Positions 1-64,000 of a stretch of 64,000 nt of DNA are shown here, piece by piece. Within the stretch, counting starts at the first letter, position 1; the number at the start of each line of letters is the position of its first letter. The DNA comes from Branchiostoma floridae (Eukaryota > Chordata > Leptocardii > Amphioxiformes > Branchiostomatidae): NCBI RefSeq assembly GCF_000003815.2, contig NC_049989.1:16092522-16156521 (forward strand). The letters are read 5' to 3'. A model generated the notes under the pieces. That model saw nothing but the letters and a program-made list of their open reading frames with translations. It did not search any database and was not told the DNA's origin. A program made the position numbers and the translations under genes.

Positions 1-710
1 TTCCAGCTTCTGTCAAAGGCCCCATGTGCCCATAGCCAATGGTGGTGACGATCGTCATGCAGAAGTACCAAGACTCCATGTAGTCGAGGTGGTAGGTATG
101 GGATGTGTTCTCTGATAACTCTGAAAATGTAATTATTATTATGATAGTGGAACATACTAGTAATTGGTCAACATTTCACCTACGATAAGAAACTGTAACA
201 GTACATGACTGTACTTCATTTAAGTTTGCCGGGACTTACAGTAATTTTGCTGTAGGTAGATGATTATAGTTATGTAAGTGCTTGCATTGATTTTAACTTT
301 AGGTTAGTGGTTGAAGCAGTGAAGAAGTGAAAACCACAAACATGAAACCACTGCAAAAATTTGCACAGTTATAGTATTGTGCAACTTACAGTTCTATTGA
401 AAAAATGTCTGGCTGCAATAGAGGCTTAAATGTAATATTTCTCACCATTGTCGTTAAGACTGTATCCATGCCGTGCGATGTCTACCCTTCTCAGCAGTTC
501 GTGCACCTCGTGGTTTGTCGCGTAGCTGTAGTTTTTTACAAACTCTGCCACGATGTCCTCCACGTTGTGGACTCTCTCTGGTGGCGCTTCTGTGTCGTAG
601 AAGTTTTCCTCGAGTGCTTTGAAGATGCCAGCTCCAACAAACAGTATCACCAGCAGCACACAGAACACTACAGTGATCTGTTTCCATCCTACTTGTCCGT
701 CACTGCCCAT
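1..710 (-). CDS. Two-pore-domain potassium channel (K2P/KCNK family), first two exons, partial
   Basis: Exon 1 is 446-710 and exon 2 is 1-120, running off the left edge. Both junctions have GT/AG and join in phase 1. The protein would be a plasma-membrane leak K+ channel subunit. Residues 12-30 form a first hydrophobic membrane helix, followed by a charged extracellular cap region (31-100) with N-glycosylation sequons at Asn60 (NYS) and Asn93 (NTS), then the first pore loop with selectivity filter TTIGYG at 114-119. A short cytosolic N-terminus, M1, long M1-P1 loop, then P1 is the K2P layout. The second pore, M2-M4 and the C-terminal tail lie outside the window, so I cannot assign a subfamily. 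The ATG at 710 is the first in frame. The gene is antisense to the calpain-10-like exons that begin 1.2 kb away and may be nested in that gene. Confidence 0.85.
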
Positions 711-1914
711 ATTGTACTAAATGTTGCTGTGTTGCGTATGTGGAAGTCACTGTGTTGCATATGTGGAGGTCACTGTATTCTTCGTTGCCCTATAAAGGAA
801 AGCATTTCATAGAGTAAAGTCAAAGTTTTAATTTTCAATGGCTTCTTTGGCCAAATGGCCAGTTCTTAAACTCAGTCGCATCTTGCCTTCACTGTTTATA
901 AACTATTTTACAAGTGTTGTTAACTTGTATAGTGATTTTTTATATCATTATTATTATTATTATATGACATAACCAAACATTCAGGGCATCACACAAAGAA
1001 TCATTACTGTAGATTGTTTCAATTTAATCACATAATCCAGCATTGGATTAACAATTAATGCTAAACAGCACTTTTCTTTGTCTTTTGACCTGGTGACAGT
1101 CAATTTGAACTGAATAGGTACTGTAACATTAAAAGTTAAATAATCACCTATGCATGAAGATATATCCCATGAAAATATATCCCATGAAGATATATCCCAT
1201 CAGAAGGAAAGAGAATTTAAGCATGCCACATATCAAAAACTATGTTTTCTTGATTCAAATTTTTAACAGCAGAGCATTCTACACAAGTCATGTGAAGTGT
1301 GTTCATATCATTAAGTATGCAAGCCCATGTGTGGCAAGTATAGATAACCCAAAATATCACCTGGTCTATGATCTGGAACACCTGTATCGAATGTTATCAC
1401 AGCTCAGGTATGATATGAAAAGTATTCCAGTATGATAATTATGAAAAACCTGAAACAGTCATTGCTGACTAAAACAGGACACTCAGGTGATTTAACAGCC
1501 ACTCCCCAAGTTCACAATGACAAATATCCTGTCAGACAAGTTTCTGTCACGTCGAAGTCTACACACCCACTACACTCACACTCACTATCCATTGTACACC
1601 CAGTACAGTGTAAAACAACACCTGGGAAAAACATTGTCAGGTTAACCAACTGTACATTGTATTGGTGACCTTGATTATGTGGGTGAGGCTTTGCTAATGC
1701 AGAATACATTTATATGCCATTAAAAAGTTCCCCCTCGTAAATATGATTGAAACAGCTTTGTGAAGTTAATGTCTCTAGTTTTACAGAAAATTGAAACTAC
1801 AAGCTGTTGTTTAACTTTGCATTTCTTGCATATTTTGTATGCATGTTGTCTTTAACTGATTTAACGTTCTGTCCTTTCACTTTCTAACCAAATTTGAATG
1901 TTTTGTCTATGCAG
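711..1914. other. Gene-free stretch between K2P exon 1 and the first visible calpain-10 exon
   Basis: I see no convincing exon here. In particular there is no sequence resembling the calpain catalytic-Cys exon. It should hold the K2P promoter, read leftwards. One ORF end near 1407 has a donor-like site, but its phase does not fit the next calpain exon (phase 0) and its peptide is not calpain-like. The only structured sequence is a 15-bp repeat at 1154-1198. Confidence 0.6.
1154..1198. repeat. 15-bp tandem repeat, 3 copies
   Basis: Three head-to-tail copies of ATGAAGATATATCCC, one with a single substitution. Open in frame only because 15 is a multiple of 3; no gene assigned. Confidence 0.85.
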
Positions 1915-4900
1915 CGTCCTGTGACTGTGAGGGGGCCCAGCCAACATAAAGACGAACTGTGCCAGCCACATGCCTACAACATTACGTCAGTACAACAGGT
2001 AACGTCAGCCCCAGGCTCTCCTCTCTTAATGCTAGCTTACCTTTATCCGTGGGGTAACCTATATCTGTTGTTACGGGTATGTAGGGAAATCAAATGCAAC
2101 TTTTTTGACAATAACTAAATTTTGCAATTTGAAACTACTGTTCGTGGACGTGATATCCCTGAATACCCTGTTTTTCAAAACAACGGATATAGGTTACCCT
2201 GCGTATAAAGGTGAACTAGCGTTACCTGTCCAACCGCAATTTCGACCCTCGAAAACATGTTTTCCAGAATTTTTCAGGGCAGATTTAAAATGTCTTTTCT
2301 TGATTATGTGGAGGTTTGGTAGCACTGTTGACAACAGTATGAAGTTTCATTTTTTGACTGTCTATGGAGTGGAATTGGTGGACTTGAATCATGGTACAAG
2401 TATTGTAATATTTCATGTGCACCTCACAGTCAACTTATAGATATTACTGGTACTGTGTTTGAACCAGAGGTATTCACAAACTGTTTTAGATCTATGGTGG
2501 AAGATCAGTTTGATTCCGATACAGTAACTGTTTTTGAATGAATGAGTGAAAGGATGGACCATCTGGATGTGGTGCTGGTCCTTCGGCCAGGGCCTACACA
2601 TTCATACTAACAGTCCTAGAATTACATACCGGGTAACATTTGTGTTGCATCCCTAGGCCTGAAAAAAGCAAAAACAATTTTAAAGTAGGTTTACACTTGC
2701 ACTAAGTTATTTCGTAGAGGCAACAAACCCAGCACAGTGTATAGTTATAACTAATTCTGCTTGCAACATTTATTGTTCAGGGAACTGGGGAATCAGAAGG
2801 AGATGTCTGGCTGAGTCTGCATAACCCCTGGGGAGGACAAACACCCACATACTCCAGGTGAGACAGTGGTGTGTTGTCAACATGACAGAAATGTCATGGG
2901 CAGTCAGCATTTCTCAGAAACAGGTGTTTTTAAGGTGGACATTGTGTTCCATCAACAGAAGTGGTGATCCCACAAAATGCAAGGAATTCACTTAGGCCCC
3001 ATTCCACTTTATGGTAATATCGCTCTTAATTGTATTTTGAGATCTAAATTGGATTTATGTAATCCTTCACTTTATAATTGGGATATCATGCAATATGTAA
3101 AAGTGTGACTGAAAAGACAACAAAACATACAAAACATAAAAAGGTTTCTTGTCTGCAAAATTTGTTGAGTGCAGTGAAATATGCAGGGTATATTTTTTAC
3201 AGGGAGTGATTGATAGCCCTTCCCTTGACTTTAACATGATTATAAGCACCCCGGAAACACGGGATCCCCCTTTTTGTCCCTTCCAAAAGATGGCTGCAAC
3301 CCCAGCCAAGATCAGGATTCCCAGCATTTGAACCCCAGTTACCAATTCAAACCAGGCAGTTTTAATGCATGCTGAATTGCAGGCTCAGACAGAGAAGGGA
3401 TACCACATTGCGTGACTTTCAGACGGCTGAACAATTTTGTTTTACAAAAGCTGTTATTTGAGCCTCAATCCTATTATTAACCTGTTGTGCCCTATACATT
3501 ATCATGTCTTAGTTTGAACCATTTCACTGCAGCTATGCCCCCCTCCCAAGCTTTGTCCCTGCTTTCAAACATTTAAACGTTGTTCATTGCTGTCTACGAT
3601 TTTATATAGTATACTTATCAAAAAGCTTTCTGCATTACACATAATGCAGAAAGCCTTCAATCTATAATACAGAAAGCATTTTGATGGTAACTTGGCATTT
3701 AGGTAATCTCTGAGTGAGTAAATGTGTATGTTCATGTAAAGTCCCATGGAATTATGGTATTATTACACTGCTGGTAATTATGCACAGATTCAGAGTTAAA
3801 TTATAAATGATAAGACTAATTGAGGGTCTCTGACCTTACAATCTGAACCCTTCATAATTGTCATATACTATATACAATGTAGATATGTATACCATGGCAA
3901 GCAAGTGCATTCAACTTCCATTCAACAGAGCCTAATCTAATCAACATTTTTTTACAGTTCATGCATTTGAAGTTGGGTGTAACAGAGAGCATTGTAAAGA
4001 GTTTCAAGCTATGTTAGAGTATAGTTCAGGAGTTTTGAAGGTCAAACAAAGGCAAAATATAATTTACAGAGCAAATTTTGTCAACTGTGTAACTCACCCG
4101 ATTAGCAAAAGTTTTGTCCTCCCTGATGATGTATGTTTCACCCTTTCTCGCAATACATAACAATGGCGTTACAATAGTTTTACCCTAGGGCCCACGTGTT
4201 GTACTTACCCAAGGGCTTACATGTGGTACTGATGACCTTTTGTCTTGTCCTTTGACATTTCGACAAACAAAAAAAGGGTTTCACTGTTATGATTGGTGTG
4301 TAAACAATGTCAAGAAACATTCATTAATATTGTAACAAAGGCTAAATTTTATAAATTTGAAAAGAAATTGTCTCCTTTTATAGTCTAAAATCTATAGCCT
4401 GGAACAACAGGCCTGTGCTTCGGATACTTGAAAGTTTGGGAAAGTTTGTACCTTTTCCTAAAAATATAGCTCCAATCTTGCCATGAAGTCCAATATAAAG
4501 CAGGACAACCAGTTAAGGATAAAGAAAAAATGTCATAATCTGTCAATGTCATAATGATTTTAATCCAATCTTCAATAGTCTAACCAACCAATATTTTTCA
4601 GGATGAAATTTGCAGACTTCTGTCAGGAGTTCCATGAGGTCACCATCGCCTCTCCTGTTCCTGACCTACAGCTCTTTGACCTCGCTACCAGTTGCCATGG
4701 CAACAACCATGAAACCTGTAAGTTGCGGAAAGTGTTTTAAGCATTTAGTAGTCAGACACGCAGCTCAACTTTTCTGAAAGCACATGAATGAAAAGAAAAG
4801 TCTGTTTTGTAAAAAAGCTATATGATATTCTGTATCATCTTAAGTATTATACTATGTCCCCTTAAAGTCTGTATAGCACCCCCACTACTGTCTGTACCCC

Positions 4901-7900
4901 CAGTAGTGTCCATTCCCCCAGTAGTGTCCGTATCCCTAGTAGTGTCCATACCCCCAATAATGTCTGTACTCCCAGTAGTGTTCATACCCCTAGTAGCATC
5001 CATTCCCCAAGAAGTGTCTCTGTAGTGTCTGTACCTTATTGTAGTCTGTACCCCTAGTAGTGTCCGTACCACCAGTACCCAGTGGTCTCAGTAGTCACTA
5101 GTATTCATGTTGTACTTGGCGGATTGTGGTCATAGTCAACTCGAAAACTCATCTGTAAACTTAGCTTATGTGTCCTCTTTGTGTTTAAACAGTGGAAATT
5201 CATGAGGAGAGCGTGGAGGGATGCTGGGAGTTGGGCGTGTCTGCCGGGGGTTGCCGTAACAACCTGGAGACCTATCCCACAAATCCCCAATACCTGCTCA
5301 CCATACAAGGTATACATGTAGTAAGAAAATAATTTTTTTTCAAAATTTTCCCCTTCTGTTTGGTACTGTTTGTTCAGCAGTGCCACATTTTACCGAACAG
5401 TAACACCTAAGGGGTAGGTATTCGTACAAAGATTTCAGGTCAAGCTGGACCAGTCCTGATGATCTGTGAGAACTTGTGGGTAGGCGAAACAATTGTCTCT
5501 TTTGCTACAAATTAAAAAGATTCTATTTCATGAAGTATTCGACATCCACTGGCGTTTTAAGATCCTTTACTCATGTAAAACAATGCTAACTGCCTTTTTT
5601 TAGACCAAGTTAGAAACTTGCAAAAAAAACCTCTCCTCTGCTTTACGCTTGTTATTTTCTTGGACCTGTAAGCCCAAAAATATGTGAATCCCTGTCGGTA
5701 TTACAATGAGTGTTCATTTTCTAGTTGGTCCAAAATCGGGTACTCTTCCTTTTTTCAGGTCCAATGTTTCCGGACCAGTCCAACAAGAATCCCACCCCTA
5801 CTTTAACACTAATCAATTCAAAAGCAGAAATTTTTTTTAAAGCTGTCAGATTAGGAAAATGTTAAATGTCTTATACAGTTATGTTTTCTTTATAGCTTCT
5901 TCGGATAACCGAGCAAGTGACTGTGATGACCAGGAGTGTTTTGTACTGCTGACCCTGATGCAGCAGACCAACAGACTCCAGCCAGCGTGGAAGTCACAGG
6001 AAAAAGCAGTGGGGATACATGTCTGGCAGGTTAGTTACTGTAAAAAGGGAGATGTTTGCAGTGCATTATTGTTCGTCTTTTTTATGGTAACTTCTTCATT
6101 GCCAACTTGAGACCATCGCAAACATTTCAGTTTCTGCATGGCAGTTTCAACTTGAAACCACCTCATTGACATAAATTTTTACCTACCACAAACAAAAACA
6201 TTTCCCCTTTTACAGTATGATACTGCTCAACGTATTATCTATTGTATAAAAAGCACCCTCTTGCAGAATATTTTGTAACTGCAAGTGATCTATAGTTGCA
6301 GCAGAAGAGGGAGGTTAAGGAGGGTTTAAACTGGGGGGAAGAAAAGCAGAGACTTGCCTCAGAACTCAGATGCTCAAAGCATAAAAACAAATAATAAGTA
6401 CATTGTGTAGAATTCAGTATTACATGGTGTTACAAGACTGACGAGTGCCTGCTACTAGTACAAGCTCTCTAACTGCCCTGTCTCTCTAGGCAGGAGACAC
6501 GCCTACAAGACTGACCGCTCCAGACTTCATCAATGATGAACCCGTTGCCATGACAACCCCTCCCCATGCCCATGCCAGGGAAGTGACCCTGACCTGCCTG
6601 CTGAAGCCTGGAGCCTACATCATCATCCCCAACACTTTCCAACCTGACGTCGGGAAGGGATTTCTGCTGAGAGTTTTCTCATCGTGGCCATTTGAACTCA
6701 GGTCAGCAAAGGTGTGACACAGCAGCAGCGCGTTTGCCTTGGAACCGAGAGGTCTTGAGTTCGAATCCGGCTGCCGTGTCACCGATTTTGTGCCCTTGGG
6801 AAAGGCACTTTACACATATTTCCTCACTTAACTCAGGTGAAAATGATCTACGGCCATCCCTCGGATACATGTAGAACGTTAAATGGAGGTCTGTGTATGG
6901 AGAGAGCCACACCCCATGCACGTTTAAGAACCCCCACACATGTGCGTTGGTGCGGTGTGAGTGGATCAAAAACTTACAGTCTTGTGTACGTCTTACCTAC
7001 CGTGCTCGCAGTCCTCAGTCTAATGAGGTTAAGAAGAATGGGGAAGTGATGGAAAACCCTGTGCTAAAATGTAGTGCAGGACTGTCCCTATAACCGAAAA
7101 TTTACTTTTTAGGACAGACAAAAATTTCACCTCATTTGTCAAACAAATGGACTTTATGAATTGATGAATTTCAAATTGTATTTTATTTTGTAAGGTTAAA
7201 AGTTAAGGTTTCCCAAAGAAAATGAATAACGTGGGCTACAAAATCACAGGCGGGATAGAAACATTTTCAGACCTGTAGTGATAGGCTAAACAAAGACAGA
7301 TTGATTGATTCTTAGCATGAAAGTTCATCTGTGTTGGTAAATGACATTGTGGAAAAACTAAACTTTACGTAACCAACACCAAGCTTGATTGGGACCTACC
7401 CCAAATTTACAGCCGACTCTGTTAGCCTTGTTCACGGAATGGACCCGTCTGCTGTAGCTTCTGGGCGTGACGTCAGGGACACACGATTGCATGCAGCAGA
7501 GGGTCGTAAATGCCAGATAACCTATGTTGCCCCCCGTCTCCAAACATATACACATTGAATCGCCAGGACACTCAGTTTCTCTTGAAAAAGTCAAAATCCT
7601 TGATTCAGAGCCGGAATTCTTTGCAAGAGGAGTGAAGGAGGCTGTGTACGAGGGGCATTCAATAAGTAATGTCCCTGACCCATCTCCCATAGAAGGAGAT
7701 TAATGAAACTTGGCACAGTTATTAGTCTTTCTCTTCATAGGAACCACCCAGAGTTTTGCATTTCTCCCATCATTTGATGTAGCTCTGGACACTGTTCTTG
7801 TAGGACATCCCAGGTTGGTCCTCCGACAGATGCCTCATCAATGGCAGAAGAGGGACGACCAGGTCTTGGAGCTGTTTCCACAGACTTCCGACCTTGTTTG

Positions 7901-10900
7901 AATTCAGGATGCCAGCGTTTTACAAGGTCATATGATAGGGCATCATCACCATAAGTTTTTTTCATTTCATCAAAAGTCCCCTTTGGTGTGCATCCTTTCA
8001 AATACAAAAACCGGATCACTGCGCGACACTCAACTTGCTCCATTTCACACCTGGTCCATTTCACACCTGACTCAGTTCAAACACCAGTAAATCAGTAACC
8101 ACAATTAGTTCAGAGCTGTTTTTTGCAACATAACCCATAGAGATATGACTCATTACACATGCAAAATTTCATCTAGATCAGACAACTGGAAGTGGGTCAG
8201 GGACATTACTTATTGAATGCCCCTCGTACATCTATGCTTAGTACTGAAAACTGGTCCTGAACAACTTCTTATCTCAAATTTACCTCATATTGTTGCAGCA
8301 TTTGCTGATGGTATTTACAGAAAGGAGAGCAGAAACTATCAATTTTAGTACTATGCTGTATCAAACAATTCATCCATATCTGTGCATTTGTACCCTTTAG
8401 GGAACGTCCATCCATGTTGCTAGGTAACAGCCATGCCCCAGGTCTGCCCCGCCCACCAGGACACGCCCTAACCTTCCATGGCCAGTGGGAGGCAGGTGTG
8501 AATGCTGGGGGCTGCAGGAACTACAAATACTTCTACACCAACCCACAGTACTTCTTCTGTGTACCCACAGGTTGTTAATGAAAACTTCTCAATATTCTTT
8601 CAAGTAGTTACTGTAGAATGATATGTTATGCCTTGTATCATAGCTTGAATTTCTTTGGAATTCAGCACCGAGGACAGTACCTATTAACTGTTCTTATTTA
8701 GTTGTAGCATGCATAGTCCAGTGGTTTGAGACCCTGTCTTTGTACCAAGAAGCTGTGAGTTTGTTTCCCAGCTGTTGTTGCTCACTTGACATGAATACTA
8801 CTGGGAAGTGGTGGAGTCCTTAGGACAGGACGTTAAGCTAGCATTGGTCCACTGTTCATTGTGCTTGTCAAAAGAGCTAGGGGAATTTCTCCTCTGCAAT
8901 GAACCTGTAAATACTGAACATAGCATCTGTTTTCTCTGTCATTAGTTATTAAGCTTCACTGGTTAAACGCTGCTTAATATTCTTTTAAATACATGCTTTC
9001 AAATGTTTTATTATGTCCGTGTTACTTTTGAACTTCAGCACTAAGGACAGGTCCTATTCATTGATTTTCCCCTGTGATTTGTTATGATATAATAATTATA
9101 TACTTTTGTCGTGTCAATAAAGATTTCTATAATATTATGATATTGGGTGTATTTGCAGCCAGTAGGTACCCGATGTGTTATAAAATGCTAATTTGAAAAA
9201 TTGAACATCAATGTACCAATTTCCTTATCTAAAAGACATTGATATCTTGACTTTCACTTAATTAAGTTGAATATAGAATTGTACAATGTAGGTAGAGATT
9301 AAAATTTGTTGTTTTTCCCCAATTACAGGAGATGAAAACGTCAAAACTGTAACAATCACACTGCTACAGGAGAAACAGCCAAAGTTACCTTATATGTGCC
9401 ATGCTGCTGCTTTTCATGTCTACAAGGTAAGATCATGACCATAGAATTTAATGTTCTGTGTTTTGTAAATCATCATCAAATATTTGGTGCAGCTATGTGT
9501 AACAGTCATCAGGACTAGCTAAAACTAGAATGCAAGGAACTGTCCAGGGAGGGAAAAAAGGTAGGTAAGGCCACAGCAATTAAATTTTATGGATGACATC
9601 AGCGCGTGCATTAATTAATTTTCGCCTGATTTTTAAGAAACAAGATTTTTTTTCTTCGGAGATGGTCAACATGACGAGAAAGTACCAAAATGGGCAAATA
9701 TGTTGCGTTATATATATAGGCTAATGTTTGTACTTGTAGGAGTGACACTAGCCAGGTAGCCATGACTGTAGTTATAGAAGTGAAACTAAAAATTTAGTGA
9801 GTAATTTAGTGACTTCACACATGAGTCTTGTTGCCATGTTGGTAAGTGATACCAATATACCACACTAGTGTCACCTTTACTACACTAGTTCACGTCATGA
9901 ATACAGAAATGAATGCCTTGTCGACTGTGATACCATGTTCCGTCGCTTCAATTCTTATTTTTTTACGTTTAGGCCATGTTGATTTGATTATATGGATGAT
10001 ATCCTCCGGGAACTCCAAAACTGATGCGAGCGAGCGAATAAAAAAAAAGTTTGGCCAAAAAAAACAAGTTGCCTTCAGCATGAAATCAAAGTGGCCAGGA
10101 AGGTTGAACATAGGACTAAACACACATAGTATGGTATACCAACAGTTAGGTGTAGGGACCAGTACATCATACGGGTGCAAAACATTTTTTTCTTCTTGGA
10201 CCGATCCGAAAAAAACAGACCTGAAAAACAACAACAGAGGAACAGGTTTCGCCAATTACAAAATGGAAACATTATGTCGGCAGCCATTTGGGGTCTAACC
10301 GGGGGGCCAAGAAGACAACAAGAGGAAGTCAAGTGGAGTTTATAGCACCAAGTTTCTACAGTCAAAGGTACAGAGACAGTTAGCCTTTATCACATGGAGA
10401 TGGGATTTTAAAATGCAGTGGGAGTCCAATAATCCACCAAACAGATTCCTTTGTAGCAAAATTGACCAATTACCATTGTTTTGAGTATTGCCAGTTCTCA
10501 AGTTTCCACAGACAATCAGGTCCAGGCTCATGTCCGGACCTGGAAATGATCGCCTGGACCTGAATTTTCTGTACTGGTACCTCCCCCAACCAACAATAGA
10601 TTTTTTTTTTTTCTGCCCTTTTACATCTTATTCTTTGACTTTAGATTCATTTTGGCATTCTATGGCATTAGTTATCTGTTTTCTGATACTTTTTTTTCAA
10701 TCTACGGAGTATTTGTGCTCATTTTACAGCTGCTTTGCACAATTTATTGTGTGGTCGAAAACTTCTTTTTTTTTTTGGAAATGGACGAAAATTGGTGCGA
10801 GCGCGGATGTCATCCTTATAATCAAATCAACATGGCCTTAGTGCATATACATGGATTTGGAAAATCTAGCCATCTTGTTTTTTTTTGCCCTATCTCACTA

Positions 10901-11411
10901 TTTTTGCCGTCTGCAGAGATGTCATCCATAAAATTTACTTCCTGTGGCCTAAGGAAAAGATGGGAGGATGATATCAGAGAACAGACAGGCTTGACACTAA
11001 GCAAAACGCTAAGAAAAACAGAAAACCAAGAAAGGTGGAGAAAACTATTTTCCGGGTACTTTGTGGTTTCCTAACAGTCAAATAATTAGACTAAGAGACA
11101 GATATGAGATGAGAGATATTTGGAGTGCGTATCGTTATTTTTGCATGACTCAATTGGAGCAAATATTTTTGCTTTCCTGTAGCGCTGAGGCACTGAGTCC
11201 ACTATCTTTGTGTTTGTAGGTTGACAAGTGTGAAAGAATCACCGACAGGGAGTTCTTCAAGAAGGCAGATGTTGGGAACTGCGTTCCTCACCAGTATCTG
11301 ACCAGGGTGTCCAAACAGTTGGTCCTACCAGCTGGGTGCTATGTCGTCGTGCCTTCCACTCACCAGCCAAACTGTGAGGGGAAATTCGTCCTTTCCGTTG
11401 CCTTTGATTGA
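1915..11411 (+). CDS. CAPN10: Calpain-10-like cysteine protease, C-terminal part (9 exons, 399 aa visible)
   Basis: Exons: 1915-1998, 2781-2857, 4602-4717, 5193-5309, 5896-6029, 6490-6701, 8401-8570, 9329-9426, 11220-11411 (TGA at 11409). All junctions are GT-AG and all phases match, giving 1200 nt. In order it shows the catalytic His (PHAYN, residue 19 of the visible part), the catalytic Asn (LHNPWGG, residue 43; the 24-residue spacing is standard), then two tandem C2-like (domain III) modules, each with the signature AGGCRN and a closing IPNTF / VPSTH strand. The tandem pair with no EF-hand tail is the calpain-10 architecture, and the last exon (NCVPHQY...LPAGCYVVVPST) matches the end of mammalian CAPN10 as I remember it. 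The catalytic-Cys half (core 1) is not in the window, so either 5' exons lie left of position 1 or this is a fragment. The linker after NPWG is also about 30 residues short. Confidence 0.85.
2026..2227. mobile_element. MITE family A, copy 1 (in calpain-10 intron)
   Basis: Long terminal inverted repeats: the left arm contains GGTAACCTATATCTGTTGT and the right arm ACAACGGATATAGGTTACC, with ends close to GCTAG..CACC and GGTGAACTAGCGTTAC. No coding capacity. It is one of five copies in the window (others near 26.1, 30.4, 32.0 and 36.5 kb) and lies only about 30 bp downstream of a calpain-10 splice donor. Confidence 0.8.
3235..3360 (-). mobile_element. Possible antisense SINE fragment
   Basis: Contains TTTGAACCCCAGTT, resembling the reverse complement of a tRNA B box, after text similar to other SINE-like copies here. 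Partial and degenerate, in calpain-10 intron 2. Confidence 0.3.
4877..5080. repeat. Minisatellite in calpain-10 intron 3, about 18-bp unit
   Basis: About eleven degenerate copies of a unit close to CCCCCAGTAGTGTCCRTA. Reading frames stay open through it (repeating Asp-Thr-Thr-Gly-Gly-Met on the minus strand) only because the unit is a multiple of 3. Unlike the arrays in the minus-strand calpain gene it sits mid-intron, about 160 bp after the donor, and contains no exon sequence. Confidence 0.85.
5500..5800. repeat. Dispersed repeat, copy 1 (pair with 11850-12210)
   Basis: Shares ordered blocks with 11850-12210, including TTCTTGGACC(T/G)GTAAGCCCAAAAA, a GGTCCAAA block and CCAACAAGAA. A diverged transposon family of unknown class, in calpain-10 intron 4. 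Confidence 0.55.
6703..6975 (+). mobile_element. tRNA-derived SINE
   Basis: A tRNA-like head with B box GAGTTCGAATCC near 6755, followed by the body TGTGCCCTTGGGAAAGGCAC and TTTCCTCACTTAACTCAGGTG shared with other copies in the window. It begins within a few bases of the calpain-10 donor at 6702. Pol III head, no ORF. Confidence 0.65.
7649..8226 (-). mobile_element. Mariner-type element, 578 bp, copy 1, with truncated transposase
   Basis: Terminal inverted repeats CGAGGGGCATTCAATAAGTA... flanked by TA on both sides (7647-7648 and 8227-8228), the Tc1/mariner target duplication. The minus strand encodes a 109-aa ORF (7735-8064) with the N-terminal helix-turn-helix of a mariner transposase (FLYLKGCTPKGTFDEM, then YGDDALSYDLVKRW, then FKQGRKSVE..PRPGRPSSA). 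There is no catalytic DDD/E domain, so it is non-autonomous. It lies in calpain-10 intron 6. The full-length copy at 12831-13408 is nearly identical. Confidence 0.9.
9971..10840. mobile_element. TIR element family B, about 870 bp, in calpain-10 intron 8
   Basis: Ends are inverted: TAGGCCATGTTGATTTGATT on the left, AATCAAATCAACATGGCCTTA on the right, continuing into GGATGAyATCC on both sides. No recognisable transposase. Related copies lie at 41982-42212 and 44292-45467, and partly at 55485 and 57335. Confidence 0.8.
10940..11045 (+). pseudogene. Non-LTR retrotransposon 3' remnant
   Basis: The plus-strand peptide contains RWEDDIREQTGL...RKTENQERWRKL, the Trp/Arg-rich end seen after the reverse transcriptase of many non-LTR elements. 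About 35 codons survive. It lies between the family-B element and the last calpain-10 exon and is not part of that gene. Confidence 0.5.
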
Positions 11412-11712
11412 TTGCTGCTATGTAATAGCCTAGAAACATTATTATCGTTGTTGAATGAAAGGATCAATAGAAAATGTTAATGGGACAGTTTCAAGAGGGC
11501 GACCAAGCAAAGGTAGTCTTATGAAAGTACATGTACCTAAGCCCTTCAAGACCAAGACTAGCTTGCAACAGAGTGAACTGGGGACAGTCAAGGGATGGGT
11601 TCCCCTTTTACCAGTGAAATTACACCCTGAGTTGATGATGTTATAAAGTTATGTATTTACGGGTAATACTATGATATAATAATTTATTAGAAAGAATGTT
11701 GCAATTAGGGGT

Positions 11713-11812
11713 NNNNNNNNNNNNNNNNNNNNNNNNNNNNNNNNNNNNNNNNNNNNNNNNNNNNNNNNNNNNNNNNNNNNNNNNNNNNNNNNNNNNNNNN
11801 NNNNNNNNNNNN
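11713..11812. other. Assembly gap (100 N)
   Basis: Exactly 100 undetermined bases, the conventional size for a gap of unknown length. ORFs read across it are meaningless. Confidence 0.99.
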
Positions 11813-11849
11813 ACTTGTGAATGGGCAAAAAAAAGAACAATGGTCCATT

Positions 11850-12210
11850 TTGCTACAACAGAATCTTTTTGGTTTAGTATTTTGACTTCCACTGGCATTT
11901 TAAAATCCTATCTTCATGCAAGGATAAGAAACACTAACTGTGTCTGTAACCAAATTTGACTGTGGAGACTTGGTAAAAATGACTATCAACTCTCCTCTTC
12001 TTCGCTCTTGTTATTTTCTTGGACCGGTAAGCCCAAAAACATTTTGACACCTGCCGGCATAATCTGTCCATTTTCTAATCGGTCCAAAGTCCGGTCCGGT
12101 CCAGTTCACTGATTTTTTTTCAGGTCTGTTTTTTTTCTGGACTGGCCCAACAAGAAAAAATGGTTTTGTATCAGTCACGACTCACTGGTATCAGTACAAC
12201 ATACCGATAC
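11850..12210. repeat. Dispersed repeat, copy 2 (pair with 5500-5800)
   Basis: Same block order as the copy in calpain-10 intron 4 (CCACTGGC.TTTTAA, GTAAGCCCAAAAA, CCAACAAGAA). Class unknown. Confidence 0.55.
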
Positions 12211-12830
12211 CCACCCCTAGTTGCAGTGTATATGGTGCTGTGTACAGTCAATACAGACAAACTGAACTACAAATACCTGGCATCTTTCAATGAGTTGCCA
12301 AGCCTATTGTGCAATATGATATTTCTAGTATACATATGAAGCTGTTTTTATGACTAGCTGCTTGTTGCAACGTGGTAGAAGTCAGAGGATATGAACAAAA
12401 TTAATTTCTTCACAAAGTTGATGTTTTGTGACGTTGCCAAAGGGGAACGTGGGTTTTGGCTCATTCCCTGTCACACTATCAACATACTAGCCTGCTATAT
12501 GCAGTAACTAAAAGGTACAACAATCGTTATACTAGTAACATTACATACCTAAATGTAAGCGAGGCAGAAAGGTAGAGACTAGTAGAGTAGTAGGTACATG
12601 TAGGTAGTGGAGCAACACTGTAATTCCTAAAATTCTTCCAGTGGTTTTATGTTTGCAAATCCAAAGTCAAAGTCAAAACCACCAGCTGTGTTTCCATTAC
12701 AATAGAGTGTGTGACGATAGTGCTACCTCACAAAGCTCAGTCATACAGTAGACACATACTGGGATACTTTTCTATTGTGATTCCAATGCATGACTGAAGG
12801 ATACACATGTGAAACCCAATGGAAAGCATA

Positions 12831-13408
12831 CGAGGGGCATTCAATAAGTAATGTCCCTGACCCATTTCCCATAGCAGGAGATTAATGAAACTTGGCACAG
12901 TTATTAGTCTTTCTCTTCATAGGAACCACCCAGAGTTATGCATTTCTCCCATCATTTGATGTAGCTCTGGACACCGTTCTTGTAGGACATCCCAGGTTTG
13001 TCCTCCGACAGGTGCCTCATCTATGGCAGAAGAGGGACGACCAGGTCTGGGAGCTGTTTCCACAGACTTCCGGCCTTGTTTGAATTCAGGATGCCAGCGT
13101 TTTACAAGGTCATATGATGGGGCATCATCACCATAAGTTGTTTTCATTTCATCAAAAGTCCCTTTTGGTGTGCGTCCTTTCAAATACAAAAACCGGATCA
13201 CTGCGCGGCACTCAACTTGCTCCATTTCACACCTGGTCCATTTCGCACCTGACTCAGTTCAAACACCAGTAAATCAGTAACCACAATTAGTTCAGAGCTG
13301 TTTTTTGCAACATAACCCATAGAGATATGACTCATTACACATGCAACATTTCATCTAGATCAGACAACTGGCAGTGGGTCAGGGGCATTACTTATTGAAT
13401 GCCCCTCG
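12831..13408 (-). mobile_element. Mariner-type element, 578 bp, copy 2, with truncated transposase
   Basis: Same length and ends as the copy at 7649-8226, with TA at 12829-12830 and 13409-13410. The 102-aa minus-strand ORF (12917-13225) repeats the mariner helix-turn-helix segment with only a few changes, for example KGRTPKG versus KGCTPKG and APSYD versus ALSYD. Equal length and high identity mean a recent common burst. No catalytic domain is encoded. Confidence 0.9.
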
Positions 13409-13569
13409 TAGCTAGTATCCATGACCCACCCAGGCCACAGAAACACAAGGACCTGCCAGCCTGCTGTCTGCTATGCTCCCCTCCTAGGAGTGATTGATTA
13501 CCATGAAACTCATGAGAAACACATTAGAATCACAGTCTCTAGTTGACGATAAGGAAACCTTTCGTATAT

Positions 13570-14285
13570 GTATTCTCTAAAGCAAACATTTTTCACTACC
13601 AAGACAGAATGATCTGAAAACAGACAGAAAAGGGCTTAAACAGTCTTACCTATTGTTGTTGGGTGGTTAAAATGGCTTAAACAGTCTTGCCCTGGTGTGC
13701 ATTGTTTCTAGGAACTATGCAGATGCCTTAGGGCTGAAAACCAAGTTCACACCTAGGTTAGACAATGGACTTCACACATCCGTGTAATTTATTCCTTATT
13801 GATATGCGTAGCCGCACAAGAGAACACTCACCTGAGTTTTGACACCTCATTCCTGATGTGTTAAAACTGTCAGGCTGAAAGGGTCTGACTTTCTTATTGT
13901 GATCTGCTACAAAGTAAACACATCTGGTTCCATTCAATTTCTTGCATGGTCAGGCCAGAAGTGAACAATACTGTAATTTCTGATATTTTCAATGTACTGT
14001 TATGTTCACGGTTTTCACGGTGACAACTGTAACGTGAACTTATCATTACTGATAACAAATAATTCACAGACTTTTTTTATGTGCACTTGCTGCGACAGTG
14101 AACATTTATTTCCGAGAACAAGTCAAATTTTCTCAGACCTTGAAAGTTTGGTACCGAGAAGAAAGTGAATTACAGTAGTTAGTATCTTTATTCAGCCCCT
14201 TTAACCACCCAATAACAATAGGTAAGACTGTTTCAAGACTGTTTCAGCCCTATTCTGTCCGTTTTCAGATCATTCTGTGTTGGTA
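13570..14285. repeat. Inverted repeat, about 90-bp arms, long spacer
   Basis: The left arm includes ACAGTCTTACCTATTGTTG and GGGTGGTTAAA; the right arm has the complement, TTTAACCACCCAATAACAATAG. Arms extend over blocks resembling AGAATGATCTGAAAAC on both sides. Probably a non-autonomous DNA transposon; ends not defined. Confidence 0.6.
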
Positions 14286-15689
14286 ATTAGGAACCCTCTG
14301 ACTTTAGGGAATAAAGGCAAGATAGACACAGGAGATACTTCCTCTTCTGCTGGGTGTGTTTCTCTTGTCTTTCCCCAGAGTTTTGACTACTGAACTGAGC
14401 TTTGTGACGGAGTCTATCACAAACTAAAACTGTGGTTAACTCTCAGTTTCCTCCTTATCACAAAATTAAATCACTGCAGACTTAAATGCAGTATTTTACT
14501 TGCAGTATTTTACTACACATGCCAGATCATTGTTTGGTAAATACTTGAATAGAGCATGTTTCATTCAAGTATGCATTTGAAAAAGATAACAACATCGAAC
14601 CAACAGATGTGGCATTGTGTCTTTATTTCCTTCCTATAGTATCCGTCAGCAAAGTTGTCTACGTATTGCTTAAACCTAACTCTTTTAATAGAGGAATCTG
14701 TATGAATGAACCATACTAGCTAAGGTATAACATCACCAGAATATCATGCACCTCAAGTCTGCCAAAAGCACTCCAGTATAAACTCATCTAACGTCTTTGC
14801 TGCCACATTCTTAAGGATGTTGAAGTACTATTTACACTGAAGGGGACGAGGGATTTTTCATATTGCATACTCAACTATTGAGATGAGATAATTTGTTGAG
14901 TTTCTAACAGTCTTATTCAACAAACAGTGGCATTTACCCACCTCATCAGGCAGAAAACTATTGCTGCTATCTAAATCAATCTGTTGATTGAATATAAATC
15001 CATTTGTCTATACATGTAGTATAAATCTGTTGTTGACATTTAAAATGCACATAGCCAGACTTCTATGACAAAGATGATATAGCCGGTAAGCTTCAAAGTT
15101 AAGTTCTAATTTTGCATTGCATATTTCCTCTTTTCTCCTCTTCATTTGCATGCTAAAAGATTATTCCGGTAATTGCTTTTGTTTTGTGTTGAACTGGATA
15201 TTTTTGCAACATTTTATGTTATTTTAACTTCCCGGAATCATATTTTTACGGTTGATTTCTGCCGCGTTGCAGAATACAGTAAGAGTGTGTATCGTACATT
15301 TGTAGTTTGGTATACAAGTCATTAAAAAAATATTATTATCTGACTTTTCCAGTTACGATGCTATGTCAGAAGTACATGCCGTCAAAAGGAAATACAACAT
15401 TCTCACCAGATGTGTGTATTACTCTACTATAATCCTTTGACTTTTCAGTTTCACTCTCATTAGAAACATTGTTTCACCAAAGTCTCCCTACCATCTAAAC
15501 AGATCGGCTATAAAACACCTGACTACTGTTCACACCTCAGACATTCAGTTACATCTGCCTTCAAATCCATTCTTATGATACGTCATCTGCAAATCCCCAG
15601 TAACCAATGTATTGGTTTCTTTCCTCCAGGGCTGGTTAACATTTGTAAAGACTCAAAGTATATTGTTGTTATAAACAGTTCCTAATTAA

Positions 15690-16075
15690 CATAGCCTGGG
15701 TACCATCTGGGTAGTAATTCGCTCCTATGTACATGTTCGCTTCTGCTACCCGCCTGGGGACCTGCACATTCAAACCTTTTGGTGGTAATGTCAGTTAATG
15801 CGCAAATTAAGGAATGGGTTCTACAGCGCTTGTTCAATGACAACAGACCCTCCCCCAACTGGACGGTGGGCGTTTTGGTTCGAACGAGCGCTAGAACCCA
15901 TTCCTAATTCGCTCATGTGAAGGGACCAATCAGCGCCCTTGTCCAAAATTTGGATTCCAGATGTTCACATGGTCAAGGATCCCTGATGGAACAGCAGAGA
16001 AGCAACTGTATCAGGTATATAAGGTATAATAAATGTCAGACCGAGAAGCGACTTTGGATGGTACCCAGGCTACTC
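15690..16075. mobile_element. Foldback element, about 385 bp
   Basis: Outer arms AGCCTGGGTACCATC and GATGGTACCCAGGCT, inner arms GGAATGGGTTCTACAGCGC and GCGCTAGAACCCATTCC. No ORF of interest. Confidence 0.7.
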
Positions 16076-16734
16076 CTAACATGCATTGTTGGGCAAATGC
16101 AGCAATCTGTGGGCCATGGATATAAGTTTGTAAGAACCATGAGAAAAAAGTATACTGTACTGTACAGTTCCCACCATGCTATAATTCGTTTATCATAGAT
16201 CTGCTTGAAAACATTCACAAGTGTAGTACCATTACTAGTGCTGTATATTTTTCCATACTATTACCAATCACTTTAATTTCTCTTTGACTTGACAGACACT
16301 GCAGTCTTGTATTTTATTGCCAAGTTGATTTTTATAATAATACTTTATCACTTGGTTGATTTGAACTCCTCTTCAAGTATTCCGAACTTCATGATATTAA
16401 CATACAATACAATGTATTATGCATGCACTAGTTTTTATGTATCCTTCTCCATTTCATCAGTTACATTTGTATAACACTGCAGTACACCCCATCTTTGAAT
16501 TCTGGAGCTAAACACATTCAAAGTTTTATTCTCCCATCACACAACTCCCTGCTACATGTACTTGTATACAATGCTTACTTCCTTACAGGCCAGCACCAAA
16601 CACCAGAAGTTCCACAAGAAGTGGACTTTAATTCAAAGTTTGAAGTTTCAGTGACTCTGAGTCAAAATTCAACTGTAGTTTCAAACACAAAAAATTGAAC
16701 CGAATTTTCAACTTTCCAACCACAGTCTTGGAAG

Positions 16735-16860
16735 GAATGAGCAATTCACTGCTTCTGGGACATCGTGTTATGCAGATAGAACATGTGACTCAGTGAGCAG
16801 TGGATCATAAGTTGCAGAAAGTCTATGGCATCCCCCGTCTCTGTTGAGGGAGGGTAAGTC
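16735..16860. repeat. Dispersed repeat shared with 48880-48990
   Basis: Blocks GTGACTCAGTGAGCAGTGGA and GTTGCAGAAAGTCTATGGC recur near 48910 in the dioxygenase gene. Class unknown. Confidence 0.5.
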
Positions 16861-17023
16861 CAATTTTTTGTGTGTTGGAAATTACAGAGTTCAACTTTTC
16901 ATTCTCATTCAGAATGACTTCTACCAACACTGATGAACTTTTAAGTCTAGTTTCAGTAATAGTAAGATTTTGCAACACATGAACATCAACCAGTAGCCAG
17001 AATATAAACAGCTGCGTGCAATA

Positions 17024-20000
17024 CTACCACTTGTCCTGCACGTAACAGTTGTAGGAGTACATGTTGAACTGGTTCCGGAGTGGTTTCACCTCAATGTTCT
17101 TCTCTGTGAAGATCCTGATGAGGAAGGATCCCTGTTCCTCGGCGCCGAAGGTGGAGGGAACGATGACGTACTCGCCGGGCTCCAGGTTGGCGCGGAGGAA
17201 CACCTCCCGCAGGTTTATGTACGACCCGGAGCTCGCCACGTCGCGGTGGTACATGAAGTATTTCTGTTGTAGGCGTTCATGGGGATCCTTACCAGCCTGA
17301 AATTTGAGATATCATATTTTTTATAGCATTTGATAATAATTTTACATAAGTTAAATTGTATCACTATCGGCATGCTTGTCTGACAATTCATTATCAGAAG
17401 AATTGATAAATTAATGTACCAGGTCCTGTATTCCTGATTTTGCAATTACTCAGTTTAACATGAGTTTGTTGGCTTCATGGTACACAAAGAGTACATTATA
17501 TAGTCGAATAATATGATCATTAGGCCATGCCAATTAATATCCTTGGTTCTTGGATTTAAAAGAAATGTAGGCAGCGGCCATCATAAAAGCATTGGGCAGG
17601 AAGGAAAACTTGAATGCCGTATTCACTCACAGAGTGCACAGAGGCATAAACAAGTTGTCTTATGACTTTGTTTTCATTGTGTTCTTCCAGTTAGGCATAT
17701 TTTTTTCAATCCGAGAACCAACAAATTAAATTGGCATGGCCTTACCAGACTATGTATGGCCTCTTTTGGTCAATTTTGACCATGGTAAAATCCTGATATT
17801 GACACATGTTGAAATAAAGTGCATTCCTTGTCAATTTGATGGTTATTTCTGATCACAAGGAAACTATGTTGAGAAGATTCCTTAAACGTACCTTATAGAC
17901 GTGCACCCCGATCTGTAGGTTCCTGACTCCCAGGTGTCTCTGTGATCTCCTGTGCTCCTGCATCAAGGCGACCACCACCTTACACTTCCCCTTGTCTTCT
18001 GGAGGGTCGATCTCTGGGTCCCACTCATCTGGTTACAATAGACAGAGAGTTAGGGCGCTCAAATTTCTCAACTATGTTCAGGAAACAAGTACTGAGTATG
18101 AAGTTCCTGTCATCTAGCACAATTTAAATATAGATCTTCCTCATTGATAATGCAAATCATGTCCTAATTTGAATAATTTATATACTGTTACGTCAGTCTT
18201 GATCAAATTACCTATACGGGTTGTAATTCATGAAAAATTATTCATTCTTTCTTGTTTCAGAGTTTGCAACTGCAATGCCATCTGCAGTTCAACTTTTTTT
18301 TAAAGATGCAAGAGGGCCCAAACTTAAACCACTTCTTCCCCACTAAAAGTTGCAATCAAAGCTTGTCCAGAATAAGAGATGTTAAAACCAGAAGTGCCAC
18401 TGCAGTACCATAACAAGTCACTAGGGGGCCCAATCATACCATTTGATGATCAACACCTGCCAACATAACAAGTATCAACTTAGACAATCAATCCATGCAA
18501 TCTCGAATTATCAAGCTCACAGACACCCACACCTACCCACACAGATGCTACTGAAAACATAACCTTTTTGATGAAGATAAAAAAAGAATTTGTACACATG
18601 TATTGGACATTGTAGTTGGACGTGCATTTACCTGGCTCCAGTATTCTGAGTGCGAACTGTGGGTTTGTACACAATGTCATGTATTACCTGGCTCCAGTAT
18701 TCTGAGTGCAAACTGTGGGTTTGTACACAATGTCATGTATTACCTGGCTCCAGTATTCTGAGTGCGAACTGTGGGTTTGTACACAATGTCATGTATTACC
18801 TGGCTCCAGTATTCTGAGTGCGAACTGTGGGTTTGTACACATGTATTACCTGGCTCCAGTATTCTGAGTGCGAACTGTGGGTTTGTACACATGTATTACC
18901 TGGCTCCAGTATTCTGAGTGCGAACTGTGGGTTTGTACACATGTATTACCTGGCTCCAGTATTCTGAGTGCGAACTGTGGGTTTGTACACATGTATTACC
19001 TGGCTCCAGTATTCTGAGTGCGAACTGTGGGTTTGTACACATGTATTACCTGGCTCCAGTATTCTGAGTGCGAACTGTGGGTTTGAACACATGTATTACC
19101 TGGCTCCAGTATTCTGAGTGCGAACTGTGGGTTTGTTGCGTAAGCCTTGATGTTGTTTCTACAGCCGCCTGCCGATGTGCCCTTCTCCCAGAATCCCTTG
19201 ATGTTTGCCTGATGCCACTCCCGATCTGAGTGATCAAAAGAACCATTACTATACATGTAGATGTGACAACGGAACATTAACATTCTAATTTAGCTAAAAG
19301 TATCCTCAGAAATTATGTCTGACTAAGTGATGACATGTTTGACATGTCTGTATTACAGGCGTGCTGGATTTTGGACTGAAGTTAATTTATGTTTTTGGTG
19401 GTCAATAGTAGTATTGATGTTATTTCATAATGCCAGTAATCCATTCCATTAATTGTACAGCTTGATAATGAGTTTGGATAAGTTTAAGTTGCGTTTTCAA
19501 TTCATGGTATTACATGGATTGTAGGGTTTCTCACACTAGCAAAACCACAAGATTCTTTCTGGTGACGAAACTTTTATACGTGGTTGTGGTATACATGTAG
19601 ATCAGCCAGCTCAGGTTTAGAATTCAAAAAAAGGTATTTAATCTAAAGTTAGTTACCTTGCTTTTCTCCAATGCTTTGCTGAGATGGACTTGCATCACAC
19701 AGAGCATGCCAAAAGACTCACTCATTGGACTAATAAGTCTTGTAAGATGGGAACTATCAAAACAACGTGTTACACTCATTACCATTCCACACTGCAAACA
19801 TTGTAACTATTGCACAATTCATTGTTGAAAGCAATGAGTTTATATAACCTCCTTGTTGAAAGCATGGCAGTTAGTTATGTTAAGGATAACTGTCATGCTA
19901 CCTTAGTTGGTTATTAATAAGTATTTGTATCCACCAAAGGTGACTACAGATGTCTACACTTTATCTAGGATAGCCAACCATCTCATTTGTTCAGACTAAC

Positions 20001-23000
20001 ACACTAAACCTAGTATTACTAAGTAGACACAGTGTACATCCTACTGCACCCTTCAACTACTACCAACAACTAGCAGAAACTTACTGTCTGAAGTGTTGAA
20101 TATGTATGTGGGAAAAAGAAAGAACATCATGAGCATAAAAGATTGCTGCTTTTCAGTCGATGTCAACCAACTTAATGGTTGCAGTAATGTCTTACATTTT
20201 TGTTCTACATCATACGTATAAAAACAGTGGTAGTAAATAAGTATGAAGATACATATACTAGCATCTGGTATGACCTGCCCATCAAAAATCTACATGTATT
20301 CTTTTCAACGTGTGTTGCATTTAGACTTACGTCACAATCTTATTATGTTATTCGCATACTCTTATGTTTTCCATTGGGTTTCACATATATACATTGTATA
20401 TCTTGATTGCAGTGTGTTAGGAAGGACATTCATGTGTGCAGCCTAACCATGGTGAACCTGCCTACCCCATTAAGGTAAGGTGAAAGACTCACCCACATCA
20501 GCAATAGCATCAGCGTCGAAGTCTGGGCCTATTGTGCAGATGGTGACCTCTGTGAAGTGTTGGCAGAAGTCCTTAAAATCCATCCTAAAACATCAGAGTT
20601 TGGTGTGAAAAGGACATAGGAAATATGGTTACCATTTTAAGCTTGAGTTAACTTAAGTTTTAATTTTCTTGTCGAAACCCCCAAGTAATGCAAGAGGGAG
20701 AAAATATTAAATTTTGACAGCAATAGAATGCTAAACATTCAAACCTACAGGGATAAAAAACTTCAACATCAAACAAGCATAAAGCCTCGATAGGACATCT
20801 TGAATTTGTCTGGGAGACTCTCGTAAAGCTGTGCACATGTAAAATGGGTATTTGCATGGATAGATATATTGGAAAGTTGAGCCAATTCGTATCCTCCCAC
20901 TATCTTTTACAAAATCAGTATAATTCAGGAATCTTACACCTGGGTGAAGAAAGGAAAGTGGTGTAAAGTGCCTTCCCCAAAGGCAAAACATTGGTGGCAT
21001 GTCATGAGATTCAAACCCAGGACCTCTGTGTTCTCGGGCAAACACCCTAACTCACTGTTACACCACTACGACACCACAATACACGAATATTAGTCAGATA
21101 ATAAGAAAGAGCGGAGTAGTTGTAGCTTGTCCCATCGGTATCTCACCAGAACTCCCCATCGTCCTTGTCCGTGAAGCCTATTCTGTCCCGTTCGTGTTGA
21201 GGGACACGGTTCCAGAGAGGGCTCCTGTGGTGAGTTAGACAGTCGTTAGATGATTGTACCAAGTAGTACACAAATTGATATTGGAAACGCATCTATGAGT
21301 TGTTTTGTCGCTTTAACTTAAAAGTACTCGTAATATCAACTAGTTTTTCTGAACTTATTATTGTTTTTAGAAATTCAGAACCTACATTACCATATGCCAG
21401 AAATATAGCACGTGTCTTTTTGGTTATATCAAGCAACTTAACTGTACTTCCATGAACAAAGTTGTTGAAATGTAGGTTTTGAACATGGTGTCATGAAATC
21501 TGAAGAACTACTTTATTTTCTTACCGGTAGTGCAAGTCAGAGTGAATGCATAAAGACTAACTTATAGATGTTACGAGATTGATATTATAAGAAGAACAGC
21601 AGACGGGTCTAGATATACATACTAGGACAGATAGAGGGTCAAGGGACTTGTTAGGTAGACAGGTTTACAGGTTAACAGACATAGTGACAGAGTTGGCGTG
21701 AGGACTACTTTGGAAATTGTACGGAGCTGGAAATGGTACGGTCAGGTGGAGGGACAAGGTAGATAGGCAGGTATACAGATTAACAAACATCGTGGTGTAG
21801 ACGGTACTGGGAAATGACAGACTCTTGGTTGTTGTGCAGACTTGAAGCTGGATGGGTCATCTACTGAGGATGTGAAAGGTGGGGATGGGGTTCGCACAGA
21901 GGGTAAACAGACTGCATTGACCTACATGTTCCCACACTGTTGCACTTTTTCAAGCAGATATTCCATAGGCCTAGAGAAAAAAAATGTTGTTTCCAGCTAT
22001 AGTCCTAAAAAAATCCAGATCAAAAGATGGGGATACTCATTTTTTAAAAAGACTTCAGATGAAGTAAAGAAAAGGCTGAAGTGACCCTAGAAATATAACT
22101 TAGCGATCAAATCATTTAAAATTGAAATACCTTTACTGGTAATTGAGCATCACATAATATGTCATTACAGATTTTACAAGCAGAAGCAAATTGATAACCT
22201 GCACAAAGAGGCAAAATGTTCATAACATATTCTTTCGTCAACTATGTTTAACGCTTTAATCTGTTAACAGACTGCAAAATACAGGGAGTAATGGTAACGT
22301 TATATTTTGAATTGACCACTTATAGATGTCAGATAAAAAATTTTGTGTCCTTTGTCAGCGTTTGACAAAAAGAGCGTTGGGATTGGCTAGTAAATGCTAA
22401 CTAAAGGTAGTTTGAATAACCAAAAACACAACATTCTTTTCCTAGGCCTAATTAATCAGTGGTTAAAGGAGAGGGGGTTTGGAGAAGTACAACAGAGGGG
22501 AACAACGAGAGTAGCGCCGCGGTACTCACGAGTCACTCCAATCTCCCGTCCACTCTGTGCCGTCGCCCCAGGGGTTGCGGATCCGCACCAAGGGGAAGTC
22601 GCCAAAATTGCTGTGGACCTATTTATTCAACAGAGCCTGTCAATTAGGCATGTACCATTGTGGAAATGTGGAAAATCGTCTTTGCTAAACAATTCATATC
22701 TGGTATAAAATTGATGTCTTAACCTTTTGTGAGTATTTGAGATCTTGAACACATGATTTCTTAAAAGAAATAATCACTAATTCCAATTGTACTTAATTTC
22801 AAGCCGTCAGTGTAATTCTTATTTTACGCAAAACTTTTCTCTTTGTGGTCTGAACTGTCTTATATTTACCATGGGTTTACCTGTCCCGTAAGACAATGTT
22901 GCTTCTATTTTTTTGCCCCCCCCCCTCAAACTTACAATGTATTTGAGGTCTTGAACACGTGATTTCTTAAAAGAAATAATCACTTAATTCCAATAGTACT

Positions 23001-26000
23001 TAATTTCAAGCCGTCAGTGTGATTCTTATTTTACAGCAAAACTTTTCTCTTTATGGTCTTTACTGTCTTATATCTACCATGGGTTTACCTGTCTCTTAAG
23101 ACAATATTGCTTCTGTTTAGATACCCCCCCCCCCAAACTTACAATGTATTTGAGATCTTGAACACATGATTTCTTAAAAGAAATAATCACTAATTCCGAT
23201 TGTACTTAATTCCAAACCGTCAGTGTAATTCTTATTTTACAGCAAAACTTTTCTCTTTGTGGTCTTTATTGTCTTATATTTACCATGTGTTTACCTGTCT
23301 TGTAAGACAATATTGCTTCTGTTTAGATGCCCCCCCCCCTCAAACTTACAATGTGTACAGAAGTGATACTGTAGGCATGGCCACCCACAAGACCTTGCGC
23401 TGTGACGCCGTGTTGGGTCAGTGCTTGTGTCGTCTGAAAATGAAAAAAAAAACAAGTGATGTACTGTTAACAGACATTCCTTATAAATCATACAATTCTA
23501 ATCAAGTGCTGCAAGCTAACCTTAGTTTACAAATTTACAAATTTGATTGATTTCTTAAGCAAATGGCATCAAAAGGCCAAGAGCAAGGCTAGAAAACCTG
23601 AGGTCAGGGGTTTGATTCCTGACATTCCTAGCTCGCTAGTCATTTGGAAAGCCACTTTCCTCGACTTTCCTCACTTCAACCAGGTGTAAAAATGGGTGCC
23701 TGACTTTGATTGAGGAGATAAAAGACAGTGAAAGGAGGGGGATGGGCTGTGCCCTAGATACAGTGGATACACTGCCCTGCGGCTTCTTGAGGCAATGGGA
23801 CCACAAAAAGGCTATGAGACTACAAAAAGGCTATGAGACTACAAAAAGGCTATGGGACTGCAAAAAGGCTATGGGACTGCAAAAAGGAAATGGGACTACA
23901 AAAAGGCTATGGGACTACAAAACGGTTATGGGACTACAAAAAGGCTTTGGGACTACAAAAAGGCTGTGGGACTACAAAAAGGCTGTGGGACTACAAAAAG
24001 GCTGTGGGACTACAAAAAGGCTGTGGGACTACAAAAAGGCTATAGGACTGCAAAAAACACTATGGGACTACAAAAAGGCTATGGGACTACCTTCACCTAT
24101 AAAACGTATATTTCTTTACCTTTTTTGAGGTGGTGAAGAAGGCTCGTTTCTTGAAGGCTCGCCTCATGATCTGATACAGGTTTCCTGGCGCCTTCTTTAA
24201 GTCGTAGCTCTCTGCCATCCCACCAGTCAGGTCCTCCAGGGCGTCTATAGCCTGTCCGCCATTCAGCGCCTCGTATGAACCACGGAGTCTACAGAAAAGG
24301 GATTGAAAACGATGTTACTTACTTAAGACAATGTTCTCATTGAGGAAATATGCCATGTGCAATACTCAACATACTAGTACATATTCAGAATAGGGTAAAC
24401 CTTTGGCAACTGCCTTAAAGCCTTTGCAAAACAGTTCAGTTGCTGCTTGTTGATGAAAATGGTATTGAGACTCATCTTCCTATTGAACGGCATTTGCTAT
24501 GTACTCTAGTATGTTGTTACCATCTGTCTATTCTTCGGACCATTTCCAAGCCTTCCTAACCCATGTCCAAGACTTAGGAACTCATTTCAGAGCCTTCTAC
24601 CAACCATTTCTGCACACACGTACACTTCCATTTCTTTTGAAGACGGCTTTGCAATAGATTGGACAATGTTTGGAAATTGTTTGGAAGGCTTAGAAGTAGT
24701 CTAGAGAAGCTAGCTTGCCCTCTATGGCGCGTTGGGCTTTCGTAGATCTCAGCTTACTTGGCATAGAGCTTCTCCACCAAAGCAACATAGACATTTTCCA
24801 CCAAAGCAACATAGACATTTTCCACCAAAGCAACATAGACATTTTCCACCAAAGCGACATAGACCTTCTCCATCAAAATAACATATAAACATAGCTTAAT
24901 CAAAGGCAAGTCACATGTTAAGATCACGAAGACTTTGCTTACTTGGCATACGCCTTTTCCACCAGAGCGCTCCAGAACTCGTTGGGATCGCTGGAGCGGC
25001 AGTACATGGGCTGCTGGCCGGCCATGGTCGGCAGCATGTCATCCACGATGGTGTCTACCCACTTCCCGTAGCGCCAGAACTTGAAGTGGAACATGCCGAC
25101 ATACGAACCCTCACCCTCGCCCTCCTGCCACATGTACTGGTCACGTGGGACAACCTGGTCACGTGGCAACATTGGGTGAGCAACCGAGTTGACGTTGATG
25201 TTAAAACTCCAAACGTTTTATGTATTTAATCTCGGGGACAATTGATCTCACTTCTATCTGTATCAATCATGATCATACCTAACACATGGTGACTATTAGG
25301 AACAAGAACGGAATGTTGACAGCACCCTCGAATTAAATCATATCAAAGATTCTCTGAAAACTTGGTGACAACCCGTTCAAAGTTGGATGCTGCAAATGAA
25401 CTGGGCTTGAACGATTCTAACTGGGCAATGTCAACAGTAACCTTTTTATCAACAGCTAGAAGTCCAAGGCAATGAAAGAAAAAAATACGTTAAACTAGAA
25501 ATGTAACATTTGCAAAGGAATCTATAGTGTTTGATATCACATGGTCTAGTTCAACAAACTACTGGACTATCTATTCGTAGTCAAAATACATTCGTATATA
25601 TGGTGACCGGCAACTCCCGCCTAGCCCTGCCACTTACTACATGTTATCTAACACCACAGGGTGTCTACTACTTTACCAGCAACCATGGTAACGTACTATC
25701 CTTCGGTCGAGGTCATTGACTTTATTTCTTTGGAAAAGAGGAAGAATAAGAAATTGAACAAAAATGAAGTGAAGGTAGATATAAAAGTTTAATACCAATT
25801 TAATACAAATACTGTCGAGATCACTTTAAAATGTTGTTCCGACCTTTTCCATGAGAGCGGAGTCCCGGCAGATGGCGGCAAGAGACACCAGGAACCAGCA
25901 GTCTCCCAGCATGCCCTGGATGACGTCATCGCGGCTGATTCCGTCCACCAATAGGCGTGGTTGCGTCACCCCCATAATTTCCTTCGGAGATGGGGAGAGA

Positions 26001-29000
26001 AAAAAACTTATCAGTTACGTTTCTGATGAGAGTGGATGTAACGCTAGTTCACCTTTACTCGTGGGGTAACCTATATCCGTTATACGGTATCAAATCAACG
26101 GACGTTTCAAATTGAAACCACCGTCTGTCAACTTGCTATCCCCAAATATCTTGTTTTTTTATAGACAACGGATATAGGTTAACCCGCGAATAAAGATGTA
26201 CTAGCGTTACCCGAAATGTTTTTTTACAGCAATTAGATTATTTTACCTTATTTTGACATTATCTAGACGACAGAGATTCCTGTGCATCCGAGGATTCGTT
26301 CGTCAGACAGGATGTTAGATGAAGGTCCTGTTTTGAGGAGAGCCACACCTCAAGCATGTTGAAGAACCCACCACACTTATTGAAAAGAATATAAGAATAT
26401 GGTCCTTTCCGGTGTGAATAGTGAACATATACAGTCCAATTGAGGTCCCCCATTGTTGACGCCAATTGGCAGACCCTTGCGATTTAGCCCCGCTTATTGT
26501 AAATATGCAATTCAACCCCTGCCTGCAAGGAGAGAGTAGTCAGCCCACTCAATGATAATAAAAGTAAGTACAATATTCAATGTTTATTCTTCTATTTACT
26601 CCTTCCATAGCACTAGAAAAAGAGCCTCTAGTGCGATTTTCCCAAGAAAATCCAGTGCGATTTTTCCGAGAAAATTGAAAAATCCCTGTCCTTGGTGCTG
26701 ATTTGGTTATTATTAGTTACACTGGGTCGTTATGTCACTTTCCATCCACCAATCACTTCAAAACTTCTTTCTGTAGGTTTTCGACAACTAAACGAAAGAG
26801 TAGATGACTCTTAGCAGTGTTCCTTATTCCAAATGTGATTTTCCAAGAAAACGGAGAAATCCCTGTCCTTGGTGCTGATTTTGGTGATTAGTTATACTGG
26901 GTCGTTTTGTAAAACTTTAATTGCCAACTACCAATCACTTCAAATCTTCTTTCTGTAGGTCTTCAGCAACTAAACGAAAGAGTAGATGACTCTTAGCAGT
27001 GTTCCTTATTCCTAATGCGATTTCCGAAGAAAACGGAGAAATCCCTGTCCCTGGTGCTGATTTGGTTATTAGTTATACCGGGTCGTTTTGTAATTTGAAT
27101 TTGAACTTGAATTGCCATCCGCCAGTCACTTCAAATCTTATTTCTGTTAGTTTTCGACAACTGAAAGAAAGAGTAGATGACTCTTAGCAGTGAAGCTTCT
27201 CAAGAAAATGGACCCTGTCCTTGGTGCTGATTTGGGTATTAGTTATACTGGGTTGTTTTGTAAAATTTTAATTGCCATCCACCAATCACTACAAATCTTC
27301 TTCCTGTGTGTTTTCGAAGTAGAAAAAAGAGAAGATGACTCCTAGCAGTGTCCCTCATTCCTACATTTCCCCAGCCACCCCCAATTTACCTGTGGTCTCT
27401 TCCAAACGATCCTAGGGTCGATGTTCTGCTGGCTGTAGAAGAGGGAGGCCGGTCTGGCAGGAAAGTCCGGGTCGGAGTACAGCGCACCCGGCCCCATGGC
27501 GAGGATCTGACTCTTCATCCGCTTGTAGTTCTTAGTAGCGTAGGAAACATGGAAGTACCAGGGAGCAAGGACAGGGGACAGGCGATAGAATTTAAATGTA
27601 AAAGCGAGACAGCTACGAATGGAAAGAATCAGTATAGTGTGTTATGAGAGGGCAAGATTTCTAAGAGAGAAAATGCAGAAGGGAAGCTAAAAAGATGGGA
27701 AAATATGACGATGGTATTAGTAAGTAAATAACAAACATTTGTCACAATAAACTTCAAGTAACAGTGGGTTTGAAGATATGAAATCGTTTTACGAAAGTTT
27801 GCTTTCATTCATGCTCTTACTATTGTGAAATGTCTCAATAAAAATGGGACTTGGCTAACAAAGTGTTCAGGACTATTAGACAAACACGGCATGCGTACGT
27901 ATTGCCATGGGGACGTTTAAGGACAACATATAATGACAATTGGACACGACTGCAAATGTAGATGGTTTAACTCACCACCTGAAACCAAAAACGAAGTTAC
28001 GGTGAGGCGCAGAAAAGCAGGAACATGTCTACTCTCTACTCGTATTTGCTCTGAACACAGTGTACATTTACGTTTGTTTTTCATCTACCCGAGAGACAGA
28101 AGATGATAGAATGACACAGCAAAAAATCCAGGAAAAGCGGCCTGCTGGCCGATTTGAGCTTCTCATGAATAAGTAAAGGTTCAAACAAACAAATTGCATC
28201 ATAAAGTATAAAGTAGTTTAGGGTAAAGAACGTTTATTGCATAACCTATAGGTCTTGCTGTCGGTGAGTAGCATACTACTTAGGTATTTTTACGGAAATG
28301 TAGAATGAATACCTTTATTGTGCATTTTTTTCAGCCTAGCTAAGTACAGATCATAACAAAGACAAAACATAGATGTAAAAGGATCACAGATCTAGTCTTG
28401 CGTATAGATGTGGCTTCTCCTTGCTTCATAGTAATGTAGGATTGCATGGGCTTAGCTATATAAAGTCGGTTAGTCATAATAAAGCGTGTTCCAAAGCAGT
28501 GTGCCTAAAGTGCGAAATGGAACAAAAAGTACCGAAAAGGAAAGTTCCGAAAGCGCAACAAGGAACGAAATGGAATGAAGTATGAAGAGAAATGAAATCG
28601 ATGGAAATGTAAGGAAACGGTCCCGTGAGCGTCCTTTTCACTCCTTTTCTTTCCTTTTCGTACTTTCGGTAGACTCTTCCAAAATGTGGGCTAAGGGGAC
28701 TTACCGTGACCCCCAAGTCGTCCTCATCAGCCAGGTCGTCCCTGGGTTGTGTCTCCTCCTGCTCCGGCGCCTCGGGAGGTTTGGGCGCCAGTTTCTCCTT
28801 CTCTTTCCACTTCAGCAGCCCGTCATCCGCCTCGTCTACAATCCCGCTGTCTCTGCTGATGGTAGACCTGTGCAAAAGGAAGTTGAAAACTAGGATATAG
28901 GAGAATTCTTGCGCACAACCAGGTACAGGGTAGACACCGAAACGTCAGCAAGTAGGTTTAACCTGGTTGTGTACATGAATTCTCCTATATCCTATATTCT

Positions 29001-30039
29001 ACCAACCTATGAAACTGTTTTCGGAAAGTTGAAAACTAGATATCAAAACCGGAAGATCCGCTACAGTACCATTACAAACCACTAGGGCCCCCAAATCTGC
29101 TCATCTTGAGGTCTCAGCAAGACCTACCCACAACCCAAGTATTAAGAATATCCACCAAGGCACTCATAAGTTATAATAATCAGACACACGTATGCACACA
29201 CACACGCGAACGCAGTCAAAATCACAACCAAGCTTCTTGGCAAAGGTAATAGAATAAGGAAACTTGGTAAACAAACGTAAATAGACGATGTGATGGTACT
29301 TTTTTTGTATTTGTCGCCATGCCCATTTGTTCCTGTCTTCCTTTCCTGCTAGATAGTTTCTTCCCAAATGAACTAATGTAGTTTTTCAGTCCTTTATCAT
29401 CCATCTATCACACCTTCTCTGCCTTATCGATATCGCCCTTTTATGTTTTCTGCGTCTCTTTCAATATGCTGTTTTTGCCGAGTTCTTATCATTCATGCGC
29501 TCTACTTGTCATTTTTGTTCTTTCACTCCTTAACTCACTCTCTTACCCGTTCCTTCCCTTTTTACTATCCTTAATAAAGAAAAAAAACGTTTCTGCAAAA
29601 CTTACCCTGTTCTTCCCCTTTGAGGATGTAGCTTCTTGTCATCCCATGCAGGCCCCTGGATTTTATGCAGTTGACGCCTGGGCTGTGGTTTCGGTTGAGG
29701 CTGAGGCTCGGCTGGCTGTAGGCGAAGTTGTGGGCGCGGCTCCAGTCGTGGCTTCGGCTTCGGGCCGATGTTGAGTTCGGGAAAGTCCGGGAAATCGTCG
29801 TCGGCGTCTCCGTCCAGGTGGATGATCTCCTCCTTGACCACCCGGCCGAACGGATCCTTGTATCGTTTGATGAGGATTCGGCGGGTGGTTCCGGCTCCGA
29901 CTTCGGGTGGGGCGCCATCATCGTCTGTGCTGCGCACTACTTCCGTGCTGTAACAGATCCCCATCTTGGAGGAGGAGGATGTTGTTGTTGTGAGAGGGGC
30001 GTAACCAAACACCCCGTCAGTCACAGACGACATAGACAC
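17024..30039 (-). CDS. Calpain cysteine protease without EF-hand domain (13 exons, 711 aa)
   Basis: Exons in gene order: 30039-29606, 28867-28705, 27530-27390, 25981-25844, 25154-24943, 24288-24120, 23433-23350, 22618-22530, 21224-21147, 20584-20493, 19225-19100, 18028-17892, 17296-17024 (TAG). All introns are GT-AG and in phase; total 2136 nt. Calpains are Ca2+-dependent cytosolic cysteine proteases making limited cuts. Residues 1-199 are a low-complexity Ser/Thr, Pro/Gln, then acidic leader. The protease cores follow, with Cys274 (GMLGDCWFL), His438 (GGHAYSIT) and Asn462 (RIRNPWGDG); His-Asn spacing is 24, as in m-calpain. One C2-like domain III follows, with SAGGCRNN, an acidic loop (DEWDPEIDPPED) and INLREV...VIVPSTF. 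The protein stops 20-odd residues later, with no penta-EF-hand domain. A second Met at residue 26 (ATG at 29964) begins MGICYS. Several introns carry junction-spanning arrays. Confidence 0.92.
17520..17747. mobile_element. TIR element, about 228 bp, in calpain intron 12
   Basis: The left end TTAGGCCATGCCAATTAATA and the right end AAATTGGCATGGCCTTA are inverted, with inner matches GGTTCTTGGATT / AATCCGAGAACC. Related in layout to the element at 57543-57890. It lies between the last two exons. Confidence 0.7.
18629..19099 (-). repeat. Exon-end/donor minisatellite after calpain exon 11 (nine extra copies)
   Basis: In gene sense each unit holds the last 37 nt of exon 11 (coding TNPQFALRILEP) plus the start of the intron (GTAATACATGTGT). 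Six units are 50 bp (starting 18797, 18847, 18897, 18947, 18997, 19047) and three are 56 bp (18629, 18685, 18741) with a 6-bp insertion in the intronic part. The true exon end is at 19100. Ten near-identical 5' splice sites therefore lie in a row; the distal one reads CAG/GTAAAT. Neither unit length is a multiple of 3, so read-through would shift frame. Confidence 0.95.
20925..21085 (-). mobile_element. tRNA-derived SINE, antisense
   Basis: Contains the reverse complement of a B box (GATTCAAACCC) and of the shared SINE body (GTAAAGTGCCTTCCCCAAAGG). Sense direction is the same as the host calpain gene. In intron 9. Confidence 0.6.
22735..23349 (-). repeat. 206-bp tandem triplication carrying the donor of calpain exon 7
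   Basis: Three copies (22735-22940, 22941-23147, 23148-23349) of a 202-207-bp unit. In gene sense each starts at the splice junction (ACATT/GTAAGTTTG then a G run), so two extra donors identical over about 10 nt lie near 22935 and 23142 besides the true one at 23349. The exonic contribution is only about 5 nt. Copies differ by scattered substitutions and by the length of the C/G homopolymer. Confidence 0.9.
23590..23745 (+). mobile_element. Probable SINE fragment
   Basis: B-box-like GGGTTTGATTCCT followed by CTTTCCTCACTTCAACCAGGTG and AAAAATGGGTGCCT, the body shared with the copies at 6.7 and 59.5 kb. The A-box half is poorly preserved. Confidence 0.5.
23794..24090. repeat. 19-bp minisatellite, about 15 copies, near the donor of calpain exon 6
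   Basis: Unit GGCTATGGGACTACAAAAA. In gene sense every unit reads CCTTTTTGTAG, a pyrimidine tract plus AG resembling a 3' splice site. The array starts about 30 bp into the intron after exon 6. All three plus-strand frames are open through it because 19 is 1 mod 3; those ORFs are artefacts. Confidence 0.93.
24752..24880 (-). repeat. 24-bp in-frame repeat copying the end and donor of calpain exon 5
   Basis: Exon 5 ends with codons for ALVEKAYAK split by a GTAAGC donor at 24942. About 60 bp downstream, five units of 24 nt code ILMEKVYV, then ALVENVYV three times, then ALVEKLYAK, ending in the same GCCAA/GTAAGC donor at about 24755. The array is thus an expanded, diverged copy of the exon end with its splice site. 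It stays open for at least 45 codons from about 24895 in the calpain frame. Confidence 0.9.
26039..26212. mobile_element. MITE family A, copy 2 (calpain intron 3)
   Basis: Left TAACGCTAGTTCACCTTTA and GGTAACCTATATCCGTTAT, right ACAACGGATATAGGTTAAC and CTAGCGTTAC. No ORF. Confidence 0.8.
26630..27365. repeat. About 180-bp tandem repeat, 4 copies, near the donor of calpain exon 3
   Basis: Four copies with successive landmarks (CTGTAGGTTTTCGAC and variants) at about 26771, 26953, 27144 and 27304, each followed by AGAGTAGATGACTC and CTTAGCAGTG. It starts about 25 bp after the exon 3 donor (27389) and fills the 5' half of the intron. No exon bases are duplicated in the part I could align. Confidence 0.88.
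29962..29964 (-). other. Alternative calpain start codon opening an MGICYS N-terminus
   Basis: Internal Met26 of the long frame. Context AAGATGG (A at -3, G at +4) is a strong Kozak match, whereas the upstream ATG at 30039 follows GTCT and is weaker. Translation from here would give 686 aa beginning Met-Gly-Ile-Cys-Tyr-Ser, which fits N-myristoylation of Gly2 (small residue at position 6) with palmitoylatable Cys4. Confidence 0.55.
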
Positions 30040-30368
30040 ATCTGTTAGCGCCCCATTAAAGACAGTATTGGGGTGTGGACGTGTAACGTATTACATATCA
30101 GTTTACGGCACACGATACATACTTAGTGGTGGTGATTTGGCATGCATTACTAAAGACTCAAGTCATTTTCAAACCACTTTATAAAAACTAGGCTAAACTA
30201 CATACTACAACTTACAGTGTCTTTACTCATTGCAAGGCCTATCTATAACTCCAGTTGAGATTGGCAAGTCACTACCCAAGTCAGTCTTCGTTCGTTATGT
30301 TTGACAGTCCAAAGGAAGAAGTGAATAAACTTGTTACGAACGTTGCTGAATGTTACTCTAAGAAGTGT

Positions 30369-30568
30369 GACGCTACTTCACCTATATCCGTGGGGTAACC
30401 TATATCCGTTGTTTTAAAACAGATAAGTTATGGATATCAAGTCGACGGACGGTAATTCAAACTGCCTTTCTGGCAGTTTGAAACCACCGGCCGTCGACTT
30501 CATATTCATACTTTTTAAAAACGATGGACATAGGGTACCCCGCGGATAAAGGTGAACTAACGTTACAT
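30369..30568. mobile_element. MITE family A, copy 3
   Basis: Left GGTAACCTATATCCGTTGTT, right GGTGAACTAACGTTAC, with a second inner inverted pair GTCGACGGACGGT / ACCGGCCGTCGAC. No ORF. Confidence 0.82.
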
Positions 30569-30673
30569 TACAAAGTTGAAAGAAACCATGCTAGTTATGC
30601 TAGAATGTGCGCATTTTAGATGTAGTTGCAGTTTGACAATGCCATACAAGCAAGCTCGTGCGACATCTGTTTT

Positions 30674-30856
30674 ATACCCCCCTCACATTAAGCGAAAATC
30701 GATCGGACAACGAGTCTGCGAGCTCTAAATTACAAGGAGGCATGACCCTACTGGCGACGAAGAGTTCCTCCCTTCCCGTCAGGGTCATGCCTCCTCGTAA
30801 TTTAGAGCTCGCAGACTCGTTGTCCGAACGATTTTCGCTTAATGTGAGGGGGTATT
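30674..30856. mobile_element. Foldback element, family C, about 180 bp
   Basis: Near-perfect palindrome with arms of about 75 bp: ATACCCCCCTCACATTAAGC on the left, GCTTAATGTGAGGGGGTAT on the right, and inner GAGGCATGACCCT / AGGGTCATGCCTC. The ends match the larger element at 44568-45361. Confidence 0.9.
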
Positions 30857-31972
30857 ATAGAGACCATTTGCAGGTGGAATGCTGTCACGCGAAAAGCAGT
30901 TAGTAGCAAAGTGTGGTCAATAAAGAAGCAACTTCCGGGCAAAATGCATAACACACATCCACGTGTTAGTCGCTGAAAGGCCTGTATTTGCGCCGCTGCT
31001 TGGTGTTTGAATACGCCCCTCGTTTGACAGAGAGAGGGCAGCACAGACAGTGATGGCTTTGGGATGGTCGCTGTGAAAGCTTTCCGTTATGTTCGGTTAG
31101 CGCCACTTCGAGGGAAGCGTAAGGATTTGTATCACTTCAGTCCACGGAGAGGTTGTAAACCTGAGAATGTTTTTTGTTTTGTTTCAGCAATGCAATGAAG
31201 TTTTATCAAGATAAAACCTCATTGGTTTCTGTAACCTTTGAAATCAATTTTTACTCGCTAAATATTATGGGATACCAAGGCGCTTTCATTAGATGAAAGC
31301 TCCTTGGCTGGATATTTACTAGTTGCGGAATCCCAAGATACCCCGCGAAGATTACTTTGAATTTCAACGTTCCGGTTGTTATTTCCTCATATTCAGTTTT
31401 ATTTATCTTGGCATGGCATGTAATTGAATAGACATATGAAAGAAGTCGAACAAAAGAACAGATCAAACGTAACCTTCCGTACACTGTTTAGGACTGAAGT
31501 GGCACATACCGGACTTCAAACTCGAGTAAATGCTACATTGTAGAGCTAGCCGAACATAGCGGGAATGTGGAAATATACGCATATATGAATGCAGTACACT
31601 CAGGTGTAAGAGATAGGCATGTGGAAGAGAAGAAAGCTTGAGTATATCAGGCGATGCCGATGATAGAGCAGAAACGATGAATGCAAACCTGATTCAACAA
31701 AAAAAGGAAGAGAAGCGTAAAAACGAAACATCTGCGTTGTGCATGTCCTCTGTTCAAGTTGCTTAATCTTTCTAGTATTATGATTGAGGAAGCAAAATCA
31801 TACCCTATGAGCGACAGTAGAATTGGATGTTGTTCTGATGGTAGTTCAAAACACTTACATGTATATCTGAAACTTTGACATCTACAATTGATGACAATAT
31901 CTTGTATTTATTGTCGCATGATGAAAGTGCTAGGCTCTTGTACGTAAAAACGGGAGGAGAAATAAAACATGT

Positions 31973-32189
31973 AATGCTAGTTCACCTTTGTCCGCGGGGT
32001 AACCTATATCTGCTGTTTAAAAAACAGGTTATCTAGGGATATCAAGTCGACGGAAGGTGGTTTTAAACTGCAATATTTTAAAAACAAATTTTGAAACCTC
32101 TATCCGTCGACTCGATACTTCTAGTACACCCCGTTGTTTAAAACAACGGATATAGGTTACCTCGCAGATAAAGGTGAACTAAGCGTTAT
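31973..32189. mobile_element. MITE family A, copy 4
   Basis: Left AATGCTAGTTCACCTTTGTC, right AACGGATATAGGTTACC and AAAGGTGAACTAAGCGTTA, with inner GTCGACGGA / TCCGTCGAC. No ORF. Confidence 0.82.
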
Positions 32190-32794
32190 CTTCTGATCAA
32201 TTACTGTGAACTTGACTAACATATGAACAAAAACTATTTTGATAGTACCTTGTGGGGTAGAAACTCTGCGTCACTCGGTCTTGAAAATTAATCAATATCT
32301 GTGTAACAAACAATACAAAGGATCAATTTGTCTGCGAGAGAAAAACACGTGGTGATATATATGCTGTGCAGGTTCCATTATTGATAACATCAATCTATTA
32401 TTTTGCTTTGTTCATTCTAATACATGCTACGGTTTTCTCTACTTTTTTTCTACAAAGTATTGAACTCCTTTGTCGAACTCCATCGTGCGAAAACAAGAGC
32501 TCACGTGACCCAGTTCGGCCAATCACGTTGCAGCACCCTTTCCCAATGTCAACCCGGTTGCCGAGGCCAATGACCCCGTGACTGCCCGCTGTGTTGTTGA
32601 CATGAATCTCGAGTTTATGTACGGTCAACAACCCTGATATACATTTAGGGATCGCAACAATGATCAACAACATTCCCAGGTTCGTTCAAACCCATGTAAT
32701 ATGTGGCTAGTGGCACGTTGGGTGGCATTTACTTGCTGTTTTAGGTGCAGGTTGTATCTCTTAGGGGGTATGTTGTAGCTTACCCTTTACCAGG

Positions 32795-32985
32795 CTCCCC
32801 AAGTTGCTGGAAAAATAGTAGAAATTGACGAAATAGACAGAAAACACACCAGAGGAGTTGGTTGGCCGAGGAGTACAGTTTACAACCTAAATGCGGCCAA
32901 CCAACTCCTCTCTTGTGTTTTCTGTCTATTTGACCAATTTCTACTATTTTGCTAGCGACCTGGGGAGCCTGGTAGAGGCTAAGTG
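32795..32985. mobile_element. Foldback element, family D
   Basis: Palindrome with arms of about 80 bp: CCAGGCTCCCCAAGTTGCTG on the left, GACCTGGGGAGCCTGG on the right, and inner GGAGTTGGTTGGCCG / CGGCCAACCAACTCC. Diverged relatives at 41265-41420 and 42270-42430 share the AATAGTAGAAATTGAC arm block. Confidence 0.85.
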
Positions 32986-33520
32986 TTGCTAGCCTTTCCC
33001 CTTTAACGTGCTCAACGCATCGAACTTATCGAACACGGGACCCTAATTTTGCACGATCCTTTCCGAAAGACGGGTGCAGCCCCAACCGATGTTTCCTTCC
33101 CAAAGATTGAACCAGGTACCATCTAACTGGAACCAAGAGAACTGTGAGGTTGTTACCAGTTAGGCTACAGGGACATACCCACTCCAAGGTTACTATAGAT
33201 AATACTCATACATACCCAAACGTTTGTTTCTTTTTTGCCGTTGATGGTACTGTGCAATAACCAAACAAATGTTTTAAGGAAACAAATTTGAATTTCAGTA
33301 AGGAATTTTTTATTTGAGTACGAACCACAAAACCACAAGATATTTTTTTTTACCCTTAGAAATACCGTAATCCGAATCAATATGGGTAAAGTCATGTACG
33401 AAAGATGCTAAACATCCGCCATGATCATTACATCCATATATAAAATTCCGCCATATTTGTTTTGGCTAATAACACACAGCATCTATGAAGAAGTAGATAG
33501 CGATAGCTCTGTATGACACG

Positions 33521-33745
33521 GATTCTAAAACGTACAAGTAGTCTAGTCTTGCTAACAAATTGCATACAGCTGTTTTGAATGTGAAAGAACTACCCTTTAC
33601 TTGAGAAGAGTCACTGGTGTTATGTCGTCGTTCAATAAAACGTACTAGTAGTTTAGCCTTGCTAACAAATTACGTACAGCTGTTTTGAAAGTGAAAGAAA
33701 TATCCTTTACTTCAAAAGAGTCACTGGTGTTATGTCGTCGTTCAA
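33521..33745. repeat. Two-copy tandem repeat, about 110-120 bp
   Basis: Two copies sharing TTGCTAACAAATT, GTACAGCTGTTTTGAA and GTCACTGGTGTTATGTCGTC. No coding function seen. Confidence 0.8.
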
Positions 33746-35690
33746 AATACCCCATGGCAAGTTGAAGAGTTCAGACACATTGTATTTCGATGATCTTGGT
33801 CACTTCTCTCTGAGTCATAAACGTTTTCGATATCATTTTGATATTCAGAGCTATCTTTACATTGAATATGTCTCATCTGAATTATATGCTTCCAAAGAGA
33901 AGCTTTTTGTCATGTATCTAATTTTGTAGAACGCGCAAAATTGCAATTTGATGCTTGTTTGTCTGCGCTAGGTGTTTATTTTCATCTACAAAATGGGGTT
34001 TATTAGGTACGTAATCTAGGTTGAAACATTCGTGACCCACTTTTTACGTTGAATATCAATGCATTGTCATATACGACTTTTTGCTGTGTTCGTATCAAAA
34101 GTGTAATGATGATTGCTAGTGTATAAACGTATAATTGAAGAAAATAAATTTATCGAAAGTTTCCGCTTCAGATTTTGCTCGTGTCTTCAATCCATCATTT
34201 AAAGCGTATAAGACCAACATTTCCCATCAACTTTTGGTCCTAATGCTTAGTGTAACGTGACTCATTGGTAATCGGAAAAGTGGTCAATTATGCGTAAAGT
34301 TCATATAGAAATTTTAAAATCACTTTTGTGTAACTAGGATATTGACATTTAGTGTGGTTTAGCATAACACTTTACAGTTTTAAACTTCATGCGAACCGAA
34401 ATATGATATTTCATATCTCTATACCCCATATACGAACAACTGGGTCGTCTTTCCGCGCTGCCATATGGGCGTATAGACGATAAGAAGTTGATAACAGCAG
34501 CCGCGAATGCCATTAAAATGTTTATATCTGCTAGTATGCGGGAACATATGTATGCCCCTCCCTCTACATGTTTCAACAGCTATATATACGTACTAAGTGT
34601 ATGTCATTGCAAATCCTGTGGGGCTATAAAGCGTAACCATACCTTCTGTCGTCTGCAGACAGACGGGTGTCCTTAACATCCGACCTTGACAGCTTTGGTA
34701 ATGCTGGTGTATTCCAGGGAGTCTTGCAGAGGCGACGGGACGGCTTACTAGCGGTTTTGACGCAGATTTAAGCAAGAGGAAAACAGGGGGCGGATGACAT
34801 ATACACCTCGGCCGATAGGGAATGGGAGCAATGTGAGCTATATTTAGGTTGGGAGGGGGGTTCGGGCAATGGGACTGTCTTGCGCACTGAGGAATAGATG
34901 TATCTGGAAGCCAGAATGTATTCTATCATACACTATAACACAAGTTAGGAAACTGATGGGGTAACTTTTAAACACATTGATCAAGTGAGCACTACTACTG
35001 AGTAAATCTCAAAAACCACGGGAGCCCCCTATCGGTTTATTCAGGAAAGTCATCCATTGAGAAATTATGACAGCTGCGTTCACTGACGCATCAAAAGGTC
35101 AAACTATATGATATGATATCTTATATCACGTATCATAACGTCACTGTCTTATAACAGTCATAATAGTGGTAGTATCAAATTTTGCAGTCTGTACTATCAA
35201 GTACATTCATGATATCTGATGACATCAACTAACTATGACGTATGTTGGAAGTTCTATCATTCTATGTAAGTTCGTTTACTCATGTTTTAAGAGGAGGGGC
35301 GAAGCTTGTAGAAAATAGTTAGGATATATCATTGTTTATCTGTTGTTATTAACTTTATATCAAACTTAATGCATTTAGCCCCATTGGGGCATGAACATGC
35401 AATAAACATCATTGTCATTGTCATTCATTCTTTATTGCCCCCCCCCCCCCATACACAGATACTTAAAAACGATGGATACAGTTTTTGCCCATGCATATTC
35501 GGACATGTTACTTTCAAAGATTCATAATTTTTTCAACGTCAAAGAATATACGTATATACTATAGATGCATCTAAGTGCGGTGAATGTGGAAGTATAAACG
35601 TAGTGTTTGCGGTAGTTTTGAGCTTACGTTAGCGTTATAGCCACATATCGCTACAGCAATGGAAACATTAGTTTTTAGTCCCGATTGACA

Positions 35691-36033
35691 CTAGTTCGTA
35701 CTACAATACTGAAGAGACAACAACAAAACGCGGTGGTTTTGAGTCTCGCGGGCTTCAATGCATTTACAGTATGTCGCAAGACACTGCTAATACCCGGTTG
35801 GTACTAGTTCGTACTACAATACTGAAGAGACAATAAAAAATCGCGGTGGTTTTGAGTCTCGCGAACTTCAATGCATTTACAGTATGTCGCAAGACACTGC
35901 TAATACCCGGTTGGTACTAGTTCGTACTACAATACTGAAGAGACAACAACAAAACGCGGTGGCTAAGTTTCGTAAACAAAAAATGTATTTCAAGCATGTC
36001 ACAAGACACTGTTAAAACCCGGTTTGTACTAGT
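35691..36033. repeat. 113-bp tandem array, three copies, abutting the stop codon of the next gene
   Basis: Copies start at 35691, 35804 and 35917 with CTAGTTCGTACTACAATACT; a fourth partial start at 36029 overlaps the stop codon region of the gene at 36034-37831. In gene sense the array begins exactly with TGAACTAGTAC. Confidence 0.85.
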
Positions 36034-37831
36034 TCAGGCCTGTAGTCCCGAGCCCTTGCATGTTCTGTTGACACAATCGAGATGACGCCGCTTGGCCTTG
36101 TTGGCCCTGGGTGACGTTTGCTGGTTCCTCTCGTGTGGCGTATGGGTGTCGGCCTCACCCCTGTCAGTTGTACATTCAACTGGTCTTTTCGACGAACCAC
36201 CTTGAAAAACAGAAAGATTACAGATTTACATTTTGAACTTGACGTTTCACACAAAATTGTCACAAAGTATAGATGATCTGACCAACGCAGTGTCGTGCAA
36301 AAGTAGCCTATATACGTCACATTTCCAAGCCGAGGCCCGACCGGGCAGCTTTCAGGAACTAAAAGTATGACATAAAAGACACCAAACTACGCAAAACGTA
36401 AATAGTCGTTGGTATTATCTGTGTAAGATTTACGTATAATGTTAGTTCACCTTTATCCATGAGGTAACCTTTATCCGTTGTTTTTAAAAGCGAGGTATTT
36501 AGGGATATTAAGTCGATGGACATTGGTATCAAATTTGCAATATTTCAATGTATAGGAATATAAGAAACATTGCAGTTTGACGTCGACTTGATATCCCTAA
36601 ATAACCTGCTCCTAAAAGCAACGGATATAGGTTACCACACGGATAAAGGTGAACTAGCGTTATATTTCTATTCTTCGTTTCAACAAACAGCCCGGCCGGT
36701 CTAGTCTCCAAGCAGACCCTACGGTGCCTTATAGATATCATCAAAGCTGGTCAAGGAGTATAGTTTGACTCCCTTTGGCCGGCTATCTACCTTTGGCTGG
36801 CTATTTATACTCCTTAGCCAGCTTTGATACTACAGTATCTCGAAGGCACCGTAGGGTCTGCTTGGAGACTACGGCCGGGCCCAGGTTTGGAAATGTGACG
36901 TTAGCCCAAATCTCGCTGTGGAGAGGAGTCAGTTAAAGCCCCATGACAGCAGGGTTTGTGTTAAACAAACTAGTCGAACAGTACCTCGAATTTTCTGTGG
37001 GAAGTTGAAGTACCACGGAGCCCCTTCTGTAATGTCGTGCATTTTCTGTTGCTCCTCTGGCCATAGCTGACGGCGGCATGAGAGACGCCTAGCGGGTGTT
37101 GTTACACTTGCATCACCCACGTTCTGATTGGCGAGGACTTGCACTGTCTGTGGGTCGTCAAGGGTTAGCAAGATCCCGTCAAGTTGTAAGACATTCATTG
37201 TTGCACCGGATGCGTACTGTGCAACTATATCGTTTGAAGATGAACCTGTACAACACTTGTACCACTGCACATCCGGGGCAGTCGCGCAGACGAGAGAAGC
37301 GCACTTCTGTGATGGCGGGAAAGTCTGCTTGTTGAGCGTTTTGCTCTGACACGCATCGCCCAGTTGTTGGCTGTTTGTGGGGGTTTCTTGACACTGTGCC
37401 GCACTTTGGGTTGGTCTGTAAACTGGCAAACAACCATGTTGATGAACCCCTTCCTTAGCCTCTCCCAATGTGCCATTGTTAGCTGTCGTCAGCAGATCTA
37501 AATCTGACTTCTTTTCCGTTGTATTAGAGAGAAGTTCCTCCGCCCAACGTAACATGAAGTTTGTGTCGTTTTCGGTCAGGAATTTGAGCTCCTTTCCGTC
37601 GTCTGATAGTTGACCGGGAAGCCAGGGCGCTGAGGCAGCCTGTTGCTGCTCTTGTGTGAGGGAAGTTGGAGTCCTGAGTTCCCAACTCGGATCTGTTGGT
37701 GATGATATCGTTTGCCTTGGCTGCTGGATTTGGGAGTTACTCTCGCAGGGACTAACTTCAACCGAGGTCTTCTCTGTTTGAGGATAATTATTCCTATCAC
37801 CCAAACGTTCAACAGTCACACCTGCACTCAT
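36034..37831 (-). CDS. Unrecognised protein, two exons, 337 aa, disordered Gln/Ser-rich
   Basis: Exon 1 is 37831-36985 and exon 2 is 36200-36034. The donor CGAG/GTACTG and acceptor TTTTCAAG/GT join in phase 1, and the frame stays open for 282 codons in exon 1. The long open frame and clean splice make a real gene likely, but I recognise no family. The N-terminal third is rich in Ser, Thr, Gln and Pro. Short order-prone patches follow: FLTENDTNFMLRWAEELL (about residues 84-101), a Cys-containing stretch (SLVCATAPDVQWYKCC), VLQLDGILLTLDD, and PWYFNFPQKIRG before the junction. The C-terminal exon is hydrophilic with a basic cluster (ANKAKRRHLD) that could be a nuclear signal. No signal peptide or membrane helix. 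The intron (36201-36984) is built almost wholly of nested transposons. A. -3 A supports the ATG at 37831. Confidence 0.65.
36305..36905. mobile_element. Nested elements: family E interrupted by a MITE and a foldback
   Basis: The outer element has ends TACGTCACATTTCCAA and TTGGAAATGTGACGTTA, and matches the uninterrupted copy at 43843-44037. It is split by MITE family A copy 5 (36438-36663; flanks resume exactly at the ACGTATA / TTTCTATT point of the intact copy) and by a foldback (36702-36885, arms GTCTCCAAGCAGACCCTACG / CGTAGGGTCTGCTTGGAGAC). The whole stack lies within the intron of the 36-37.8 kb gene. Confidence 0.8.
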
Positions 37832-38344
37832 GATTCAAAAATGAAAGAGGCTTTCGTATAAAAGACAGCACGTATTTGTCCAGTTGCTGAAATAACCTCT
37901 ACCTTCAACGGGAATTGTTTTCTGTTGTTTTAGAGCGTTCGAAACAAAATAACGGACGTAACCTGGGATGACCTTTGTGACATATTGTTGTAGAACGTCG
38001 TAGTTACGTAAATACTGTTGCATTCGTGATAGAAGAGTCGATTGCTTAGCGACGTTACATCTAGCAACACAACCAAACGCTGTTGGGTCTTTGTGACTTT
38101 CTTTCCAAGGTCGCTAACGTCTTTAAGATGCAAAGTGAAAATTATCTCAATCTTGATCAAGTTTGGCTCACTGAAGAGCTACCCTTTCCCTGGTCATCAT
38201 GACAGAGAGGACAGACGTTATGTACAGTATTTAACGTTACAGGTTCATAGTACCGGGGAAATTCCCCCAAGCGCTTTTCGACAAGTACAATGAACATTGA
38301 GAACACGGCTCAAGTTCTTGTCCTAAGGTTTGCAACCCCTTTCA

Positions 38345-38445
38345 GTAGCGTGCATGTCGGGTGAGTGACAGAGCCGGAATCGAACTCATGGCTTCTAGTT
38401 CCAGAGGCAGGGCCGCTAACCACTGAACTACGCATGCTGCTATCG
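38345..38445 (-). mobile_element. tRNA-derived SINE head, antisense
   Basis: Reverse complement gives a tRNA-like segment with A-box-like AGTGGTTAGCGG and B-box GAGTTCGATTCC at normal tRNA spacing. The preceding GCATGCGTAGTTC resembles the SINE rather than a functional acceptor stem, so I call a SINE rather than a tRNA gene. Confidence 0.55.
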
Positions 38446-40314
38446 CAAGGTCACCATCGCAAGTGTCGTAAAATGTTAACATTTATCAAGGAGTCTTTAT
38501 AACCTCCTTGCATTTGTCATCAAAGCCTGTAGTATGCTTACTTTAAGAACTTTATGGTGTTACCTGCGGTTGTTTGTTTGTTTTGTAGGAATCTTCTGTT
38601 TATAAAAGAGTTCCCATATTTTAAACATCTTAAAGGGACATAATGTAAAAAATAAAGTCACTGTTTTCGGTCATTTCTCTACATTATGAGTTGAGTCTAT
38701 CTTATTACACTGCACAGCAATATTTACAACGTATGGATACGACTTTGTTGAGCCATGAGGATGTCTTGAAATATGCGCACTTCCCTCTCTACATAGTCTG
38801 TTATGTCTGCTATCAGTGAACTTTACCTAGCTCGTCGAGGCATGAATGTGCAATAAAGGTCTTACATTCGTTGATTCATTGACAAAGTTTGTAGTCAAAC
38901 CATCCGTGATGGATACAGTGTCATGTGGGCTGAAGCCGCTAGGTGGAGCTGTAGTCATGAAGTTTGTACAACACATTAGTCTAAGTTTGCTGATGATGAT
39001 GAGAATAAACTCTTTAACCCAAAGTTTTTACGATGTATACATGCTGTGACAGCTCTTTTGTACAACAGATTTCAAGAGACTCGATGCTACATATTGCTAA
39101 ATTTGTATATATCTTTAGATGTCAGAACCACTACTACTGGGCACGAATCACTACTACTGGATGTCGGGGAGCCCCTACGACCACTGAGGTTACGGGCCGT
39201 GAGTGAGTGAGTTTAGACGTCAGAACTCCCATAATGCAAAAATAGGCAAATATATTAAGGACTGACCTGCTATTAGAAAGAATACCGGAACTAATGATTA
39301 GCCTACTCCATTGCAATACATGTACTATATCAAAGAATTATGTTAGCCTTCATTGTTATGTTAACTGTTGACATACATTGTATCATGCACAATAAAGTTC
39401 TTCTTGATTCATGTTTGTGTGCTTGCATAACTAGTAGTTTGCCTATCCCTTACAGCAAAATCAGCAAAAGTTTTTGTTTTGTTGTGTCATTATGATCAGT
39501 GGAGCGTTGACATGAGAAGACGAACATTGAGTGATGTGCTTCTGTATTGTAAAAACTACTATTTTTTGTGATCTCTCAGTTTTTCATTGCCACGAACGGA
39601 ATGACTAAGACTGGCTTTATGATGAACTTGCTGAGTGAAAGACCAAGAGACCACTTATAGACACTGAACTACATGTAGCACGTTGATGAGAGATATAGGT
39701 GACTATGCTAGGAAATGGGGGTGAACGTTGGTCTCAAAGGCTTATAAGGAGTATTTTGGATGGAAAATCTTGTCAGGGAGAGACTCAGTTCCATCGAGTT
39801 TTGCATTTGCTGTTGCTGTGGAAGGACTTTGACACGTCTTTGGACAGAACCAGCTGCCTTGTCAGCAGTTGATAACTAATATTTATCCATTGTCACCGTT
39901 CATACATAGCCCAGGCACGTTTTGCACGTCTGCAAGTACAAAGTTCAACGGATCGGTCCAAAAGTTGTACGGGGGTGGGTCGGGCCTTCTTCTTTCAATT
40001 TTCAGGTTAAAAGTATAGACGTAAATTGATTTCATAAAGCAAAAATTACTAAAAATCGTTGTTGATTTCATGATTTTCTACAAGTATGTATTTATTGGGC
40101 TTAACTGTGTATTGTGGAGGGATTAACATAACAGGTGATTATCACTTTTTCAAGATGTTAACCCGGAGACCAGACTGTAGGGTTTAATCAACTCACAATG
40201 GGAAGGACCCCTACTCTTTTTGATAAGTGTGTTGGGTTCTTTAAAGTGCAGGGGTGTACACGTGGCTTTCCACAAAAATGATGGGACCTCTCTTTAACGT
40301 CTACCCTGGGTACC

Positions 40315-40565
40315 AGACAGGATCGGGTAGCTAGCGAGTTTTGTTCGGGGACGCAAGGCAGTCAGCCCGCCGATCTCACATTAGCGTTATGGGGAGTTTA
40401 AGCCCGAAGGAGTTATCGCTACCCTTTTCCCCAAGAAAAGGTCAGCGGGACCTCCTCGGGCTCAAACTCCCCGGGGCGCTAATAGGAGATCAGCGGGCCT
40501 GACTGTCTTGGGACACCGAATAAACTGTCCTAGCTGCCCGATCCCGGCTGCCCCTAGAGTATTTC
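40315..40565. mobile_element. Foldback element, about 250 bp
   Basis: Interrupted palindrome: GATCGGGTAGCTAG / CTAGCTGCCCGATC (approximate), CAGTCAGCCCGC / GCGGGCCTGACTG, GGGGAGTTTAAGCCCGA / TCGGGCTCAAACTCCCC. GC-rich arms, no ORF. Confidence 0.75.
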
Positions 40566-40589
40566 ACGTCCTATTCGGGACGGTTCTGA

Positions 40590-40730
40590 CTGGAACTACA
40601 TATAGTAGTGAGGAAAGTCGTGTATAGTGCCTTTCCAAAGGGCACAAAGTCGGTGATCAGTGGACTTTAACCTGGGACCTCAGGGTTCAGGGCCAAACAC
40701 CCTGCCATTTCGCCACATGATCATGACCTC
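40590..40730 (-). mobile_element. SINE fragment, antisense
   Basis: Contains GTGCCTTTCCAAAGGGCACAA and ACCTGGGACCTCAGGGTTC, the reverse complement of the body and B-box region of the other SINEs here. Confidence 0.5.
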
Positions 40731-40910
40731 ACGCAGACGGAATAGGACCATTTTGTGCTAGCTACCCAAAGTTGTCCCTTTTAGTTTGAATACTGACCAA
40801 ACCGGTTTGGTCATTGACCCTATGAGTTCGTGCCCCGTACAACTAGTTTGGGTAAACAACAGCAATTTTTGACAACGTCCAAAGACCACTTTCCAGTCGA
40901 TTCACCAAAC

Positions 40911-43761
40911 ATGGCGGACACGGGACCCACCGACACTCCCCAGGGTAAGGAGGCGGCCCCTCATGCGTGTTGTCCCGAGGTGTACACCAAACCGCCTCCG
41001 CAGCCGACCGAGAAGAAACCGGGACAACTCAGCCAGGAACAAGTCAGGCAGTACTTCGACGAGGTGAGTTGGACTATGACTGAATGGATTGTTTACTCCA
41101 CCAACTTTGCAGTCTAAATCAATTAGTTACAGTAGAATCCACAACATACTAGTACACGCATATTGCCGTATAGGGGGGTTCACACGTGCGTATATATGGC
41201 ATAATATGCAAAGCCGAGAGAAAGAGAGATATTCAAATTCGCCTGAGCCTCGCTAGGCTGCACAGGTCGCGGGAAAGAATAATAGAAATTCAACAAATAT
41301 AGTAAACATAGTGAGATAATATGTCAGAGGAGTTAGCTGGTCGCAAATCATACTCTTCTGACTTATTATGTGTCTATATATTTGTCCAATTTCTAGTCTT
41401 TTGTCAGCCATGTCTACCTTAATTGCCCCCAGGAGGTCAAGGTACTAGGTAAGTAGGTAGAGGCTAAAATTCCAAACGTACCTCATACGTACTTCAATAT
41501 ATATCATACATCGTGAAAACAACATTACATTTGTTCGGGCACAAGTATTCATCTAAAAACAACAGCTGTCCCAGAAAATGGGCTTCGACCTTTGGTGTTG
41601 GCAAAGGCCCAAATACATGCACAGATGGGCAAGAACTGGAAAGTGGCAACTAGAAATGTAGGGTAAAACTAACGATCAACATGTGCAATATAATGGCCAT
41701 CCAAATGGTATTTGAGATAAGAATTTTTTAGGCCCGTCAGAAAACGACAAAACCTAGTGTTAGCATGCAGTCAACCTCTCCTTTCTGGTTTGCTTCCAAA
41801 TCGAGAGGCAAAGTACAAAACATTCGACCCTGACCTCACCTCACATGACCTCACATGACCTCACCTCACCAGTCTCAAAGCCGCACCGGCAGTACGGGCA
41901 GCGATGCAATCAACAAATAAAATCGACCCATGAAACCTTAATTGTTGGAACGACGTGTATATTTCCGTGTGATAGAAGGTAGGCCATGTTGATTTGATAA
42001 CATGAATGACATCCTCTGGGAACCCCGAAACTGATGCGAGCGTGCGAAGAAAAAATAAAGGTTTGGCAAGGGGAAAAAGTATGGTGTATACCGGACAGTA
42101 GATTCTTCATTTTTATTCTTTCAGATCTTCTTTTTCGATTTTGAGAAACGGCCAAAAATTGATGCGTACGTGGATGTAATCCATACAATCAAATCAACAT
42201 GGCCTTACTATCCATTAAGTTAAGCCAGGTTCACACGTGCGTAACGTATATATTCAAGTTCCTTTTGAGGTCCATGTGGACAGGTCGCTGGAAAAATAAA
42301 TTTAGTAGAAATTTGACAAATAGTTAGCTTGTCGAGGAGTATGGTTTGGGACCCAGCTAACTCGTCTGGCATGTTATCTGGCTATATCTGTCCAATTTCT
42401 ATCATTTTCCGGCGACCTGTGGAGCCTTTTAGACTGCCGTACGGACTTTATACGTACTTGAATATATACGCACGTAGCAATCCATCTTTACCGTCTTATT
42501 ACAGGGGTACGTGTTAGTGAAGGACTTCTTCAAGCCAGATGAACTGCAGCCCGTCAGAGATGCCGTTGAGGATTTGGTGGACGAACTGGCACAGCGCATG
42601 CACAAAGCCGGCAAAATAACAGGTGAGGCAATTCCTGGGTAACGGTAAAGCTAAGGGCACAACCCACCGTACGTGCAAATACGTGCTGTCTACGTGGGAA
42701 ATCTTATGGGATCCGCAAGTAGTAAGGACCGCCTCCGTACGAACTCGTAGGAAATGTGGAGCACGCAGGTATTTTGGAGCACGCAGACACGCCGTAGAAC
42801 TTTACGTGCAGGGAAAACTTTGTGTGTCACCGCCCGTACGTGCCAGTACGGGCGAATCGCCTGCCCTGTGCAGCCTGAACGTTTTCAGAAATACGTGGCG
42901 GACAAGGCCTCCGAAAAAAAACGTACGGACAAATTGCACGTACGGCGGGTTGTGTCCTTAGATTAACGGTAAGGCCTACGTCACATTTCCAATCTGGAGC
43001 CCGGCCGGGCTGTTTAAGGAAACGAAAAATAGAAATATATACGTAAAAACATACACAAATAATGCACACGACTATTTTTGTGTAGTTTGGTGCCTTTTAT
43101 ATCATACTTTTCGTTTCTGAAAGCTACCCGCCCGGGTCCCGGTTTGGAATTGTGACGAAGGCGTAAAGCATGTGTCTCAGAATGCGCCACATTGCGCTCA
43201 GCGCTCGCAAGGTGGCGCAATTTGTCGCTTGAACTTACTATTTTTTTCAATTAAAAAAAACGAATGCAATTTGTGAAATATACGCCTCACAATATTGAAT
43301 GTTCATTTCTAATGGCGTATCGAATCATCCTTTTATTCGAAAGACCAAGCTTTGATATGTAGATTTGACTTGCTAGCAGAAGAGCTAACCTGTGTGCCAG
43401 GTTCGCAAACAGCATGGCAGCCTCTGAAAGAACTGCTGAGTTAGTACCAGCTCCCAGGATAAGCTAGCAATACCAACATGCAGAACTGTTAGGTTTTCCA
43501 ATAGCCCAGTCCCATCATTGCTGCGCATTCTCAATTCCATGAAGTGATCTAGACGATATTAGATTTTAACCTATGAGATAATTTTAACGCCGATACATTA
43601 TTTTAATGCTATACGTGTGAATGCTTTTAAAATTGTTTTGAATGTATGATGTTGTGTAACAATATGTGACGCACGAGATGGTGTATTGTAATATATCATT
43701 TGTTTTGTAAAGAGGGCACAATTCAGCCTTTGGCTGCCACGCCGTTCTGACAAATAAACCA

Positions 43762-43799
<38 letters not shown>

Positions 43800-46700
43800 G
43801 TAGATATGCCATAACCACTGGCTATTTCCGCTGCTACTAAGGCCTACGTCACATATCCAAACCGGGGCCCGGCCGGGCTGCTTTCGGGAAGGAAATGTAT
43901 GATATAAAAGACACCCAAACTACAGAAGACGTCAAAAGAATGGTCGCGGGCATCATTTGTGTATACTTTTACGTATAGATTTCTATTTTTACAAAAAGCC
44001 CGGCCTTGCCCAGGGTAGGAAATGTGACTCAGACCTGAGTTGGACCACTATTTCTTTCCCCTTCAGACACACACCAGGATGCGGGGCTTTTCTCCCGCCT
44101 GACACTACTCAACAATGACTTCCCAGGAGCGGCCGTCGTCCTGCACAAGAAGGGAACACTCCCTCAGGTTCGTTCTTTTTCCACCAAATCTGTAGATATT
44201 ACATTATGAATGGAAAACAGGAATCGCCGCTAAAAAAGATATTGTCATTAGATAACAGTTTGCACTCGACAGCATACAACATTCATCGCAAGGCCATGTT
44301 GATTTGATTATATGGATGACATCCTCTGGAAACTCCGAAACTGATGCAAGCGTGCGAAGACAAAGCTTGGCCAAAAAGTTGCCTTCATTATGAAATCTAA
44401 GTAGTCATAAAGGTTGAACAAATGTTTATACACACAGAGTAGGGTATACCAAATAATAGTCTTCGCTTTTGTTCTTTCACGTCTTTGACTTTTGAATTGA
44501 CCTAAGTATTCTATTAATCAATATCCGTTTTCCGACATTTTCAAAAAATCTATGACATATATTAATACCCCCGTCACATTAGGCAAATCTAATCGATCGG
44601 AAGACTAGTCTACGAGCTCTAAAGGTCATTTTCGTGAGTAAGACGTCCGGCGTTCCCACGATCATCTTGCGATTTTTAGGGATCGCCGGCGATTTTCAGG
44701 GGTCATACGATGGTCGCTGTGCAGCGAAACATATTCTGCACAAAAGCGACAAGTCGCAGGAGATCTCTGAGTTAGCAGAGCTACCCATTCGCAGATCGTG
44801 CGTGCAAATTGTGCGTACCTTGCAAGGGTATTGGTCGACTTTCGATAGATAGTCGTGCGTCAATCCAGCACAGACCTAGTTATTAATCATCGAGCACAAA
44901 TCGGATGGCGAACGCCCGTCAGTTGGGCAACGTTCGGACGACGTTCGCCAGATTTCCGTTTGTTAACAAATATTGAATGTCTGGGAATGTGAGGGTAATT
45001 CTGACATCGTGGCCCCTGTGGTAGTATGTAGGCTGGCTTTGAGACACAAAGGCAGCCTGCATACTGCCATACTTTTTTCTTTCGTCATTTCTAGTATGCC
45101 CGCGCATTAAATAACATTTATTGATATCTTGCCTTTCTGTGAGGAACGTTTTGTGTTACCTTGTCCGCGGGCAAGAGGTCATGGGAGGTTCATTATCATA
45201 GATTTATTCACAGACGATCGTACGAGCCTCGCTTATAATATGTGACAGGGACATTTTGGGGCGAAAAATACGCAAGACCGTCTTAAGATCTTAAAATCAG
45301 CCGACCTTCCTGCGATCGCGAAGTACGTCCGAAGATAGTATGTAATGTGACGGGGGTATTAGTGCTGCTTTGTACGACTTACAGTATGTCGAAAGCTTTC
45401 TTTGAAAACGACCGAAAATTGTTGAGCGCGTGGATGTCATTTATATGATCTAATCAACGCGGCCTAAGATTGGTTTACGATGATTAGTCGTGGATATCAC
45501 TCTAATTGCATGTACATACTGTATACTACATACAAAGTTAAAAATAAAGGTCTTGCCATCCTCCATGGCATTCAATACTTCGATATGTGAATGGAATCAC
45601 CCCTGGTATATGTTGTATATGTACGTCATTCATGTGACTGTATTTGACCAATCAGGCTTTTCGTGACCTTTGGTCCAATGAGCGTCTTCTGAACGTCATG
45701 GAACAGTTCATAGGGCCAGAGATAGCCGGACATCCGATCTGGAATCTTCGCACTAAGGTATCTATTCTCCTAAGTTACTTACTTACTTATCCTCTTCATC
45801 CCATGTGGGACATAAGGCTGTGATAAGTTTCCTCCACTGGGGTCTGTTCTGTGCTAGGGGCTGAGCAGCATCCCAGGGGATCCCAATGGCCGCTAGGTCT
45901 TTAGCCACAGTACGTCTCCATGTGGTTTTAGGACGTCCCCGTTTTCTCTTCCCCTCAGGGGCCCAATGTAGAGCAACTTTGGGAATACGGTCATCTGACA
46001 TCCGCAGAACATGGCCCAACCATTTCAGTCTTCTGATGGCAATTTCAGTAGACAACTGTCTTGTGTTCGTTTTTCTATACAGTTATTTCCCTAAGTAGTG
46101 CAGACAAATGCATATTTCCTATGACTTTAATTGTAAAACATTTGATTGTAAAACATTTCTTTTGTATTAGCTTTTCACAATCACAAGCTAATGTCAAATT
46201 GGTTTAGTAGATCTAGATTATAACTCTTGTAGTAGCTTGACATACAAACATGTATCTTTTGTTGTGACCTGTACTTACCCCAGTGTGTACTATATAAATG
46301 TATATACAATAAAGGTCTACATTAATTCAGTCATTGACATCAATTCATAAATATGCAAATGATTCGAAATACATGAATTAAGGTACGTATACGTTTATGA
46401 CCAACGGTGTAGCTGTGAACTTTTGAACATACAAACAGTCATAAACAGTCATTAAGAAATACCTTAAGTGTTGAAAACTTTTACAGACAGCTTTATAGAG
46501 TAGAATTTTTTTCTTTAGGTCTACAAGGAAAACGGTATGATATAATCTTAACGGAAATTATGGTCCATTAAAAACTAGGTATTCAAAGTCTTTAGCTATT
46601 GTACGGGAACATTAACATTTAACAGTAATGCTGTCTGACTATTGTTTCCACAGACACCTCGTAATGAAGAAGTGACAGTACCGTGGCATCAAGGTACGTT

Positions 46701-49511
46701 TGTTTGTTTGTTTGTTTGTTTGCTCTTTTGTTTTGCATGATGATGGATGATGTTTTGCATGCATGGCAAACAACCTCACTGTGTAGCATAGCAGGTTTGC
46801 AAATGCAAAAATCTGACTGTTTACAAATCACTCTAAGTATTCAGTGACTGACGAAAGACAGCGGATCGTATCTGAAACATCTGTTTACAAATCCATCAAT
46901 GCGATTGAGTAACTGTTTTCTTGCATACTATCTGAATGTTTAACCTTCATCGGCATAAAATCTTGATACTGTCATTTGGGGATGATGGTATCTTGATATT
47001 TATTGCATATTGCAAATATGTTTGTATGATGAATCTCGAAATTCAGAATCCTCTTGGGTGCCGAGAGTGTCAAATCAATAATCTAGTGTATATTTTATAC
47101 ACTAACAAAAACCATGCCGATACAGATAACGCCTACTTGTCGGTTCACTCCATTGGGACCTTGCAGCCAACCGCGTGGATTCCCCTGCTGGACACTAACA
47201 AGGACAACGGCTGTATGCAGGTGGGTTCTAGCCCGGTACATTGACTGATATGCGGCGAGGATGATGATCATGATCCATCACATTCTAGCTCCAGTAGCGT
47301 GTACGTGTAGCGGCCCTGTATCTGGAGCAAGAAGCCTTGAGTTCGAATCCCGGCTGTATCGCTCACCCAACATGCACGCTACCGGAAAGGGTTGTAGTTT
47401 TTGCTCAATTTGCAGCTGCTTTGTGCAATTTAAAGCATAGTTGAAAACATTTTTTAAGCGACCGAAAATCGTTGCGCACGCGGATGTCATCAATATACAG
47501 TAGAAGCCGTTTAATTGCACTCCCCATTTGCCAGCACATTATGTGCAATTATCCGGACGGTGCAACAAAGCGAAGTTATTCAGCTGGACTGCATCACTAT
47601 GGGACTTTGGGATTCCTAGCAATTAACAGACGTGTGCACTTCTCCGTTGTGCAATTAACTGGCTTCTACTCAAACCTAACGGAATCGGTCTAATCTGCAC
47701 ATGAGCGTTTGTTTACTTGCTTGATCGTATCCCTGTGTCGTAATTACACCTTTAGGTTGTTAAGGGCGGACATCGGAAGGGCATCACGGCCAGTCACGTG
47801 TGCTGCGTCGGCGGCACGTGGTACGTGGAACTCCCGGAGGACGAGATCCAGAACACCCTGGGTACGTGGATAACAAGGCTCTTCATTCATAAAAAAGACA
47901 TGAAATTATATAGTCTACGTTTCTGTGACCGTCTGTCACCTTCCGTGGGGCAGTACTATCATATTCTGTTCTGTATGCATTGTATGTACAAGTTGCCAAA
48001 CACTGTATCCTCTACAGTTGTCGTGCAATAAAGTTCTTCTTCTATACTGGTAATATTCCACACTGTAGCTAGGTGTCGCTGCTGACAATGCAGTTCCAAA
48101 CGAGAAGTATTGTCACATATGCAATCCCAAAACGTTAATTATTGTGATATATACAAGAATAATCATAGGTATGTGTTAATGAATAGGTTTTTGTTTTCGT
48201 TGGCAGGGTGTGATCTCAAAAATGACATCGTGACTTGTGAGGTTCCCTATGGAGGTGTACTCTTCCTAAACAACGCCATTCCACACAGAAGGTTTGTACC
48301 TTTTCTCTCTACACAGCCGAATAAATCAAATCAAAACAAATCAAATTGACAGGCTGCTACCAGTTGAGCTACAGAGACATCCCTATGGCTAAATGTTACT
48401 CAACTCGAATTTTCAACCATTCAAAGTTGTAACTTATGTATGAAATAAACCAATATCATATGGTAATAATCGCAGTTGATCACTTCCAAGAAAATCATTA
48501 ACTGATGACAATATCTGCATGTAGTCTGGAGAACAACACGGACAAGATCAGATGGAGTCTGGACCTCCGTTGGCAGCATCCCGACAAGCCTTGCGGCTTC
48601 GAGGGCATCAAAGACGTCATCCCCATGCGGTCAGCCAAGAACCCGGATCTGAAACCAGACTGGGAGAAATTTGAGTCCGTCGACCGAACAGGCAACCAAC
48701 AAAGACAGATGGTTAGAGTCTTAGATCGAAATATACATGCATATCATAAAAAAAACGGAGTTGATTGGCAAGCTGTTTTTTTAATCATTATATTGATCTG
48801 AAATCCGTCGCACATCAATTTTTTGCCGTTTCCAACAAAAAAAGTTTTCAATCATACTTTAAATCACGAAAAATGCACAGCCACTGTGACGTCACGCTAT
48901 GTAGATAGCACGTGTGACTCTGTGAGCAGTGGAGCATCAGTTGCAGAAGGTCTATGGCGCCCTCCGTCCCTGTAAAGGAATGGTTGTAAAGCTCTGGTGG
49001 AGATGTCTTCTTTGATTCCTCTAGCAATATTATATGGTTTTCTTCCAGTCATCACTGAACACAGACGGTGTGCGTTATAAACTTCCTGGCACTTTCGACC
49101 AATTGCTGACGTCACGTATCCACAAGATCACGTGTTGCTTAGATCACACGCAAGTTTACGTTCTGAAAAGTAATTGGCCATCAGTATTGATCCTAAAGAA
49201 GACGACAGTGGGCGTTGAAAATTTAGTCCGTAATACCTTTGTGTTGGTAGAAAATTTAGCATTGTGCTATGACTACTAGCAACACAGATGATCATCCAGC
49301 ATAATTTTTTGGTCTATTGGAGCAACGTTCAGTTCAGTTGTCTAAAAATGAATTTTTTTTCTAGAACAACGAGGCCGGAGCGGAAGACGAGTTCGACACG
49401 ACCATCCAGGGCCCGTGGATGCTGCGGTGGGAGATAGTGAACCATAACAAGCACACCAGGAGCATCCTCGGGGAAGACAGGAGCAAGAACCCCAACTGGA
49501 CCAAAGCTTAA
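40911..49511 (+). CDS. Phytanoyl-CoA dioxygenase (PhyH) family enzyme, 10 exons, 377 aa
   Basis: Exons: 40911-41063, 42505-42622, 44067-44167, 45656-45757, 46654-46693, 47126-47220, 47756-47861, 48207-48291, 48525-48711, 49365-49511 (TAA at 49509). All splice sites are GT-AG and all phases agree (1134 nt). PhyH-family proteins are Fe(II)/2-oxoglutarate oxygenases that hydroxylate acyl-CoAs or other small molecules. The iron ligands are visible: His170 and Asp172 in PWHQDNAYL, and His265 in NNAIPHR. The 2-oxoglutarate Arg is Arg276 (KIRWSLDLRW), 11 residues after the distal His, the same spacing as human PHYH. The ATG sits in ACATGG, a strong context. There is no N-terminal PTS2-like or C-terminal SKL-type signal (ends NWTKA), so peroxisomal targeting is not indicated. 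Substrate unknown. Introns carry many transposons; an AATAAA lies at 49752. Confidence 0.9.
41265..41420. mobile_element. Foldback element, family D relative
   Basis: Arms around ACAGGTCGCGGGAAAGAATA / TCTAGTCTTTTGTCAGCCATG with the shared AATAGAAATTCAAC / TTGTCCAATTTCTA block and inner CAGAGGAGTTAGCTGG. In dioxygenase intron 1. Confidence 0.6.
41982..42212. mobile_element. TIR element family B, about 230 bp
   Basis: Left GGCCATGTTGATTTGATAAC, right CAATCAAATCAACATGGCC, with GGATGTAATCC and AATGACATCC inside the ends. In dioxygenase intron 1. Confidence 0.8.
42215..42475. mobile_element. Foldback element, family D relative, next to dioxygenase exon 2
   Basis: Outer arms CACGTGCGTAACGTATATAT / ATATACGCACGTAG, inner GACAGGTCGCTGGAAAA / TTTTCCGGCGACCTGT. 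Ends about 30 bp before exon 2. Confidence 0.75.
42970..43165. mobile_element. Family E TIR element, copy 2
   Basis: Left AAGGCCTACGTCACATTTCC, right GGAATTGTGACGAAGGCGT. Inner arms GCCCGGCCGGGCTG / CTACCCGCCCGGGTC. In dioxygenase intron 2. Confidence 0.75.
43760..43800. repeat. TTGA microsatellite
   Basis: About nine copies of TTGA/GATT after AAATAAACC, ending a retroelement-like tail. Confidence 0.9.
43843..44037. mobile_element. Family E TIR element, copy 3 (uninterrupted)
   Basis: Left AAGGCCTACGTCACATATCC, right GGAAATGTGACTCAGACCT, with internal ACACCCAAACTACAGAAGACG. It serves as the intact reference for the interrupted copy at 36305-36905. It ends about 30 bp before dioxygenase exon 3. 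Confidence 0.78.
44292..45467. mobile_element. Family B element interrupted by a 794-bp family C element
   Basis: Outer left end AAGGCCATGTTGATTTGATT at 44292, outer right end CTAATCAACGCGGCCTAAG at about 45466. Inside, 44568-45361 has ends ATACCCCCGTCACATTAGG and ATGTAATGTGACGGGGGTAT, matching the foldback at 30674. The interior has no recognisable transposase but contains further palindromic blocks (for example GCAGCCTGC). In dioxygenase intron 3. Confidence 0.8.
45783..46055 (-). pseudogene. Non-LTR retrotransposon ORF2 C-terminal fragment
   Basis: 90-aa open frame with RRLKWLGHVLRMSDDRIPK, then KRKRGRPKTTWRRT, the conserved post-reverse-transcriptase segment of many non-LTR elements. No RT core upstream. 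Antisense, within dioxygenase intron 4, 25 bp after the donor. Confidence 0.8.
46693..46722. repeat. GTTT microsatellite
   Basis: Seven near-perfect GTTT units directly after the donor of dioxygenase exon 5. Confidence 0.9.
47285..47375 (+). mobile_element. tRNA-derived SINE head
   Basis: A-box-like GTGTAGCGGCCCTG, B box GAGTTCGAATCCCGGC. In dioxygenase intron 6, probably truncated. Confidence 0.5.
47930..48045 (+). mobile_element. Non-LTR-like 3' tail
   Basis: Ends GTCGTGCAATAAAGTTCTTC. Similar endings occur near 35400, 38860, 39390 and 46310, suggesting a short LINE/SINE 3' end family. Confidence 0.45.
48880..48990. repeat. Dispersed repeat shared with 16735-16860
   Basis: GTGACTCTGTGAGCAGTGGA and GTTGCAGAAGGTCTATGGC match the copy near 16.8 kb. 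In dioxygenase intron 9. Confidence 0.5.
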
Positions 49512-52500
49512 TTGAAATTCACGTCATTAAAGATATAACGTTTATGCCAAAAAAGTATCAAAGCTCAAACTAGAGCTAGAGTCCCACGACCTCATACCTT
49601 CGCCAAATGATAGTAACCGTTTTGAGTGAAGCATGATAAGTGTTTCCATTAATTATGCAAATAATGTCCTTAGTTGCATAAATTGTCTCAGTTCAAATTG
49701 CTAAAAGCAATGATGTTAATATTATCAAAGAGAGCTAATGTAGCATTTCCTAATAAAGCATGTACAAAATGGTTTGTATAATTTATGCATGTTTATCGTT
49801 ATAGGTAGCTTCGTAATTCCTTAGGTATGATATACCCATCATTTACCACGTTGTAACTATTCATTAATCATGAAAATAATGTCTTTATTTGCGTGTCCTA
49901 TGATGGAATGCAGTGGATTTGTAAACTTTTTTTCTACCTAGCCTCATGATTGAGTTAACGTGTGAATGGGCGCTTCCGAGAGGTGAGAAGGTACCGAAAA
50001 TGTAATCACTCCAAACAACACTATAGTAAACATGGTAAACGTTTGTCTGATGTACTTTGTACTGGTACTTTGCAACAAGGCTGTGAAGGTCAAAAGAGAA
50101 GAAGTCATGCTATTTTAATATTTAAATATGGTGTCATGGTACGAGCGTAAACAGTATAAATATCTGGATATCTTTAAGACCCCAATAGTGCCATGTTTTG
50201 TATTAACTATGCTTTTAGATATGTACGTTTGTCCGGGTCCGACAAAGACAAGGAACAATTTCTCTTCTTAGAATCAAAAGAAACAATAACTTATTTCAGT
50301 CTCTTCTTTTTCTTTACTGAAAGATAGTAGGCCAGAAAGCCCAAGTACGAGTATAATAGGAAATTGACGACCACTTGCCTTGTTGGGATATGACACTAGA
50401 ATAATACAAAGATGTGGTGATTCAAAAATAAAAATTATGTAGTTGTAGTAGTAGTAGACTGGTCTATTAAAACGCAATACGCGTAACAGTCCTCCTGGCC
50501 GCCTGGTAGGCTGAATTGCAAGGACATTACAATCATGTTCCATTCTAAAGTTACTGTACAACAATATTAGCAAACTTTATGAGCGACGTTAAAACAATGG
50601 ATCAATCATAAGAACATAACAATAGTTTCAAGTTAGAATACAATTTCGAAGTAATACGAATTTGTTATGTTCAAAGAATTCCGATATTCACCGGCGTAGA
50701 CTTTATATAGATTTAAAAAAAAACTTCAACTAAACAAAATTGTAAAAACGAGTTCGTGAGTCACAATGAGGAGGTAATAATAGTAGTTTTAGTAATGTTA
50801 GTATGTTAGTAAAAATCATGATATTATAGATGATGTCGATCAAGACCAAACTGGATCTATTTTCAAGCTATGATAACATAAGACATGGACTTGGATTTTT
50901 TCCATGCCGCGTTACTTGCTATTGACAGGTGTGGGCATTAGAAGCCGCATTTCTTTTACATCCTTGAATAAAACTCACTACTGAATGAAAAATACAGTAA
51001 CGTTGGCATAACGAATTTGCGTAGTAAACCGCTAACTGCGGTAAGTCGACTGCAGTGATATGACCTCCGCTGGTCGTCAATATAAAAAATAAAAGTGGCT
51101 TATAAAAGAGAACAAGAAGACAGAATTTTGCTCATTTTCACATATTTTTTTAATAGATTGTACCCTCATATTGTACACATTCAATTTTGTACATTCCTAG
51201 TGCATCCTACTATAAATTTTGAAACGTCAAAGTTTCCACTCTGGTGTCCTTTAATAATACCATAGCCGAAAAACTGTGTTCTGCCGTCCTGTCGGGCAAA
51301 ATCTCCTTGCGATTCTTATCGGTACTGCATGATAGAATCCCCCGGTGAAAGGGTCATATATCATCATCGCAAGCTCGACGTGTAGTCTTGCAATTGTCAA
51401 TGTGTTGTTTCCTCTCTTTAAATCGTAATGTGTGCTGTCCAGATATGAACATATGTCGTTCTGTGTTTCCTACGACTCTTCTGGAGGTACCTAAATCGTT
51501 GCAAACCGTGGTAAGTACAAATTTTAGCGACGCAAAATGTTTTTGTCGTCTGCTAACGCTTAGGTGGGGAGGGGGGCGTGATTACCCAACATTGCCTGTT
51601 CGGCGACACAATTACTTAAACTGCAGCCAATATTTTGACAGTAGAAAAGAAAAGCACACGGTACTACCATACTTATAACCCTTTCCATAATTAATTCTAG
51701 TTTTAAAATCAATGCTTGTGTCGAAAAACATTGGCCCGTTTGATATTTCGAACTCGGAGCCGAGCCGAACGTCTGCTTGGACTGGAGTTGGAGAGTAGAT
51801 ATTTCTAACACCTGTAACAAGTTACGTAGTGGCTAAAGCCTTACAACAGTTAAAGTTTAACCGTAACAAGATAGGTTGAGGTCATACATGCGTGGGAAAG
51901 ACCCTGTGTAAACTGTGTCTTCTGGGAATGGTCAGTTGTGTTTGTCGTGATCACATGCTGTCATAAGTACACAGCTCTAAATCATCAGCCCAGTGTCACA
52001 GAAGTGCTGGCAGTGATTTCAATAGTTCGATCCGTCCAGTAAAGGTTTGGTATGTATCGTTACGTCATTGGGATTCTACTGTGTGTGACTCCAAACCGCT
52101 GCAATCATAATCATATGTTCTGATAGTACATAGGTTACTAAGAGTAGGTCAGAAAATGTCCAAACAAAATTTGTTAATCTGTGACCGGAGGGTAACCTCT
52201 GTTGACAGAGTATTGTAATCGGTAGATGCAAGGACGTTATATCAGTATATGTGATGAGTGTTCGCATCCGTATCTCTATGTACCGTTTGCCGCATTCGTA
52301 TGTAGTTTGGCATGTCGTCTGTACTCCGTTGAGTGCTGATGCACATTGTTTTTTTTTGCGGTAGCTGTTGTTATTATCAATGTGATAATTTCAGAAATCA
52401 CCCCTATATTCCGGACCTGGTATTGTGGAGCAGGCCATGTCTATCTCCAAGCAGATATGGGGGTTTATCTGTTGTCAAGTAATGTACAGAACAGCTGTCG

Positions 52501-52800
52501 CATGGTAGAGGAATCCCTAAACAGATGTTAGACTCTGGCTTCCTAGCACATTGCACTGGTCAGCGCCATAGAAGTCTTAAAATAAACAAATACATACTTT
52601 GTCCTGGTAAGCTCTAGTAATATTAGAGCTTTGTTTTCTTCCCTGTTTGTCATTATTGGTATGTCTGGGACTGTCCATATCATAGGCATGATATATATTG
52701 TTGCAACTAAAGCGGTGGAAACCATAAATACGTCACAGAGTATGTTACCTAAGGTCACTTGTTGGTTCATTTTTTCAGGTTTGGGAGCCGACCAGCCTTC
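49512..52800. other. Intergenic region before the ApaH-like gene
   Basis: No coding exon recognised; about 3.3 kb. It holds the dioxygenase 3' end (AATAAA at 49752) and the promoter of the next gene. A pyrimidine-rich TTCATTTTTTCAG/G at 52779 looks like a 3' splice site, so a 5' UTR exon of the downstream gene probably lies here. Confidence 0.55.
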
Positions 52801-53670
52801 ATGCAGGTGCACGTTAAGATGGGGCTGGTGGCCCTGTTAGCGGGGTCCGTCATCATCACCTACCTCTGCAGTTTCGCATCGAAATCTCTCACACGGTTCT
52901 TCTACACGCCTCCTGCCCAACAAAAAGAAATATCCCGGGCGCCCAAGGTCCGACATATCGTCCTGGACGAGTCCGTCGTTCGCGGGAAAAGAGTGTTTTT
53001 TATCGGAGACGTTCATGGTTGCTACGACGAAATGATGCAGCTGCTCCACAAAGCGGATGCTCTCAGTGATGACACAGTGGTGATATTCGTAGGAGACATG
53101 GTGAACAAGGGACCGAAAAGTCGGGAAGTTATCGATTTTCTGCGTCATTCGAAGGTGTACGCCGTCAAAGGTAACCACGAAGACCACGTTCTGAGAGAGT
53201 ACGACAACAGCCAAAACCCCGGATACAAGCTCTCTCAGAAATACACGTGGGTCGGGAAGCTAACTTTGGAGGAGGCGCAATATCTACGAGACCTGCCCTA
53301 CACAATTTCTCTACCGACTTACAACATAATTGCGGTCCACGCAGGACTAGTGCCGGGGAGACCCTTAGAAGAACAGAGTGATTATGAAATGATGACTATG
53401 AGAAATTTAGTGAAGACTGCAGACGGTTTTGAAGCCAGGAAAAGACCAACGGAAGGAAAGCCGTGGGCCGCGGAATGGACAGGGCCGCAGCACGTCGTAT
53501 TCGGGCACGATGCTGTGAGAAGACTTCAGCTCTACGATCACGCCACCGGTCTGGATACTGGATGTCTCTACGGTGGAAACCTGACAGGATTGTTACTAGG
53601 AAAGGAAAAGAAAAGGGAGATTGTGAGCGTGAAGTCTCGCCAGTCATATGTCAATACAGCTAAAGTATAA
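52801..53670 (+). CDS. ApaH-like metallophosphatase with N-terminal membrane anchor, 289 aa
   Basis: A single uninterrupted coding exon. Calcineurin-like metallophosphatase motifs are all present: GDVHG (69-73), GDMVNKGP (98-105), GNHE (124-127), HAGLVPG (180-186), GHD (235-237) and LDTGC (251-255). The order and the KGP after the second motif fit the ApaH-like (ALPH) branch related to bacterial diadenosine tetraphosphatase; in trypanosomes an ALPH acts on mRNA caps. Substrate here is unknown. Residues 8-26 are hydrophobic and followed by a basic stretch, suggesting a signal anchor. Two starts are possible: 52801, or 52819 in the better context AAGATGG (283 aa). The frame is open further upstream, but a probable splice acceptor at 52779 argues that part is untranslated or intronic. 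Intronlessness contrasts with its neighbours. Confidence 0.88.
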   Translation: MQVHVKMGLVALLAGSVIITYLCSFASKSLTRFFYTPPAQQKEISRAPKVRHIVLDESVVRGKRVFFIGDVHGCYDEMMQLLHKADALSDDTVVIFVGDMVNKGPKSREVIDFLRHSKVYAVKGNHEDHVLREYDNSQNPGYKLSQKYTWVGKLTLEEAQYLRDLPYTISLPTYNIIAVHAGLVPGRPLEEQSDYEMMTMRNLVKTADGFEARKRPTEGKPWAAEWTGPQHVVFGHDAVRRLQLYDHATGLDTGCLYGGNLTGLLLGKEKKREIVSVKSRQSYVNTAKV

Positions 53671-53996
53671 TCTTAATTGTACATGTCTTATCCAATATCA
53701 GAAAAAGTTATAAGAGTATGAAAACTACATCTAAGATAAATACAAAGATGATATGATGTAGAACTACCTGTACTTGATCCAGTGGTAATAATCTAAGTGA
53801 TAATTAAAAGAGATGATTTGAAGAGATATTGAATATGTATCCATACAGGAAAGAAGTGTACATGTACATGAATGTCTTTATATAACTGATAGTCTTTCAT
53901 TCTGCTGCTGTTGTAAAGTAATCAGGGCCAGGAAGAATATTTTAAGACAAGTGGTGCCAGCTAAGAAAGAGTTCATAAGAATATATACTGTACCTA

Positions 53997-54525
53997 CGAG
54001 GGGTGATCAATAAGTCCTCCGTCTCACCCAGAAATAATAAGCACAACTCAGATTTCGAAGCATAGATGTCAAGTATAAAGCCTTATATGAATGGTGTACC
54101 AAAATTCAAATTAGTGTGATCTGATTACTTTGTAGGCGACACCCAGGAAAAAAAACGTGGACAATTGAGCTGCGACCTGAGGTGTGCGGGTCAACTTGCG
54201 CTGCTGGAAGTCAGACACCCACTTTCTGCTTGAAATAGGAAGAGAACCATTATCAAACATTTTGACAATGTCTTTTGTTATTAAATGACAAAGAATTTAC
54301 GGCATGGGGAACTCAACCCACACGTCTGATCACAATTCACCATCATTTTTCATGCCACTTACATGTACCTTCTAATTTTCGAAAAACAAATCCCTGTAAA
54401 GTTATGACTGCAATGATTTGAAATTTGGACGATATTGATAAAAGGCTTCATACTATGAAATTGTACTTCAAAGAGTTGTGTTTATTATTTCTGGGTGTGC
54501 CCAATGACTTATTGACCACCCTTTG
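53997..54525. mobile_element. Mariner-type MITE, about 529 bp
   Basis: Inverted ends of about 50 bp: GGGGTGATCAATAAGTC on the left, GACTTATTGACCACCC on the right, then CACCCAGAAATAATAA / TTATTATTTCTGGGTGTG. Flanked by TA on both sides. No transposase ORF. Confidence 0.82.
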
Positions 54526-55578
54526 TATACAGAGATTAGACTGATTGTATGTCTGTCTAAAATGAAAGCATTGTGAGGTGCTATACATGTAAATTGCCTA
54601 AACCTTATAATTACCTAGTAATTTTTGCTCCATGTTTAAGTTATTTTTTGCTGCATGTTTAAGTTTAAGTTAAAGTGCCCTTTTCACAAGTAATGACGAA
54701 GTTGTAATTCTTCCAGCACAAAATGGTGCATTGGGCAGTGCCCGTCTCCATTGCTATAGCCCCGGGCCACACAGCTTTGTGCAATCACTACAGTCCGCTA
54801 ATAGTGTTGTCTGGTGTGTGTTAAACTACCATACTCTTTCCCAAACACGTACTATCCAAGCAGAAGTTCAGCACCGGCTATGTTTTAAGGCGTTTTTGTT
54901 TGGCTTACCGTTTTGGATCGATTTCATTAAGAAACAGTTGGAGGCGAACCTCTGCTTGGAGAGTATCATGTACCATCTTTAAAGTCTTTGGTACGACTGA
55001 TGGCCAGGGATTTAAAGGTGCGCTCCCACCGCACTTGTGTCAAGCTTACGTCACTGCGGGGCTCATCCACTGCGTCATTGTTTTGTTATTTTCTCCGATA
55101 TTTTATAATTTAGATATAGCGTAATACATAAAAGTATGACATTAAAAGACGGAATACGGGGACAGGCCCGTGTTGTATTCTATATATACTACATGTACTG
55201 TAATGTGTTGTTTGTATGGCCACAAATTATAAATGACCTGTGACAGTGCTATCAAGAATGATTTTATTTCAGAAGAATAAAATTAATATAAATTGAAGAG
55301 TCCAGTGCAAAATGATGCTTTGTATGGTTTTAATAACATGTCTTAAGTCAAGTAAAGATTGCATTGTTAGTGATTTTATTCTAATCTGTAATGTCTATTA
55401 ATTTGTAATATCTACTGGTTACTATACTACTATTACTACATGTCCTACATTTTTGAACTACAGTATAATAGACAGGACCATCAGATTTGGCTATACTGAC
55501 TTGATTGTATGGATGACATCTACACGTGTATGCATTTGTTCTGTGTCCAACACACACTCACTCACTTCAGTATCCGGT

Positions 55579-57102
55579 TTAGCGTCCGTTCTTCCCTGTC
55601 TTGCAGAGGTTGGACGTGTCGCCAAGACGTTTTGATTTAATTGCTGCCCTCCATCCATCTCTGTCAAGGGGGTTGGCTTTTTGCAATTTCTTAAGATCCT
55701 CATTTACACTGTCAACCCATCTCCTCTTGGGGCGCCCACGCGGGTTGTCATGGGACATTCTCTGCACGTGGCAATACCAACGGAGTCTGTTGTACCGCAA
55801 AATGTCATGGATGATGTGTAAACCTAACTTACACATAAGCTGCTCAGATTGCACTCTTTCTGCTAGCCTTCTGGAGCATATCCACCTGGTCATGGCATTG
55901 TCACACCTAACCAGCCTCCTCACGTCTTCGGCTGACAATGCCCAGGTTTCTGATGCATATAACATAGCACTTCTAACACATGAGCTATAGACGTGTCCAC
56001 GGTTTCAAAAGGGAATGTTGCTGTTCGTAAGTATGGGTAAGAGCTCATGGAAGCTCTTCCAGGCTGACCTAATCCTGGCTGTTACGGCATCTGCACAGCC
56101 ACCAGACTGGCCGATGGTATCACCCAAGTAACAGAAGGTGGGGACTACCTTAAAAGTGTCACCGGAGACCAGGGTTCTAGCCAGCGTCCGTTTTTCCGTC
56201 AATTGACGGAAATTTGCTGCATGTGATGGAAAAATTTTAAAACCAATCCATCAACCTTGACGGACAAAAATCTGATAAAAGCTCCTTGGTGGAAGCCTAA
56301 GGCGGCTTGGGGACGCCGTCCACGGCCGAAAAAGCCACACACTGTTTGTTTTGCTATTGTTATGATTGTTGACAATGTGTGTCGGTGCCCTTTCGCATAC
56401 GATAATCTCATTAAAACCAGTTTTTCAAGGTCTCAGTTCCGTCTCTCTAACTCCTGGAATAGTGTTTTCGCGACAATGGGAATTGGCTGACGGAAAAAAA
56501 TTTCGAGCTGGCTAGAGCCCTGACGGAGACAGTGGCTTCCTGTAAAGGTGGATCTGAGGGGGGTGCTTGGTTGCTACAACTGCGACAAAGTTGAGGTCTT
56601 CTTTCAGTTTACCCTTGATCTTAGTACATCTCTTACATGTATGTATCCAGTGTTTGCATTGGGTACAGAATATAGAGTTATCTCCCACACCCTTGTGGCA
56701 TACACCACAAGGGAACTTCCCTGTTTCCTTGGCTGGTCTAGAGTCATTGTGTTTACAGTGGACTACCATGGTTTTACCGGTGTTCACACGCAAGCCGTGT
56801 GAGCTTAAATTGTTCTTCCAGGGGGAGAACCTTTGCGACAACAGTGTGAGAGTTTCAGCAACTAACCCCAGGTCGTCTGCATACAGCAATTCCCAGGGGC
56901 AGCCTACTCTAAAACAAAAGTTTGGAACCACACCACACTGGAAATCACAAAAGAAGCTGCAATATAAGCTGTATATTTGAAAAAAAAATGGATACAAATG
57001 AGTAAAGTCTTGAAAGAATGATTCATTGTTTGGTATACTGTAAATGCAGAAACTTTCAAATGCCAGTAAGATACTACAGTGAATGGTGCTACCGTGAACC
57101 AA
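55579..57102 (-). pseudogene. Non-LTR retrotransposon reverse-transcriptase remnant
   Basis: Reading leftwards from 57102: the RT catalytic box YADDLGLVAE (about 56870), a Cys-rich insert (CGVCHKG...FCTQCKHWIHTCKRC), then after an insertion the thumb segment FCYLGDTIGQSGG (about 56115), then SCVR-type MLYASETWALS and PRGRPKRRWVDSV (about 55735). Frames are broken by stops and by the insertion at 56172-56521. The 5' half of ORF2 and ORF1 are absent. Inactive. Confidence 0.88.
56172..56521. mobile_element. Short TIR element inserted into the retrotransposon
   Basis: Ends GGTTCTAGCCAGC and GCTGGCTAGAGCCCT are inverted, with inner TTTTTCCGTCAATTGACGG and GACGGAAAAAAA. It separates RT codons ending ...PLSPS from those starting TLVSGDTFK, so it arrived after the retrotransposon. 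Confidence 0.75.
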
Positions 57103-57204
57103 GAACGTTATATCAGTCCTTGCGTGAACTTAAAACCACAGCAAAAAGTCATTTTCCCCGCTACCGCAAAATTAAATCCCCGCAAACTTAAATGCATTTA
57201 CAGT
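57035..57204. mobile_element. MITE family F, copy 1
   Basis: Ends ACTGTAAATGCAGAAAC and TAAATGCATTTACAGTA, with internal TTAAAACCACAGCAAAAAG and CGCTACCGCAAAATTAAAT. Opposite orientation to the copies at 61874 and 62376. Confidence 0.75.
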
Positions 57205-57542
57205 ACTCTGTTTAGTCATTCCTTCAAGAACCTTCCTGAACGTTTAGACTTCACGATAAAGGCAACTTCTTTATTCCTCACTTTTCTTTGCGCACTTCCA
57301 CAGGATTCATCCATACAACCAAATCAGAATGACCTTACAGAGAAATAACTGAATGCATATCTAAAACAAATCAAACTAAATGGTAGGATAAGAAGCTACA
57401 ATTAGGCTAGCCTTTTTCTTGCCATCGCAGCACAATTGTCAAACAAGTACAAAATACAACAGTACAACAGTTGTCATTCCTCCAACGAAATATAATTTCT
57501 GTTCACGGCGTACATGTACTGGTGTTAAATATGTTTGAACCC

Positions 57543-57890
57543 TTAGGCTACACCAATTTTGTTTGTTGTTTCTCTCGGATTATTTTTTCAGAAAAAAATT
57601 GGGTCGGTCGGTCGAAAATTTTTTGTGTGCAAAAAGTCGGGGGTAGGAGAGATCAAGGGGCTTACTCAAGTTACATTTAATTTAGGGGATCCCTGCTAGC
57701 AAAGTCCAAAGTTTGAAAAATTATAAATGTACCGTCAAAAATAGGCACGTACAGCTCCTGGAATTTGAGGCTGTGAAAATTTGTCAACACGAGGTGTGAC
57801 CATCAATTTGAAAAGTGTTTTTTTTCAAATCGAAAAAAAATACAGTTGGGAAATCCGAGAAACAACAAATAAAATTGGTGTGGCCTTAGC
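57543..57890. mobile_element. TIR element, about 350 bp
   Basis: Left TTAGGCTACACCAATTTTGT, right AAAATTGGTGTGGCCTTA, inner TTGTTTCTCTCGGATT / AATCCGAGAAACAAC. Same plan as the element at 17520-17747. Confidence 0.72.
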
Positions 57891-57997
57891 TTGAAACTTA
57901 ATGTTATACAGCTTCAAATGGAAGTAACACACGTGTAGTTCTCCCTATGTTATTGAGTACTGTAATACGGTTAGTGCTATGAGATCTGTCATCTCTG

Positions 57998-60900
57998 TCA
58001 GCACACCAGCATGGAGAAAGCCTTGTACCCAAAGTTGGTGAAGATGTCCACCTTGGAACTGCTGCCTGCTGCAGATAGAACCTGCAGAAAAGAAGGGGGC
58101 AAATAGGATGGAATCAACTCAAAGTCTAGACACATTGGAAAGCAAACTTTTGAAACAAAGGAAGTTGCAATATGGGCAAATATATGCTGTTTAGTAGAAA
58201 AAAATTGGGAAATGGATACAAAAGAGTGAAGTCCTTGTCATACAAGAGACACAAGGACAAAAATAAAGAATTCATTCTCTGGCCAATGCATCAGAGATGA
58301 GTTTAATGAGAGATCAAAGTTCACTATGTTTACACCAGGTTTGTACTTCATACATAAGATCACAATGACAACACCATAAACAAAATGTACTGAACAGTAC
58401 ATGCTGCATATCTGGACAAATTCATTTAATCCACATATGTGCACATTGGGATGGACCTCTTTTCGATAGTATGCTGGGTTCTTTAATCATTACATCCTTG
58501 AGGTGTGGCTCTCCTGAATCACTGGACTTCCATCTAATGTCATATTTGAGGGACATCCCTAACTGAGACTAAGAACTCATATACACATGAATTAAGTGAG
58601 GACATTGGTGTAATGTCAGAGCACTATATCCAGACCTGTCAAGGATTAAAAATTGGTATCTCCAGGTTTTGAGTCAACAAACATAACCACAAGGCCACTA
58701 TGCCCCCTTTTACGGACAATAAACAATGCATAATAATCAGGACTGGTGCTGGTTAAGTAAATATTTTCCAACATGGTCTGGGGACTACAGTAGCTGGACT
58801 ATCCATTTATCCATGGTAACAGTAAACAGTGACAAGGATTTACTGCTGACCTCAATGATGTAGATAACTATGATTACCCCATTTTACATTCCACTGTGCC
58901 CTCCTCGTTAATGATTACAGTTTGGAGTAGCAAGGACGGTCAAAACTGGGCTTTTAAATGGGGGGAGTCATAATTTTTACTATAGTCTTAATCTATGTTC
59001 AAAGCATATTACTACCAGGGCTAACTCTAGTTTTTAATTTTTTCGTCGCACTCATTGTTTGGGAGTTCATGTTGTTATTTTTTTGTTGTCAAATCCGTCA
59101 GTTTTGGGACTATGAAAATGAAACCTCAATAATTTCAAAATAGATTGACCAGATGATTTAATATTTGTAGGTATGATATATGTATCAAAAGATAATTAAT
59201 GTTTATGTAGGTTGAATTCTGGAAACCTGAGCCAGAATTCTAGAGCCTGAGCCAGAATTCTGCAGACCTTTCTTCAGGAGACATCTAATTGCAACCTTAC
59301 AATTCATTATCCTTTGAAATATCATACCTACAATATCAATTCATCTGGTCAATCTATTTGAAATCATGAAGATTTTTCGGAATTAATGTGTTCGTCCGGA
59401 AATATACTGTCACCTGTTACATACATTCCTGCACAGAACTGCACAATTGAGTAATTGGCATTGTGCGTGGCGTAACTGGTAGAGCGTTCGGCTCGGAATC
59501 TAGAGGTTCTGAGTTCGATACTCGCTATGCCCCCGACATTGTGCCCTTGAGAGAGACACTTTACACGACCTTCCTCACTTCACCCAGGTGAAAAAATGGG
59601 TACCTAACTTCGGTCGGGGAGGTAAAAGACTACCTTATCTCATATAACGTCCTTGGTCTGTACCATGTACATTTGTTACAAAAACTTGAGTGCAGTGCCA
59701 CATTGTCTTCGTTAGTCCAAAAGTACATAGAAAGAAAAACAACTGCACAATTAAGCAGAGACACAATGCACACTGACCTTATAGCTGGCAGAGTTGGTGT
59801 TGATGGCCAGACTGTAGAGACAGGGAGGTGTACAGGGGACCTGAGATCTCAGCTCACCATTGATACTCCAGTGGTTCACACAGGGGGAGGACCCTGCAGA
59901 CATGATCTGGTGACAAAATACAATATATCATGATTTTAAGTATTTCCCTTATACATGTACTAGTCACTTCATAGTACATAGGCATGATAGCAGAATTTGG
60001 AACAGAGCCAAACAAGTCAGGGATCAGACTACCAGTATACACGTGTACAAGCTGTTGTTTTAACTTACTGATAGTTACAACAATAATTGTTCAAAAACAA
60101 TTTAAGGTTTGAAGGCTTTTAATATACACAAATGTACTGTAGGAAAAATATTGTTGCTGCCATGATGCATTCAAATGACATTAGCCTTTCTATTAATGTT
60201 ATACATTTGTTTATTTATTGTAAATAAAATGTGTTGGATGACGCCAGAATTATTGGAAAAAACAAACAAGAGACAGATATACTACATACAACCAACAGTA
60301 ATAACACTGGGGCTCCAAGCAGATGTTCCGGTGTTACGTTCTCGATTTTGTGACAGAAACTGGTTGGATTGCTATTCTACATCTGCAATCCAAAGTGTTA
60401 GTGTAGACATACATGTACATTGTGTGAGCTCAGACATTGGCAGCCATTGGAATATGGTTCATGAGTTACTTTAGAAGATTGAGCTTAACTTAGGATGCAG
60501 ATACTAGGACTAGACTAATACAAGACCTGGCAATCTTAATATCCTAAGACTTGGGTAGAAAATGGAATGGCTTTGGCCATCTGGGCTTTTCACAGCCACA
60601 ACAGCATTACAGTTTCGTGTCATGGCTGTCAGGGAATCCCAGCATCCAACCCAACATCTGCTTGGAGATTTGGGTTCCTAAACCCTGACATGATGAAAGG
60701 AGGGTCTGCATGGGGGGTTCCGACAACGATTTACGAGGAATTCAGAAGAGCCTCCTACGTATTACGCTAAATGAAGGAAGGCAATTACGCTAAATTTGGT
60801 CGCCTCGCTACGAATTACGAAGATAAGATGGTTTTCCCTACGAATTACGGGAAATAAAATAGGCTGCCTGCGCCTTACGGAAAAGAGCATGCAGACCCTC

Positions 60901-61662
60901 TGAAAGGACACCCACAGATAATTGCCCATCACTGATAAATTGCCCAGCCCCAAGGTATTGTATGTCTATTTCTCAGTACTGTCCAATTAACAATGGGGGT
61001 CAACAGATGCTCTACATGTTAGTATTGGGCTATCATAATAAAGACTTATCCCAACTTCCCCACATTGACAGACGAACAGAAAGCCAATTTTCTCTTGAAA
61101 TCGCAGAACCCACAAATTTTAGAAAAGGTGGGGCTTTTCGTCTCCCTCTGCTTCCAAAAAAGAAGTCAAAGCCAACCTGTTTAGAAATAGCCAACACTAG
61201 TATTACAGTAGAATATTGTTCATTGTCACTTGTACATTGTATATCTACTATGTTTACACCATGTACTAACTGAATTAGTGTATATTGTGCTGTATATTGT
61301 ATGTAGCACAGACTGTCATTCTCTGCAATTACAAAGAGGAGAGAAGAGACTCGGGAGCTACACATGTACATTACGGCTGGATACCAGGCTACTGTCAAGC
61401 CATAGCTGAAACTGTACGGCTGATATCAACTAGGATTTTACTATGGTCAATACTAATGGAAGAGGGCCATACATGTACACTGTATATCAACTAAAAGTGA
61501 CAGTCACAATCATTAACTATTGCAAAGAAAAGGTTAGAAAAAACAGACCTGGTCTTCATGAAACATCACCACGTTCTGACAAGAGTTGGGGGTGGGGAAG
61601 GCCACCACTGGGGTCATCGACCTCAGGTGCCATAGGGACAGGGATGGTCCTCCTCCACATAC
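57998..61662 (-). CDS. THOC6: THO complex subunit 6 (WD-repeat protein), last three exons, 108 aa, partial
   Basis: Exons in gene order: 61662-61549 (38 codons), 59906-59778 (43 codons), 58081-57998 (28 codons with TGA). All are phase 0 with GT-AG junctions. THOC6 is a beta-propeller subunit of the nuclear THO/TREX complex, which couples transcription to mRNA export. The fragment starts in a propeller blade (VCGGGPSLSLWHLRSMTPV), continues with SAGSSPCVNHWSINGELRSQVPC and ends SKVDIFTNFGYKAFSMLVC. Each part matches the order and wording of mammalian THOC6 as I remember it, including the FTN.GY.AFS ending. Upstream exons were not found up to position 64000, so either the next intron exceeds 2.3 kb or the rest is off the window. 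Confidence 0.85.
58450..58710 (-). mobile_element. Possible SINE fragment, antisense
   Basis: Weak matches to SINE body text (GAATTAAGTGAGGACATTGGTG, CACAAGGCCACTATGCCCCC) in THOC6 intron. Low conservation. Confidence 0.3.
59461..59640 (+). mobile_element. tRNA-derived SINE
   Basis: tRNA-like head with A box TGGCGTAACTGG, B box GAGTTCGATAC, then TGTGCCCTTGAGAGAGACAC and TTCCTCACTTCACCCAGGTG and AAAATGGGTACCTAAC, the best-preserved SINE in the window. Antisense to THOC6, in its last intron but one. Confidence 0.75.
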
Positions 61663-61873
61663 CTACAGAATGGTGACAAATTTGCAAGATGTAAAAATAA
61701 TGCAAATTATGAAATGAAGACAAGTTAGTGGACGAAGATTTCAATATGAAATCGCTATCATGTACATTGATACTGGCTGGGAAATTAAGGTTAATCTAAG
61801 GTAATAGTAGTTTCATAGCGTTTTAGAGGTAAGTTGGGCCAAAGGGTTATTATCCACTGTGTCTAGGGAATAG

Positions 61874-62069
61874 TACTGTAAATGCATTTAATTTCGCAGT
61901 AGCGGTCAAAAGGACTTTTTGCGGTGGTTTTAAGTTCGCGGTAGCACCATGCAATGTAGTCTCTAACTGCCATGGAAAAATGTTCGTGGTGGTTTTAAGT
62001 TTGCAGTGAAGCGGCCACCGCGAGAAACGCGACCATTAAACCACCGCAAATGTTTCTGCATTTACAGTA
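61874..62069. mobile_element. MITE family F, copy 2
   Basis: Ends TACTGTAAATGCATTTAATT and TTTCTGCATTTACAGTA, internal GCGGTGGTTTTAAGTTCGC and ACCACCGC-type complements. Confidence 0.8.
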
Positions 62070-62094
62070 TTGGAAGGCATCCCATCCCTCTCTC

Positions 62095-62270
62095 TCCACT
62101 GCCTTTTACTTCCCCAACCAAAGTCAGGTTCCCATATTTACATCTGGGTGGAGTGAGGAAAGCCCTAGTAAGGGCACAAGATAGGTAGCATGACAGGGTT
62201 TGAACCCAGGACCTCTGGGTCTGAGCCAAACACCCTGCCAAGAGACCAGCACTGAGAGAACACGTCTAGC
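62095..62270 (-). mobile_element. SINE, antisense
   Basis: Contains GGGTTTGAACCCAGGACCTC (B-box complement) and GAGTGAGGAAAGCCCTAGTA (body complement). Confidence 0.6.
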
Positions 62271-62375
62271 AAAATAATAGACATTAAACAAGGACAAGAA
62301 CAACCCTACATGTAACTATTAGCCAACATAATGCCACAACATAGAAATTGACATACATGTACATTACCTACATTG

Positions 62376-62579
62376 CACTGTAAATGCATTTAAGTTTGCA
62401 GAGATTTAATTTTGCGGTAGTGAAAATTGACTTTTCGCGGTGGTTTTAGGTTCGCCCATGCACTGTAGTCTCTTACTGCCATGAAAAAATGTGCGCTGTG
62501 GTTCTAAATTTGCGGTGAAGCGGCCGCAGTGAAAACCGCGAAAATTAAACCACCGCAAAAGTTTCTGCATTTACAGTAT
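62376..62579. mobile_element. MITE family F, copy 3
   Basis: Ends CACTGTAAATGCATTTAAG and TTTCTGCATTTACAGTATA, internal TTCGCGGTGGTTTTAGG and AACCGCGAAAATTAAACC. About 300 bp from copy 2 and in the same orientation. Confidence 0.8.
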
Positions 62580-63183
62580 ATTGTAATAAGGTAATTACAC
62601 AATGGCAGTTTGGCACACGCCCCCACATTCTCAATTTAAACCATGTCTGAAAAATGCTAATAAGCATCAAAAGGACCAGGATGTTTGACCTATAAAGGAC
62701 CCAGATGACCTGAATGGGAGGTTGGAACTGGGACCCTGCCCTCCTATAGCAGATGGTGACCTCAGCAACAGTGTTGGTGGCCTGGAAAGCGAGGTCGATG
62801 ACCTGATTTTGTGGAATATGACATCATATAAAGAAGTGACCCGATGCCAGAGGATAGGTCAGGGAAGGGAGACAGTGTGTTGACACGGGAAGTTTGTTTA
62901 TGGCAATCTGTTGCAATGGACAAGGGAGCCCTTACCAATCAAACAAGAGAAAAAAGAGCTGCTGGGGAGGTTACTAAATGGACAGTCACCACTACAGAAA
63001 TGTAGATGTTTTAACTTCAAGTTATATATCATTTTTAATTAAATACAACAAATGTACCACGCTGTGGTAACTTAGCATTACAATGTCAGTTCTTCAATCG
63101 AAATAGTCACTTTAATTTGCTTTCTCAGAGTCTGTAACTTGACAATGGTTTCTTTGATGTACAGCGGCGTTCGCGCTATAGTT

Positions 63184-63330
63184 AACACCCGTCAGCGTCA
63201 GTGACGCGTCAGAAATCGTCAGTGACGCGTCAGAAATCGTCAGTGACTGGTCAGAAACCGTCAGACATCGTCAGATGCCCGTCAGAATTCGTCAGAGTCA
63301 AACGCTGACCAGTCAGCGTCAGCGTTAATG
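63184..63330. repeat. CGTCAG-rich short tandem repeat
   Basis: About twelve CGTCAG motifs at irregular 10-17-bp spacing, for example GTCAGTGACGCGTCAGAAAT repeated, ending GTCAGCGTCAGCG. CpG-dense compared with its surroundings. Confidence 0.85.
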
Positions 63331-64000
63331 ATATGTATGAGATGGGGTCAGGTTTCATGTTTATTTTGTACCCCGACAAGACAATAGCAATTTTGTCACC
63401 TCCTAGTGTGCGAGTTTTCGTTGCGATGTTGCGGCAGGTCGTTGACCCCCGAAATACGCAGCTTACTAGTACGTGGATATGCCACGCTTCTGGGAGGGGA
63501 AAGTTGTTAACTTAATAATTGCTCTTCTGAACAGCTTAAATACACACACAAACCTAAAAGGGGTTGGCAATGATTAGAGTATGAGTCATTCTTGTTGAAG
63601 ATTAATTGCTAAAAAAAAAATTCAGTGTTGTCTTCTCGAGCTGACTGTAATTTATCACGTTGTTATTTGGGCTCTAACCGCTCGACCGATCTGAGACTGG
63701 GAGGGACTTATATACGGACTTTCAGTGCTTTAGCGACTCATTTGTTAGATCGTTATTTTCTACGGGTTTCATTTGATAAATGTAAGAAAATGGCATCGTG
63801 GTCGAGAATGACACCGGGGAAATCGTCTGACACGGCCGGGTACAATCGACATTTTTGATCATGCGAAATTTCCAGGTACGGGTGAAAAAAAGCCGGCCTG
63901 AGAAACCAATTGTTATATTCTTTAGCAGATAAATGACAGATTTTATCGAGATCGATTCTTGTCTTGCACTTGTCGGCAAATACGGATATTTTTTGTATTG

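Follow-up and report, generated by a model that had tools for sequence, protein, structure and literature searches.

A single calpain gene in the lancelet Branchiostoma floridae carries five tandem-repeat arrays that begin shortly downstream of a 5' splice site, and in three of them the repeated unit includes the exon-intron boundary itself. The gene is located in a window of 64 kb, by which we mean the whole stretch of DNA that was analysed. We consider it probable that these arrays are ordinary minisatellites, which arose by independent duplications on the donor side, expanded later and were tolerated since the original donor stays the 5'-most copy.

The coding part of the gene was modelled as exons numbered 2-13 (17024..28867) on the minus strand, as are all features of the gene described below, with 11 introns that are all of the GT-AG type. 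The 12 modelled exons (28867-28705, 27530-27390, 25981-25844, 25154-24943, 24288-24120, 23433-23350, 22618-22530, 21224-21147, 20584-20493, 19225-19100, 18028-17892 and 17296-17024, the last of which ends at the stop codon) together give a single open frame that is 566 codons long. Both the catalytic domain (Peptidase_C2, PF00648, E=1.2e-110) and domain III (Calpain_III, PF01067, E=2.4e-42) of the calpains are present, and a search of PDB matched calpain-2 (E=9.6e-124, residues 56-550). No penta-EF-hand domain was identified in the modelled frame, in which only these two families were matched in Pfam at E 0.01 and which ends after domain III, and the predicted protein would as modelled fall outside the classical PEF-type calpains. 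The alignment to calpain-2 crosses the junctions between exons 5/6, 7/8 and 11/12, which favors the first donor copy as the one used at all three arrays that span a boundary. Searches with Rfam at gathering thresholds and with ARAGORN under the bacterial code gave no matches.

TRF recovered 29 rows with a score of at least 50 across the window, seven of which are located in calpain introns and represent six arrays. The array in intron 3 (array A, 26630..27364) has a unit of 182 bp and about four copies if a diverged copy on the donor side is counted; TRF alone delimits it by two rows (26630-26675, which was merged into this array, and 26656-27192), and the upper end at 27364 was placed by eye. 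Its distance to the donor at 27389 is therefore 25 bp when the diverged copy is counted and 197 bp by TRF alone. The array in intron 6 (array C, 23790..24090) consists of 15.8 copies of a 19-bp unit and starts 29 bp from the donor at 24119. In intron 5, an array of 24-bp units (array B, 24752..24885; 24762-24885 by TRF) lies 57 bp from the donor, and five of its 24-nt units are identical to exon 5 (nucleotides 24968-24945) at 16, 18, 18, 18 and 19 of the 24 positions. The distal end of this array carries the exon end and donor once more (TATGCCAA/GTAAGC, with a slash for the boundary, at offset +185), and it is only the distal unit that holds a donor. The array in intron 7 (array D, 22733..23354) has three copies of a 206-bp unit and is located at 0 bp from the donor; the sequence ACATT/GTAAGTTTG is found in every copy, with donor copies at +207 and +414 and an exon part of 5 nt. 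The last of the five (array E, 18628..19136) covers the end of exon 11 and part of intron 11, likewise at 0 bp from the donor, and contains 9.8 copies of a 50/56-bp unit. Here, the authentic donor at 19099 is followed by nine copies at +50 to +468, eight of which are identical across 18 bases, and three variant units of 56 bp are grouped in the distal part.

The preliminary description had reported these five arrays in the introns that follow exons 3, 5, 6, 7 and 11, and all of them were recovered by TRF in a single-frame gene model with the same exon numbers. Its distances to the donors (about 25, 60, 30, 0 and 0 bp) agree with our measurements, with the reservation that TRF alone gives the longer distance for array A. 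Unit lengths of 24, 19 and 206 bp were reproduced, whereas those of 180 and 50 bp were corrected to 182 and 50/56 bp. A sixth, weak array with 2.8 copies of 21 bp (24540..24597, TRF score 60) had not been counted; it is located in the middle of intron 5, 345 bp from the donor, and was kept in the tests below as a case that runs counter to the pattern. The distances of arrays A, B, C, D, E and the weak array to the acceptors are 648, 473, 356, 114, 599 and 251 bp, respectively.

To what extent the exon ends have been copied into the introns was examined with a probe made of the last 30 bases of the exon and the first 10 bases of the intron, which was aligned to its own intron and compared with 200 resamplings, such that the lowest attainable p is 0.005. 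Three of the 11 donor probes were significant, namely those of introns 5, 7 and 11, with scores of 22, 15 and 40, as compared to means of 9.2, 9.7 and 9.9 under the null (p=0.005, 0.015 and 0.005). The value for intron 7 is modest given a total of 22 probes, and we regard this donor copy as credible because the 206-bp unit of array D starts at the exon-intron border. Arrays B, D and E thus have units that include an exon-intron boundary, as in the structures called mirages, and the earlier claim that three arrays hold an exon end and donor is borne out, with only 5 nt of exon in intron 7. The donor probe scored at the level of the null in introns 3 (score 10, p=0.50) and 6 (score 8, p=0.83), and arrays A and C were therefore kept out of the mirages; we rejected a derivation of array A from exon 3, and of array C from exon 6 or the donor of that exon. 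None of the 11 acceptor probes in the calpain introns was significant (lowest p=0.06), with a probe that omitted the last 15 intron bases and is blind to a small duplication on the acceptor of intron 4, described below.

The copies amount to 12 additional donors, nine in intron 11, two in intron 7 and one in intron 5, and the motif of the authentic donor is kept in 8/9 (CAG/GTAATA), 2/2 (ATT/GTAAGT) and 1/1 (CAA/GTAAGC) of these. This degree of conservation could suggest that the copies are functional, in that U1 would bind to them as decoy 5' splice sites and splicing would thereby be regulated or the transcript guarded from premature ends. However, no donor copy was detected in two of the five arrays (A and C), and the high identity in array E is explained by recent expansion. 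Furthermore, any decoy donor, if used, would truncate the protein. Read-through ends at codon 464 or 468 for all nine decoys of exon 11, at codon 310 for exon 7 and at codon 218 for the single decoy of exon 5, out of 566 codons; for exon 7, the decoy at +414 and the out-of-register positions +206 and +412 were tried, and the stop falls upstream of +207. These premature stops rule out the decoys as coding extensions, and a functional role for the donor copies is in our opinion highly improbable.

The arrays show no similarity to each other. When the eight larger arrays of the window were compared with the window by blastn, no array matched another at E 0.01, which supports independent origins, as had been proposed, and a common dispersed repeat as their source was ruled out by the same lack of cross-matches. 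An array at 35690-36035 has three matches of 20-24 nt elsewhere in the window at this threshold. Within arrays, the copies match at 84 (A), 90 (B), 90 (C), 91 (D) and 97 percent (E) according to TRF, and such differences between copies resemble those of ordinary minisatellites, in support of the explanation that we favor. They also bear on whether the arrays, or at least their copy numbers, are artefacts of the assembly. One amphioxus mirage (haplotype 1 of BflGb6) seems to be aberrantly assembled in the draft genome, according to the account of this locus in PMC3087553. However, units have diverged in all arrays but E, which would not be expected from assembly stuttering, and the sole gap of the window (100 N, 11713-11812) is outside the calpain gene. 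We find an artefact highly improbable.

The positions of the arrays relative to the splice sites were compared with a random placement of the six arrays, either in their own introns or anywhere among the introns of the gene. With array A extended, 5/6 arrays are located within 60 bp of a donor, as compared to an expectation of 0.65 to 1.1 (p=0.0004 and 0.0001 for own and all introns), and with TRF extents the number is 4/6 (p=0.006 and 0.002). A cut of 30 bp gave p=0.0008 and 0.0001 with array A extended, and 0.008 and 0.004 with TRF extents. If single units are placed in the intron as it was before expansion, again with array A extended, p is 0.0004, rising to 0.004 when overhang across the donor is allowed and to 0.01 when either end of the intron counts. 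All of these tests are post hoc, in that they concern one gene that was chosen in the preliminary description and a 60-bp cut that was fixed after its distances were known.

No array is within 60 bp of an acceptor (0/6 against 0.65 to 1.1 expected, the nearest at 114 bp), which in itself is weak evidence. The earlier statement that no array sits at the 3' end of an intron holds for these six, but a two-copy duplication with an 18-bp step and an exact match of 12 nt (25137..25166) runs over the acceptor of intron 4, with exon 5 beginning at 25154. Eight local repeats of this kind were found outside the arrays in the 64 kb, one of them on a splice site, and a hand estimate that assumes about 44 splice sites of 30 bp each predicts about 0.17 such overlaps; the duplication may overlap the splice site by chance. 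Low-score TRF rows (scores 30-49, 16-28 bp long), which were not counted, are found near the donors of intron 2 (45 bp away) and intron 4 (33 bp), and another is 40 bp away from the acceptor in intron 7.

For comparison, we inspected by eye a set of 11 donors that belong to other genes of the window: six from a phytanoyl-CoA dioxygenase-like gene, which has at least one exon outside the model whose donor was excluded from the count, four from a paralog of the calpain gene, the last of which (6701) is unsure, and one placed by eye. None of these 11 donors has a TRF row with a score of at least 30 within 100 bp downstream, as compared to an array at 5 of the 11 donors in the calpain gene (p=0.035). 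The calpain paralog has an array of its own at about 4866-5075 (TRF 4878-5018, and 5021-5070 at score 49), but this is located in the middle of an intron, about 150 bp from the donor.

Given that the gene was picked after it had been seen and that p is no lower than 0.01 when either intron end counts and 0.035 against the other donors, it could be argued that the clustering is due to chance, combined with the post hoc selection of a single gene from 64 kb. We find this very unlikely, since random placement has a p of 0.0001 to 0.006 at the 60-bp cut and 3/5 arrays include the donor. A different interpretation is that 5' splice sites are mutational hotspots, where tandem duplications are generated, for instance by R-loops linked to transcription or by some signal at the exon-intron step. 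The proximity of five arrays to donors and of none to acceptors is in line with this, as are arrays A and C, which are close to donors without having copied them. Yet the donors of the other genes lack arrays, the array of the paralog is mid-intronic, the significance weakens when overhang or either end is allowed, and PMC3087553 describes published mirages at acceptors too. A hotspot is thus conceivable, although we think it unlikely. The preliminary description put forward a shared mechanism at exon-intron borders. The donor bias exceeds random placement, but these same observations count against such a mechanism, and we regard a border-specific mechanism as possible but unproven.

Under the explanation that we favor, each array would go back to a tandem duplication of small size in the 5' part of an intron. 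In introns 5, 7 and 11, the three duplications would have spanned the border between the exon and the donor, so that a donor and some of the exon end came to lie inside the intron, and the arrays would then have grown by slippage or unequal exchange. Microhomology of 5 nt (2+3) in array E and 2 nt in array D, at the unit junctions of the two out of five arrays that were looked at, fits duplication by slippage or by end-joining and proves neither. The authentic exon end with its donor is still the copy nearest to the 5' end and is connected to a real upstream acceptor, and the spliceosome may pass over the copies downstream; if these are ignored in this manner, a donor-side duplication would leave the message unchanged and the arrays would be tolerated. 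The single open frame that uses the first donor copy in all three mirages supports this account. We infer that the donor bias probably stems from differences in tolerance, in that duplications at acceptors would upset the order of branch point, tract and AG, and also from short ancestral introns and chance. Tolerance would account for the three mirages. However, it does not by itself explain why donor proximity exceeds random placement, nor the positions of array A (25 bp) and array C (29 bp) near donors that they have not copied, and a mild mutational bias on the donor side is possible.

Ordinary intronic minisatellites resemble the calpain arrays in unit sizes, in the divergence within arrays and in the independence of their sequences; the difference is that 5/6 of the calpain arrays are close to a donor. 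A comparative survey of tandem repeats that includes Daphnia is reportedly in print. The kinship with amphioxus mirages that had been suggested is supported by published accounts (PMC3087553; PMC3902484). Mirages are described as tandem repeats over exon-intron boundaries in Adh3 and in the globin genes BflGb6 and BflGb9, with units of 10-72, 150-160 and 157 bp that are unrelated between loci, and they are known at donors as well as acceptors, the one in BflGb6 being at an acceptor (PMC3087553). According to the same account, Adh3 and BflGb6 vary in length between alleles or somatic cells, the mRNAs are left undisturbed, with RT-PCR in support of normal splicing, and mirages have been proposed as an origin of new introns (PMC3087553). 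As in the calpain gene, their units carry the exon edge and the splice signal, differ in length without relation to each other, and have intronic copies. What distinguishes the calpain gene is that three mirages occur in one gene, all of them at donors, together with two donor-proximal arrays that lack the border, and that normal splicing is here predicted from a conserved open frame. The calpain arrays were analysed in a single haplotype.

Likewise, the lancelet PGBD5 gene is described as having arrays of 60 and 108 bp at splice sites, in a text that also cites troponin C (PMC3902484). It resembles the calpain gene in that more than one array with imperfect copies abuts splice sites in the same gene, with two arrays as compared to five. 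Introns of VCBP3 are mentioned to hold exons, in full or in part, of which some have canonical splice sites (PMC2632668), and the passages on the amphioxus huntingtin scaffolds in PMC2206037 mention several tandem repeats and note none at splice sites. In the open-licence literature, PMC3087553 was the sole match for amphioxus, calpain and minisatellite, and no title among the matches listed indicated an amphioxus calpain case or an amphioxus survey of splice-site arrays. The kind of structure is thus already known, and of the described cases examined, the calpain gene stands out as unusually rich.

With its ten near-identical donors in series, intron 11 represents a natural experiment on the choice of the true 5' splice site by the spliceosome. 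A more far-reaching idea is that 5' splice sites throughout the genome are hotspots for the birth of tandem duplications, linked to transcription or splicing, through which genes would gain donor-side arrays and decoys that feed intron gain. We think this rather improbable, but if arrays are enriched at donors genome-wide, this would suggest that mutations arise there by a new process connected with splicing or transcription.

The acceptor of intron 4 in the calpain gene, which adjoins the start of exon 5, is straddled by an exact 12-nt repeat with a step of 18 bp (25137-25166, minus strand). A second in-frame AG, six codons further on, is supplied by this repeat. Upstream of exon 2 of the same gene, a frame on the minus strand (29632-30018) was found to be strongly coding-like, and a search of this frame against Pfam gave no match. 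It is possible that this frame represents the first exon of the calpain gene.

Larger tandem arrays were also identified outside the placed gene models, at 33526-33745 (110 bp, 2 copies) and at 35690-36035 (113 bp, 3.1 copies), and pieces of 20-24 nt from the latter were found again within the window at 57185, 61874 and 62377. The span of the phytanoyl-CoA dioxygenase-like gene (40911-49511, plus strand; PhyH, E=2e-09) contained no tandem array reaching 100 bp in length. The window also contains a 258-codon open frame with a calcineurin-like phosphoesterase domain (52783-53556, plus strand; Metallophos, E=1.5e-17) and, at the window edge, an ion channel fragment (20-112, minus strand; Ion_trans_2, E=2.3e-06).

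A divergent calpain paralog is located at 2800-6701 on the plus strand, opposite to the main calpain gene, and was matched to Calpain_III (E=1.6e-29) with a query consisting of four exon translations joined end to end. As read by eye, it includes an HNPWG-bearing exon with a donor near 2859. Stretches resembling calpain domain III were furthermore recovered from the plus strand at 8435-8551 and 11223-11399 (tblastn, E=1e-4 and 0.008, respectively), and these may perhaps belong to a third calpain-like gene or a fragment thereof.
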